Source: Parvularia atlantis
Lineage: Eukaryota; Opisthokonta; Rotosphaerida
NCBI GenBank assembly: GCA_943704415.1
Contig: CALSCO010001421.1
Location: 1 to 62,082, forward strand
Direction: 5' to 3'
Length of the DNA: 62,082 nt
Notes under the pieces: generated by a model
Told to the model about the DNA's origin: nothing
The model's database searches: none
Seen by the model: only the letters and a program-made list of their open reading frames with translations
Position numbers and translations under genes: made by a program
Shown: positions 1-62,082 of the stretch, in pieces
Layout: every line of letters begins with the position of its first letter
Position numbering within the stretch: the stretch's first letter is position 1

Positions 1-220
1 GGGGGGGCGCGCGCACCTGCACGGTCGAGCACAGCGCCTCGGCCGCGCGCGACGGCGGCGCCTGCCCGGCCGGGGGCGAGCCGCTGCCGGTGAGCGGCCG
101 CGCCGACGCGCCTCCGCCGGGCGGGCTGCCGGACGGGCCGACGGCGGGCCGGCGCGCCATGGACGACAGGGCCGAGCGCCGCGAGACGAACGTCGGGCCG
201 GTGCTGACGGCGGTGGCCAT
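1..220 (-). CDS. N-terminal exon of an unidentified protein (runs off the left edge)
   Basis: The minus strand carries an ATG at 220 followed by 68 codons that end in CAG at 17. A perfect local-type donor (GTGCGCGCG) follows and continues to the window edge. The predicted peptide begins [15 protein letters not shown] and is rich in Pro, Gly, Ser and Ala, so it looks like a disordered N-terminus with no recognisable domain. It is head-to-head with H2A.Z and would share that promoter. The evidence is the open frame that closes exactly on a donor; no function can be assigned. It could be a chance frame, but the position matches the divergent pairs seen elsewhere in the window. Confidence 0.5.
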
Positions 221-266
221 CGTCGTTGTGGGCGCGCGCGCGCGCGTTCCGCGGTTTTCAAAGTGC

Positions 267-278
267 TTTGGCGCCAAA
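267..278. promoter_or_regulatory. E2F-type site, perfect palindrome
   Basis: TTTGGCGCCAAA matches the E2F/DP consensus TTTSSCGC on both strands, 141 bp upstream of the H2A.Z start codon. Factor binding is inferred from the motif only. Confidence 0.65.
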
Positions 279-280
279 CG

Positions 281-307
281 CGAGAAGCATCGAGAAGCGT
301 CGAGAAG
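281..307. repeat. Three 10-bp-phased CGAGAAG units
   Basis: CGAGAAG occurs at 281, 291 and 301, so a GAA core recurs exactly once per helical turn. The spacing resembles a step-type heat-shock element (nGAAn at 10-bp steps), but it could be a simple tandem duplication. Confidence 0.5.
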
Positions 308-314
308 GGTGCGC

Positions 315-322
315 TTTGGCGC
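315..322. promoter_or_regulatory. Second E2F-type site of the H2A.Z promoter
   Basis: TTTGGCGC lies 97 bp upstream of the H2A.Z ATG and 37 bp after the palindromic site. Confidence 0.55.
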
Positions 323-418
323 GCTCGACCGTTTTCCCGCGTCACACGGCCAGCGCGCCATTTTACCGTTCGCCCGCGCGCCTCTCTCACCTCTTCTCCT
401 TCCCCTCGCGCAGACACA

Positions 419-1113
419 ATGGTGCGTGCTGCCCGCCCGGCCGCCCCGCCGCGCCCCCTTCCTCACGCTCTCGCGGCGCGTGCGCGCGCGCGCACAGGCT
501 GGCGGCAAGGCTGGCGGCAAGACCGGTGCCAAGGACAAGGGCAAGGACGACAAGAAGAAGAACACGCCGACGTCGCGGTCGGCGCGCGCGGGCATCCAGG
601 TGCGCGCCACGCCGCCACCGTTGCCCAGTCGCGCGCCGGCTCACGCGCGCCGCCCGCCGCAGTTCCCCGTCGGCCGTGTGCACCGCCTGCTGAAGAAGAA
701 GGCGTCCAACAACGGCCGCGTCGGCGCCACGGCAGCGGTCTACAGCGCGGCCATCCTCGAATACCTCACGGCCGAGGTGCGCAGCGCCCCCGCGCACGCT
801 CGGGCAGCGCTGATGCCGCGCTGGCTGCAGGTGCTCGAGCTCGCCGGCAACGCGTCGAAGGATCTGAAGGTGAAGCGCATCACGCCGCGCCACCTGCAGC
901 TCGCCATTCGCGGTGACGAGGCACGTCGCGCGCCCCTGGGCGGTGATCCGCCGCCGCCGCCCGGCCGCTCACACGCGCGCGGTGCCGCAGGAGCTCGACA
1001 CGCTCATCCGCGCGACCATCGCCGGCGGCGGTGTTATCCCGCACATCCACAAGACCCTGATCAACAAGGCGACCAAGAAGGGCAAGCTGGGCGCGCCCGG
1101 CACGATCGTCTGA
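419..1113 (+). CDS. H2AZ: Histone H2A.Z variant
   Basis: Replacement histone deposited by SWR1/INO80-family remodellers at promoters. Exons are 419-421, 498-599, 663-776, 831-920 and 991-1113, giving 143 residues (about 128 is usual). The protein starts [11 protein letters not shown] like other H2A.Z proteins, with an extra Lys/Asp-rich stretch in the tail. The histone fold carries [44 protein letters not shown] and the H2A.Z-specific IRGDEELD acidic patch with [12 protein letters not shown]. The tail ends [13 protein letters not shown] and lacks SQ, so it is not H2A.X. Two oddities: the first exon is just the ATG codon, and the last intron (921-990) begins GC rather than GT because GDE must be kept in frame. 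E2F-type sites lie upstream. Confidence 0.97.
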
Positions 1114-1146
1114 GAGTCCCCTCACCCGCGCCCCTCCCTTCGTCCC

Positions 1147-1151
1147 TGTAC
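1147..1151 (+). terminator. Candidate polyadenylation element TGTAC
   Basis: CCCTGTACGCG 34 bp after the H2A.Z stop, in the 177-bp convergent spacer. Confidence 0.35.
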
Positions 1152-1290
1152 GCGACGCAGCGCGGCCGTCGCCCGGCCCGTTTTCCCTCCCGATTGTTCC
1201 GTCTGTGTGCGTAGTCGCGCGTGTGTCTGTGTGCGCCCACTGGAGATGCAGTCCGAACCAAGCGACAAGCGCAAACACGCCATTCAGCGC

Positions 1291-2704
1291 TCACGGCGGC
1301 GCGGCCAGTGGTGAAGCGAGCGTCTGCCGTATGTGCCGCACGCAGAGCGCCGCGCGCTGCATGCGCAGCACGGGCTGCGTGCACCCTTCGGCGGCGCACG
1401 CCTGGTACAGGCACTGCTGCGGGTCCTCGAGGATGTGTCGCAGGCAGAACGTCGCCAGCGGGAGCGCGGCAGCAGTGCACGGCACGGGCCCGCTCGCAGC
1501 GCCGTCGCCAGCCGTCGACTGGCAGCGCGGCGGCGGTGGTGGCGCCCGCTCCTGGCGGCTCAGGCGCAACGGCACCGCGGTCGCGCGCCTCGCCACGCCG
1601 TACTTGCGCATCGCCTGCAGCCGCCGCGGCTCGGCCGTCGACGACAGCGGCACCGCGCCGCTGAACGGCGCGTCGCCCCACGCCGCCCGCCCGGCCATTG
1701 CCCAGTAGAACGGCGCCGAGCCGCGCCGGGTGCGCGTGAGCGGCCCGCCGCCGACCATCGCCACGGGCAGCGACAGTAGCCGACGTGCCTTCGCGCCCTC
1801 GCCCGGAGAATCGTCGTCCTCGCCCCCGAGGCTGCCGGTGACCGCACGGCCGCCCGCGGCGTCGCGCCCGCGCATGGCCTGGCGCGTCGCGTGCACGTGC
1901 ACGCCCCCGTCGGCGGGGGCCGGTGCTGGTGCTGGTGCTGGCGGCTGCGGCGCCATTGGCGCGTTCGCGGGTGCCGGTGCAGCTGCAGCGACGGGCGCCG
2001 GCGAGCCCGCGGGCGTGATGGGCTGGACGTCCTCATCGCTGCCGTGCGGCGTCGTGGTGCGCGACGGTGCGGCCGAGACACTCACGGGCCGCGGCGCGGA
2101 GGATGCAGGCGGCGCGGGCGGCACCACGGGCGTACGCAACGCGGCCAGGGCGCCCGCGCGGTTCGACGTCGACGTCGTGAAGAGCGAGAGGCGCTGCGCC
2201 ATCAGCGACGTGTCGGGCCCAGGCGCCGGGAAGACCTCGCGCTGCCGCCGCTGCAGGTCCAGCAGCTCCTGCTCGTACAGCGAGCGCAACTGCAGCTGGC
2301 GCTGGAGCCGCCGCAGCGCGACCTCGTCCTCGGTCCACGCGCCGGCGTGCGCGAGCGGGTCGATGTCGGCCGCGACGGCGTCGGGCGTCTCGGCCCAGCG
2401 CATGAGCACGTCGTCGATCATCTCCATCGGCTGCGTTTGCGGCAGCGCGCGCGCCTCGGCGAACTCGGCCGGGTCCTCGAGCCAGAGCGGGCTGCTCCAG
2501 GGCATGGCGACATTGCGCACCTCGATCGGGACGGGCACCTGGCGCGGAGGCATCGAGCGGTCAGGCGCCGCACCGGCAGCGGGCACGCACGCGCTGACGA
2601 CGACATGCCTCGTTCACAATCACGTTCTCCTGCCGCAGGAACGCCGCGAGGCGCTGCGCGGGCGTGAGCGACGTGTCGACCGTCGACCGCCGCTTCTGCG
2701 CCAT
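1291..2704 (-). CDS. C3Hc3H zinc-finger protein (INO80D/KANSL2-like)
   Basis: Two exons, 2591-2704 and 1291-2538, separated by a 52-bp intron, give about 453 residues. The middle is low complexity (Pro/Ala/Gly). Near the C-terminus the pattern PCTAAALPLATFCLRHILED, then a Cys-rich stretch ending CTQPVL and CVRHI, fits the zf-C3Hc3H (potential DNA-binding) domain of INO80 subunit D and NSL subunit KANSL2. These are chromatin-complex subunits, so a nuclear role is inferred. The start at MAQKRRSTVD (2704) leaves 31 bp to the divergent kinase. An alternative in-frame ATG at 2737 (MPEFARSG) would overlap the kinase ATG on the same CATG. The gene lies tail-to-tail with H2A.Z. Only one such finger is obvious, so assignment to a particular complex is open. 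Confidence 0.75.
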
Positions 2705-2735
2705 CCCGCCTCGGCCCGATCGGGCGAATTCAGGC
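2705..2735. promoter_or_regulatory. 31-bp bidirectional spacer
   Basis: This is the whole distance between the zinc-finger and MAPK start codons. It contains the 10-bp palindrome CCCGATCGGG. No TATA-like motif is present, and both transcription starts must lie within it or inside the opposite gene. Confidence 0.5.
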
Positions 2736-4373
<1,638 letters not shown>

Positions 4374-4490
4374 GACACACACAGTCACCTGTGCACTACC
4401 ATGTTTCGCCAGCGCGCGCCAAAGGTTCTGAGAGCACGCACAGAGACACAAACCGCGCACACAGTTTTTTTGCTCCGTGGGGTGCCCCGC

Positions 4491-5775
4491 TCACGCCGTC
4501 GCCGCGCCGCCCCGCAGCTTCTCCAGGCGGCGGTCGCGCTCCTCAATGATCGAGAGCTTGACGCCCTTGCTCTTGGGCAGCGACACGAGCGACTTGTTGC
4601 CCGTGCCGAGCACGAAGACGTTGCCGATGCGCGTCGCGAACGAGTGGTTGAGGGCGTCCTGCGCACCGCGCACGTCGTCAGCCCGTCCGTCGCCGCGCGA
4701 GCACAGCCGCGCGCCCGCACCTTGACCTGGACGATGTCGAACGAACCCGGGTGGCGCTCGCGGTTGACGATCGTGCCCACGCGGCCCGTGTTGCGCCCGC
4801 CCGTGACCATGCAGATGTTGCCTAGCGGTTCCCGGCGCCGTCAGCGGGGGCGCCACGCGCCAACGCCCCCCGCGCGCGCGGCACGCACCCGTGTCGAACT
4901 TGCAGAACTCGAGCACCTTGCCCGTCTCAATGTCGATGCGCATGGTGTCGTTCGCCTTGATGAGCGGGTCGGGGTAGCGGATCGTGCGGCCGTCGTAGGT
5001 CGTGGCCACGGGGATGCCCTTGGGGCCGAGGGCGATCTTGCGCACGCGGCACAGCTTGTACTTGGCCTCCTCGGCCGTGATGCGGTGCAGTGTGAAGCGG
5101 CCCTTGGTGTCGAGCAGCAGGCGGAAGTGCTCGTTCGTCTTCTCGATCGACACCACATCCATGAACCCGGACGGGTACGTCGGCTCTGTCCGCACCTTGC
5201 CGTCCACCTGCGTGCGCGTGCCGCGGTCTCCCGTGAGTCGCGCGCGCACGCAGCGCGTACGCGTGCACGCGTGCACGCGCGACACGCACCTTGACGTGGC
5301 GCTGCATCAGGATGTACTTGACCTCCTTGCGCGTGAGCGCGTACTTGAGGCGGTTGCGCAGGATGATAATCAGCGGCAGGCACTCGCGCGACTTGTGCGG
5401 GCCGGGCGCGGGCTTGGGCGCAAAGTGGCCCGTGAGCTTGTCGAGCATCCAGTGGCGCGGAGCCGCCAGCCTGCGAGCGCGCGCGCCTGTGTCAGTGCAC
5501 ACCGCGCGCCGCGTGCCGTGCGGGCGGGCGCACCTCTTGAGGTGCTTCTTGACGCCGCGAGCCTGCGAGGCGCGAGCGCGCGCGTGAATTTCGGTCCGTG
5601 CGACGTGCGGGTCGTGCGTTCGCGACCCCGCGCCCCATCCGTCCAGCCCAACCATCCACCCATCCATCCATCCGTCCGCCCATCGGGGCGGTGTTCGGGG
5701 CGTGCGGCGCGGGGCCACGGGGGCGTGCGGCGGCGTCGTGGGGTTTGGTGCGGGTTTGGTGCGTGCGCGCACCAT
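4491..5775 (-). CDS. RPS4: 40S ribosomal protein eS4
   Basis: Small-subunit ribosomal protein with S4-like, KOW and eS4 regions. Six exons (5773-5775, 5534-5562, 5290-5470, 4889-5207, 4721-4821, 4659 down to 4491) give 266 residues, the family's usual length. Diagnostic stretches are [77 protein letters not shown] and [12 protein letters not shown]. The first exon is only the ATG codon. It is joined across a 210-bp intron, the longest in this half of the window, to GCT CGC GGC, reproducing the conserved MARG start. The gene is divergent from TRM10 with 49 bp between starts, which may place a translation gene and a tRNA-modification gene under one promoter. Confidence 0.97.
5651..5684. repeat. 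CCAT/ATGG tetranucleotide cluster in eS4 intron 1
   Basis: An imperfect run of CCATC/CCATCCA units (ATGG on the coding strand) inside the unusually long first intron. It looks like a small microsatellite. Confidence 0.7.
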
Positions 5776-5824
5776 GGTGCCTGTTCCTCGATCCGAAAGA
5801 GGCTGCTCCAAGTAGTTTTCAAGA
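5776..5824. promoter_or_regulatory. 49-bp bidirectional spacer, eS4/TRM10
   Basis: The full distance between the divergent start codons. It is AT-richer than its surroundings, with AAGTAGTTTTCAAG next to the TRM10 start. No classical TATA box is seen. Confidence 0.5.
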
Positions 5825-7013
5825 ATGACTGATCGGATGTCTGACAGCGGCGCACTGACCGGCGCCAATGCACCAAGCTGCGCCAACGCGCCGGCGCCGC
5901 CCGGTGCACCACCACCCGACGAGTCCAGTCTCAGCAAAAACGCGCGCAAGCGGCTGGAGAAGCAGCGCCGGCGCGAGGAGCAGCGACCGCAGTTCCTTCA
6001 GCTCCGCCGCGAGAAGGGCAAGCTGCGGCGCAAGCGCCGGCGCGAGGCGATCGCCAAGGCGGCCGCGGCCGAGGTGGCGGCGGCCGAGGCGGCGGCATCG
6101 GCAGGTGGGAGCGATGCCGGGGCGAGCGGGACGGACGAAGCGCACGGCAAGCGGCGGCGGGTCGAGCAGGTGCTGACCCCGCTGCGCATCGTGCTCGACA
6201 TGTCGTTCGACGAAATGATGACCGACTCGGTGCGCGGCGCACGGGCCCGGCGCGAGCGTCCCAGCGGCTCACGCAGCGCACGCGCAGGAGGTCGTCTCGG
6301 CGTGTTTCCAGGTGCAGAACTGCCACGGGCTCAACCGGCGGGCGCCGCTCGCCTGCACGCTGTACGCGACCGGCATGGGCGGCCGGGCCAAGGCGCGCTT
6401 CGACGGGCCGCTCAAGGACTCGAGCCGCTGGGCGGTGCGCCGTTTCAAGAGCGCGCGCACGGCCGATGCTGAGCGCAGGCTGCGCGCAGAACTTTGTGCT
6501 GACGACGCAGGGCTACACGAAGCTGTTTGCGCGCGAGCAGCTTGTGTACCTCACGGCCGACTCGCCCAACGTGTTGAGCGAGCTGAGCGACAACAAGGTC
6601 TACGTGATCGGTGGCCTGGTCGACCACAACCGGTACAAGGGCCTGTGCCTGCGGCGCGCGGAGGAGGCGCAGGTGGCGCACGCGCAGCTGCCGATCAGCC
6701 AGTTCCTGCGCATGGCCTCGCGCAAGGTGCTCGCGATCAATCACGGTGCGCCGGCCGAGCCCTACGCTCGGTGCGCGCCCCGCCGTGCTGACCGCGGCGA
6801 CGGACCGCAGTGCTCGACATCCTCCTGCGCTACCGTGAGACGCGCGACTGGGCCGCCGCGTTCACCGCGGCCATCCCGACGCGCAAGCAGTTTGAGCTCA
6901 AGGCCGACGCGGGCGCAGCCGCCGAGGGCGACGGTGAGCCCGCGGCCGACGCGGGCAGTGACAGCGGGGAAGGGAATGAGGACGGCAGCCAGGACACAGA
7001 CACGGAAAGCTGA
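5825..7013 (+). CDS. TRMT10: tRNA (guanine-9-N1)-methyltransferase, Trm10 family
   Basis: SPOUT-fold enzyme methylating N1 of G9 in tRNA. Four exons (5825-6229, 6288-6434, 6490-6745, 6811-7013) give 336 residues. A basic N-terminal segment ([14 protein letters not shown], then [10 protein letters not shown]) resembles the tRNA-binding extension. The core has [43 protein letters not shown] and the SAM-binding loop [17 protein letters not shown]. It continues with [30 protein letters not shown] and AAIPTRKQ, all classic Trm10 blocks. The tail is acidic. ATG 5825 was chosen; ATG 5837 (MSDSGAL) is equally possible. The next gene begins only 23 bp after this stop. Confidence 0.95.
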
Positions 7014-7036
7014 CACGACTCAGTCCGGTCAGACGG

Positions 7037-9165
7037 ATGCTGCCACGCGGGCTGCTCGCGACGCGCCTCGCCGGCTACCTGCAGCAGCCGGTGGTCGACC
7101 GCGCGCTAGTGATCGTGGGCGCGACGGGCGTGGGTGCGCGGCCCGCGCCGGCTGCACGTGCAGCGCGAGGCCCGCCCACACCCCGCGCGCGCACAGGCAA
7201 GACGCGCCTCGTGAACGACGTCGCCGACCAGCTGGTTGGCGTCGTGCTGCGCTACCGGGCCGTCGACGACGGTGCGCGCGTGGTTAGTGTCTGAGCGTGT
7301 GCGCGCTCAACGCTGGCGGCTGCGCAGCCGGCGCGCGCTTCGAGCAGCGCCTCGAGCAGCTCGAGCGCAGCGTGCTGCAGCGACTGAGCGGCGCGGCGGC
7401 GGCAGCGGCGCCGAGCGTGGCCGACGTGGCGGGCGTGCTGGACGGCGCGTTCGCGCGCGAGACCGCTGCTGTCCTGCCGGAGCTGCTGGCGACCCGCGAC
7501 GGTGTGCGAGCTGAGCTGCACACTCTTTCGGCGTGCACGCTGAGCCAGCTTAGACCAACGACGGCTCACGACATCGCTGCCGGCCAAGCTCGCGGCGACG
7601 GCAGGGACCGAGCAGCTGCTGCGGCACGCAACCGCAGCGCGCTTGCCCGACGGCACAGCGCTATTGCCGCCGCTGGCGCTCGCCTACGACCTCATGGTTG
7701 CGAGCGAGACGAACGGCTTCCGGCGGCCGCGCTCGGGCCGCGTCGTGCTGCCCTTCCTGCTCGCGCTGCTTAGCCGGCTGGCCCCGCGCGCGCCCGCGGC
7801 CGAGCAGTTCAAGCTGGTCGTGACGCTGAGCGAGAGGGTGCGGGACGGCCGCGGCGCCTGCGAACGCCTCGCCTGAGCCCGCGCGATCGGCAGACGCACG
7901 ACGCGAGCCAGCAGCGCGAGAGCGACTTTGTCGACCTGCTGCTGCTGCTCTTCACAGAGTGGAACACGAGTGCGTGCGCGTGTCGCACAGACGCGCGCAC
8001 GTGCTGACCGCGCGCAGAGTTCCCCGCGACCATCCCTGTCGTGATCGACGCGGCGCACCCGTACTACGCCCACGCGCTCGGTTCGCTTCAGCCGGCGCGC
8101 ACGTGCAGTTGTGGGCGCTGAGAGCGGGCGCGCGCGTGCGCAGGCATGGACTTCCTGGTGCCGACGGCGCGCGTGATGCCGCACTCGGCCGACACGGTCG
8201 CCCGTGTTGAGTTCCTTGAGGCGTGGCCGCCGATCGCGCGCTCGGGCATGCCCCTGACGCGGCACGCGCAGGTGCAGCGCGTGGAGAAGGAGCACGCACG
8301 CGTCGCCCTCGTGCCCGAGCGGCTCAGCGCCGACGAGTTTGAGCGGGTCTACGCGGCGGTGTCTGGCCACGCCGCGCACCTGACCGACCTGCTCCAGCTG
8401 TGCGTGCGCGCGCAGCCCGCGTCTCTCGTCTGTGACAAGCGTTGCGCCGCGCAGAGCTCGCAACCCGGGGCAGGAGCTCACGCCCGCGGCGCTCGAGGCG
8501 TACGTCGCGGCCAAGGGCGACGAATTTATCTGGCGCCTGGACGAGTGGTGAGCGCGGCCAGTCTTCGTCGTCACACGTGCGCTCACATGTCTTTGTCGCG
8601 CGCAGCATCGCACGCTGCACACTCGACGACGGCTCCAGCGCCCCTGCGCAGGTGCTGTACAGCTTCATGGACGTGATAGAGCGGCTGGCGCAGGTTGAGA
8701 TGGTGCGGCGACCGCTCTTGCTGGGCCGCGCGTCGCTGAGTCGGCTTGAACACGCGGCGCCAGCTGGTCAACGTCAGCGGCGACTATGGCGCCGAGCTGC
8801 TGGGCCATGCGCCCGTGCACATCTTGCTGCGGCAGGGGTGCGTGCGCAGGTACGCGCTGAGGGCGTCGCGTCTGAGCTAGCGGTGCAGGCTGCTGCTGCA
8901 GCTCGTCGCACCCGAGTACCTCGTGCCGTGCTCGCTCGTGGACCAACGCGCCATGGCGCGCTGGCTGCGCGACCGGAAGCGTGCGTGCGTGCAGCAAGCA
9001 TGCCGCACGGTGCCAACGCGACGCCATCGCGCGCACACAGAGTCGCTCGGCTGGTGGCAGCGCCTGCAGTACGCGTGGTACTCGTACGTGCACGGCGTGG
9101 GCCCGCTGCACCACATGCGCTACGAGAGCAGGCCCGAGTCGGCGCAGCCACCGACCGACGCCTGA
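7037..9165 (+). CDS. Unidentified P-loop (STAND/AAA-like) protein
   Basis: Twelve exons (7037-7133, 7197-7271, 7328-7501, 7554-7837, 7894-7969, 8018-8080, 8144-8399, 8455-8547, 8606-8702, 8764-8837, 8889-8980, 9041-9165) sum in frame to 501 residues, so the gene is real although I do not recognise the family. Near residue 25 is LVIVGATGVGKTRL, a Walker A motif assembled across an intron. A hydrophobic strand ending in Asp (IPVVIDAAHP, about residue 240) could be Walker B. The rest is helical. The Trp/Tyr-rich end is LGWWQRLQYAWYSYVHG. A role as an ATP- or GTP-dependent switch is inference. It follows TRM10 on the same strand after only 23 bp and is tail-to-tail with ATM1 (35 bp). Confidence 0.75.
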
Positions 9166-9169
9166 CGTG

Positions 9170-9183
9170 TGTACACCGTACAG
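9170..9183. terminator. Candidate polyadenylation element TGTACA...GTACAG
   Basis: The 35-bp convergent spacer between the P-loop gene and ATM1 contains palindromic TGTACA and a second GTACA. Both strands therefore carry TGTAC right after the stop codons (see the finding on TGTAC). Confidence 0.4.
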
Positions 9184-9200
9184 CCAAGCACACATGCACA

Positions 9201-12044
9201 TCAGCTCGCGTTGATCGGCGCCTGAGCCGCTTCGCGCGCGTTCGACTCCATGTCGGTCTGGTTGGCCCAGAGCGTCGCGTACGCGCCGCTGGGCCGGTTG
9301 ACGAGCTCGGCGTGCGTGCCCTCCTCGAGCACGCTGCACGCGCGCGTCAGGCGGGGCGGCAGACGCGCCGCAGGCCCTCGCGCACCCCGACAGGCCGCCA
9401 ACGACGATGATCTTGTCGGCATCGACCACGGTCGAGAGCCGGTGCGCGATGATCAGCGTCGTGCGCGCCTTGGACAGTGAGCTGCCACCATGCGGCGGTC
9501 AGGCGGGCAGTGTGTACGCCTCAAGCGCACCGGAACGCGCTCAGCACGTCCTGCTCGGTCTTGGTGTCGAGCGACGACGTCGGCTCGTCCATCATGAGGA
9601 TGGGCGTGTTCTTGAGGAACGCGCGCGCGATGCTCACGCGCTGCTTCTCGCCGCCTGCACGCATCGTCAGCGCAGGCTTGCACGTCCCGCGGCCGCTGCG
9701 CCACCAGACAGCTTCAGCCCGCGCTCGCCCACGACCGTCTCGTACTTGCTCGGCATTTTCTCGATCACGTGGTGGATTGCGGCGAGCTTTGCGGCCTGGG
9801 CGGACGCGCGCACTCGGCCCCTCTGTGCCCATCGTGCACGCGCGCACACACGCACCTCGTACACCTCCTCGGCCGACGCGCTCGGTCGCCCGTACGCGAT
9901 GTTGTAGAAGATGGTATCGTTGAACAGCGCCGTGTCCTGCGCCGCGTGAGCTAGCGCTGCCCGCACCACGAGAGCACACCTGCGGGATGACCGCGATCTG
10001 CTGCCGCAGGCTCTGCAGCTGGATCTCGCGCACCGACACGCCGTCGATGAGGATGTCACCCTCGCTGGGCTCATAAAAGCGGAAGAGCAGGCGCAGGATG
10101 GTCGACTTGCTGCACTGGGGCTCAGCCGCGGTGCCGGGCATGCAGACGCACATGCACGCACCCGGCTCCGCTCGCGCCAACAAAGGCGACCTTCTTGCCG
10201 GCCGGGACCACCAACGAGAGGTTCTTGAGGATCGGGCGGGTGCTGTCGTAGCCGAACGCGACGTTGCGGAACTCGATGTCGCCGCGCAGGATCGGCATTG
10301 GCCGCGCGGTCGGCAGGTCCTGCCCGCGGCGCGGTGGCGTCAGCGCACTTCTTGGCTGGGCCGGTCGCAAGCAGCGCACCACGACTTGCGGCTGGACGAG
10401 CTGTAGGCTCATCATCGCGTCCATGTCGATGAGCGACTGGCGCAGCTCGCGGTAGACCGTCCCGAGGAAGTTGAGCGGGAGCGTGAGCTGTTGCGTATGC
10501 GCTGGTCAGCTTGCGAGGCATTGTCACGCACTGCCAAGCGCACCTGGAACACGAGCGTGTTGATCATGACGAGATCGCCCATGGTCATCGTGCCTGCGCG
10601 TGGCACGCTCAGCCTTGCACCGCGTGTGTGTGTCGCGCGTGCCCGCACCGGCAGACACGCCCTGCGCGGCCATCCACATCATGTACGTGAGCGAGACCGA
10701 GAAGATGAACGACTGGCCAAAGTTGAGCAGCGCCAGGCTCGAGGCCGTCTTGAGCGACGAGTGCTCGTAGCGCGCGAGAAATTTGTCGTACTGCTGCATC
10801 TCGAAGCGCTCGTTGTTGAAGTACTGTCCCCCGAGCGCGCGCTGCGTGAGACTTGCGATGTATCGGCGGCAACGGCGCAGACCTTGACGGCCTCGTAGTT
10901 GATGAGCGAGTCGATCACCTTTGTCGCGGCGTCGTTATCGGCCGTATTCATGTGCTTGCGAAACTTTGTCCTGGTACGGCGCGCGCGCGCGTGAGCGGGA
11001 CCGACAACGCATGTGCACGCACCGCCACGATGTGATCCCAAACGTGAAGGCCACGTACGACGCCACCGTCGCCGCAGCGGTGTACCCAAAGACGCTCCCG
11101 TACTGCTGCGTCTGCGTGCCGCGCGTCAGTCCCGTCACGACGAAAGCACGGGGAGAGGCCGCGCACGAGGATGCCGCAGACGAGGCCGACCTCGAGGATC
11201 GTCGGGAAGATGTTGAAGACGAGCGAGCTGAGGAAGAAGCTGATGCCCCTGCGCGGCCGGCGGCAGCGGCGTCACGTCACGGCGTCTACGGGGCGGCACG
11301 GCGCGGCGCGGCGCACTTGTTGCCGCGGTCGAGGGCGCGCGCGAGGCCGCCCGTCTGCCGCGTGAGGTGGAACTTGAGGTCGAGCGCGTGCAGGTGCGTG
11401 AACACGTTGAGCGCGGCCGCGCGGACGGCCTTCTGCGCCACGGCCGCGAAGACGGCGTTGCGCAGCTCGCCAAAGAGGGCCGTGCCCGTGCGCGCCGCGC
11501 CATCTGCGCCCGCCCCTCAGCTCGCTGCGCCGATTGCAACGACACGCACAGCCCAGGATCGCCGCGCCCGCCACCGTCGCCACCGACACGCCCGGGGCCG
11601 CGTTGATGCTGTCGACAATCTCCTTGAAGTACATGGGCACTGCCCCGGCCGTGTCGCGTCGCGCCTTAGTTGGATCCCGCGCGGACCCCGCGCGCGCGCA
11701 CCCTGGACGTTGAGCAGCTTGCCCGTCACCAGGAACGAGAGCGCGAGCACGACGCGCGCCTTGACCTGCGGCTGCCCCTTGGGCCAGAGGTACTTGGCGA
11801 GCGAGCGCACGATCTCGCGGTCCGATATCTGCGCGTCGGGGCGCGCGATGTTCACGTCAGCACCCGATCGGTGCCCGCTCACGCGTGCCCGTGCCTTGGG
11901 CCGGTTCTCCTCGGGCGTCGCGGTCGTTGCCCCGGCCGCCGCCGCCACCGGCTTGCGCGCGTTCTGCAGCAGCCGCGCGCTGCCGCAGAACGGCCGCATC
12001 GCGAGCGCGGATCGCGCCGTCGGTCGCAGGAGCGCGTTGATCAT
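9201..12044 (-). CDS. ATM1: Mitochondrial ABC half-transporter, Atm1/ABCB7 type
   Basis: Inner-membrane exporter of a glutathione-linked sulfur/iron species from mitochondria for cytosolic Fe-S assembly. The N-terminus ([19 protein letters not shown]) is an Arg-rich mitochondrial presequence. The membrane domain matches Atm1 in order: [89 protein letters not shown] and [14 protein letters not shown]. The nucleotide-binding domain has [11 protein letters not shown], Walker [28 protein letters not shown], Walker [13 protein letters not shown] and [15 protein letters not shown]. About 12 short introns. ATG 12044 is chosen from the presequence. An in-frame 54-bp intron near the N-terminus could be retained. 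The gene lies 49 bp downstream of the Gfo/Idh gene on the same strand. Confidence 0.96.
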
Positions 12045-12080
12045 CCGCGTTCAATGAGTGCGTGGTGCGTTCGGATCTGC

Positions 12081-12085
12081 GTACA
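12081..12085 (-). terminator. Candidate polyadenylation element TGTAC
   Basis: TGTAC on the minus strand, about 8 bp after the Gfo/Idh stop codon and inside the 49-bp spacer before ATM1. Confidence 0.35.
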
Positions 12086-12093
12086 AGCGCTCT

Positions 12094-14255
12094 TCACTTG
12101 GGCGACGGCGTCTGGTTGCCGCCGTTGAGGGGGCCTGCGCCGTTGGTGGCTGTCCCGTTGACAAAGCGCGGCGACGTCAGCGGCGTCGAGGTGCGCAGCA
12201 CAGCCGACGACCGCCCCATGTTGAGCATCGACATTGTCCCGAAGCCGCTCCTGGCGACGGTGCGCGCGCGCGGGGGTCACAACGGGCCCGGCGCCCGCAG
12301 CACACCGCGCGCACCTCCTGTGGCCGGGCGGGACGAGGCCACCCGTCTGCACGACCTGGTCGATCACGAGCATGTTCTTGAGCGAGTCCTACGCGTGCAC
12401 ACGAGCGGTTGAGCCAGACGTGCACTGCGTTGGCTGGCAGCGCGCACCTGCAGGTCTGTCGACGTCGGGATCCTGAACAAAATCTCGCGCGCAAACGCGT
12501 CCAGCTGGTACTCCTCCGGACTGGCGCCGTCACCGTACATCTGCTCGGCTGCGATGACCTGCGCGCGCTCGGGCTGAGCGACGCACACCCAGGTCATGGC
12601 AACGCACGGCGCCGGTGCGCTTGGACCGCAGCGTCAGCTGGTGCCTCAGATGCGGCCAGATGAAGTTGTCGAGCATGAGGTCGCACTGCGCCGCGGCCGC
12701 GTCAGCTCTGGTGCCGGCGCGCGGGCACACAACGCAACCTCCGTGCCGAGGATGCGCAGGCTCGCCTCGGGCAGCACCGACCAGGCGCGCAGGTCAAGTT
12801 CGATGTTGGCCGTGACGCGGTTGGTGCCGGACCCTGCAGCGCGCGGCTGAGCACATGTGCGCGTGCCCGGCGTGTCTGCGTCCGCACCTCGTAGCCCCTC
12901 GCGCGTGGTCGCGTTCGGGTCGCCCAGCGAGCTGTTGGCCATCGTCTCAAAGTGCTCAAAGACGAGCTCGATGGTGAGCCGCTCGTCGAGCCTGCGCGCG
13001 CGCGCGCCCGGTCGGCGTGTGCGGCGTGTGCGCAGACTGGCGCACTTTGTCCGCTTGTCGTACAGCGCCGCGTCGACCTTGACGACGCGCGGCTCGCTCC
13101 CGAGGATCGAGCGCGCGGCGTGGATCGCCACCGGTCCGAGCACCGCCAGACACCCCTGGCCGCGCTCGATCAGGTCGTCCATGACGGCCTGGGCGCCGCG
13201 CCGCGCCGCGCGTCAGCCGACAGCAGCGCGGCAAGCGCGTGATCGCGCGCCTTGCTGTAGTAGTACAGCGGCCAGCGCACGGTGACGTCGAGCGAGCGCA
13301 CGAGCCCGAGGCGGTTCGAGTGCACGAGCTCGCGCACGCGCTGTGTCGTCGTGAGCACCTGGGCGCAGGGCGGGGCGGGGCGCGGACGCACCGCGACGAT
13401 CGGGTGGAAGCGGTAGCCGAGGTCCTCGACGAGCGACCGCCGCTGCTGCGCCGCGAGCACGAGCAGGTCGCGGGCGTCCGCGGCGGTGGCTGAGCGGTGC
13501 AGTGCGTCGTTGCGCGCGTCGGCTGCCGAACCACGCGCGCACAGACGCTGCTGCGCACGCACGGCACATGGGCGCGGCGCAGAGGACGTGCTTGCCGGCG
13601 AGCAGGGCGGCCTCGATCAGCTGCTTCTGCTGCACGGGCTGCGCGGCGATGTACACGGCGCTGACCTGGCCGGCCGCGAACAGCTCCTGCGGCTGCGGGT
13701 GCGGGCTGAGCGACGGGCCGGCGCGGCGCAGCGTCGTCGTTGGCGCGCACTGTCGCGAACGTCGTCAGGCTGTGGTACACCGGCGGCGTGTAGGCGAGCG
13801 GGCCGCCGGCGGCCGCGGCGCCGCGGCTGGGCCCGGTCGCGACGGCCGCGACGCCGACGACGCGCACGTTGGCGAGCTTGCGCGCCGGGTAGACGACGGT
13901 CTGCGGTGCGCGCGGCCGTATTGAGCGCCGCCATCCGCCCGCTCGTCACCCCCCTCCCACCCCCCTGGCGCCGCGCCCGCCGCGCGCACCGTGGCCGTCG
14001 CCAAGTTGAGCCGCCCGACGATGCCTAGCGCGACGGCCTGATCGCGCTTGCGCCGCACGGTTGCCTGGGAGGGGGCGGACGGGACGGGCGCAGTCGCGTG
14101 ACGCGTCAGCCAGACCGGCAACGGCGTCCCCGCGCCCCGCGCCGCACCTGCGGGATGCGCACGAGCCGTGCCAGCAGGCCGTGGCCGCGGTGCAGCGCCA
14201 CGGCGAGCGCGACCAGCACGGCCAGCGCGAGCCAGGCGAGGTACGCCCAGTGCAT
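12094..14255 (-). CDS. Gfo/Idh/MocA-family oxidoreductase-like protein lacking the EKP lysine
   Basis: The N-terminus MHWAYLAWLALAVLVALAVA is a membrane anchor or signal segment. After it come a Rossmann-like ALGIVGRLNLATATVV, then LANVRVVGVA, and the family pattern AVYIAAQPVQQKQLIEAALLAGKHVLC. The next residues are AAPM where the family has EKPM, so the catalytic Lys of the dihydrodiol/glucose-fructose oxidoreductase class is absent. The C-terminal domain includes LVEDLGYRFHP, VTVRWPLYYYSK and GQGCLAVLGPVAIH (equivalent of GGGALxDxGxYP). The end is TNGAGPLNGGNQTPSPK. One intron appears to begin GC (AAG|GCGCGCG). Between RPC5 (39 bp upstream) and ATM1 (49 bp downstream), all minus strand. The substrate is unknown; it may be a pseudoenzyme. 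Confidence 0.83.
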
Positions 14256-14294
14256 TCGGACACGTGCGGGAGCGCGATTGAATTGGACACACGG

Positions 14295-16824
14295 TCACGT
14301 CTGCGGCTCGCGCAGCACCAGCGACGCCCCCGTCGCGGTCGCAAAGTCCCGGAACGCGCGCCAGACCGACGCGCTGATCTTGTCGTGGCCCGTCTGCTGC
14401 CGGAGCCGGTCGTGCAGGTCGCTCTTCTTGACCGTCTTGTTGAGGCGCAGCTGGTCGATCGCGATGAGGCGCAGCTGGCGGCACAGCGGATCAGTGCGCG
14501 CGCAGCCCCGCGCGCCACACGTAGGCCAGACAGACCTTGTCGGCTAGCTCGCTGTTGGTGCGCAGGAGCACGTGCGCGGTGTGGAGCGTCACCGAGACCT
14601 CGCCCAGCACCCGGTAGATCATCTCGTCCGTCACGGTCGCGTCGGCCAGCACGTTGTTGGGCACGTCTGCGGCACGGCGTGAGCGGCCCGCGTGTGCTGC
14701 GTGCCCGCCGACGCACTCTTGAGCGACTGGCGCTCCACGACGTGCCGCTTGACGTACGAGAACGTGCCGTAGCTGGCGAGCTGGCGGGGTCGATGAGCCA
14801 CGGTCTGCGCGCGCCTGCCCCATCGCACGCACCAGCACGTCGGTCACAAACATGCGCAGCTGCTCGATCGCGGACGAGACGTGGTACACCTTGGTGAGCG
14901 GCACGGCGATGTCGGCTGCGCACGGGTGAGCGGCGACTGCGCACCGCTGCGTCACGCGCACCGTCCACCATCGTTGTGCTGTTTCGCCGCCGTCCTAGCA
15001 CACGCACGCGCGCGGGTGCGCCGTCAGACCGCACAGCCGCACGCGCACAGGGCAGGCCAGCGCACCCGACGCGCTCCCGCCCGCGTCCGACGTCGTGCGC
15101 CCCCGATCGCGCAGCCAGGCCTGCGCCAGCGCCGCGCTATGTTGCAGCTGCTCGCGCTGCCGTGCGGCGAGCTGCGGGTACAGCTGCGCAAACTGCGCGT
15201 GCACGCCGGCCTTGATCTGCCAGCCGCTGTTGGGGTACTGCTTGGCGATCGGCGCTAGCAGCTCCTTGAGCTCCTCGGCCCCTATCCCCGTGGCCTGCGT
15301 GCGCGGTGCTGCGTGAGTGCGCGTTGTGTGGCGCGCTCGGAGGCGCACGTCGGTCATGTCCTTGCGCCGGACGTACTCGCTCGCCGAGAACAGGCTGAGG
15401 ATGACGTCGCGCGCCTTCTGCATGCGCTCATTCTGCAGCGCGAGCTCGCTGGTGCGCGGGCGCTCAGCCGCGGCGTGTGGGCCGAGCGAGTGCGCGCACC
15501 TCTTGACGACCCACACGCCCCGGACGAGCACGGCGACCTTCTCAAGCACCGGCAGGGTCTCACTGTCGTCGCGCTTCTTGGGCGAGATGACGATCTCGAG
15601 CACGCGGTCGTGCGCCAGCGCGCTGCCTGGTGCGCGCGTTCAGGCCTCCGTGCCGCGCGGGGCCGCGCAGCCGCACTCTTCGTCAGCAGCAGCGTGATTT
15701 GTTGCTCAAGGGTCATGGCGCTGAGGTCCTGCATCGTCGGCTGCGACGTGACGTGCGAGCTCCGCATCGCGTGTGAGCGCCGCAGGCGAGGCACGAGGCA
15801 GCACGGCGGCGCACATCTGGTTGGGCGGCGGCACGAGCGCCTTGAGATACTCGGCCGGGTCCTCCTCCAGCTTGACTGTAGCCGCCGACGTGCTGAACAT
15901 CTGCTGGTATACGCCGTCTGCCTCGTCCGTCTGCTCGGGCGACGCGGTTCGGCCGCGGCTGCCGCGCCGCGCACGGCGCTCACGCACCCCAAATTCGCGG
16001 TACTGCAGCGGGATCCACGGGTCGTCGTCAATCGTCTTCTGCAGGTGCGCGTACGACCGCTTGCGGGCGGCCTGGGCGCGCTCTGACTCACGCTTCTTGA
16101 CGGTGATCTGGCGCGCGAGGTCGGCTGACCGCTTTCGCGCACGCGCGCAGCAGAGGCACGCACGTGCACGGCCTTGACCCCGTCCTCGTCCTCGTCGTCG
16201 TCGCCGCGCGTGTCCATCTCGTCCGCCCGCACGGCCACCGGCGCCGTCCGCTCCTCCTTGGTCTCGTCCAGGCGGTCGAGGTAGGCAAAGCTGGGGCGCA
16301 TCTGCAGCGTGCTGTGGACCGCCGTCAGGTGCAGCTGGTCTGCAGCGCACAGCACGTCATCATTGTGAGCCAAGAGCGTGCGCGGGTGTGACGCCACCGT
16401 CCGACACGATGCCGGCAAAGTAGTGCGTCTTGGCCGGCACGAGCGTCGACGTGAGCGTCTGCCGGTCGAGCAGCTGCGTGCGCGCGTGAGCACGCTGCCT
16501 GTGTGCCGCACGCACACCCGCACACGCGCGCACCTTGCTCGGCCGCGCGCCCTCCTCCACCGGGCGGTAGAACGGCGCGTACTCCTCGCCCTTGGCGGCG
16601 TCGTAGCGTGCGGCCGACGTGTCGAGTTTGAGCTCGACCTCGAGCTGGCTCACGTGCGCCTTGTAGCGCGCGGCCACGGGCACGTTGCGCGCGCCCGTCA
16701 CGTCCTCGTGCGCTAGCCGCCGCAGCGGGTACTGCAGCAGGCACAGCTGGCCCTCGAGCGTCTTGGCGACGAAGACGTCGAGGACCCGCACAACCGGGTC
16801 GTCGTCGTTGGCGTCACCCATCAT
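14295..16824 (-). CDS. POLR3E: RNA polymerase III subunit RPC5 (Sin/RPC37 family)
   Basis: Subunit of the TFIIF-like RPC4/RPC5 heterodimer of Pol III. The N-terminal block DDDPVVRVLDVFVAKTLEGQ then LCLLQYPLRR is the RPC5 signature. It is followed by KAHVSQLEVELKLDT, KGEEYAPFYRPV and the dimerisation strand HLTAVHSTLQMRPSFAYLD. Next come ERAQAARKRSYAHLQKTI, DPWIPLQYREFG and PAEYLKALVPP, then winged-helix parts VLEKVAVLVRGVWVVK and ARDVILSLFSASEYVRRKDM. The extended C-terminus, with helices ending LVLREPQT, resembles the animal RPC5 C-terminal extension rather than short yeast Rpc37. About 11 introns. The start at 16824 is MMGDANDDD. It is divergent from the Lon-domain gene with 38 bp between starts. 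Confidence 0.9.
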
Positions 16825-16862
16825 GGCGGCGCCACATACATATGATGACAGTTTCAGTTGAC
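16825..16862. promoter_or_regulatory. 38-bp bidirectional spacer, RPC5/Lon-domain gene
   Basis: AT-richer than the surroundings (ACATACATATGATGACAG) and containing TGACA. It separates the two start codons completely. Confidence 0.5.
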
Positions 16863-17939
16863 ATGGCATCCGTGCTGCGTGCAGTGCGTCGACGCTGTGC
16901 CGCCGCGGCGCACCGGCGCTGGTCGTCCTCGTCCGCGCCGTCCGCGCCGGTGCCACCGGACGCGTCCGCCGAGGGCAAGCGCGTGGTCGACAACATGCGC
17001 TTCTTCCTGGTGTGAGCGGGCGCTGCGCGCACGAAGCGCACCGCACGCTGACGAACGGCCGACGAGCGCGCAGCTTGACCGCGTGCTGTACCCGAGCACG
17101 AAGATGCCGCTCGTGATCTTCGAGCCGCGCTACCGGTGCGTGGAAGGGGGGGCGGCCGCGTCTGCAGGTGGCGCCGCTGAGCCACGCGCGCAGCCTCATG
17201 GTCGATGACGCGCTCAAGAGCGAGTCCAAGACGTTCGGCTTCGTGTCGACGTCGCCGCCCAACCCCAAGGCGCGCTACCTGCTCGAGACGGACTGGTGCG
17301 GCAGCGAGGTCGGCACGGTGGCCAGGATCGTGCACACGGAGCAGATCAAGGGCGACCAGCTGCAGATCGAGATCGAGGGTGAGCGCAACCGCCGCACCGA
17401 AAGCTTCGCGCTGACGCCAACCTCGCAAAGGCACGGAGCGCTTCCGCGTGCTGCGGCACGACCGCAACGTCTTTGGCCTGTGGGAGGGCGCGGTCGAGCT
17501 GTTTGGCAGCGACGGTGCGCAGCCGGTCGGGGCCAGCGCGGACGAGCGCGATAGTGCGGCGCGGGTGGCGGGCGAGGCGCTCGAGGCGCTGAAGCGCTGC
17601 TTCGCGCTGCGGGACGAGCTCGACCTGGACGACCAGTGGCCGCTGTTCACGGGCAACGTGATCGAGGACCTGGACAAGCTGCTCGCGGCGCACGACATGG
17701 ACGAGTTCTCGTTCCGGCTGGCGAGCCTGCTGCCGGTCGAGCTTGAGAAGCACCAGCGCTTCCTGTGCACGACGAGCGTGGGCGAACGGCTGACGCAGCA
17801 GCTGGCGACGCTGCAAGAGTTCCTTAGCAAGAGCCACGCGGCGCCCGCGGCGTCGAGCGATGCCGCCGCACAACCCGCCGCGGCCGATGCTGCCGGTGCT
17901 GCGGCGGCCAAGGACGGCAGCGGCGACAAGGACAAGTGA
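16863..17939 (+). CDS. Lon N-terminal (substrate-binding) domain protein, probably mitochondrial
   Basis: The N-terminus MASVLRAVRRRCAAAAHRRW is Arg/Ala/Ser-rich without acidic residues, a good mitochondrial presequence. The body is a stand-alone LON-N (PUA-like) domain: LDRVLYPSTKMPLVIFEPRYRLMVDDAL, TFGFVSTS, VGTVARIVHTEQIKGDQLQIEIEGKERFRVL. A helical segment ending LQEFLSKSHAAPA and an Ala/Lys tail follow. No AAA or peptidase domain follows, so it is not Lon itself. LON-N-only proteins are thought to recruit substrates, but no partner is visible here. Three or four short introns. The PRYR|LMVDD junction restores the family motif and fixes one intron. It shares a 38-bp promoter with RPC5. 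Confidence 0.88.
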
Positions 17940-17974
17940 GAGCGACCTGTATCTAGGGTTGCATGCATGAACAT

Positions 17975-17980
17975 TGTACA
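17975..17980. terminator. Candidate polyadenylation element TGTACA
   Basis: Palindromic TGTACA in the 46-bp spacer between the convergent Lon-domain and SDR genes, so it is available to both strands. Confidence 0.4.
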
Positions 17981-17985
17981 GCCGC

Positions 17986-19079
17986 TCAGGGTTTGCGCTG
18001 CCTCCCGACGAAGCCGCGCATGGCCGTGTTGACGCCCATAAAGTCCTGCAGCAGGTCGTACAGCTGCGTCGGGAGCACGCGCAGCACGGGCACGCCGCGC
18101 ACGAAGAGCGGCTCCCAGATTTCGGGCTCGTGACGCCAGATGATCGTCTCGATCACCCGGTCGGCGACGTACTGCGCGTGCCGTTGTCAGCGGCGCGCCG
18201 GCGGCCGCCGCGTGTGTGCGCACCTCGGGCGTCAGGGGCGGCGTCAGCAGTGGGAAGCGCAGGTGGATACCCTCAAACATGCCCGACGTGACCAGCCCCG
18301 TGCACAGGATCGTCGTGTGCACGCGCGACACGCCGGCCGCGCGCAGCTCCATCCGCAGCGCCTCGTTGAAGCTGTACAGGCCGGCCTTGGTCGCGCAGTA
18401 GTCGCCCAGCTGCGCCGTGCCGACAAAGCCCATGGACGAGCCGAAGGTGACGAGGTGCCCGTCGTTGGCGCGGATCATCTCGGGCACGAACGCGCGCGCG
18501 ACCCACATGTGCGAGAGCAGGTTGGTGCGCACGGTCTCGTCGAGCTCGTCATCGGTCGCGTCGAGCAGCGTCTTGCCCGTGACGACGCCGACGCAATTGA
18601 CCACGACCTTTGGCCAGCCGATCTGCGCGTGCGTGAGCGCGTGTGCGCGTGCGTGTGCGGGTCAGCTTCTGCGTGCGCTCGGCTGTCACGCTTCGCACCG
18701 TGGCCACGACCGCGCTCTGCAGCCGCGCCACGTTCTCGCGTCGCGCGACATCACACCGGATAAACGTGCACGCCGGCAGCGCCTGCGCAGGCTCGTCGCG
18801 GTCGGCCACGACGACGCGCGCCCCACGCAGGCTGAGCCGTCGCGCGATCACCAGCCCGGTGCCGTTCGCACCTGCTCGCACACGGTCGTCAGCGCGCGCA
18901 TTTGTCCCCCCGTGCGCCACACACACACACACACCGCCCAGCACGAGCACCGGCAGGCCCTGCAGGCGCCGCGGACTGCGCAGATACTTGCGCAGGTACC
19001 ACAGCGCGCCCACCGCGAGCGCCGTGAGGGCCACGAGGGCGGCCACGGCTGCGGCGGCCGTGAACGGCGCGCCAGCCAT
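17986..19079 (-). CDS. Short-chain dehydrogenase/reductase, SDR16C (RDH10/HSD17B11-like)
   Basis: An NAD(P)-dependent retinol/steroid/lipid dehydrogenase type, probably ER-membrane anchored. Residues 1-30 form a hydrophobic anchor (VAALVALTALAVGALWYLRK). The cofactor loop GGANGTGL is split by an intron that starts with a GT microsatellite. It is followed by ARVVVADRDE, VVVNCVGVVTGKTLLD, the catalytic Ser in FGSSMGFVG and YxxxK in DYCATKAGLYSFNEAL. The motif THTTILCTGLVTSGMFEG is typical of SDR16C. The C-terminus ends FMGVNTAMRGFVGRQRKP. Four or five exons. Substrate is not predictable. It is head-to-head with the SPX gene (65 bp between starts). Confidence 0.92.
18918..18934. repeat. CA/GT dinucleotide repeat in the SDR intron
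   Basis: About eight CA units (GT on the coding strand) directly at the 5' end of the intron splitting the cofactor loop. The donor lies within the repeat. Confidence 0.75.
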
Positions 19080-19144
19080 GGCCGCGGCGATCTGTCATGC
19101 TTCTCGTCCCAAGCTGACCACGACTCGCGGCCGCCCCGCCGCTC
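19080..19144. promoter_or_regulatory. 65-bp bidirectional spacer, SDR/SPX gene
   Basis: Contains CTGTCATG and a GC-rich segment before the SPX start. No other motif is evident. Confidence 0.45.
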
Positions 19145-21419
19145 ATGAAGTACGGCAAGCAGCTGCTGCTGCGCACGCGCGGCGCCGACTACGAGGCCGG
19201 CTACATGTGCGCGCGGTGCTGGGGTGGAGCGGGGCCGCTGAGGCCTGACCGGGTGCGCCGCAGCGACTACAAGCAGCTCAAGCAGCTGCTCAAACAGTGT
19301 GCACCGTCGGTGCAGCCGAGCACGGACAACCTCGGCGACGCGCAGCAGCAGCAGCCGCCCGGCGACGCGGCTGCCATCGCGGCGTTCCGCAGCGCATTCA
19401 TCGCCGAGCTCGACCGGGTCAACGCGTTCTACCGCGCGCGCGAGAGCGAGGTCGCGACGATCCAGGCCGAGCTGGCCAAGGAGGCACGCGCCGCGCGAGC
19501 CCCCGCGACGGGCGCACGCTGAGTTGCAACGGACGCGCAGCTGGCACCGATCGGTGCACCGCCCACGGACGACAACCGCGCCGCCTTCCCCCGGCTGGCG
19601 CAGCTGGCCGAGACGCTCGAGCTGATGGGCGACTTTGTCGTGCTCAACCAGCTCGGGTTCACCAAGATCCTCAAGAAGTGCGAGAAGAAGGTCCCGACGC
19701 TGCACGTGGGCGAGGGCCTGCATGACCGCATCGTCAACACGCACTTTGTGACGTCGAGCGCGCGCGTCGACATGCTCAACTGGACCCGCAAGGCGCGCCA
19801 CGCGCGGCTCCATCGAACGCGGGCGCGCGTGCCAACAAGGCCCGCCTGCGCAGGAGCTGCTCAAGTCGGCGCCGCAAGTGCGCCGCGAGCCGACGCCGAC
19901 GCCGATCACCACGACCGTGCAGCAGCCCGACTACCCGACGTGCGCGGGCTCGCAGTCTGCGCGGACGCTGCGGCCTACGCGCGTGGTTGCGCGCACGCAG
20001 GTATGACCACCTCGATCTAGACGCGCTGCCCGTCGGGCACGTCAGCCGCATGTGGATTGCGATGGCGATGGACGGGCTCGGCCAGCCGATCAAGGTGCCG
20101 GTCGTCGTCGCCAAGGTGCGCCTGCGCCGTGCCCACTTGCGCCGCGTACCCACCCCCCACCGGAAAGGGCGAGCGCGTGGGACCGGTCCTGGGCATCACG
20201 GCCTGTCTGCACGGCAACGAACTCAACGGCATCCCGCTCATCCACCGCCTGTTTCGCGAGCTGGACTGCGCGCAGGTGCGCCGCACCGCCGCGGCCATGC
20301 GAGGTCACGCCAACACGTATGCGCACAGCTCAACGGCATCGTCGTCGCCGTGCCCGTCGCCAACACGCCCGGCTACATGCAGGCCAAGCGCGGCTACCTC
20401 GACAACTCGGACCTCAACCGCGTCATGCCCGGGAAGAGGGATGGCACGTCGGCGCAGCACTACGCCTACAACTTTGTCAGCCGGATCGTGTCCAAGCTCA
20501 ACTACCTCATCGACATGCACACGGCCTCGACCGGCCGGGTCAACTCGCTCTACGTGCGCGCAAACATGCGCAACCCGATCGAGGCGCGGATGGCGCTCCT
20601 GCAGAACCCGCAGGTGCGCGCGCGCGCGGGACCTCGTGGCGTCCGCTCACGCGCACGCGGGCGGCGCGCCAGATCATTGTGCACAACACCGGACCAGACG
20701 GCTCGCTGCGCTCGGCCGCCGTCGAGTACGGCATCCACGCGATCACGGCACGCCGCGCATGCCCGTCGTTTGCGAGCCGGGCGACTGATGCGGCGTGAGC
20801 ACCAGGTCGAGGTGGGCGACCCGCAGCGCTTCCACAAGCGCTTCATCAACTTTGCCCTGCTCGGCGTCGAGAATATCATGTGCTCGCTCAAGATGGTCTT
20901 CCGCGAGGTGCGCGCACGCACACGGCGGGGGGCGCCAGTGCTGTCGCACCGACGCGCGTGTGCCGCAGCCGCAACACCCGGACTTTGAGCCGGTCATCTG
21001 CACCAAGTCGCACTGGATGTTTACGCGCTCGGGCGGCGTGCTCACGGTCCTTCCGGGTGTGGCGGCGGGCGAGTAGATGCATGCGCGGCGCGGCTCACGG
21101 CGGCGACGCGGGGCGCACACGCGCGCAGAGATCAACTCGTGGGTCAAGGAGGGCGAGGTGATCGCGCGGATTCACTCGATTTTCGGTGACCTGATTGAGG
21201 AGGTGCGCGCCAGCACCGAAAGCAGCGGACGCTGGCGCTCAAAGCGCGGGTGCGACGCAGTACTTTGCCCCGTCGGACGGGATCATCGTTGGCAAGTCGG
21301 TCAACCCCGTGTGCTCGTCGGGCGACCGCATCCTGCACCTCGGCGTCGTCACGACGCAGTTTGCGGCGGGCTCGCTCGACGGGCACGAAGGCGCGGGCAA
21401 GGTGGGGTCGGGCGACTGA
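19145..21419 (+). CDS. SPX domain fused to a succinylglutamate desuccinylase/aspartoacylase-type zinc amidohydrolase
   Basis: N-terminal SPX domain: MKYGKQLLL, then GYIDYKQLKQLLKQ and the inositol-phosphate-binding lysine cluster GFTKILKKCEKKVPTL. After a linker (EPTPTPITTTVQQPDYP) comes an M14-like AstE/AspA domain. It has the zinc motif CLHGNELNGIPL (His and Glu ligands), VPVANTPGYMQAKRGYLDNS, DLNRVMPG, third ligand in DMHTASTG, catalytic Glu in VEVGDPQRF and a C-terminal beta domain ending near GIIVGKSVNP. SPX domains sense inositol pyrophosphates/phosphate status. AstE/AspA enzymes cleave N-acyl amino acids. The fusion implies phosphate-gated hydrolase activity (inference). About 11 exons. 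Two introns seem to begin GCACG. The gene lies tail-to-tail with the SARM1-like gene. Confidence 0.92.
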
Positions 21420-21647
21420 GCGCGCTCTTGTGCGAGGGCTTGATGCCAGCCAGACGTGGAGCACGAGCCGGCAACGCAGCCACGGGAACGGGCAGCGCGC
21501 CACAAACGGGCCGAGCACGAGACGCGCCAGCAGCAGGGCGCTGGCGCTGTCTGATCCGAGTTTTGCGATGGGTGCGCATCGCTGCCGCAGCAACATCCAT
21601 CAAGTTGAAAAAAAAAAAATTCATCTGTGAACCGCGCCTTCGCCTCA

Positions 21648-24478
21648 CTACGCGCCGCCCCCGCTCGCGCTCGCGCGCACAAACTGGATGATGCGGTCGA
21701 TCGCCGCGTCCATGTACTCGTGCGACCAGTTGACGGCGTTGTTCGATACGACCGCGCGGATGTCCGCCGGCAGCTTGTCGGCCGCGGGCCACTCAAAATC
21801 GAACGCAACGGGAATGATGGGCTTGCGCGCGACAAGTGCCGTGGCGATCTCGCAGCGCATCCTGCGCCACCAAGGGGACGGCGGTGAGGTTGCGCTGCTG
21901 CACCGGTTGCGTTTGTGCGCACCAGTCGGTCTCGTCAGCACCTGTGGCGCTAATGCACCGGTCGAGGGCACCCTTGGTCAGGACGAGGACGAGGCAGCGC
22001 GACGCGTGCAGCTTCTGCACAAGTCTCTGCGAGCGCACGTGCGCACATCAATCAGCGACTGCCGCGGCACGCCACGCCGCGGACCGTGTCAAAGGCGCCT
22101 GTGCGAGCGCCGAGTGTGAGGGACGCGTAGCGGCGATCAATGCGCCGCGCGCACGCACCCGCGCCGAGCTCGTCCACGTCCAGGAACACGCTCATGCTGG
22201 CGAAGCGCAGGTGCACCTTGATGAGTTGCGCTAGCTGCGACCCGTTCGAGCGTCGGTACGAGACGAAGACGTCGTACGCGTGCTGCGGCGCGGCAGGTCC
22301 GACTATGCGCGGCACGGCGGCCGACGCTGCGGCCTTGCCCGCGCCGTCCTGCGCCGCCGCGGCCTCGAGCTCGGCGACCGCGCGCAGGATGCGCTTGCGG
22401 TGCATGGGGTTGGCGACGCCAAGCTTGACCAGGTCCTCGTCCGTCTGCGCGCGGCCGCATTAGCCCGCCCCATCAGCCCACCCACTGACGCGAACACACG
22501 CACCGTGTCTAGCAGCAGGTCGCCGTCCACCCAGCCGTTCTGGAACAGCGACGCGTACGTCGAGAAGCGCTGCTCGGCGGCCCACGCGGCGACGTCGTCC
22601 TCAGACCACTGCCGCAGCGGCCGGCCCAGCGCGCTCGCGCCGCCCTTGCTGCCGCCGCCGTTGAAAGTCGGCACGTGCAGGTCGAGCCGGCGCAGGCACT
22701 GCACGCCCAGCCGGTACAGCCACACGTCCGGCGCGAGGCACAGACTCGTGATGGCCCGGAGCATGTCCGGCTGCATCAGCAGAGCGCGCGTCTCGGGTAC
22801 CTGCCGCACCCGCAGTGCGTAAGCCGCCGCCTGCCGCTCGTGCAAGGCAGCCGCGCACCTTCTCGATCGTGACGCAACACGCGAGCGCCTGCCAGCCACC
22901 AGACAGGCGCACAATCGGGTCGCGCTCGGCGCTCAGGAGCTCGCGCAGGTACTCGATCGTCTGGGCGCGATCAGCACAGCAAAGCACGCCCGCACACAGA
23001 CAGCTCCGTCACACCTGCGCGCGGTATCGCGTCGTCTCCGAGAAGAACATAACGTCGTAGCCGTGGAAGAAACGCTCGACGTCCTGCGGTGTGCGGCGCG
23101 TCAGCGACAACGTGCCCGCGGAAACGCCCTGACGCCACACCTCAAGCGCGCCCGACTGATCCACGACGGCGCGGTTCGCGGGTGAGCCCTCGCGCAGGTC
23201 GACGATGAGGCACGCGGCCAGGAAGGCGATCGACTGCACGTGACCGGTGAGCGGGGCCAGCACGGACGGGGCGGACAGAGTGTGCGCACCGAGTCAGCCG
23301 CGGCCACGAGCGGGATGAGCCACTCGTGCGCCTTGAGCTGCACAAGCCTCGCGGCGCACTTGTGGTTGGCCGAGAACGTCTTGAGGGCGATGAGCGCGCG
23401 CCGGTTGAGCTGCTCGTTCAGGTCGCGGCACGCCCCGACCAGGCCCTCGAGCACGTCCGGCACGGCCACGCGCTCAAACAGGCGCGACTCAAGCGCCACA
23501 TGGTGCAGCACACCCACGACCGCCGTGCGGCCGTAGTCCTTGCCGCGCTGCTTGAGGATGCGCGCAAAAGTCTCGACGCCGCCGGCGCTCACGAAGCTGC
23601 GGCGCGGGGGCCGTGGGCCGTGAGCGCCGAGTGGGCAACGACGCTGCAACTGCGCACCTCTCGCGGCCCGTGTCGTTCTCGACCATGCTCCACAGAACCT
23701 TGGCGACGGGCGTGAGCAGCTGCTTGAGACGGTCATCCTTGAGCGCGGCGCCGTCGCCGCCACCGCCGAGCAGCTGGAGCAGGAGCGGGACAATGCCGGC
23801 CTTGGCGAGCGCGTCGAGGCGCTTGGTCGCGGGCGTGAGTGGGCGGTCGGCAAAGTTAGCCTGCGCCGGCGCCGGCTCAGCGGGCTGGCGGGCCGAGCGC
23901 GCACGACGTGCCTGGACCAGGTTGAGCAGGACCTTGAGGGTGGCGAGGACAATCTCGGTGCTGCCGGAGCGGAGCGCGGCGAGCAGCGCAGGGACGCTGC
24001 CGGGCGCGTTCACCAGTACGTCGCGCCTGCCGACGCCGCGGTGCTGAGCGGGCGATCGGGCCGCCGCACGCACACGCGCGCACCGCTCCGACTGCCGCGC
24101 AAAGTCGGCGTCGCTGAGCGGGCCGCCGGGCCACGCGGTTGTGCGCGCCATCGCCTGTACGGCCGCGACGCAGTCGGCGCCCCACTTGGCTGCACCAGCA
24201 AGCTCGATGAGCGTGCGCAGGGCCTTGTCCTCGTCGCCGCCGCCGCGGACTGGGCGTGGCGCGCCTGCGTCCATGGGCGCGGCCGCCGCAGCCTCGCTCT
24301 TTGTTGTGCCGCGTGTGAACTTGTTGAAGAGGCCGCGCGCGTTCTTGCGCGCGCCCGCAGACGCCGCCGCTGCTGCTGCCGCCGGCGCCCCATGCAGCGC
24401 CGTTAGCATCCCCGCGCTGGCCGCGCCCTCGGCGTCCGCGGCGCTCTCCGCGACGGTGTGCGTCGATGGCCTGTTCAT
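21648..24478 (-). CDS. SARM1: SARM1-like ARM-SAM-TIR protein (probable NAD+ hydrolase)
   Basis: Domain order as in animal SARM1. A low-complexity N-terminus is followed by armadillo-type helical repeats (TVLATLKVLLNLV, GIVPLLLQLLGGGG, VVGVLHHVALESRLFERV, NRRALIALKTFSANHKCAA). One SAM domain follows (QWSEDDVAAWAAEQRFSTYA through ANPMHRKRILRAVAEL), then a C-terminal TIR domain. The TIR is close to SARM1: YDVFVSYRRSNGSQLAQLIK, SVFLDVDELGAG, LVLVLTKGALDRC, DWMRCEIATALVARKPIIPV, FEWP, LPADIRAVV and WSHEYMDAAIDRIIQFVR. The Glu aligned with the NADase catalytic Glu (here CEI) is present. Animal SARM1 has two SAM domains; I find one. One exon is 14 nt (22085-22098). Start ATG 24478. About 13 exons and 750-800 residues. 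Confidence 0.94.
22085..22098 (-). other. 14-nt micro-exon of the SARM1-like gene
   Basis: It is flanked by a CGCACAG acceptor and a GTCCGCGG donor. Its inclusion turns the TIR loop into GAGAFDTRLVQKL, matching the SARM1 pattern EAGxFEDKLIQ and keeping the frame. Confidence 0.8.
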
Positions 24479-24845
24479 TGGTACAAACACTTAGTATTGT
24501 ATGACTGATGCTGCTGTGCGCGCTGTGCGCGCTGTGGACGCCGTGTCGCGGTAGGGCAGACCGCGTGCGGCGCTGTGAAGGCAGGCGCGCGGCGCGGGGG
24601 GTGCGCGCGAGCGGTGCGCGGCGCGCATCTGCTCGGCCGAGGCCTCGCTCTGCGCACGGTGCCTCAACGCCCGCGCCCGGCCCGCGGAGCGCGCCGCACT
24701 CGCAACCACCGGCCAACACCCGTGCGCGCAACAGCCAGAGCCGCGCACACGCCCGCGCGCCCGCACCGACCCTATGATCATGTGACGAGCAAACATTGCC
24801 GCGAGTCGGAACTAGGCTGACCGAGTCTCACACCGCTAGCTGGGC
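24479..24845. other. 367-bp intergenic region between ArgJ and the SARM1-like gene
   Basis: Larger than usual for this window. Near 24515-24540 are GCTGTGCGC tandem units. No open frame with recognisable protein features, RNA gene or repeat element was seen. It must contain the SARM1-like promoter and the ArgJ 3' end. Confidence 0.5.
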
Positions 24846-26567
24846 TCACGAGCGGTAGTCGGCGTTGATCTTGACGTAGTCGACCTGGCCGCGACGCGCG
24901 TGAGCCGCGGGCGCTCGAAGTGCGAGCGCGCCCCGCACAGAAAAGTCGCACGTCCACATGGTCGTGCTGACGCTGCCGAGGCCGAGGTCGATGCGCACCG
25001 AGATGTCCCGCTCCTTGAGGATTGCGCTGGCACGCGCCTCGTCCGTGTCGAACGGGACGCCGTTGCGCACAAGCTGCAGCTCGTCCGTGCCGGCCTCGCC
25101 CTTGCCGAAGAAGAGGTTGAACCTGTGCGTGCACGGCGTGGCTCAGTGTAGGCACATGCGGCGGGGGGAGGGGGGGAGCCGCGGCGCACTTGGTCGGGTC
25201 GACGGGCACGCCGCTGTAGCCGACGGCGCAGAGGATGCGGCCCCAGTTGGCGTCCTGGCCGTAGAACGCCGTCTTGACCAGGCTTGAGCGGCAGACGGTC
25301 GCGCCGATCTGCTTGGCCTCGGCGAGCGAGCGCGCGTTCTGCACGGTGCGTCAGGCATTGTACCGCGCGTTTGCACGACGCACCTGCACGCGCACGGTGA
25401 CAAACTTGGTCGCGCCCTCACCGTCGCGCACGAGCAGCTTGGCCAGGTCGGTCATCGTGCCTTGCAGCGCCTCCTGGAAGCGCGGAAAGTCAGGCGAGGT
25501 CTCGGTGACGGCCTTGTTGCCTGCAGTGCCCGCGTCACATATGAGGGCTCGCTTGCACGGCCACCACGCGCGTGAGAGCGCACCGGCGAGGCCGTTGGCA
25601 AGCACGACGGCCGAATCGTTCGTGGACGAGTCGCCGTCGACCGAGATCGCGTTGAACGAGCGCTCGGCGCCATGCGTCAGAGCGCGCTGCAGCCCGCCCG
25701 GCGTGACATTGCAGTCGGTCGCCAGGACGCAGAGCATCGTCGCGAGGTTGGGCGCGATCATGCCCGCGCCCTTGGCGATGCCCGTGATCGTGAAGCTGGC
25801 GCATCTAGCTGTGAGACGCGTATGTCGCCGCACGAGCCACGCACGGGTTGCCCTCGGCCGTCTTGTATGTGCGCGAGAGGAGCTTGGGCACGGTGTCGGT
25901 GGTCATGATCGCGCGCGAGACGTGCGACCAGTTGCTCGGGTCCAGCTGGTTCGCCGCGCTGCGCGTGAGATAGGCGCCCGCACATGGCGCCGCACGAGAC
26001 CTGCTTAGCCGCCTGCTCGATCCCCGCCGAGATCTTGTGCATCGGCAAGAACGGCCCGATTACCCCCGTCGACATCACGAGCGAGCGGCCCAGGCCGAGA
26101 CGGTGCACGTGGTCGACCATCGCCTGCCGCCCCGCCCCGCCACCGCGTCAGCCGTCCCATCGGCTGCTGCCCACGGCGGCGCCCCGCACCTGCGCGTCCG
26201 CGAGGCCCTGGTCGGCCGTGCACGCGTTGGCGCAGCCGCTGTTGATCACGACGGACGAGAGGCTGGTCGGGAACTCGCGCAGCATGCGCTGCGACACCTG
26301 CACCGGCGCGGCACGGAAGCTGTTCTGCGTGAAGACGCCGGCGGCGGCGCTGCGCGTGTGCGCGCTCGGGGGGTCGGCATCGCTGTCAGCGCGTACGCGC
26401 ATGGATCGCGCACCAGGGCGCGTCGGACGTGATCAAGGCCAGGTCGAGCACGCCCTGCGCTGCGCCGTCAGCGGAGAGGCTCCCGCACCCCCACCCCTTC
26501 GACGCACCGGCTTCTTCTTGACGCCGGCCGCGACCGCAGCCGCACGGAAACCACGCGCTGCTGCCAT
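24846..26567 (-). CDS. argJ: Ornithine acetyltransferase / glutamate N-acetyltransferase
   Basis: Bifunctional enzyme of the cyclic arginine pathway (acetylornithine + glutamate). The N-terminus [19 protein letters not shown] already contains the conserved GF-AAGVK block, so no long mitochondrial presequence is visible. Then [57 protein letters not shown] (the self-cleavage site, with Thr of ATML as nucleophile), [24 protein letters not shown] and the canonical end [12 protein letters not shown]. Six or seven exons. ATG 26567 fits the conserved start and leaves 39 bp to the divergent UBC7 gene. The gene indicates arginine prototrophy and argues against an animal source. Confidence 0.96.
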
Positions 26568-26606
26568 CGGATCAGCCCGGCTGTTGTCACGATTCGAGCC
26601 TCGACG
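26568..26606. promoter_or_regulatory. 39-bp bidirectional spacer, ArgJ/UBC7
   Basis: Contains TTGTCACG and TCGAGCCTCGA. It spans the whole distance between the two start codons. Confidence 0.5.
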
Positions 26607-27580
26607 ATGTACAGCCGCGGTAGTGCGTCCACGGCCGTCAAGCGGCTCATGACCGAGTACAAGGGTGCGTGGCGCTGTGCGGCGCAGCACGGGCGTGGTG
26701 TGGCGCGGGCGTGTGCCCCGGTGGACGTCGGACGCGCGGCGGCGAGGAGTGCCGGTCACGTGTGTCCTGCCTGACCTTGACGCGCCACGCGCCGCCGTGG
26801 TCGCCTCAGCTCTCGTCACGAACCCGCCCGACGGCATCTCGGCCGGGCCGATCAGCGAAGACAACTTCCTCGAGTGGGAGGCGCTGATTAGGTGCGGTGG
26901 CCGCATGCGCGCGCGAAAGGCAAGGCGATGACGTCGCACGCAACGCGCACGCACACGACGCGCAGCGGGCCCGAGGGCACCGTGTACGAGGGCGGCATGT
27001 TCCCGGCCGTGGTCTCGTTCCCGAAGGACTACCCGCTGAGCCCGCCGCAGATGCGCTTCACGTGCGACATGTTCCACCCGAACAGTGCGCACGCCACCGC
27101 CGCGCCACCGCCGCGCCTGCGCCGCGCGCCCAGTGACACCGCCGCCGCCGCCGCGCAGTCTACCCGGACGGCCGCGTGTGCATCTCGATCCTGCACCCGC
27201 CCGGCGACGACCCGCTCAACTATGAGAACAGGTGGGTGGCCGTGGCACAAGCGCGGCGTCGCCTGAGGCGCACGTGCGCGCAGCTCGGAGCGATGGAGCC
27301 CCGTGCAGTCGGTCGAGAAGATCCTGCTGTCGGTCGTGAGCATGCTGGCAGGTGCGCGCGTACGCCCGCCGCGCCGATCTGTCGATCCGCTTACAGCCGC
27401 ACGCGCAGAACCGAACGACGAGAGCGGCGCCAACATCGAGGCCTCGGTGCGCGACCGCCGGGCCGGGCCGCGTGTGCCCGGCGGCTGACCATCGCCGCGT
27501 CGCAGAAAATGTGGCGCACGGACCGCGCGCAGTACAACCGCATCGTCCAGGCCACCGTTCGCAAGACGCTGGGCTTGTGA
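26607..27580 (+). CDS. UBC7: Ubiquitin-conjugating enzyme E2 G2 (Ubc7)
   Basis: E2 of ER-associated degradation. Across six or seven exons it reads [65 protein letters not shown] and [19 protein letters not shown]. Then [19 protein letters not shown] (active Cys in GRVCISIL) with the acidic-loop insertion special to the Ubc7/Cdc34 class. It ends [33 protein letters not shown] and KTLGL. These match UBE2G2 nearly block for block. It shares a 39-bp promoter with ArgJ and is tail-to-tail with the O-mannosyltransferase gene (48 bp). Confidence 0.97.
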
Positions 27581-27587
27581 AAGTGTG

Positions 27588-27592
27588 TGTAC
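27588..27592 (+). terminator. Candidate polyadenylation element TGTAC
   Basis: TGTACGTATG eight bases after the UBC7 stop, inside a 48-bp convergent spacer. Confidence 0.4.
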
Positions 27593-27628
27593 GTATGTGC
27601 GACCTTCACGTGCCGTCGCGAGCGACTT

Positions 27629-30600
27629 TCAAGGACAGCTGAAGTCCCACGTACTTTTCCATTTGAGCTCGCGGCACTGCTCGGCGTTGAGCGGCGCGCC
27701 CACCGAGAGCGGTCTGCGCACGGCCGCGGATCAGCACGCGCGCGCACACACGCATGCCGTCCAAGCACACCTAAACTGCCGGTAGGCCCACGCGGCGACG
27801 AGCACGACGGCCAGCGCCAGGGTCCAGCGCAGGACCATCTCAAGCGGCGTCGCCTGCGTGCACGGCGCGCTGAGCAAACGCCGGCGGCTCGCGCGGCTGA
27901 CGCACGACCGACTCGTCGTCGTCTTCTGCGACCGGGTCGTCGTCGTCCTTGCGGTGCCGCGGGCGCACGCGCTGCCAGCGCAGGAAGAGGTCGGGCACGA
28001 CGCGCACGATGAGGTCAAACGCCACGCCCACAAGCATGATGCTAAACACGAGCGCCGGCAGGTAGTGGTGCAGGAACAGCTGCGCATGCACGTGTGCTAA
28101 ATCAGCGCTCTGTGTCGGCGCCGCAACAGCGACGAGGTGCACCTGCCGCTCAAACATGAAGAACCCGCCCCAGTGCACGAGCCACGCGCCCAGGACGAAC
28201 ACGGCCGCCCGCTCGACGCTGGCCAGCTCGCGCGTAATGCCGATCATCTGCGAGCCGCTCAGCACCGATGAGCGCCGGCTGCAGCGCTGACCTGGCGGTT
28301 CCGCGCCGTCCACAGCAGCGCCAAGCCGACCACGAGCACGGGCACGCTCAGCAGCGCCATGCGCCACACGAGCGGGTTGCCCAGCAGGTACACCTGGCAC
28401 AGCTCGCCCGCTGCGCCCGGCCGGCTCCAGTACAGGATGCCTGCGCGGCGTGTACGAAGCTCGGCTTCTGGTGCAAGCGGCAGACACACGCGCGGCGCAC
28501 CGCGATTGAGCAGCGGCCACTGCAGCGGCTGCGAGCGAAATGGATGCTCCGTGTCGAACAGATCGTTGCCCTCGACCATCGTCTGGTGCAGCTCGACCTG
28601 CGGCGGCGCACGCGTCTCTATCGCCACGCTTGCCCACGCAGCGCACGCACGAGCTTCTCGAGGAACGACGGCGCGACGTACTTGGCGCGCGGCGCAGACG
28701 GCGGTGCTGACGGGCAAACGCACGCATCAGCGTCTGCGGCTTGGCGCACGGCGCGCACACACCGTCAGGGTTGATGTGCTGCTCGATCGAAAAGTGCGTC
28801 TGCACGCTGTCGGAGAACGGCAGCTTCTGGTTGATGCACGCGACCTCTTGCTGACCAAAGCCCCTGCAAGCGCGCCGGCCGCGTCAGCGCGCGCCGCCAG
28901 AGCGAAGACGACAACGCCACCAGGTCTTGGGCAGGTTGACGCCGCGCTTGGAATACAGTACGCAGTTGTGCGGGATGTGCACCAGCTGGAACACCGTCGC
29001 CAGGGCCTGCAGGCGGTCGCGGCGCTCGGCTGCGCTCCCGTGCAACGGCTCAGACGGCGCAGCGGGCGACGCACGCCGCGCACCCGCGCCCTGGTGCACA
29101 AACTGCACACGCCACAGGTCGCTCCCGTCGTAGGTCGAGTTGGCAGGATCCTGCGGCAGCGTGCTCACCTCGATAAAGTTGGGCGTGACGTGCGCCTGCC
29201 GCCGGCGGGTGAGGGTGCAGTCGCGCGCTCACCGGGCCGCGTACCTTGGTGTCCTTGAAGATGCTCAGGAACTTGCCCGTCGCGCGGTGCTGCAGCCGGA
29301 TGATCTGCTTGTCGGCAATGAAGCGCGCGCCCGTGACAAAGTCGTGCGCCTGGTAGTCGCTCGCGCGGCTCGACGGCAGCACGCGCCACCAGTTGTTGTC
29401 GTCCATGTGCGAGTACAGCGTGACCTGCTGCCGCGTCGTGCCCGGGTACGTCTGTACGTGCGAGTGCAAGAACGCCTCGCCGGAGGCCTCGTGGCGCATG
29501 GCAATGTTGGACGCCTGCGTGATGTCTGGCCACGGGCGTCACTGCGCGTCGCCGCGCCGTGCCGGTGCGCACCGGCAAACATTTGCGGCATGTCACCCAA
29601 GTTCGCGTCGAGCTCGTGGCGGAAGCGCGTGCTCATCATCGGCGAGCCGGGCCCCGGGTAGATGAGGATCTGCGCTGCAGCTCAGTGCGCGCAAACGCCG
29701 CCTGCTCGCGCGGCGGCGCACCGACAGGTGCACGTAGAACAGCGCCGCGTAGATCGCAAGCGGCAGCACGATCAGGCACAGCGCGCGCGCGGCAAAGTGC
29801 TGCGCAAAGCGGCGCTGCAGTGGCGTTCCGGTGGCGTCAGCGACGACGTGTGCGCCGGCGGGCACGCAGGACCGGCGTGACGCTCGCGTCGGTTAGCAGC
29901 TCCCATAGCTCGCGCACGGTCGACATGCCGACGACCGCGACGGTAAACAGGCCGACGAGCTTGACGCTGCCGCGGCGCAATGTGAGCCATCTGACGTCGC
30001 TGCGGTCGGCACCGGTGCACACCTAGCCGAGAACGACAAGAAGACGCCCGTCAGCGCCAGCAACGCCCACCACGGCCGCGAGAACGGCCTGGGCGGGTGT
30101 GAGCGCCGTGTCGGCCGGTCAGGGGGGGGGGGGGGCATCGCACCGCGAGCGCTGCGCCAGGAACTGCGACCAGCAGCACACGGCCGCGACCATGAAGCAC
30201 ACGAGCGGCGCGTCGAGCAGGATGTAGTGCCCCTGCGTCTCCATCGCGTTCTCTGGCGGCGCGCGGGCGCACGAAGCAACGTCAACCAAGCACGCCAGCC
30301 CGCGCACGCACGCACGGGGGGCGCACCGACGAGCGCCAGGAGGGCGGCCATCGTTGCGGCCGCGTGCGAGATGCCAAAGCCGACGAGTGTGAGGTACACG
30401 GCCGGCACGACGAGCGCGCCGCAGACGACCGCCACGGCGCTGCCCACGCGACCGCTGTGAGCACGCGTGCACACGCACGCACACGAGCGGGTCGGAGCCG
30501 CGCACCGCATCGCGACGTAGGGCACCTCGGGCGGGTACGGCTGCGCGATGTTGGCGAAGCGGAAGGCGCCGTCGTAGCCGCCAAGGTAGCCGGCCGCGGT

Positions 30601-30940
30601 GAAGAGCAGCTTGCCGAGGGGCGGGTGCACGTCGAAAAAGAACGTGCGGTTGACGTACAGGCCCGCGAAGCCGCCAAAGTGCACCTCGTCGAAGCTGCGG
30701 CGGCGCGGCGCCGGTGTCAGCACACAACGCACCGACCGACAGCGGCCGACGCGGAACGCACACGACCTCGGGCGGCTGCGCGACGTCGCCCAGGCGCAGC
30801 GCCAGCGCCGTCACGAGCAGCGCGAGGCTGATGCCGACCGGCACAAGCGCGGCCACGCGGCGCCGCGAGCGCGCGCGCAGCTCCTCGGCCGCGGCGGTGC
30901 GCTGGACGTCCAGGGTCGGCGCGGCTCGCAGTCGAGCCAT
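27629..30940 (-). CDS. Protein O-mannosyltransferase (PMT4/POMT1-like)
   Basis: ER multi-pass enzyme transferring mannose from dolichyl-phosphate mannose to Ser/Thr. The basic N-terminus precedes a TM (VPVGISLALLVTALALRLGD). Then FDEVHFGGFAGLYVNRTFFF with the catalytic Asp-Glu pair, DVHPPLGKLLF, YDGAFRFANI and several TMs. The luminal MIR repeats follow (FLHSHVQTYPGTTRQQVTLY, DDNNWWRVL, VFQLVHIPHNCVLYSKRG). The C-terminal TM bundle (VYLLGNPLVWRMALLSVPVL, LFLHHYLPALVFSIMLVGVA) ends PLNAEQCRELKWKSTWDFSCP. YDE-type loop and VHPP sequence favour the PMT4/POMT1 branch. About 14 introns. An acidic loop (DDDDPVAEDDDESV) near the end is unusual. It is head-to-head with the RasGEF gene (46 bp). Confidence 0.94.
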
Positions 30941-30986
30941 CGTGGCAGCGTGTCACAGTTCGAGAAGCTTCCGCTGGCCAAGTGCG
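30941..30986. promoter_or_regulatory. 46-bp bidirectional spacer, PMT/RasGEF
   Basis: Contains GTGTCACAG and TTCGAGAAGCTTC. It is the complete distance between divergent start codons. Confidence 0.5.
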
Positions 30987-33900
30987 ATGTCTGCCGCGTC
31001 GTCGACCGCCGCGGGCCAGGCGCAGACGCCGGCGTTTGTCGGCAACCTGGTGGCGATCGGCAGCCGCGCGCTCACACTGCAGGCGCGCAAGGTCAACCAG
31101 GTCGCGCTCAAGCAGAACCTGGTGGAGAACGTCGGCAAGTGCGTTGCAGCGCGCTGCGCCGACGCGACTCCGTGCGGGGCGGGGCGGGGGCGCTCACCGG
31201 GCGCACAACACGGCGGCGCGACGCCACAGGATCTTCGGCAACAAGCTCAAGTGGAGCGAGTTTGTGGTCGAGCACATGAAGGAGGAGCACAGCGTGATCC
31301 GCGAGAAGGTCGTCAAGGTGCGCGCGCGCGGGGGATGGGGCCGTTGCGGCGTTTCGTGCGTCGCCAGGCGCTGACTGACGCACACGCGCGTGCGCTCAGG
31401 CCAAGCAGGCCTTCCAGGACAGCTACGACGGCCTGCTCAAGGGCGCCACGGCCGACCAGGACGCAGCCACGTTCTTCGCCAACTTCCTCGCGGGGCTGCG
31501 CCTGTTTGCGTCCAAGTGGTGTGCACCATGCACGCAACAGACACCCTCACACGCTCACACGCGCGCGCGCCCGCAGCTGCTTCGTGCACGAGACCGCGCG
31601 CTACGCCTACGTCGAGTGCGTCGAGACCGACCTCAAGCTCATGACGCGCTCGCTGCTGCTCTGCCGCGAGTCGATGAGCTCCAAGAACATGCTCGTGGAG
31701 AAGTTTGAGCTCGCGACGGTCGTTATCGCGCGCCTGGCCGAGACGTGCAGGTGCGTGCGCGCGCCGGTGCCGTGGTCGCGGGCGGCAGACCAACGAGCGG
31801 CCCGCGCCAGCCTCGTCGCCGCGCAAAGCACAACGTCCGAGCAGACGTCCAAGTCGCTGAACGGGCACTTTGACCACCTAAACGACCTCAATGAGCTGCT
31901 GGTGCGCCCGCGGCGGCGTGGGCGCGGGCGTGGGCATGCCCGCTCACACGCACGCGCGTGCAGGCCAACCGCATCAACGTCTACATTACGTCGCCGTCCG
32001 AGAGCGAGAAGGAGCACGGCTTCGCGGTCATCCGCACAATCCAGGTGCGTGCGCGCGTCGGCGGCCCGGCGCAAGCGGCACTCCATGGACGCCGCGCGCG
32101 CACAGGAGCTCGAGTCAATCGTCGAGGAGATCTTTGTGATGATGAACGAGGAGCGCGCGCTGATCCGGCGGCAGGACTTCTTCACCGAGTTCACCAAGCA
32201 GCTCGATGCGACGGTGGTGCGTGGTGGCGCGTGGCGGCCCCAAAAGCCACGCGCCTCACGGCCGCCCGCACGCAGATCCATAAGGAGATCCAGGCAGAGG
32301 CGCACCTCGGCGAGATCGAGCACATCCGCGAGCGCGGCGCCGTCAAGCGCCTCGAGATGCTCGAGGCCAAGACCGGCCAGAAGACGCCCGAGGCGCTGCA
32401 GAAGCTGGCCGTCGAGACCGACACGCTCGGCGAGACGATCGAGAACATCTACTACGCCATGTCGGACAGGTGCGTGCGCCATGCGACACCTTGGCGGGCC
32501 GAGCACTCACGCCGAGCGCTCACGCGTCACACAGTGATGCGATGGACCTGCGCTCGGTTGTGGCCGAGGCGCCCAATGTGATCAAGCAGATGGCGGAGGA
32601 GGCGCAGAAGGTCATCCGCGAGGAGGTCGGCAAGCAGACTGCAGCGACCAAGCAGGCCAAGACCGGTGCGTTGCCGCGTGCGAGGGGCGCGCGCGCGCCC
32701 CACCGACAGCTCGAGCCAGGGCTGACGAGCGAGACCACCGAGCTTGATACGCTCTCCAAGGAGGTGCAGGACCTCGCCAAGGGCCAGGTCAAGGCCGAGG
32801 CGATCGTCACGCGGCGGAAGAGGCGCGCGGCCCGCCCAGCTGGACCGTGCGCGGCTGACGTGCTAGCCGCTCGCGCGCAGCCTCAACACGATCATCAACC
32901 GTTCGCTCAGCCATCTCGACCCGAAGACGGAGCTGCTGCTCGGTCTCGGCGACGCGCAGAAGACGAGCAAGTGCGTCCCCGTTGGTGGCGGTGGTGTGCG
33001 CGCGCGTCTGACCGGCTGCGCTCGCGTTTCCAGGCTCAAGTCGCAGCTCAAAGACCGCATCAACGTCCAAGACGTATTCAGCGCGGACAAGTCCGACAAG
33101 GCCGCGCAGGAGGAGGCGCGGCGGCTGAGCAAGGCTGTGGACGACGTGCGGCACGACCTGACCGAGTACACGGCCGGGTTGGACCAGGCAAGGCCGTCGC
33201 ACGCTGCCTGTGCCGGGCGCCGCCGTGCTGATTGAACGCGTGGAGCACAGGATGCGGCGAGAAACCAGAAGATGCTCGCCGACCTGGACAAGGACATCGC
33301 TGCGCAGGTCGAGCAGGTCAGCAACCGGCTGATCGACGCGGCCAACGCGGCGCTCGCCGAGGGTGAGCCGCGCAAGCTGCCTTTGCTCGCGTGCTGACCC
33401 GCCCGCCGTCCAGGCCTGGACGACCGCAAGCGCCAGAGCCTGATCGAGGCGGTCGAGTCGGTCGAGACCTTTGCCGATATTGGCAGCGCGATGATGCCGC
33501 TGGCAGCCGAGGAGTCGTTCAACCCGGCCGAGGAGCCGCCGCCGCCGGCCGAGGACGTGCGCTGCCGCCTGGGGGCGCAGCACCCTGCTGTGCTGCTGCT
33601 GATGCGTGCGCAGGACCAGAGCCACATGATGAAGTTCAAGTACGACGAGCCGCCGCCGAGCTTTGTCATTACGCTCGACGTGGCCGGCCTGGACGGTGCG
33701 CATGTGCGCCACAGGACGTGCCCGCCGCTCACACCGCAGCGCCCGCGCCAGCCGAGACGCCGGTGACAGTGGAGGCCGCGGCAGCACCGGCGGCCATGCG
33801 CAAGGTGCTCAGCACCGAGGGGCCCGGGATGACGCGGCCCAAGCCGGTCGCCAAGGGCGACGACAAGTGCGTGCGCGCGTGGGCAGACAGACCCGTAAAA

Positions 33901-36742
33901 ATTGAGCACCGCGCACAGAGCCATGTCCCAGCTTGTGGCGTCGCCGTCGTTTCTGCTTGAGAAGGAGAAGGTCGAGGTGGTCGTCGTGCCGCTTGGTGCG
34001 CTTGACCGTGCTGTGCCTCGCCGCGATGACCCTCACGGCGCGCCGTGCAGATGACCGCAAGGGCGCGGGCGACAAGAAGAAGAAGGACGAGAAGGAGAAG
34101 AAGGAGAACGTGCGTGGACTGCGGTGCCGCGGTACTGCTCAGCGCTGACGGGCCCCCGCGCGCAAGGTGGGTGTCGTGCGCCGCGCCATACGCAACATCG
34201 AGCACATGCTCGAGGAGTTTGAAAAGTCGCAGCCCGAGGGGCTGCTGAAAGTGCTGCACCGTGCGTGCAGCAGAGGGTCCCCGTGCGCGCACATGCCCAC
34301 CAGAGCGTTGCGCAGGCCGCAAGGACCGCGACGTCGACGCCATGTTCACCACGCCGGCCGAGGGTGACCTGAGTTTGCGCAAGGACAGCAAGCTGTCGCT
34401 GTTCGAGGAGCAGCCGCGCAAGTCTGTCGTGGGTGCGGCCGCCCACCGGCGCTCGCTCGTGGCTGCGCTGACCCTTGGCCGTCGCGCAGGCGAGCTGATG
34501 CCGTCCAAGCAGTCGGGGTTGCGGCGCAGCTCGACGACGTCGAGCATGGAGGACGGTGCGCGCCCACTTGTTGCACTACAGGCGGCTGACGCGCACGCGC
34601 AGTCATCCCGCGGCCCGACGGGATGAGCCCCGAGTGGGTCAACTGGAGGCGACAGTGCCTCAACCTGTCGCCCGACGTGCGGGCGGGGCGGGCGGGGCGG
34701 CTGGTTGCGCGCGCCCCTCACAACGCCCTGGCTGCGCAGAACATCTGGAACGAGCTCGGCGTGCTCTCGTTCGGCAAGGAGGATGGCAAGCTGTTTGTCA
34801 AGGCCGGCACACTGAACCAAATCCTGATTCACTTGACCTCGCCGCTCGAGAACGCTGCCGACGCGCTGGCCGGTGCGTGCCCTCGCCCGACCGTCGCACG
34901 TGCCCCTGACTGCGACGCCGGCGCGGGCAGGCTCGGACTTTTACCGCACGTTCATGATGACGCTGCAGACCTTCACCGAGCCCGAGATCTTTGTGCAGAA
35001 GATGAACGAGCGGTGCGCGCGCCCGCCGATGCTTGCGCCTGTACTGTGCCTGACGACGGCTCGCGGGTGCAGGTACTGCGTGCCCCAGCCGCCGCCGGGC
35101 GTGTCTAAGGAGGCCTACGAGCAGGACGTGAAGAACCCGGTGCAGATGCGCGTGTGCAACCTGCTGTGAGCCGCGCCTGAGGCCGTCTGCCGCGACGACC
35201 AGCGCTCACGCCCGCGTCGCACAGCAAAAAGTGGATCATCGCCCGGTACGACCAGGACCTCGCGCACAAGCCGCGCCTGCTCGAGGACCTTGACCAGTTC
35301 ATCAACGACGTGGCCAAGGACAGCGAGTACCTGTCCAAGAACCTGCGCCAGTGCTTCAGCCTCTACGTGCGTCACCGCAGGCGAGCGCTGCGTGAGCTGA
35401 CGGGCGCGGCGCGATAGACGTCGGGCGAGCGCTTCCTGTACCACAAGAAGCTCGCGCAGGGCGACAACGCGCACAACGTGATGACGACCACGAACGACGT
35501 GCGCTGCCCCGCGCCGGCGGCGATGGCGCCTGCTCACGGGCGCCTGCTCAGGCGTCCATCTTCCACACGTTTGCGCACTTTGACCCGCGCGACGTCGCGG
35601 AGCAGCTGACGCTGATCGACGCCGAGAACTTCCGGGTGATTCGTGTACGCGCATGCGCGCTTGCCGTCCAGCCTTGCCGCTCGCGACGCTTGACACGCGT
35701 ACGGGCGCAGTTGTACGAGCTTGCGGGTCAGGCTTGGAGCAAGAAGGACGCCAGCGTCAAGTCGCCGAACCTGATGCGCATGATCAACCACACGAACCGG
35801 CTGTCGCTGTGGGTGGCGGCGTCGATCGTGCAGGAGCCCAAGTTGCGACGGCGGAAGAAGATCATGACCAACATGATCCTGCTGCTGCAGGTGCGGAGCG
35901 CGCGCGCTCTCGCGTGGCCAGGGCTGCAGCGCACACGCGTCTGCGCGCACAGTACCTCAAGAGCATCAACAACTTCCACGCGGTCATGGGCGTGCTCGCG
36001 GGCTTGTCGATGGCGGCCGTCTCGCGCCTCAAGCACACGATCAAGGAACTGCCGTCGCGCGTGCGCAAGGTGCGCGCGGCGGGCATGCCGCCCCGCCTGA
36101 CGCCCACACACCTGCGTGCGCAGATCCAGGAGGACATCGAGCAGGAAATGAGCTCGCTCGGGTCGTTCCGTATCTACCGCGAGAACATCAAAAAGGCGAC
36201 GGCGCCCGTGATCCCGTTCATGTGCGTCGGCGCCGTGTGCGACGCGCTGGCTCACGTGGCGGCGGCAGGGGCGTGATGCTCAGCGACCTCACCTTCGTCG
36301 AGGACGGCAACCCCAATATGACCGAGAACGGCCTGATCAACTGGATCAAGCGCTCGCTGCTCTACAACATCCTGTCGCAGGTGCGTCGCGGCCCCCTTGC
36401 GCTTTTAGCACGGCGCGCCGACCGCCGTGTGCGCGCAGTTCACCGAGTACCAGCGCGTGTGCTACTACACCTTCCCGGAGAAGCGTGTCAAGGACGCGAT
36501 CCTGGCCTCGATCGAGCAGGCCCAGACGACGCCGTCGCAGCTGTACAACGGGTCGCTGCAGATTGAGCCGCGCAACGGCGAGCTGCCGCCCGAGTCCGGG
36601 GTGCGTCGCTGCGGCCCGGCCGTGCGTCGCAGCGCTCGCTGATCTGCACCCGCGCGCCGCGGCGCAGGCAAACTCAGCCTGGTCCGCGTTCTTCAACCGG
36701 AGGCAGTCGGTCGTCGTGACCGGCCCAGGCCCGTCCAAGTGA
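30987..36742 (+). CDS. Large Ras guanine-nucleotide exchange factor (RasGEF_N + RasGEF)
   Basis: About 25 short introns; roughly 1,350 residues. The N-terminal ~900 residues are mostly charged helix (for example LKLMTRSLLLCRESMSSKN, EIEHIRERGAVKRLEMLEAK, LKSQLKDRINVQDVFSADK) with no domain I recognise, plus Pro/Ala linkers and a Lys/Glu run. The RasGEF_N module reads FVKAGTLNQILIHLTSPLEN, DFYRTFMMTLQTFTEPEIF, RVCNLLKKWIIARYDQDL. The catalytic Cdc25-homology domain follows: FDPRDVAEQLTLIDAENFRV, SPNLMRMINHTNRLSLWVAA, YLKSINNFHAVMGVLAGLS, PVIPFMGVMLSDLTFVEDGN. It activates Ras by GDP release. MSQLVASPSF near 33,920 could start a separate downstream gene, but frames continue across it. Confidence 0.92.
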
Positions 36743-36847
36743 GCCTCCGCTGAGCGTGCTGAAGGTGCTGTCGAATGTCGAGTGGTTTTGGCGCGCGCCG
36801 CTGGGCGTTCAAACGAGAGCGCCACCGGTTGCCCAAGAGAGCGCGCA
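36743..36847. promoter_or_regulatory. CDC7 promoter interval between RasGEF stop and CDC7 start
   Basis: A 105-bp same-strand spacer holding an E2F-type site at 36786-36795, 52 bp before the CDC7 ATG. Confidence 0.5.
36786..36795. promoter_or_regulatory. E2F-type site upstream of CDC7
   Basis: TTTTGGCGCG (then CGCC) fits the E2F consensus TTTSSCGC. Cdc7 is an S-phase kinase, so the site is functionally plausible. Confidence 0.55.
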
Positions 36848-38851
<2,004 letters not shown>

Positions 38852-38898
38852 CGCGCATTTCTTGTTACCGCTACGACAGGCAGACAGCCGCGCGCGCT

Positions 38899-39346
38899 TC
38901 ACGAGCTCTTCTGACCGCCCTCGTGCTCGCTGGCGTGGCGCTGCTCCTGCTCGAGCGCCTCGTGGATCTTGCAGCGCTCGGCGACCGACTCGCGGCGGTC
39001 AATGTCGTGCTCGCTGACGGCCGCCGGGAGGATGCGGTCGACGCCCGTGCCGCCCTCGCTCTGCATGCGGCTGGCCGTCACGGCGCGTGTCAGCCGTGTC
39101 TCACCCGCGCGTGCGTCGGCTCGCACCCGACTTCCTGGCTCGGGCTGGGCTCGACAGCCTTGCCCTGCGTCTGCGACGTGACCGAGGACGTGAAGGGCGC
39201 CTCGCGGCTGGGGTCGTGCGTGCCTGTCGCGCGCGTGTGTCAGCACGCGAAGTGAAACCGAATGAAGGCGCACCAGGGGCGGGGGCGGCCGAGTCGTACT
39301 CGGGACGCACGGTGCGCGTCGTCTGCGTCGGCTTGCGCGCGGCCAT
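38899..39346 (-). CDS. Small unidentified protein, 113 residues
   Basis: Three exons joined by two introns that each show a GTGCG donor, a CTGACAC branch-like motif and an AG acceptor, with reading frame preserved. The product begins MAARKPTQTTRTVRPEYDSA, continues with SREAPFTSSVTSQTQGKAVE and SEGGTGVDRILPAAVSEHDI, and ends with a charged helix (SVAERCKIHEALEQEQRH). It is hydrophilic, without signal, membrane segment or recognisable domain. It is head-to-head with the pantothenate kinase gene (102 bp) and tail-to-tail with CDC7 (47 bp). Real splice signals argue for a gene, but no function is visible. Confidence 0.6.
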
Positions 39347-39448
39347 CGGTCGGTCTCGTGTGCGGGCGCGGCTGGAGCGGGCGCAAAGTGTGAGTGCCGC
39401 CGCGAGCGTGCGCAAGCCGCAGGGGCGTCAGCGTGACGCACATTCGTG
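39347..39448. promoter_or_regulatory. 102-bp bidirectional spacer, small gene/PANK4
   Basis: GC-rich, with a GTCAGCGTGACGC inverted-repeat-like element near the PANK4 start. No E2F site. Confidence 0.4.
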
Positions 39449-42400
39449 ATGAACCTGTCAGACGCGCGCATCTCGGTAACGGCGCGGCGGCCGTCGAGCA
39501 CGCGCGACATCCACCTGCCGAACCAGGTGCGCCACGTGCGCGCGCGCGCGCGATCGCCGGCAGGTTGATGCTCCCCCGCACGCGCGCATGCACGCAGCTG
39601 GAGGATGTGAGCGTCGTCGCGCTCGACATCGGCGGGAGCCTGTCCAAGGTCGTGTACTTCTCGCGCAAGCAGGTCGACTACGACGCCGGCGACGGCTCGC
39701 CCGGCGGCCGCCTGCACTTTGAGCGCTTCCCGAGCAAGCCGCTGGACGAGTGCCTGCGCTTCGTCGAGCGCATCACCGAGGACAGCCGGCGCGCGGGGCG
39801 GCCGCTGGTGCGCGCGCGCACACGTCACGGCGCACGGCCGCCCTTCCCACGCGAGCGCGCGCGCGCACACGCAGGTCATCCGCGCCACCGGCGGCGGCGC
39901 GCACAAGTACGCGGACGAGATCTACCGGCGCCTGGGCATCCGCCTGCAGCCGTTCGACGAGATGCGCTGCCTCATCGTCGGGCTCAACTTTCTCCTGCGT
40001 GAGGTGCCGTATGAGGTGCGTGCGGGCGCGAGCGCGAGTGCGTGCGCGGGAGGCCGATCGGGGGGCGGCTACGCGCAGGTGTTCACGGTCCAGCCGGACA
40101 CGTCGGCCATGAGCTTCCAGGAGCTGCCGCGCTGGGACGGCGTGTTCCCGTACATGCTCGTCAACATCGGCTCGGGCGTGAGCATCCTCAAGGTCACCAG
40201 CCCGACCACGTACCAGCGCGTCAGCGGCACGAGCCTGGGCGGCGGCACGCTCTGGGGCTTGCTGTCGTTGCTGACCGACTGCAAGGCGCGCGCGCGCGGC
40301 GACGGCGCCCCGGTCGCCGCTGACGCTTCGTCGTCGTCATTGCAGGACTATGACTCGATGCTGGCGCTGGCAACGCAGGGCGACAACCGCAACGTCGACA
40401 TGCTCGTGGGCGACATCTACGGCATGGACTACGGCAGCATCGGGCTCAAGTCGACCACGATCGCGTCGTGCTTCGGCAAGGCGCGCGCCTAGCCCGGCCA
40501 TGTTCGAGCGCGCACACTGACAGGCGCCGGCGGCACTGCAGTGCTTCCAACGCGAGAGCGGCAGCGACGCGCCCAAGCCGCAGTTCCGCCCCGAGGACAT
40601 CTGCAAGAGCGCGCTGCTCATGGTGTCGAACAACATCGGCCAGGTGCGCTTTCCTGCGCGGGCCAGTCGCACGCTCGAGCCCTGACGGCCGCGCGCCCAG
40701 ATCGCCTACCTGAATGCGACCGTGCACAACATCTCGCGCATCTACTTTGGCGGGTCGTTCATCCGCGGGCACGTCGACACGATGCGCACGATCTCGTACG
40801 CGATCAGCTTCTGGTCCAAGGGCAGCGCGCAAGGCGCGTGCGCCCGCGCGCGCAGCGATGCCCGCTTCACTGACGCCGCTGTGGTTTGTCGTCGTGACAG
40901 CGCTTTTCCTGCGCCACGACGGCTACATCGGCGCCCTGGGCGCGTTCCTGGTCGAGGATCTGCCGCCGCCCGACAGCGGCGCGGACGATTCGCGCAGCGC
41001 CGACCTGCAGGCGATCTCGTCCGATGACGCCAGGGTGGTGGAGACGCCGAACCCGATGGCGCGTGGCGGCTCATTCATCGAGAACTTTGCGCGATCCAAC
41101 TCGATCTCGGACTCGTCGCCCGGGTCACTCGGTTTCCTTGACACGTGCGATCCGCTTCACAGTGCCGCGCGCGCGCGCGCCCCTGACCTACCACGCAGTA
41201 CGCGCAACAACCTTGTGGCGTGCCCGCTCCTGGCCGACCTGGCGACCTACGAGCCGGATACGCTGCACCTCGAGAGCCACGAGCGGCGGCAGTTCTGGCT
41301 CAAGTCGTTCGAGGACTCGATCGACAACACCATCCAGGTGCGCACTCACGCTCCCTTCGCAAAGGTGCTCGCTGCTGACCGCCGGGCACGCCCGGCCAGG
41401 TCGTTTTGTCGTCGATGGGCGACACGCCCGAGCTGCGCCAGAAGACGGACGAGTTTGTCAAGTGCGGTGCCGGCTGTTGCTGCTGCGCCGTGCATGCTGA
41501 CGTGCACTTGCGCACGAGGGCGTACAAATCGTTCCTGGCGCGGCTGCAGAGCGAGCCGGGCGCGTTTGGCGGGCTGTCGGTGCGGAGTCTGCTGGACGTG
41601 CGTGAGCAGGTGCGCACTTTCATGCGATCGGCCGCGTGCACTTGTCCTGACGCGTGCCTGGCCGCAGTGCCTGCACGAGTACGTCTCGGCGGACCCGCTC
41701 AAGCAGCTCAAGCACCGCGAGAACGCGCACGCGATCAGCTCACTCGCGGGGCGGCTCGACTTCCTGCGCGGGCTTGACGAGGCGCGCCGGCAGCGCGAGA
41801 TCATCGCCGGCCTGCTGTCGGGTGCGTGCGCATGGCAAGCGCGGCGGGGACTCAGCGACGACTGAGCGATCGCCAGGCAATATGTTTGACTGGGGCGCGC
41901 GCGAGGTCGTCAAGGAGATCAACAAGGGCGGGCTCGACTTTGACAACGCGGCCGAGCTGATTCACCGCGGCAACGCCGAGCTCGACTACACCGAGGCGTT
42001 CTGCCGTCGGTGTGCCGCGTCCGTCCGCGCCGTGTGCGGCGCGTCGTGACCACTCCCGCATGCAGGCTCAACGGCGGGCCGGCGCACACCAAGGCCATCA
42101 TCTTTGCAGACAACTGCGGGCAGGACATCGTGCTGGGCATTGTGCCGTTTGCGCTGTACCTGCTGGGACGGTGCGCGCGCGCGCGCGTCATGTGACCGGG
42201 TCGGTGGTGGGCCTTACGGCGAGGCCGCGGCGCGCAGCGGGACGCAGGTCGTCATCGCCTGCAACTCGCGGCCCGCGCTCAACGACATCACCCACAGCGA
42301 GATGCTCAGCCTGGCGGGCGCGATCTCCGAGGTCAGCGCCGAGTTCCAGGAGGCGTACCGTTCCGGGTGCGCGCGCGGTGTCGGGCGCTGTGGACACGGC

Positions 42401-42736
42401 GGGCTGAGCACGGCGTCGCAGGCGCTTGAGCGTCATGCCGTCGGGTCAACAGTCGCCCTGCCTCAACCTCGCGCGGATCAACAGCACGCTGGCCAGGGCG
42501 TGCAAGGACGCAGACCTGCTCGTGCTGCACGGCATGGGCCGCGCGATTCACACCAACCTGCGCGCACGGTGCGCTCGCGCGTTCACACGCACCCCACGTC
42601 AACAGCTCACCACCCGCGCAGGTTTCGCTGCGACACGCTTAAGCTGGCCGTGATCAAGTCGGCCGTCGTCGCGCGTGAGCTCAATGCGCGCATGTACGAC
42701 GCCGTGGTGCTCTTCGAGCCGGGAGCGACGGCGTGA
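39449..42736 (+). CDS. PANK4: Pantothenate kinase fused to DUF89 phosphatase (PANK4/plant PANK2 type)
   Basis: About 13 exons, roughly 800 residues. N-terminal type II pantothenate kinase: [72 protein letters not shown] and [20 protein letters not shown]. The Glu of DEM and the Arg of QRV align with catalytic residues that vertebrate PANK4 has lost, so this kinase looks active. After an acidic linker comes the DUF89 domain: [16 protein letters not shown]-like start, [73 protein letters not shown] and the C-terminal Arg/Glu helix. DUF89 of PANK4 dephosphorylates 4'-phosphopantetheine-type metabolites, giving push-pull control of CoA synthesis. Confidence 0.95.
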
Positions 42737-42780
42737 GGAGGGGTGTAGCGAGGGCACGGCACCGCCGCGCGTCAGACATT

Positions 42781-42806
42781 GACACACACACACACAAAAA
42801 AAAAAC
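42781..42806. repeat. CA repeat followed by poly-A
   Basis: Alternating AC then about ten A in the 107-bp convergent spacer between PANK4 and CDC25. Simple-sequence DNA; it may help transcript end formation. Confidence 0.6.
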
Positions 42807-42843
42807 AACGACAAACACGTCTCGTGGCGCTCGCGTCACATCG

Positions 42844-44657
42844 TCATGACGCTGCGCATGCCGCTGAGCTGACACTGGCGGGTGCGCGGCTGTGAGCACA
42901 GGCCACAAAATTGCGCACGGCACGACGCACCATCCGGTCCGTGTCGTCCGGGGTCATGGGCGTGTAGCCAGGCGGATCGCAATACCGTCCGACGTGTCCA
43001 ATGCCAGCCTGCTGCCGCTCCTGCAGCGCGTTGACGCTCGTGTCAGTCGCTGCGGCGATGCCGTGCGAGCCTCGCACGCACCACGAGCGAGGTGTAGAGA
43101 TTCTTGTAGCCGCGGTGGAGCACGTACATCTCCGGGTAGAGCACGTAGCCCTTGCCGTCGCAGAGCCATCGGTCATGCTTGCGGATGTTTTCAAACAGCC
43201 GCGGCCCTGTCGGTAGCGTGAGCGGCAAATGAGGCGTGCCGTGCCGAGCGCACGCACCGCGCATCTGCGAGAACTCGCAGTGGATGATCACGAGGTGCTC
43301 CTTGCCGTGCAGGTTGTCCGTCTGGAACAGCAGCTCCTGCGTGTGCGGCGCACTTCATGAGTCGCGGAGCGCGCGCGGGCGTGTGCTTGCCGAGCGCACA
43401 TGGGCCTGCTCTCTGTGCGGGCAGTTGATGGCGTTGCGGATGTGGCCGCCGTTGTACTCGTAGGGGTAGCGGCAGTCGATGATCGTGATCTTGCGGTAGA
43501 GCGCGCTGTATTTGCCGTCGAGGACGTCGCACAGCTGCGGGTCACGCGCGTGCGTAATGCGGGAAATATTTGGCGTGCGATGGCGCAAGAGCATCGAGCC
43601 GCACGCACCGTCTTCCACGACATCTGCGCGTTTGTCGGCTGATCCAGCACGACAGGCAGCAGCGGGACGATGAACACGTGCATCACCAGCGGGACGTAGG
43701 CGTGGGCGCGGGCATTGCCGTGGGCGTGGGCGTGGGCGTTGCCGCGGTTGTTGTTGGGCGACTCGTCGGCCGGCTCGTCGCGGTCCGAAGCCACATGCGG
43801 GCCGTTGGTGCTGTCGATCGAGACGCGGCGCATCTTGGTGGCGCTGGCGGGCACCTGGTGGCGCTGCGCATCCACAGGCTGACGGACCCAGGTGACGTCG
43901 ACGAGCGGGTCGTCGATCGGCGACGGCAGCGGCGACGTCGAGACGGACGCGGGCAGCGACAGCGTCGAGCCCGAGCTGCTCGTGAGGGTGTCGGACAGCG
44001 AGGGCGAGGGGACGAGCGTCGACTGCGACGACGAGCGCGAGAGCAGGGGCTGCGCGCGGTGCGAGCGGCCGTGTGACGACCCGGCAGGACAAGACAAGGA
44101 CGGAAGAAATGCACACGCACGTTGTTGGGCTTGGTGCTCGGCCAGCGGGCGCGGGGGCGCGTCGGCGGCATGCCGAGCCTGCCGTTGCGGCGGCCGTCAG
44201 GCGCGCGGGCTGCGCGCACGGCACGCACGGCGGCTTGTTGGTCTCGACCACGCCGAGCGGCGGCTGCGACGCGTTCTTGCGCTTGGTGGCGGCCGTGGGG
44301 CTGGCGTGGCGCGGTCTGTGAGGCAGGGACGTGCGGTGCGCATGCGGGGCGCGAGGGCGGGCACCTGTTCATGGTCAGGGCGCGCAGCTCGTCCAGCTGC
44401 TCTTCCTCGGCGCCGCCGTCGACGGGCGCAGAGAGCGGGATGCCGGGCGAGTCGTCGAAGGCCGCGCCGAGAGCGTCGTCGTCGTCGGCACCCAGCGAGT
44501 CGCACGGCGACGCCTCGCCTGCGCGCGGCTCGACGTTCTCCGACATGGCGCGCAGCCGGAAGAGCGGCGGAAAGCCGAGCGACAAGGCGCGGCGCGCCAT
44601 GGGGCTCGGGCTGTGCGCGGCAGGCCGCGCGTCGCCGCTGCCACGACGCCCGTACAT
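42844..44657 (-). CDS. CDC25: Cdc25-family dual-specificity phosphatase
   Basis: Activator of cyclin-dependent kinase. A long Ser/Pro/Asp-rich N-terminus (ADDDDALGAAFDDSPGIPLS, STLVPSPSLSDTLTSSSGS) has an NAHAHAHGNARAHAY segment. The rhodanese-like catalytic domain starts DPQLCDVLDGKYSALYRKIT, then IIDCRYPYEYNGGHIRNAIN. The active site IIHCEFSQMRGPRLFENIRK is the complete CX5R loop (C-EFSQM-R). YPEMYVLHRGYKNLY and CDPPGYTPMTPDD complete the Cdc25 signature. Six or seven exons. The start is MYGRRGSGDA. A 369-bp promoter with an E2F-type site 144 bp upstream is shared with the epimerase gene. The phosphate-binding Arg and the catalytic Cys are both intact, so the enzyme should be active. Confidence 0.93.
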
Positions 44658-45026
44658 GCTCGCGGGCGAGGGCGGGGCGCACGGGGGCCCGGCGGGGCGC
44701 GCGCGGCGGCGGGGCGACGTCGCTGGGATGGGCCGAGCCGGAAGGGTGGGGGAGGGCCGCGCGCGGTCAGCCCGAAAAAGCCGCGGAGGGACTCTTTTTT
44801 TTTGGCGCGTGTGACGTGCGGTTCGGCGTGTGCGGCGGTCGCGCAACCGCAGCGACCGGCGGCGGGCCCGAGAAGGCGGACGAGGAGCGCGTACGCGGGC
44901 AGCACACACGGCAGACGCGCGGCCCCGCAGCGGCGCGAGAGAGGGAGGGGAGGGAGGAAACGCGACGCGGCGGACAGGACACGCCGACCGTTACAAATGC
45001 TCGAACGCGATTGGCCGACGCGAGGG
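44658..45026. promoter_or_regulatory. 369-bp bidirectional promoter, CDC25/epimerase
   Basis: The largest divergent spacer in the window. It contains CTTTTTTTTTGGCGCG (E2F-type at 44801-44809) and otherwise GC-rich DNA. No gene was recognised in it. Confidence 0.5.
44801..44809. promoter_or_regulatory. E2F-type site upstream of CDC25
   Basis: TTTGGCGCG at the end of a T-run, 144 bp from the CDC25 start codon. Confidence 0.55.
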
Positions 45027-46246
45027 ATGTCTGAGCTCCGAGTCGGCGTCAATGGACTGGTGCGGTGCGCGTGGTGCCGTGGCGCGTCCCGGGGGGGGGG
45101 GGGGGGGGGAGGCTGACGCCGCGCACGCCGGCACGCAGCCCAAGGTGCGCCTCGTGCACCCGAGTGGCCGCGCGGCCGTGGAGGCGTACCTGCACGGCGC
45201 GAGCGTGACCAGCTGGACCGTCGATGGCGTCGAGCAGCTCTTCGTGAGGTCGGCCAACGAGCGCGCGCACGCGACGTGACGCGGGGTCGCTCATGCCACC
45301 GCAGCGCCGAGGCCGTGTTCAACGGCAAGAACCCTATCCGCGGCGGCATCCCGATCGTGTTCCGTGCGTGACGACGCCCCGCACTCATCACTCAGGCTCA
45401 TCACCGGCGCCAGCCCAGTTTGCAATGACCGGCCCGCTGCGCATGCACGGCTTCGCGCGCAACCAGACCTGGCGCGTCGAGGACGGACCGGGCAGTGGCG
45501 ACGGCCAACACGCCGTGCTCCAGTTCCGCCTGGCCGACGACGACGAGACGCGGGCCGAGTGGGACGGCAACGCGTTCGAGCTCACGTACACGGTCACGCT
45601 GGGCGAGCGCACGCTCGCGACGCAGCTGCACGTGCGCAACCGCAACGCCGACCGCCCCTTCACCTTCACGACGGCGCTGCACACGTACTTCGCCGCTGGC
45701 GACATCGAGTGCGTGCGCGTGCACGGCTTCAAGGGCCGGCAGTACACCAACAACCCGGCACGCGACCACGAGGTGCGCGCGACGCGGTGCGCGCCGTGCT
45801 GGCGCGGCCTGACAGCAGCGAGCAGTACACGGAGGAGAGCGACGCCATCGTGTTTGCGGCCGAGACCGATCGCGTCTACTACGGCATGGCCGGCGCGGAG
45901 GTCTCGGCCACGGACGGCGAGCAGCGCCACATCGCGCTGCGCAACGAGGGCTTCGAGGATATGGGTGCGCTGGGCACACGCGTGCGCCCAGACCGGCGGG
46001 CTGACGGGGCTGAACGTGCGGCGCAGTCGTGTGGAACCCGTGGATCAACAAGTCCAAGGCGATGCCGGATTTTGGCGACGATGAGGTGCTGCCGTGGCCC
46101 GCCGACGTGCGTGTGCCTGAGACGCTGGCGGCGCGCAGTACCACCGCATGTTCTGCATCGAGGTGGCGACGATCCAGCACCCGGTCACGCTCGCGCCGGG
46201 CGCGGCGTGGTCTGCGGGCCAGCTGCTCACGGCGGGCCAGCAGTGA
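45027..46246 (+). CDS. Glucose-6-phosphate 1-epimerase (aldose-1-epimerase-like, YeaD/YMR099c family)
   Basis: Interconverts alpha and beta anomers of hexose-6-phosphates. Six or seven exons: MSELRVGVNGL | PKVRLVHPSGRAAVEAYLHG, then GASVTSWTVDG, NPIRGGIPIVFP, GPLRMHGFARNQTW (catalytic His in HGFAR), FTFTTALHTYF, FKGRQYTNN, VVWNPWINKSKAMPDF and YHRMFCIEVATIQHPVTLAP (catalytic Glu in CIEVA). This order is diagnostic for the hexose-6-phosphate epimerase group. Its first intron contains a 19-G run. It is head-to-head with CDC25. Confidence 0.92.
45091..45109. repeat. 19-base homopolymeric G run
   Basis: Uninterrupted G19 inside intron 1 of the epimerase gene. Probably length-variable and able to form a G-quadruplex in the pre-mRNA. 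Sequencing length error is possible. Confidence 0.8.
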
Positions 46247-46308
46247 CGCGTCTCTCAGTAACAACACTTACACTCGAACGGGCACTCGGGCGTCTCTGCG
46301 CGAGGGGC

Positions 46309-46313
46309 GTACA
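46309..46313 (-). terminator. Candidate polyadenylation element TGTAC
   Basis: GTACA on the plus strand, so TGTAC on the minus strand 35 bp past the DUF1764 stop, in the 101-bp convergent spacer. Confidence 0.35.
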
Positions 46314-46347
46314 GTGAGCGCGACGCCGTTGCACGCGCGTGGGAGGC

Positions 46348-46734
46348 TTAGAGCCGCGCACCGCCGCCTCGCCCGATCTGCAGCTCCTCCTCGGTGAAGA
46401 TCGGCAGCCCGTCGTCCGTGTACCGCCGCCCTGCACTCGCGCGCGCGCACATCAGCCACGCGAGCGTGCGTGCAGATGCGCGCGTGCGATGCGCACTCTT
46501 CGGCAGCAGCCCGCGGCTGTCGGCAAAGGCGGCGTCCGACGCATCGGGTCGCGGCGCGGTCGGCACGGGCATCATCGGCCTCGCCGCTTTTGCCTTCTTC
46601 TTCGCCGCATCGGACGTCGCGGCCTTCTTCTTCGCCGCAGCCGGCGCCGCGACCGCGGCCTGTGCGGGTGCGCCGTCGCCCGCGGACCGCTTCTTGCGCG
46701 CGGCCGCGAAGATGTCGTCGATGCTGTCCGACAT
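46348..46734 (-). CDS. DUF1764-family small nuclear-type protein
   Basis: Two exons give a protein of about 105 residues. The N-terminus MSDSIDDIFAAARKK matches the family's start. A long Lys/Ala-rich central segment follows (PAAAKKKAATSDAAKKKAKA). The diagnostic DUF1764 motif DDGLPIFTEEELQIGRGGG sits at the end. Family members usually continue with a short Cys-rich tail after GRGG; here the protein stops four residues later. The basic composition suggests nuclear or nucleolar location, but function is unknown. The intron (donor in AAGA|GTGCGCATC) restores PKRRRYTDD. Its start is 40 bp from the giant BLTP1 gene. Confidence 0.85.
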   Translation of the reverse strand: MSDSIDDIFAAARKKRSAGDGAPAQAAVAAPAAAKKKAATSDAAKKKAKAARPMMPVPTAPRPDASDAAFADSRGLLPKSAHRTRASARTLAWLMCARASAGRRYTDDGLPIFTEEELQIGRGGGARL

Positions 46735-46774
46735 TTAAGTGTGACCGACCGCGCTCGATCGACGGTGCGCGCGA
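46735..46774. promoter_or_regulatory. 40-bp bidirectional spacer, DUF1764/BLTP1
   Basis: GC-rich spacer starting TAAGTGTGACC. If BLTP1 starts at its second candidate ATG (46904) the spacer would be 169 bp. Confidence 0.4.
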
Positions 46775-48143
46775 ATGGCGGCGCGTCCTCTGTCTCTGAC
46801 GCGCGTGTCGGCAGCGCGCTGCGTCCCCGAGCGCGGCACCTCCCCTCCCACCCGCGCCCCGGCACGTGCGGCGGGCGTCCGCGCTGCGCCCGGCAGCAGC
46901 ACCATGGCGTGCGCGCGCTGGGCGCCGGTCGCGCTCGTGCTCGCCCTGGCGGCGGCGGCGGCGGCGCGTGCTGCCGCGCAGGTCAACGGCTCCGGGTCCA
47001 ATTCGGAGGGGCCCGACGCGGGCGCGCCCACGGCGACGGTGATCACGGTCAGCACGGTCGTGTTCATCCTCTACCTGGCCGTGTTTGTGCTCATCGTCAC
47101 GTTTCTCGTGTTCTACGCGTCCAACGTGCTCGCGTCGCTGCTCAACCTGCTGCTCAACCTGTACCTTTGGCGCAAGTACAAGACCTACGTCGAGTTCACC
47201 GCGGTCAAGCTGTCGATCCTGGGCGGGCGCGTGCTCTTCCGCCGCCTGCGCTACGTCACGAAGGACTACTCGGTCCGGATCGAGGGTGGCTACATCACCT
47301 TCCGCTACTGGCTCTACACGCCGCGGCATCCGCAGGACATCACCATGGGCCCTGGCACGCGCTCGCGCATCGCCGTCCACGCTGAGGGCGCCGAGTACTT
47401 TGTCTACAACCGCTCCGAGGCCTACGACCGCCTGCGCGCGGTTCTGGCCAAGCGCGAGGCCGAGCGCACGGGCACGGCCCTAGCCGACGAGCTGCGGCGC
47501 CTGCTCGACCCGTTCGGCGAGCCGGTGCTGCCCGGCTCGGCTGCTGCCGCGGCGCCGGCCGGCACGCCGCCATACCTCCCGCTCGACATCTTCATCGACC
47601 GCGGCGCGATCGTCCTTGGCAGCCCGGCCACGACCACGCTGCTGGTCGCGTCGTTCCGCTATCTCACGGGCCTGTACACGGCCATCGACGGGCGCTCGCG
47701 CCTGGATAAGCTGCGCTACGTCCTGCGCATGTCGATCGAGCAGGCCGACATCAGCTTCTCGACCAACTTTGACTACGGCCTCTCGGCCGAGGACCGCGAG
47801 CGGCCCGGGCGGAGCGCGATCGAGACCGGCATCAGCGCCCTGACCATGTCGCCGCTGTGGACACTGCTTGGGCGTGCCGTTACGTTTGCGCCGCCGTCGC
47901 ACCAGCAGCCGCACCAGCAGCCGCAGCAGTCGCAGCCGCAGTCGCTCTCGCAGGCGGCCCTCGTCGACGGCGCACCGGCAGTGTCGCCAGCGCGCGTCCG
48001 CGCCAAGTCGTTCTTCCGCCGCAAGGTCGTCTCGCCCAAGGCCTCGTTTGCGACCGACTCGTCCGCGGGCGCGTCGTCGGACGAGGCCCCAACATCCTCG
48101 CCGCCGCACGACGACGGCGCCTCTCCCGCGCACGACCCCAGCG

Positions 48144-48175
<32 letters not shown>

Positions 48176-51100
48176 GCGGAAGCGGCAGCCGCACCTGCGC
48201 CGCCCACAGACTACGAGACGCGCCGCAGCCGCCTGCGCCTGTTCCGCAACCGCGGGCGCAGCGCGCAGCGCATGCGGGCCAGCGCGGCAACGCTCTCGAC
48301 CGGCGACCTGCGGCGCAACGAGGTCGTCAACCTCGTGGGCACGCGCATCGCCGCGAGCATGCACGGCCTGCCCCGCTTTGCCTCGGCGCACTTTCTCCAG
48401 ACGCTCGACACGACCTCAACGCTGACGCTGCAGTCGCTCGCTGCTGCCGCGGCCTCCGGGCCCGTGCGCCAGACTTCGTCAGGCTCGTTCAGGGTCGGCG
48501 GCGACGGCGAGTGTGGCGCTGCCCCCGCCGCCGCAGCGGCACCCGAGCAGCCGGCTGCAACGCCCGCCGTGCAGAAGGAGGACGTGGCGGTGACGGGCGA
48601 GTACGCGCGCGTGACAACGCTGCTCTCGGCGTCGCTGCTGCTTGTGACGTACATCGTAGACGACCCGGGCGTGTGGCCGGACGCCGCACCAGACACGCCC
48701 GCTGCGCCGGCACGCAGCGGCGTGACCGATGACGACAGCGACGGCGACGATGGCGACGCGAGCGACGTGGCGCGCTCGGCAGGGTCTTCGTTCGTCTCGT
48801 ACCAGCAGGGCCACCGTGCGAGCGATGACTCGCGCACGCCCGAGACGATCGAGATGACGGCGCTCGGCGGCACGCGCACCGCGGCTGCCGTCTCTGCTGC
48901 TGCCGCCGAGGCGCGGAGGCGCACGCCCGTCAGCCGCGTGTCGTCGGGCGAGGAGGCGCCGGGCAGTGCCAAGTCGCCCGCGTCGACCAAGCGCAGCCTC
49001 GAGCTGTCCCTCTCGGCCGTCGCGCCGCCGGTGTGGCGCATCGACCTCGTCGTGCACAACGCCGTGCTCAACTACGGCCCGTGGGCCGACCGGCAGCGCG
49101 TGCAGCTCATGGGCGTCTTCTTCCCGTTTGACTACGAGGACCTGCCCGTGCGCACCCACCCGCGCCCGGGCCATTTACGCCAACACGAGATGTTCCAGCT
49201 GTCGGTGCGCTTCGAGGGCGACTCGGTCTTCCGCATCCCGTTTCGCGAGGCGTCCAAGGACGCGGTCTTTGGCAGCAAGCCGTCGAGCAAGTGGGCCTCG
49301 CGGCGCTACGCCTGGCTCGATTGGCGCTTCCGCTCGGGCTCGACGCTGTACTACCGCATGCCGTACGTGTTTGACGCCGACGGCAACGCGGTGCAGCTGC
49401 GCGTGGACCTGCAGAAGTGCGCCATCGTCTCGTCCATCAACTACGCGCTCCTGGCCGACTCGGCGGCCACGCGGCTGACGGCGGCGATGCACTACCCCGT
49501 GCGCTGGAACGAGCCCAAGACGTGGCGCTACGACCTCGTGCTGCAGCAGCCCAAGGTGCGCGTTTTGCTGGTGATGGTGGCGACGGGGCGCTCACGCAGC
49601 GGCAGGTGTACCTCTTGCGCGATCACGCCACGCTGCTGCAGGACATGTCGCGCGACTTTAGCAGTGGCCCGGTCGAGACCCGCCCAACGTACTTTGCTCC
49701 AACGGGCTACCAGGTGACCGTGCGCTTCGAGGACGGCGTTACGGCGCTGCTGTGCGCCAACGAGGGCAATATCATCGACCAGCCCAACGACGACGCCGAG
49801 AACGTCTTCTTCCAGCTGCGCGCGCCGACCATCACCGTCGGCACGACGCTCGGGCCATACGGCCTGCGCGATGTCTACACGAGCGTGCCGTTCCGCGTCG
49901 AGGCGAGCGAGGGCGTGCAGGGCCACCTGCTGCTGCCGCCGTCGATCACGGCCGAGGAGTTCCGGCATAAGGACGAACCGGCGCCGGCCGTGGTCGTGGC
50001 GCGCTCGCTGTCGGTCGAGGGCGACTATACCTACTTCTATTCGGCCGAGCAGCGCATGCTGCCCGAGGCCTCGGTCGGCCCGCAGGTGGACACGTTCACG
50101 CTGACCGTCGGCGGCGAGGCCATCAAGGCCAACCTGTTTGGCATCTACCTGCACTACCTCCTCGTCCTGCGCGACAACTACATCGGCGCGCACATCAACT
50201 ACGTCACGTCGGACGAGTTCCGCGCGCAGCGGCCCGACAGCACCGCGCCGCGCCGCACTGCTGCGAGTGCGCCACCGATCGGCAGCGCCGGCGCCGGCGG
50301 CATCACGTCCGTGCTCTCGCTCGCCGACAGCGTCACGCCCGGCCCGCCAGCAAACGCGTTCGAGGTGCACGTCATGCTCGACCTGTGCGACATCGCCGCG
50401 TTCCTGCCCGCGCACCTGTACCAGCGGCAGGAGTGCATGTCGGTGCACACGCGCCGGCTGCGGCTCGACATGCGCTACGTCAGCCTGTTCATCCAGCTCA
50501 CGCTCGAGGTCGAGCCCGTCGTGCTCGGCGGCGAGGGCCTCCTGCGCCCAGACGACCTATTCCCGCTCTGGCCGCTTGAGTTGCCCCTGCCAGCCAACCG
50601 CACCAACTGGCCCGCGGTCAACACGCCCACGACACCGCGGGCACCGTGGCGCGTCGAGCGTGTGGGCATCGACCGCCAGCGCCTCGTCGTTACGCGGCTT
50701 GATCTCAACGTGTGCTTCATGCTCGGCCCGGGCGTCGCCGAGCCCACCTACCGCCAGAAGCTCGACGTGCACGTGGGCGAGATTCGGGGCGAGCTCGCGC
50801 TGGCGCAGGTCGACAAGCTGGCCGACTGGGCGCGCGCCTTTGTGTACCAGACGCGCAACCTCGACAACACGCTCGACGCCGACGCGGCGCTGCGTCCCGC
50901 GGACCCGAGCGACCTGCCCACGGTCGCGCAGCTCAAGGACTGGCAGGAGGCCGGCGTGACGCCCCCGTGCTTCGCGCTCATCTGGACCTCGGCCGACGTA
51001 CGCGTGGGACCCGTTCGCTGCGCTGTGGTCGCAACAAAGCCGCTCGTGGCCTCGCGGCCGCCGAGCGCGGCCGCCCTCAAGCACGACCACGTCGAGGCCA

Positions 51101-54100
51101 CCGCGCTCGAGTTGCGCCTGCCGCACGGCGCACGCCTCACGACGGACGATCGCGTCTGCGCGCTCTACCACTCGACAGTCGAAGCGCACGTCCCGAGTGT
51201 GACCTGCCGCCTGCTCGTGCAGACGGTGCGCCCTGTCGCCGGTGCGGCGCGGTCAAGCTGCTGACACCGAAACGTAGTCGCGTGTCGCCGCCGTGCCGCT
51301 GACGTGGCTGGAGGCCGCGTCGCTCTCGACAGCCTTGACGGTCTGCATGCGCTCCCGGCAGCCAGACTGGCGCGGGTACTACGAGCGCCAGCTGCTGTAC
51401 CTGACAATCAACGACGCGCTCACGCAGCGCCTCGCGGCAGTGCTCGCTCCCGCGGCCGGTGCGCGTGCCAGCAAAGCACTCAAGCCGCTTGCTGACACTG
51501 TTGTGCAGACACCGCAACGGGCGCGTCAATGCCCAGCGTCGTTGTGCCGGCGCGGCGAGCGTTCGTCGTGCGCGAAGCATCGCTGCTGACGCCGGTGCAC
51601 GCGAACGGTGCGGCCTCCGCACACAATGCGGGATCAGTGCTCAACGCGCGCACATCCAGGCGACGGCGACACAGAGCGCTCCAGCAGCGAGCACGATGGC
51701 TCGGACAACGGCGATCGGCTCGCTCGCGAGGGCGACGGTGTCAGTGACGACGGCGATGAGGACGACGGCAACGACGCCCGGGGCGCCAGCGAGCCCAGCG
51801 ACGTCGACGAGAGCGTGTCGGTCAAGGCCGCAGCCGCCACGAGGGCGCTGCCGCAGACCCGCCCCGTGCCCGCGCGACCGGCATCCCCGCTGCGTCCAGT
51901 GGTCGCCACCGCCTCGCTCGTCCCTGCAGCCACCAGAGCGCCCGCGAGGACTCGCACGGCCGCCGCCGACGAGGACGACTCCAGCTCAACCCAGTGCGTG
52001 CGGTCGGCAGACATTTTCCCTGTACTCACATCTCGCTGGGCGGCGTGCAGGACGTTCTACACGGCGTCGTCGTCACAGTCGTCCAGCGGCAGCCGTGTGC
52101 GCGCTTCCGACGAGCAGCGAGCGGCCACGACCGAGCCCCCCCGGCCGCCTGCAGCGTCAGCTGCCGCAGCAGAGGTGCCCAGCCACGTAAGCGTCACCGC
52201 GTCTGCGCTGCTGATGCCGCGCGCGCACGCGACGTACGCGCAGCCACCACCAGCGCCCCCGCCGCCACAGCCGCAGAAGCACAAGCAAATCGTTCTGAGC
52301 TGGCCCGGCGTCGCCGAGTACGCGCCGTACCTGCACGGCTTTGCGCCAGCGCAGCGCCGGCCCATCCAGGCCAACCGCGTCTTTGCTCCGCCCGTGGTGT
52401 TTGAGAGCCGGCAGTTGGAGGTGCGCTTCGCGGCGTGGTGTGTGGCGAACTGATCGTGCCTGTGTGCGCAGGGTGGCGAGACGGCGGACGCACCGTCTGA
52501 ACGTGCGCAGGCGCCCCCCCTGCGCGCTATGGCAGCGGCGCCGTGGCTGCTCGACGAGGCATGCACAGGGACGCACCTGGTCGCGCGCGTCGACACGGCC
52601 GTGGACGCCTTCCTGTGCCCGCTGGTGATGTCGTGCGCGCTCGTCTACCTGCAGCATGTGCTTGCGAAGGTGCGCCGCCCGTGCAGTCGCTGCTGCGTCG
52701 GCTGACCGTGTGGTGCCAGGTGCCCGACCCCGAGAGCATGCTGGACGGGCTGGAGACGGCCAACCTCGCGCAGCTGACCGTCGCGCCGCCGACACCGGGT
52801 CTGCACGCCACGCACGTCGACGTGTCCGTGCCCGCTGTGCGCGTGCACGTCGTGCAGCTGCTGCCGGCCGAGGCCGCCGTGCTCGGGCCGCTCGCGGGCT
52901 GTGCGGATGACGACGCCCGTCCTGGCGCCGGCCTGCTGGCTGCCGAGCTGGAGCTGCTGGGCGTCACGGCCGTGTACGCCGTGCAGACGCCGCAGCACGA
53001 CAAGGCGCACAGGCACGGCGACGTGATGGACTGGAGGGCGCACTGCAACTTTGGCATCGACCGCGTTGGAGTGGAGGTGCGGTGCGCGAGCGACCGCCCG
53101 CTGCCTGCCAAGCGTCTGGCGCGGCCGTCGGACCAGCTGCGAGGCGACCGAATCGCGACGGCGTTTCTGCCTGTCGTCGCCCAGGCGGACGTGCTCACGA
53201 TGGCCCTGGACGTGCGCCTGCAGCCGCACGAGCAGGAGCTCGTGTCGCCGACAAACGCTACGCTCGCAACCGTGAACGTGACGCTGGCCGAGGACGCGCT
53301 GGCGCCGCTAACCGTGGCGGCACTCGGGTGGGTGGAGCCGCTGGCCGCGGCCGTGACACCGATAGCGACGCACGTGAGCGAGCGCGGCCGGCGGCTCGAG
53401 CAGCGCCTGGTCGAGGCACTGGCACACGTCTCGCGCTACCTGCGCGCGCGGGACTTTTCGCTCGACCCGGCCTTCCTCGACCGCCCGTCCAACATGTGGC
53501 GCCTCGGACACCGGCACTTCCAAAACGACGACGCGTGGAAGCTGATGCACCACCTGCGCAACGTCTGGCGCCTGCTGTCGCGCTCGACGCGCGAGGGCCT
53601 CGTCTTCCGGCTGCACGACTTTGCGCAGCGGCACGCCGTCGGCGAGAGCGTGGCTAAGGCGCTCGAGATCGACGCGCCATCGGACGCCGCCGTGGTGGAC
53701 GTGCTTTTTCGCCGGGCCGCGCGGCTCATGCGCGACTGGCGCACGTGGGACGTGGACAACCTTGCGCGCTGCCGGCTGCTGCAGACGGTGTACGAACGCC
53801 CGGCCGCGAAGCCGCAGTCGTCGACCTCGGTCGGCGCGGCGTGGCTCGCGGCAGAGCAGCGTATCGACGTCAACCTCGGACGGTGGACAGCCGTGCTAAT
53901 GCTCGAGCGCGAGCGGAATGATTCGCAGAGCGACAACGACGACGACGAGACGGTGCTGCGCGCGTTCGAGTGTGTGCTGCATCCGACGCGCCTGCACGCA
54001 ACGCTGACCAGCGCGGCATTGGGTGCCGCGACGTCTCGTCGGTCGTTGGCCGTGATGGCGACCTGCGCGGGCGTGCGCGTGGACACCGAGCCCGTGCTGC

Positions 54101-54697
54101 TCAACCTCTTCCCGCTGCTCGACCACGTCGCGCATATGTACTACGACCAGCGCACGGTGATGCTGCAGCAGGAGGCCAACGGCAACGCGAGGCCCGCCGT
54201 GACGTTGTGGGGATCGCCGCTGCGCAAGCGTCGCAGCGTCGCCCACACCGCCCGCGGCACTGCGGCCGACGACACACGACCGGCCACGGCGCGCTTAACA
54301 GCGCCCACGCAGCCGCCGACGTCGTCGCGCGGGCTCAACGCTTCGACGTATCGTAGCCAGCCGAACGAGCGCGAGGAGTTTGAGATGGGGCCCGTCTCTC
54401 ACCGCTCAACGGGCAGCGGGCGACCCATCGCACTATCGGCGTCTGCGAGTGGCCTCCGCCCCGTGGCGCTGTCGGCATCGGGCACCGGACTGCGTCCCGT
54501 GGCACTCTCGCCATCTGGGGGCGGTTTGCGCCCGCTGTCGCTGTCGGCCTCGGTCGGCGATGTCGCGGCTGCCGTCCAGCGCGAGGCGAGCACGACCCGC
54601 CGACCGCAGACGCAGACCGACCGCATCGGCGTGAGCCCGTTCATGCGCGAACTGTCAGACGCGCTCGACGGGGCTGACGAGGGCCTGTGGGCGCATC

Positions 54698-54734
<37 letters not shown>

Positions 54735-57700
54735 CGATGGCCCCACAGACGACGGTCGCCTCGAGCAGCTCGCGACGGCGCACTCGCTCACGGAGGCGGT
54801 CGAGGGGGTCGACGTGCGTGCGACGCAGATGCCGCTCAAGGACCACGACGGCACCGCCAAGCCGCCGACTGTCGACGCCAGCGCAGTGCCGTCTCCTGCA
54901 GCCACACGGCCCGTGCAGCTGCTCGGCTTGCCAGCGGACGTCGCCTACAGAGTCGTGCTTCAGCTCGAGTCCTCGCACGTTGTCGCGCGCCTACCGCCCC
55001 TCGCCGCCACTCTGTCGGCCGGCGCCATCGTGCTCGGGCTTGAGAGTGGCGCCAACTGCCCAATACCGGAAGCCGAGGCCGGCGCCGCGGACGACGCAGA
55101 GCATGCTGCGGCCAACGATACGCCCGCGCCCGCGCCGTCGCCGCCGCAGCAGATGGCGACCGCGACCGCATCGTGCCGCAGCATCAACCTCGAGCTCGCC
55201 GGAAAGCTGCCGGCGGCGCCGGCGGCATCGGAGAACGGCGACCGCGGCGGCGGCGGCGACGAGGCGGCTGGGCCGCGCAGCTTTGTCGTCGCGTCGGTGC
55301 GGATGGGGCCGGTGTGCCTGCTGTACTGCTCGGTGATCAGCGCGGCGACGCCGGCAGCGCACGGCTCGATGTTTGCGACGGTGAGCGCGCTGCAGCTGGA
55401 CAGCCCGACTGACTTCTTGCTGCTGCTCGAGCTGTTTGACGCGTCCCAGCGCTCCTTCCGCGAGGTATTCGCGTTCCAGGCCGCGCACTACGCAGCGGTG
55501 CAGCGCAAGCGGCTCAAGCAGCAGCGCCGACGCGCCCAGGAGAGCCCGCTGGCGAGCCCTGCGGTCGCGGCCAAGCCGGCACCGCCACCGGTGCGCACAC
55601 GCTCCATGTCAACGTGGGCGCTCAGCCAGCTGTCGATGCCGATGCCGGACGACGCGGGCGTCGACGGTGGGCGTGCGGCCGCGCCTAACGGCAAGGGCGC
55701 CGTCGGTGACGACAACACCAAGCGCGTGCGGCTGCTGCGACTGGACGTGCGGCTGCTCGTGCAGGCCGTCGGGCTGCGCCTGCGGCCGCTGCCGTCGCTC
55801 GTGGTCGAGTACAGCCTGCCGTCGGTGTTTGCGGAGCTGGCGACGCACCCGGTCGCGGGGCAGATCATGCGTGCGACGGGCCGCGCGGCACCGCAGAAGC
55901 TGTCTGCGACCGTGTCGCGGCCGTCGTCGCTCGACGGGGCCGCGGGGTACCTCGACCGCCTGCCTACCAGCTCGCGGCGCATCCTGGAGACGCACTTGGA
56001 CACGCCGATCACGATGACCGTACCGGGCGTGAAGGGCTCGGGCGTGCTGCGCGGCACGACGGAAGAGGGCCCGGCAGGCCCCGCAGCGAGCGCCTTTGTG
56101 AGCACGGCCGTGGTCGAGCCGCTGCAGATCAGCCTGCGCGAGGACCTACTCTACCGGCTGCTGTCGGGCCAGGCAATGCTTTCGGGCGAGCTCAACGCGC
56201 TCTTCAAGGCCGCCGTGCGCTACCGCCGCCAGCAGAAGGCCGAGAAGCGCCGGCGCCGGCTGCTGAAGCAGCAGCGGGCGCACGACGCCGAGCAGCTGCA
56301 GCTGCAGCAACAGCTGTCGTCGCCGGCCACGGCCACGCCGCCGGTCGCGGGCATACAGCCGCCCGCAGAGCCGCCGGGCCTCGCGCTGGACGACAGCGCC
56401 GCCGTCTCTGTCACCGCGACGGTCTTCGTGCGCCGCATGGGCCTGAGCCTAATGAGCCCCGCGTGCACAGCGATCCTGCACACGGACCTCATGCGCGCGC
56501 ACTACTCGTCTGCGCCGCCTGTGCCGAGCGACGGCTTTCGCGCCGACGTCGTGCTCCGCTCGCTCTCGGTGGCGCTTGTGCCGGCGAGCGGCGGGACAGC
56601 GAGTGGCGCAAGCTTTGACGAGACGCAGCTGCGTGCGGTGGCGCAGGCGTACCTGCTCCTCGACGTGTCTGCGCACAACGCGGTCGACAGCGTCGGGGCG
56701 GTGCAGGCGGCCGCACCGGCAGCGGCGTGCCTGGCCGTGACGCGTCTGCACGGCATGGTGCAGCCAGGCGCGCCGCGGCTGGGTGCGGCGCTGTGGGTGC
56801 ACTACGCGCAGCGCGTGGCGTGGGCGCAGGCCGTGTCTGAGTTCCTCCTGCACGAGTCGTCGCTTGTGCCGGCCGCGATGCGGGCCTTCCGCAAGTGGCA
56901 AGGGCTCAATCCGGACGGCTCGGCGCCTAGCAGCGGCGGCACCGGCAGTGGTCGTGCGCGCCGTTCCCTCGCGGCGCAGCGCTCAGCGTCGCTCTCGTCC
57001 CTGCCGTTGCAGATGGCGCCCTCGTTCCTCTCGTCGCGCCTGCTTGTGCTGGAGTTGTCGTCGGTCGTGCTGGCGCTGTCACTGCGGGCGGCGCCGCGCA
57101 GCCGGCGGGGCGCGCGAGTGTTTGTGGTGGATGAGCCGGCGCCGGCGCTAACGCTGTCGATCGACAACCTCCGGGCGACCTCGCGCGAGGGCCTCGGCTC
57201 GCTGCAGGTGTTTCTGCGCATGCTGTCGATCCAGGTCGTGGACCAGTTCAACCCCAACTCCACCGCGAGCTTTGCGCTCGCTTCGGCCAAGCCCGCACCC
57301 GCGCCCGAGCCCGTCGCCGCCGCCGCGGGCAGCGTGCCAGCCGGCTCCGGCTCCGGCTCGGGCAAGCAGCAGCCCAAGGACGGCGAGCACGACTACCGCA
57401 ACATGGTCTGCTTGCCGCACCTCGAGGGCCGCCTGCGCTCGCAGTCCGAGCTCGGCCCGTCTGGCCAGCGCGTGCGCATGACGGTGGACGCCAAGGTGCG
57501 ATTTGCCTGTACCGTGTGTTGCGCGTGCAGGGGCTGACGCGTGCGTACAGGCTGCCGGCCTCTGCGTGTCGGCCGACCCGGACCTCGCGTCGCGCGTCCT
57601 CGACCTGACCGACGTGCTCGTGGCCGACAGCGAGGTGTGCCTGCCGGGCGCAATGCGTTGCAGGTCGTGTCTAAGTGCAGCTCTTTTGCGCAGCGCATGT

Positions 57701-60700
57701 TCCAGATGTGGAGCGAGAGCGCGGGCACGATTGCGTCGCAGGGCTTTGAGCTGCCGACGACCGCACAGGCTGCGAGCCGACCAGCCGTTGAGCCAACGGG
57801 AGTGTTGCCGTCGTCCTCGCAGGCGCTCGTGACCGCGGCGACCGAGCTGGTCCCTCTCGACGTCGTGTGCCACTTCCAGGTGCGTCGAGCGCAGCCCGTC
57901 CGTGCGCGGGCACGCTCACGGCAGCGGCCGGCAGGTCGACGAGGGCTACTGCCACCTGTACGCGGTCACGCCGGCCGACGCCAATAACGAGCAGCTGCTG
58001 TATCTGCTGTCGTCGTCGACCGCTGACGCGTGCGTGCCGTGTGCCACCCGTGCTTGTGCGCCCACTAGCCCTCAACTGTGCACGCACGCAGCATGGCCCT
58101 GGCCACGTCCAAGCCCGGCATGTCGCCGCTGCCGTCGTCGTCGTCGTCTGGCCTGCTCGGTGGGGGGCTGGGCGTGCTGCCGGTGACGTCGATCGTGGAC
58201 GTGAAGGACAAGATCTCGCTGCCGTCAGTGACGATGACGGTCACGTACGGCGGTGTGCTGGGCGAGGCGGACCCGCTGCTGCTGCCGTCGGGTGTGCTAT
58301 CGAGGTGCGCGTGGTCGTCGCTCATGCGCGTGCGCGCTTGCTGACGCTCACTCACGCGCCCACAGCCCCGCACGCAGCACTTTCTTCGACATCCGCATCC
58401 ACTCGTCCATCTCGGTCCTGTACTCGCCCGTGCGCGTCTTCGTGGACCAGGTGCTGCGGCGCCTGCGCTCGCGCAGCTCGCGCGTGCTGGCAGACCGGGC
58501 GGAGCAGCAGCAGACATACTCCACCTCGACCGCCGTCGCAAGCACCGGAGCACCACTTGCGGCCGAAACGGGCCTGCAGGACGACACCACGGGCCTGCGC
58601 GCGCGTGCGGCCTCAGGCGCGGCCTGTCTGCCGAAGCGGCGCCTGCTCGACCTGCGCAGCACGAGCGCGATCCTGCGCGTGGAGCCGTCGCGCCTGGACT
58701 TTGACTGCCAGCCGCAGGCCAAGGTCATCTGCTCGATCGAGCTGGGCGGGATGGACCTGGTGCTGACGCAAAACACGAGCGTGGACACGGGCCGGGCGTT
58801 CCAGGCGCTGAGCGAGATGCCGACGGAGCGCGGCGCGGCGATCGCGCCCTCGAGCATCCTCAGCACGTTCACGTTCTCGGCTCAGCTGCCAGACACGCGC
58901 ATGCGCCTCTTCCACGCGTTCTCGACGAGCGAGCAGGGCGACTTTATGCGCGCAGAGCAGCGCGGGCTCAAGCTGCTGCTCGTGCAGACGCCGACCGTGT
59001 TCCTCGTCAACAGCAAGCTGGCCAAGACGGGCTCGGCGGCCAGCACGGGCTTCCCGCTCAGCAAGAGCTCGTGGCTGATGTCGGACGTGGTCGTGGACGA
59101 GTATGCGCTCGTGGTGGACGGCCTCGTGCAGCGGCTCAACCTCGAGGTGAACGTGCGCCAAGTCGCCGACTGGACTGCGTTTGCGCGGGTGTGGCTGCCC
59201 GGCGACGCCGCGGGCCAGGACAGCACGCTGGCCACGCCCCTCAACGAGCGGCGCCGCACGCGCATGGTGCGCAGAGCGACTTCGGGCTGTGCGCAGCGCG
59301 ATGCTGACCCGTGCGCCGCGCAGGTCACTCGCGAGCTGATCCGCCGCCGCGCCAGCCGCCGTCGCAAGTCTGACGGTGCCAGCAACGACTCGTCGGAGGA
59401 CGGCCTCGACGACAAACAGGGCGAGGACGAGGACGGCGACGGCGACGGCGACTTTGTCGACTTTGCCAGCAGCGACGGCGACAGCGAGCATGACGACGAC
59501 GGGGCGCAGGATGAGGACGACGTGGACGAAGACGACGACGAGGAGGAGAAGACTATGAACGACGAGGAGGACGGCTCGCAAGCTCGCCGCAAGCGAGAGC
59601 GCTTGTTCTCGGTCAACGTGCTTGCGTCGCCGGCGACGCCCGAGCTGCCGGATGCATCGGTTTCGGTCTCGACGATGTCGCTGGGCAGCCTCGGTGTGGC
59701 CAGCACGACCAGCGCGCTGCAGCTCGCCGGGCAATCTGCGTCGGGACAGAGCCATGCGGTGGAGACAGCGCCGCTGCTGCCGTCGGCGCTGATCCTGGTC
59801 AACGTGCGCGTGGGCGACATTACGATCGGCGCGGACCTCGGCCACGCGATCGGCAAGGTGGTGACGGTGGTGCAGGGCAGCACTGTGGCCGTGCAGCGGC
59901 TCCCGCCCGTGCGCGAGGTGCAGCGGCACAACCGCGGCAAGCCCCCGTTCGCGCAGATCTTGCGCATGACCGCGTCGATGCCGCTCGTGGCGCTGACGGC
60001 CGAGGGACGCCTCGAGGGACGCGTGGTCGTGCAGTCGCTCAGTGCCGTCACGAGCGTCGCCAGCACGTACCGCAGTGCCGGCGCCGATCCTGCCGCCGCG
60101 CCGCCGGCCCCGGTCAACTCTGCGCAGCTGGTGCTGAAGCGGCTCGAGTCGCACCTGCGGTACAATGCGCAACGCATCCTGTGGCTTGAGATGGACCCGA
60201 TCGTCGCGACGGTGACGGACCGATGGCAGCCGCTGGCGGTGGCGCCCGGGGCCGCGCGCACTTGGGACGTTGCGCTCAAGGTCGAGGTCGTGTTCTCGGG
60301 CATCGCGCTGCAACTGTCGCGCGACACCGCGCCCTCGTTCATCAAGATTGCGCAGCGCCTGATGGACATTGCGACCGACAAGCCCGCGCACCACCACAAC
60401 AACCACAACCACCACCACCACCACCACCACCACTTGCAGGGCCGGCCGCAGCCGCAGCAGTCGCAGCAGGCGTCGACGGGACCAGCGCAGCTTGTTGCCG
60501 CGGCCGTGCGCGCCAAGGCGGCGAGCGGCGGCACACCTGGCGACCTCGCGCGCCAGGCCGCCCTCAACCGGACCAGCAAAGCGCTGGCCGAGGCGAGCAT
60601 GCGCCGCGACAAGCCGCTGCCGCCGCGCCTGGACATGCGCCACGTGTCGTCGCTGAGCAGTGGCAGCACCGAGGACGACGAGCCGGGAGAGCCGCGCGCG

Positions 60701-61840
60701 CCCGTGCCGGTGCAGGACTTTGTCGACTGGCTGTGCACGCCGACGCGGCGCCTGTCGCTCAACCTGGACGTGCGCGGGACGAACGTGCAGCTGATGTTGT
60801 TCAAGTTCTCGCTGATGGACCCGGACGGCGTGGTGGTGACGATGGAGTCGTTTGCGCTCGAGCTGCGCATCGACCCGACGTCGGCGCAGGCCATGCGCGA
60901 GGCCGCGGCGAGGCAGCCGCCGGCGAAGGACGATGAGGACGGGGGGGACGACGAGTCGATCGACAACGAGACCCTGCTGGCCGCGGCCGACGCGCTCGAG
61001 GACGAAGTCACGAGGGCCGGCGAGGCGCCCGAGGCCGCGACGGGGCACCGCGAACTTACGCTGACGATCGGGTCGACGTCGGTGCAAAAGGCCTCGTTCG
61101 CCAAGTCGGGCACGGCGGCGGCGGCGGCGGCGGCGGCGGTGACCAACCTGCAGCGGCGCAGCGCAGGCGCGGTACGGCTCATCACGGTGGAAGACTTGGC
61201 GGTGGTGACGCGCGCGCGGCCGATCTTTGCCATGCCGCCGTCGATCGTCAACATGGAGACATGGCAGACGCGCCGCTCGGCCGCGGTCGTGTACACGTTC
61301 CTGACCGAGTTTGACGGCACGGTCGACATCTCGCTCAACGTGGCGCAGTACCAGTGCGTGCGCTGCGTGTCTCTGCGCGGCGCGACAACTAACCGCGCCA
61401 CGCCCATGCGACATAGGTTTCTGCAGGACCTCGCCACACTGTACGTGGCGCAGATCGCCAAGGCGCAGCACCTCGGTGTGATGCCGATCGAGGCGCCCAC
61501 CCCGGCGACGGCCGCACCGCGCGCGGACGAGCCAGCGGCGACAGCACCCGGGCCGCCCGCGGCAGGCACGGCGCTGACGTTTGTGCCGCTGCTTCCGATG
61601 CAGGTGCACCCTATTGTGCACGGTCGTGCACGTACTAAGGCGCCGGCGCGCATGCAGCTCGAGCCACAGCTGGCGGCGCTGGGCGAGGCGACGCCGCCGC
61701 TGGACAAGGTGCTGTCGTGGCTGGGCGTGCGCCGCGAGACGATCCCGGCGTCGGTGCACACGGGCGTGGCGCTACCGCTGCAGGACCTCACGCAGGCGCT
61801 GGCCAGCGCCGCGCTGCGCCTCGCGCACCAGCCGTTGTAA
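46775..61840 (+). CDS. BLTP1: Giant bridge-like lipid transfer protein, BLTP1/Csf1/Tweek family
   Basis: Roughly 4,800 residues, a quarter of the window, in long exons (49.6-51.2, 52.5-57.5 and 58.4-61.8 kb nearly uninterrupted). A membrane anchor (TVVFILYLAVFVLIVTFLVF) precedes the chorein-like start typical of Csf1/KIAA1109: TYVEFTAVKLSILGGRVLFR then RLRYVTKDYSVRIEGGYITF and RYWLY. The rest is a repeating beta-groove predicted to carry lipids between ER and other membranes. Landmarks include QVTVRFEDGVTALLCANEGN and VRMGPVCLLYCS. Disordered loops hold Asp runs, Ser/Ala linkers, a His-rich stretch near 60,390 and a very acidic segment near 59,400-59,580. ATG 46775 is given; ATG 46904 (MACARWAPVALVLALAA, signal-like) is equally plausible. 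About nine introns. Confidence 0.87.
54700..54729 (+). repeat. Poly-Asp codon run in BLTP1
   Basis: Ten GAC codons in a row, following two His. It lies in a predicted disordered loop. Confidence 0.9.
60389..60434 (+). repeat. His/Asn codon repeat in BLTP1
   Basis: CAC/AAC triplets encode three His, two Asn, His, Asn and nine His. Possible metal-binding or simply slippage-derived loop. Confidence 0.9.
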
Positions 61841-61847
61841 GTTAGCT

Positions 61848-61852
61848 TGTAC
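61848..61852. terminator. Candidate polyadenylation element TGTAC
   Basis: TTGTACGTACG eight bases after the BLTP1 stop. The GTAC core is palindromic, so the neighbouring minus-strand gene could also use it. Confidence 0.4.
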
Positions 61853-61933
61853 GTACGTTCGAGCAAGTGGGAGAGCGGGCAAAGCGGCCTGTGCAGGGAG
61901 TGGGAGACGGCGACGAGCGTGCGGTCCGTCAGA

Positions 61934-62082
61934 TCATGATCTCGCGTAGCAGGGCCTCGTCCGGGTTGAGCCGCGCAAACTCGTGCTGGTCCCAGACATC
62001 GTTGGGCATGAGGCGCTGGCACATTTTGTCGATGGCGATGACAGACAGGCACGTCTGGCGCGGTGGCGAGGTCGATGCGCGC
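61934..62082 (-). CDS. C-terminal end of an unidentified gene (runs off the right edge)
   Basis: The minus-strand frame ends TGA at 61934 and reads TCLSVIAIDKMCQRLMPNDV, WDQHEFARLNPDEALLREIM, I. It is compatible with a last exon whose acceptor (CGCGCCAG) lies near 62,066, although the frame is open to the edge. The peptide is amphipathic and looks like a genuine folded C-terminus, but the family is not recognised. It is convergent with BLTP1 (93 bp between stops). Confidence 0.55.
   Translation of the reverse strand, partial: AHRPRHRARRACLSSPSTKCASASCPTMSGTSTSLRGSTRTRPCYARS

Follow-up and report, generated by a model that had tools for sequence, protein, structure and literature searches.

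The window, by which we mean the whole stretch of 62,082 nucleotides of DNA analysed here, encodes on its minus strand a protein in which an armadillo-like (ARM) region, one SAM domain and a TIR domain follow each other in the order found in SARM1 (Table 1). Excision of 10 GT-AG introns (57, 57, 61, 56, 54, 58, 59, 60, 58 and 61 nt; range 54-61 nt) joins the exons to a single open frame, which is free of stops between the ATG at position 24478 and the stop codon at 21650-21648 and whose N-terminus is rich in Ala and of low complexity. For the intron at 22858, a length of 28 nt was discarded in favour of 58 nt, which preserves the frame and matches the other introns in length. The microexon on the BB-loop side of the TIR domain gives a gapless fit with human SARM1 (AGAFDTRLVQKL / AGKFEDKLIQSV). 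A simple gene finder, seeded with the codon usage of the SARM1-like gene, then trained on its own predictions and allowing introns of 46-89 nt, returned the identical start, stop and strand and a near-identical set of introns; its model differed at the optional in-frame intron and at the microexon, where it spliced differently.

Table 1. Features of the ARM-SAM-TIR gene and its ArgJ neighbour (positions in the window; aa, residues of the 749-aa protein)
Feature	Position	Strand	Remarks
Whole CDS, ARM-SAM-TIR protein	21648..24478	-	749 aa, 11 exons
ARM-like region, about aa 84-500 (limits approximate)	22636..24229	-	Exons 1-7; Pfam Arm 139-169 (1.6e-4)
Optional in-frame intron, 57 nt	23861..23917	-	If retained, protein of 768 aa
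Exon 7	22504..22800	-	End of ARM region and start of SAM on one exon
Single SAM domain, aa 508-574	22355..22614	-	Exons 7 and 8, one intron inside; Pfam SAM_1 509-570 (6.9e-15)
Exon 8	22159..22444	-	SAM end and TIR start on one exon; no room for a second SAM
TIR domain, aa 601-745	21663..22276	-	Exons 8-11, three introns inside; SARM1 TIR match; Pfam TIR_2 603-714 (2.5e-10)
Microexon, 14 nt, TIR BB-loop side	22085..22098	-	Gives AFDT; alignment to human SARM1
Codon of catalytic Glu E683 (human E642)	21849..21851	-	Alignments
ArgJ gene, complete, neighbour of the SARM1-like gene	24846..26567	-	Pfam ArgJ 4e-133

The preliminary description of this DNA had proposed the SARM1 domain order and had named separate transcripts for the ARM-SAM and TIR exons as one finding that would speak against it. 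The order is borne out by the spliced frame, by phmmer and by Pfam, and separate transcripts are ruled out because single exons bridge the ARM/SAM and the SAM/TIR junctions; the three domains thus belong to one transcript. When the whole protein was searched against the PDB with phmmer, human SARM1 was the best match (E 5.2e-56), followed by its worm orthologue TIR-1, and the SARM1 match consisted of three colinear stretches covering the ARM region (21.5 bits), the SAM domain (28.1 bits) and the TIR domain (140.3 bits). Global profile alignment of the ARM-SAM part with that of the human protein (hhalign) gave a probability of 97.9%. Beyond SARM1 and TIR-1, a bacterial TIR-SAVED protein (E 0.002) was the sole TIR protein among the PDB matches listed, and no TIR of plant TIR-NLRs or of animal TLR/MyD88 proteins fell below E 0.01 in this search.

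A bacterial gene or contamination can be dismissed, as the SARM1-like gene is spliced like its neighbours; the introns of this gene and those modelled by the gene finder in the neighbouring genes are very short, mostly with GTGCG donors, and the GC content of the window is 70%. The window further encodes PMT, RasGEF, RPC5, a PanK and an ARMT1-type phosphatase, and the ArgJ gene already noticed in the preliminary description is complete. Animals are not known to possess ArgJ, and it is mainly for this reason that the genome is apparently non-animal. RasGEF and PMT presumably argue against plants, and the gene content is consistent with a eukaryote from the animal-fungus-amoeba side. The window also encodes RPS4, whose best matches (377-370 bits) are chains with vertebrate-like RPS4 names (e.g. 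'S4, X isoform'), followed by plant-like (about 359 bits) and yeast (332 bits) chains, all of which we take to be such from their molecule names. Scans of the window for tRNAs and with Rfam gave no match, and no rRNA was found.

Several other genes in the window, all on the plus strand, deserve mention in their own right. At 39449-42736 a pantothenate kinase (Fumble) is followed by an ARMT1-like phosphatase, as in animal and plant PANK4; the gene finder gave two models here, which may be one gene. At 30987-38851 a RasGEF and a protein kinase domain lie in one gene-finder model that may represent two merged genes. From its appearance we guess that a predicted gene of about 4650 aa at 46904-61840 possibly encodes a bridge-like lipid-transfer protein (Csf1/BLTP kind).

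The vertebrate-like RPS4 matches and the existence of choanoflagellate SARM1 homologues (Richter et al. 2018, PMC6040629) would be compatible with a normal animal SARM1 whose host is an animal with an unusual genome, or with a choanoflagellate SARM1 covered by that study. We regard this as unlikely in view of the complete ArgJ, of introns as uniform as 54-61 nt at 70% GC and of two features of the protein itself described below, the single SAM domain and a bacterial-like BB loop.

Human SARM1 carries two SAM domains in tandem (SAM1-SAM2), of which only one was found here, as had been claimed before on first inspection. Pfam detects a single SAM, SAM and TIR are separated by 26 residues within one exon, and a concealed second SAM can be ruled out since no intron is longer than 61 nt. 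The domain resembles SAM1 and not SAM2 of human SARM1 (Smith-Waterman scores of 119 vs 52). When PDB matches were ranked by single domains, SARM1 SAM1 came first (37.6 bits) and liprin-beta-1 second (34.6 bits); liprin-beta-1 had the higher total score, but this is summed over three SAMs. Liprin-beta-1 is also the best non-SARM1 match of human SARM1 SAM1 itself.

The ARM region is clearly ARM-like and can be aligned in order with that of human SARM1 (Smith-Waterman score of 115, vs 40 +/- 6 and a maximum of 67 for shuffled sequences). The ARM region alone does not prove descent from SARM1, since ODAD2 (28 bits) scores slightly above SARM1 (24 bits) in phmmer. In SARM1 the NMN/NAD pocket of the ARM domain is formed by W103, R110, E149, Q150, R157, H190, K193, S316, D317 and G321 (PMC9780360), and we compared these positions with the window protein over 72 alignment settings. 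H190 corresponded to His268 in all 72, and R110 to Arg in 54 and to Lys in 18. S316/D317 appeared as Ser/Glu in 41 of the 72 settings. K193 was never matched by Lys (Leu in 51 settings, Ala in 12, a gap in 9), and the remaining pocket positions shifted between settings, the alignment being unstable. Judged from these alignments, Lys193 has probably been lost. The earlier proposal of a SARM1-type metabolic sensor that predates or lies outside animals thus holds in part: ArgJ suggests a non-animal genome, although non-animal relatives of this kind have already been published, whereas NMN/NAD sensing would be no more than possible, given the unstable pocket alignment and the probable loss of Lys193.

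The TIR domain retains the residues of the catalytic pocket, namely Y607, R608, R609, D633, G640, F642, W679, E683 and H726. The preliminary description had aligned the Glu of the motif CEIATAL with the catalytic residue and had pointed to WSHEY near the end; E683 indeed corresponds to human E642, and SHEY is common to the window protein and human SARM1. The Glu is nevertheless not a specific sign of SARM1: it is found in 78 of 78 aligned bacterial relatives, and Glu and SYRR motif are both present in all 77-78 of them. The kept residues support NAD cleavage and, being equally kept in bacterial relatives, are not SARM1-specific. For the SARM1 group (group 24), a BB loop E(R/K)LEAG, an EE loop H(D/E)YQ, a beta-E Trp and the alpha-C His73 have been described as characteristic TIR features, and residues one, two and six of the BB loop as important for catalysis in SARM1 orthologues (PMC7075850). 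The BB loop of the window TIR reads DELGAG (aa 635-640), so that the first (E to D) and the second (K to E) of these catalytically important residues are changed. Its EE loop, HEYM, agrees in three of four positions, W724 corresponds to the conserved human W683, and human His640, which we took as the equivalent of His73, is replaced by Arg681.

The two changed BB-loop residues, given their reported importance for catalysis (PMC7075850), might suggest an enzymatically silent adaptor, which would use TIR-TIR contacts for signalling and cleave no NAD+ in the cell. This seems very unlikely to us, as the Glu and every pocket residue are conserved and Glu is the commonest residue at BB-loop position 2 in bacterial relatives (24 of 78), many bacterial TIRs having NADase activity (PMC7075850).

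The impression of a TIR strikingly close to SARM1 was confirmed: the window TIR is 48.6% identical to that of human SARM1 (150 bits), its best PDB match. Bacterial TIRs for comparison came from a contig search with three sequences, which yielded 126 relatives, of which 80 loci were kept; an earlier contig search with two query sequences had returned zero TIR relatives. The phage collection contained no TIR match, and the plasmid collection contributed two Paraburkholderia records (35-36%). The bacterial TIRs are 30-47% identical to the window TIR, with best scores of 122 bits, and the human SARM1 TIR scores higher against the window (150 bits) than against the best bacterial relative found (139 bits). 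In a tree of 91 rows, 89 of them bacterial, the window TIR and human SARM1 are sisters with a support of 95/95, and they remain so (98/87) after removal of long branches, with 78 bacterial TIRs. Both trees consist of bacterial TIRs, the window TIR and, as the one animal sequence, human SARM1; with a single animal SARM1, the grouping has good but not final support. The TIR tree called for in the preliminary description favours SARM1 over bacterial TIRs in both versions, but in an AU test a pairing of the window TIR with an Armatimonadetes TIR (L008) survives with p 0.27, the other alternatives lying at 0.035-0.08. Twelve TIR positions, including GSQLA, KVHL and W683, are common to the window and human proteins and rare in bacteria, and phmmer found no ARM or SAM in any of 95 bacterial or viral TIR ORFs.

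The surviving bacterial pairing, together with identities of up to 47% between bacterial TIRs and the window TIR and a BB loop resembling bacterial ones, raises the question of convergent assembly. In this case a bacterial TIR of the same broad clade would have been acquired by a separate transfer and joined to an unrelated ARM-SAM protein, and the domain order would have arisen twice. The higher ARM score of ODAD2 and the nearly as high SAM score of liprin-beta-1 would be in line with such an origin. It has to be set against two trees that pair the window TIR with SARM1, the 12 shared residues rare in bacteria, the agreement in all three domain types and in their order, a best single-domain SAM match to SARM1 SAM1 and bacterial relatives that all lack an ARM or SAM match; on balance we consider it improbable.

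In animals, the enzyme SARM1 destroys NAD and thereby kills nerve fibres that have been injured. This makes it a drug target in nerve degeneration; the origin of its layout of sensor, oligomer and enzyme is unsettled. As far as sequence comparison allows us to judge, the window protein is probably a SARM1-type, presumably autoinhibited NAD+ hydrolase that goes back to the same ARM-SAM-TIR ancestor as animal SARM1 but has diverged from it since. We class it as a SARM1-like sister type rather than as SARM1 proper, because tandem SAMs, the SARM1 BB loop and His640 were looked for and found to be absent or altered; on present evidence it would work like SARM1. By analogy with SARM1, the ARM region might keep the TIR domains apart at rest, while the single SAM could hold several copies together by head-to-tail contacts. 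A stress signal would then release the TIR domains, which would assemble and cleave NAD+; the products would be of the ADP-ribose type, and strong activity might lead to cell death. In an organism that is probably single-celled, the likely use would be cell suicide or signalling triggered by stress or infection and not axon loss. The NMN/NAD ratio might or might not act as the trigger.

A more far-reaching scenario, which we put forward as tentative and on the whole rather doubtful, is that the complete ARM-SAM-TIR switch is much older than animals and choanoflagellates, that it began with one SAM and a BB loop of bacterial type, and that the animal line later gained tandem SAMs and the ARM pocket for NMN/NAD sensing; the ARM region described here would then sense another signal leading to cell suicide. 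A single-SAM, probably non-animal relative could help to separate the original parts of the system (NAD cleavage, autoinhibition by the ARM region) from animal additions (the tandem-SAM ring, NMN/NAD sensing), and bears on the question whether NAD-destroying cell suicide of the SARM1 type predates nervous systems.

Among known systems, plant TIR-NLRs and animal TLR/MyD88 TIRs have the TIR fold in common with the window protein. The bacterial TIR proteins collected here (L005-L084, from Clostridia, Bacteroidota, Armatimonadota, Acidobacteriota and others) have the same catalytic residues and, as given above, TIRs of 30-47% identity; unlike the spliced window gene with its ARM and SAM parts, they are without ARM or SAM match, and their TIR stands alone or is fused to other parts. 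By eye, five of these loci (L008, L014, L009, L048 and L017) show varied layouts around a SARM1-type TIR: a long N-terminal part with a P-loop-like motif and a C-terminal TIR, a TIR with repeats, two TIRs per protein, or a TIR with a methyltransferase-like part. A viral contig (L001; IMGVR_UViG_3300035502_000938, first 6.4 kb) encodes a group of three TIR proteins in a stretch of about 4.5 kb, perhaps a defence island; one of the three shares 41% identity with the window TIR.

A survey of 2020 described SARM1 TIRs as metazoan and did not find bacterial homologues (PMC7075850). The available part of a preprint places SARM1-like TIRs of choanoflagellates, amoebae, green algae, dinoflagellates and bacteria in a 'clade 8' (PMC13142454), and it is with this preprint, not with the survey, that our bacterial loci agree. 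The clade 8 sequences are, like the window TIR, SARM1-type TIRs outside animals, reported in that part as TIR-domain sequences in a tree. The choanoflagellate SARM1 homologues of Richter et al. 2018 (PMC6040629) are likewise non-animal relatives with the catalytic Glu, the comparison being with their description in the available part of that paper. SARM1 relatives outside animals are thus already published (PMC6040629, PMC13142454). With animal SARM1 (human SARM1, C. elegans TIR-1, Drosophila dSARM) the window protein shares the ARM-SAM-TIR order, nearly half of its TIR residues (human protein) and, in human numbering, the catalytic Glu, the SYRR motif, Asp594, Gly601, Trp638, Trp683 and His685; it differs in having one SAM instead of SAM1-SAM2, DELGAG instead of EKLEAG in the BB loop, Arg for His640 and a longer ARM region, whose NMN/NAD pocket is uncertain. 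To the relatives already published, the present case adds a full gene that combines a single SAM with a bacterial-like BB loop and an altered ARM region.
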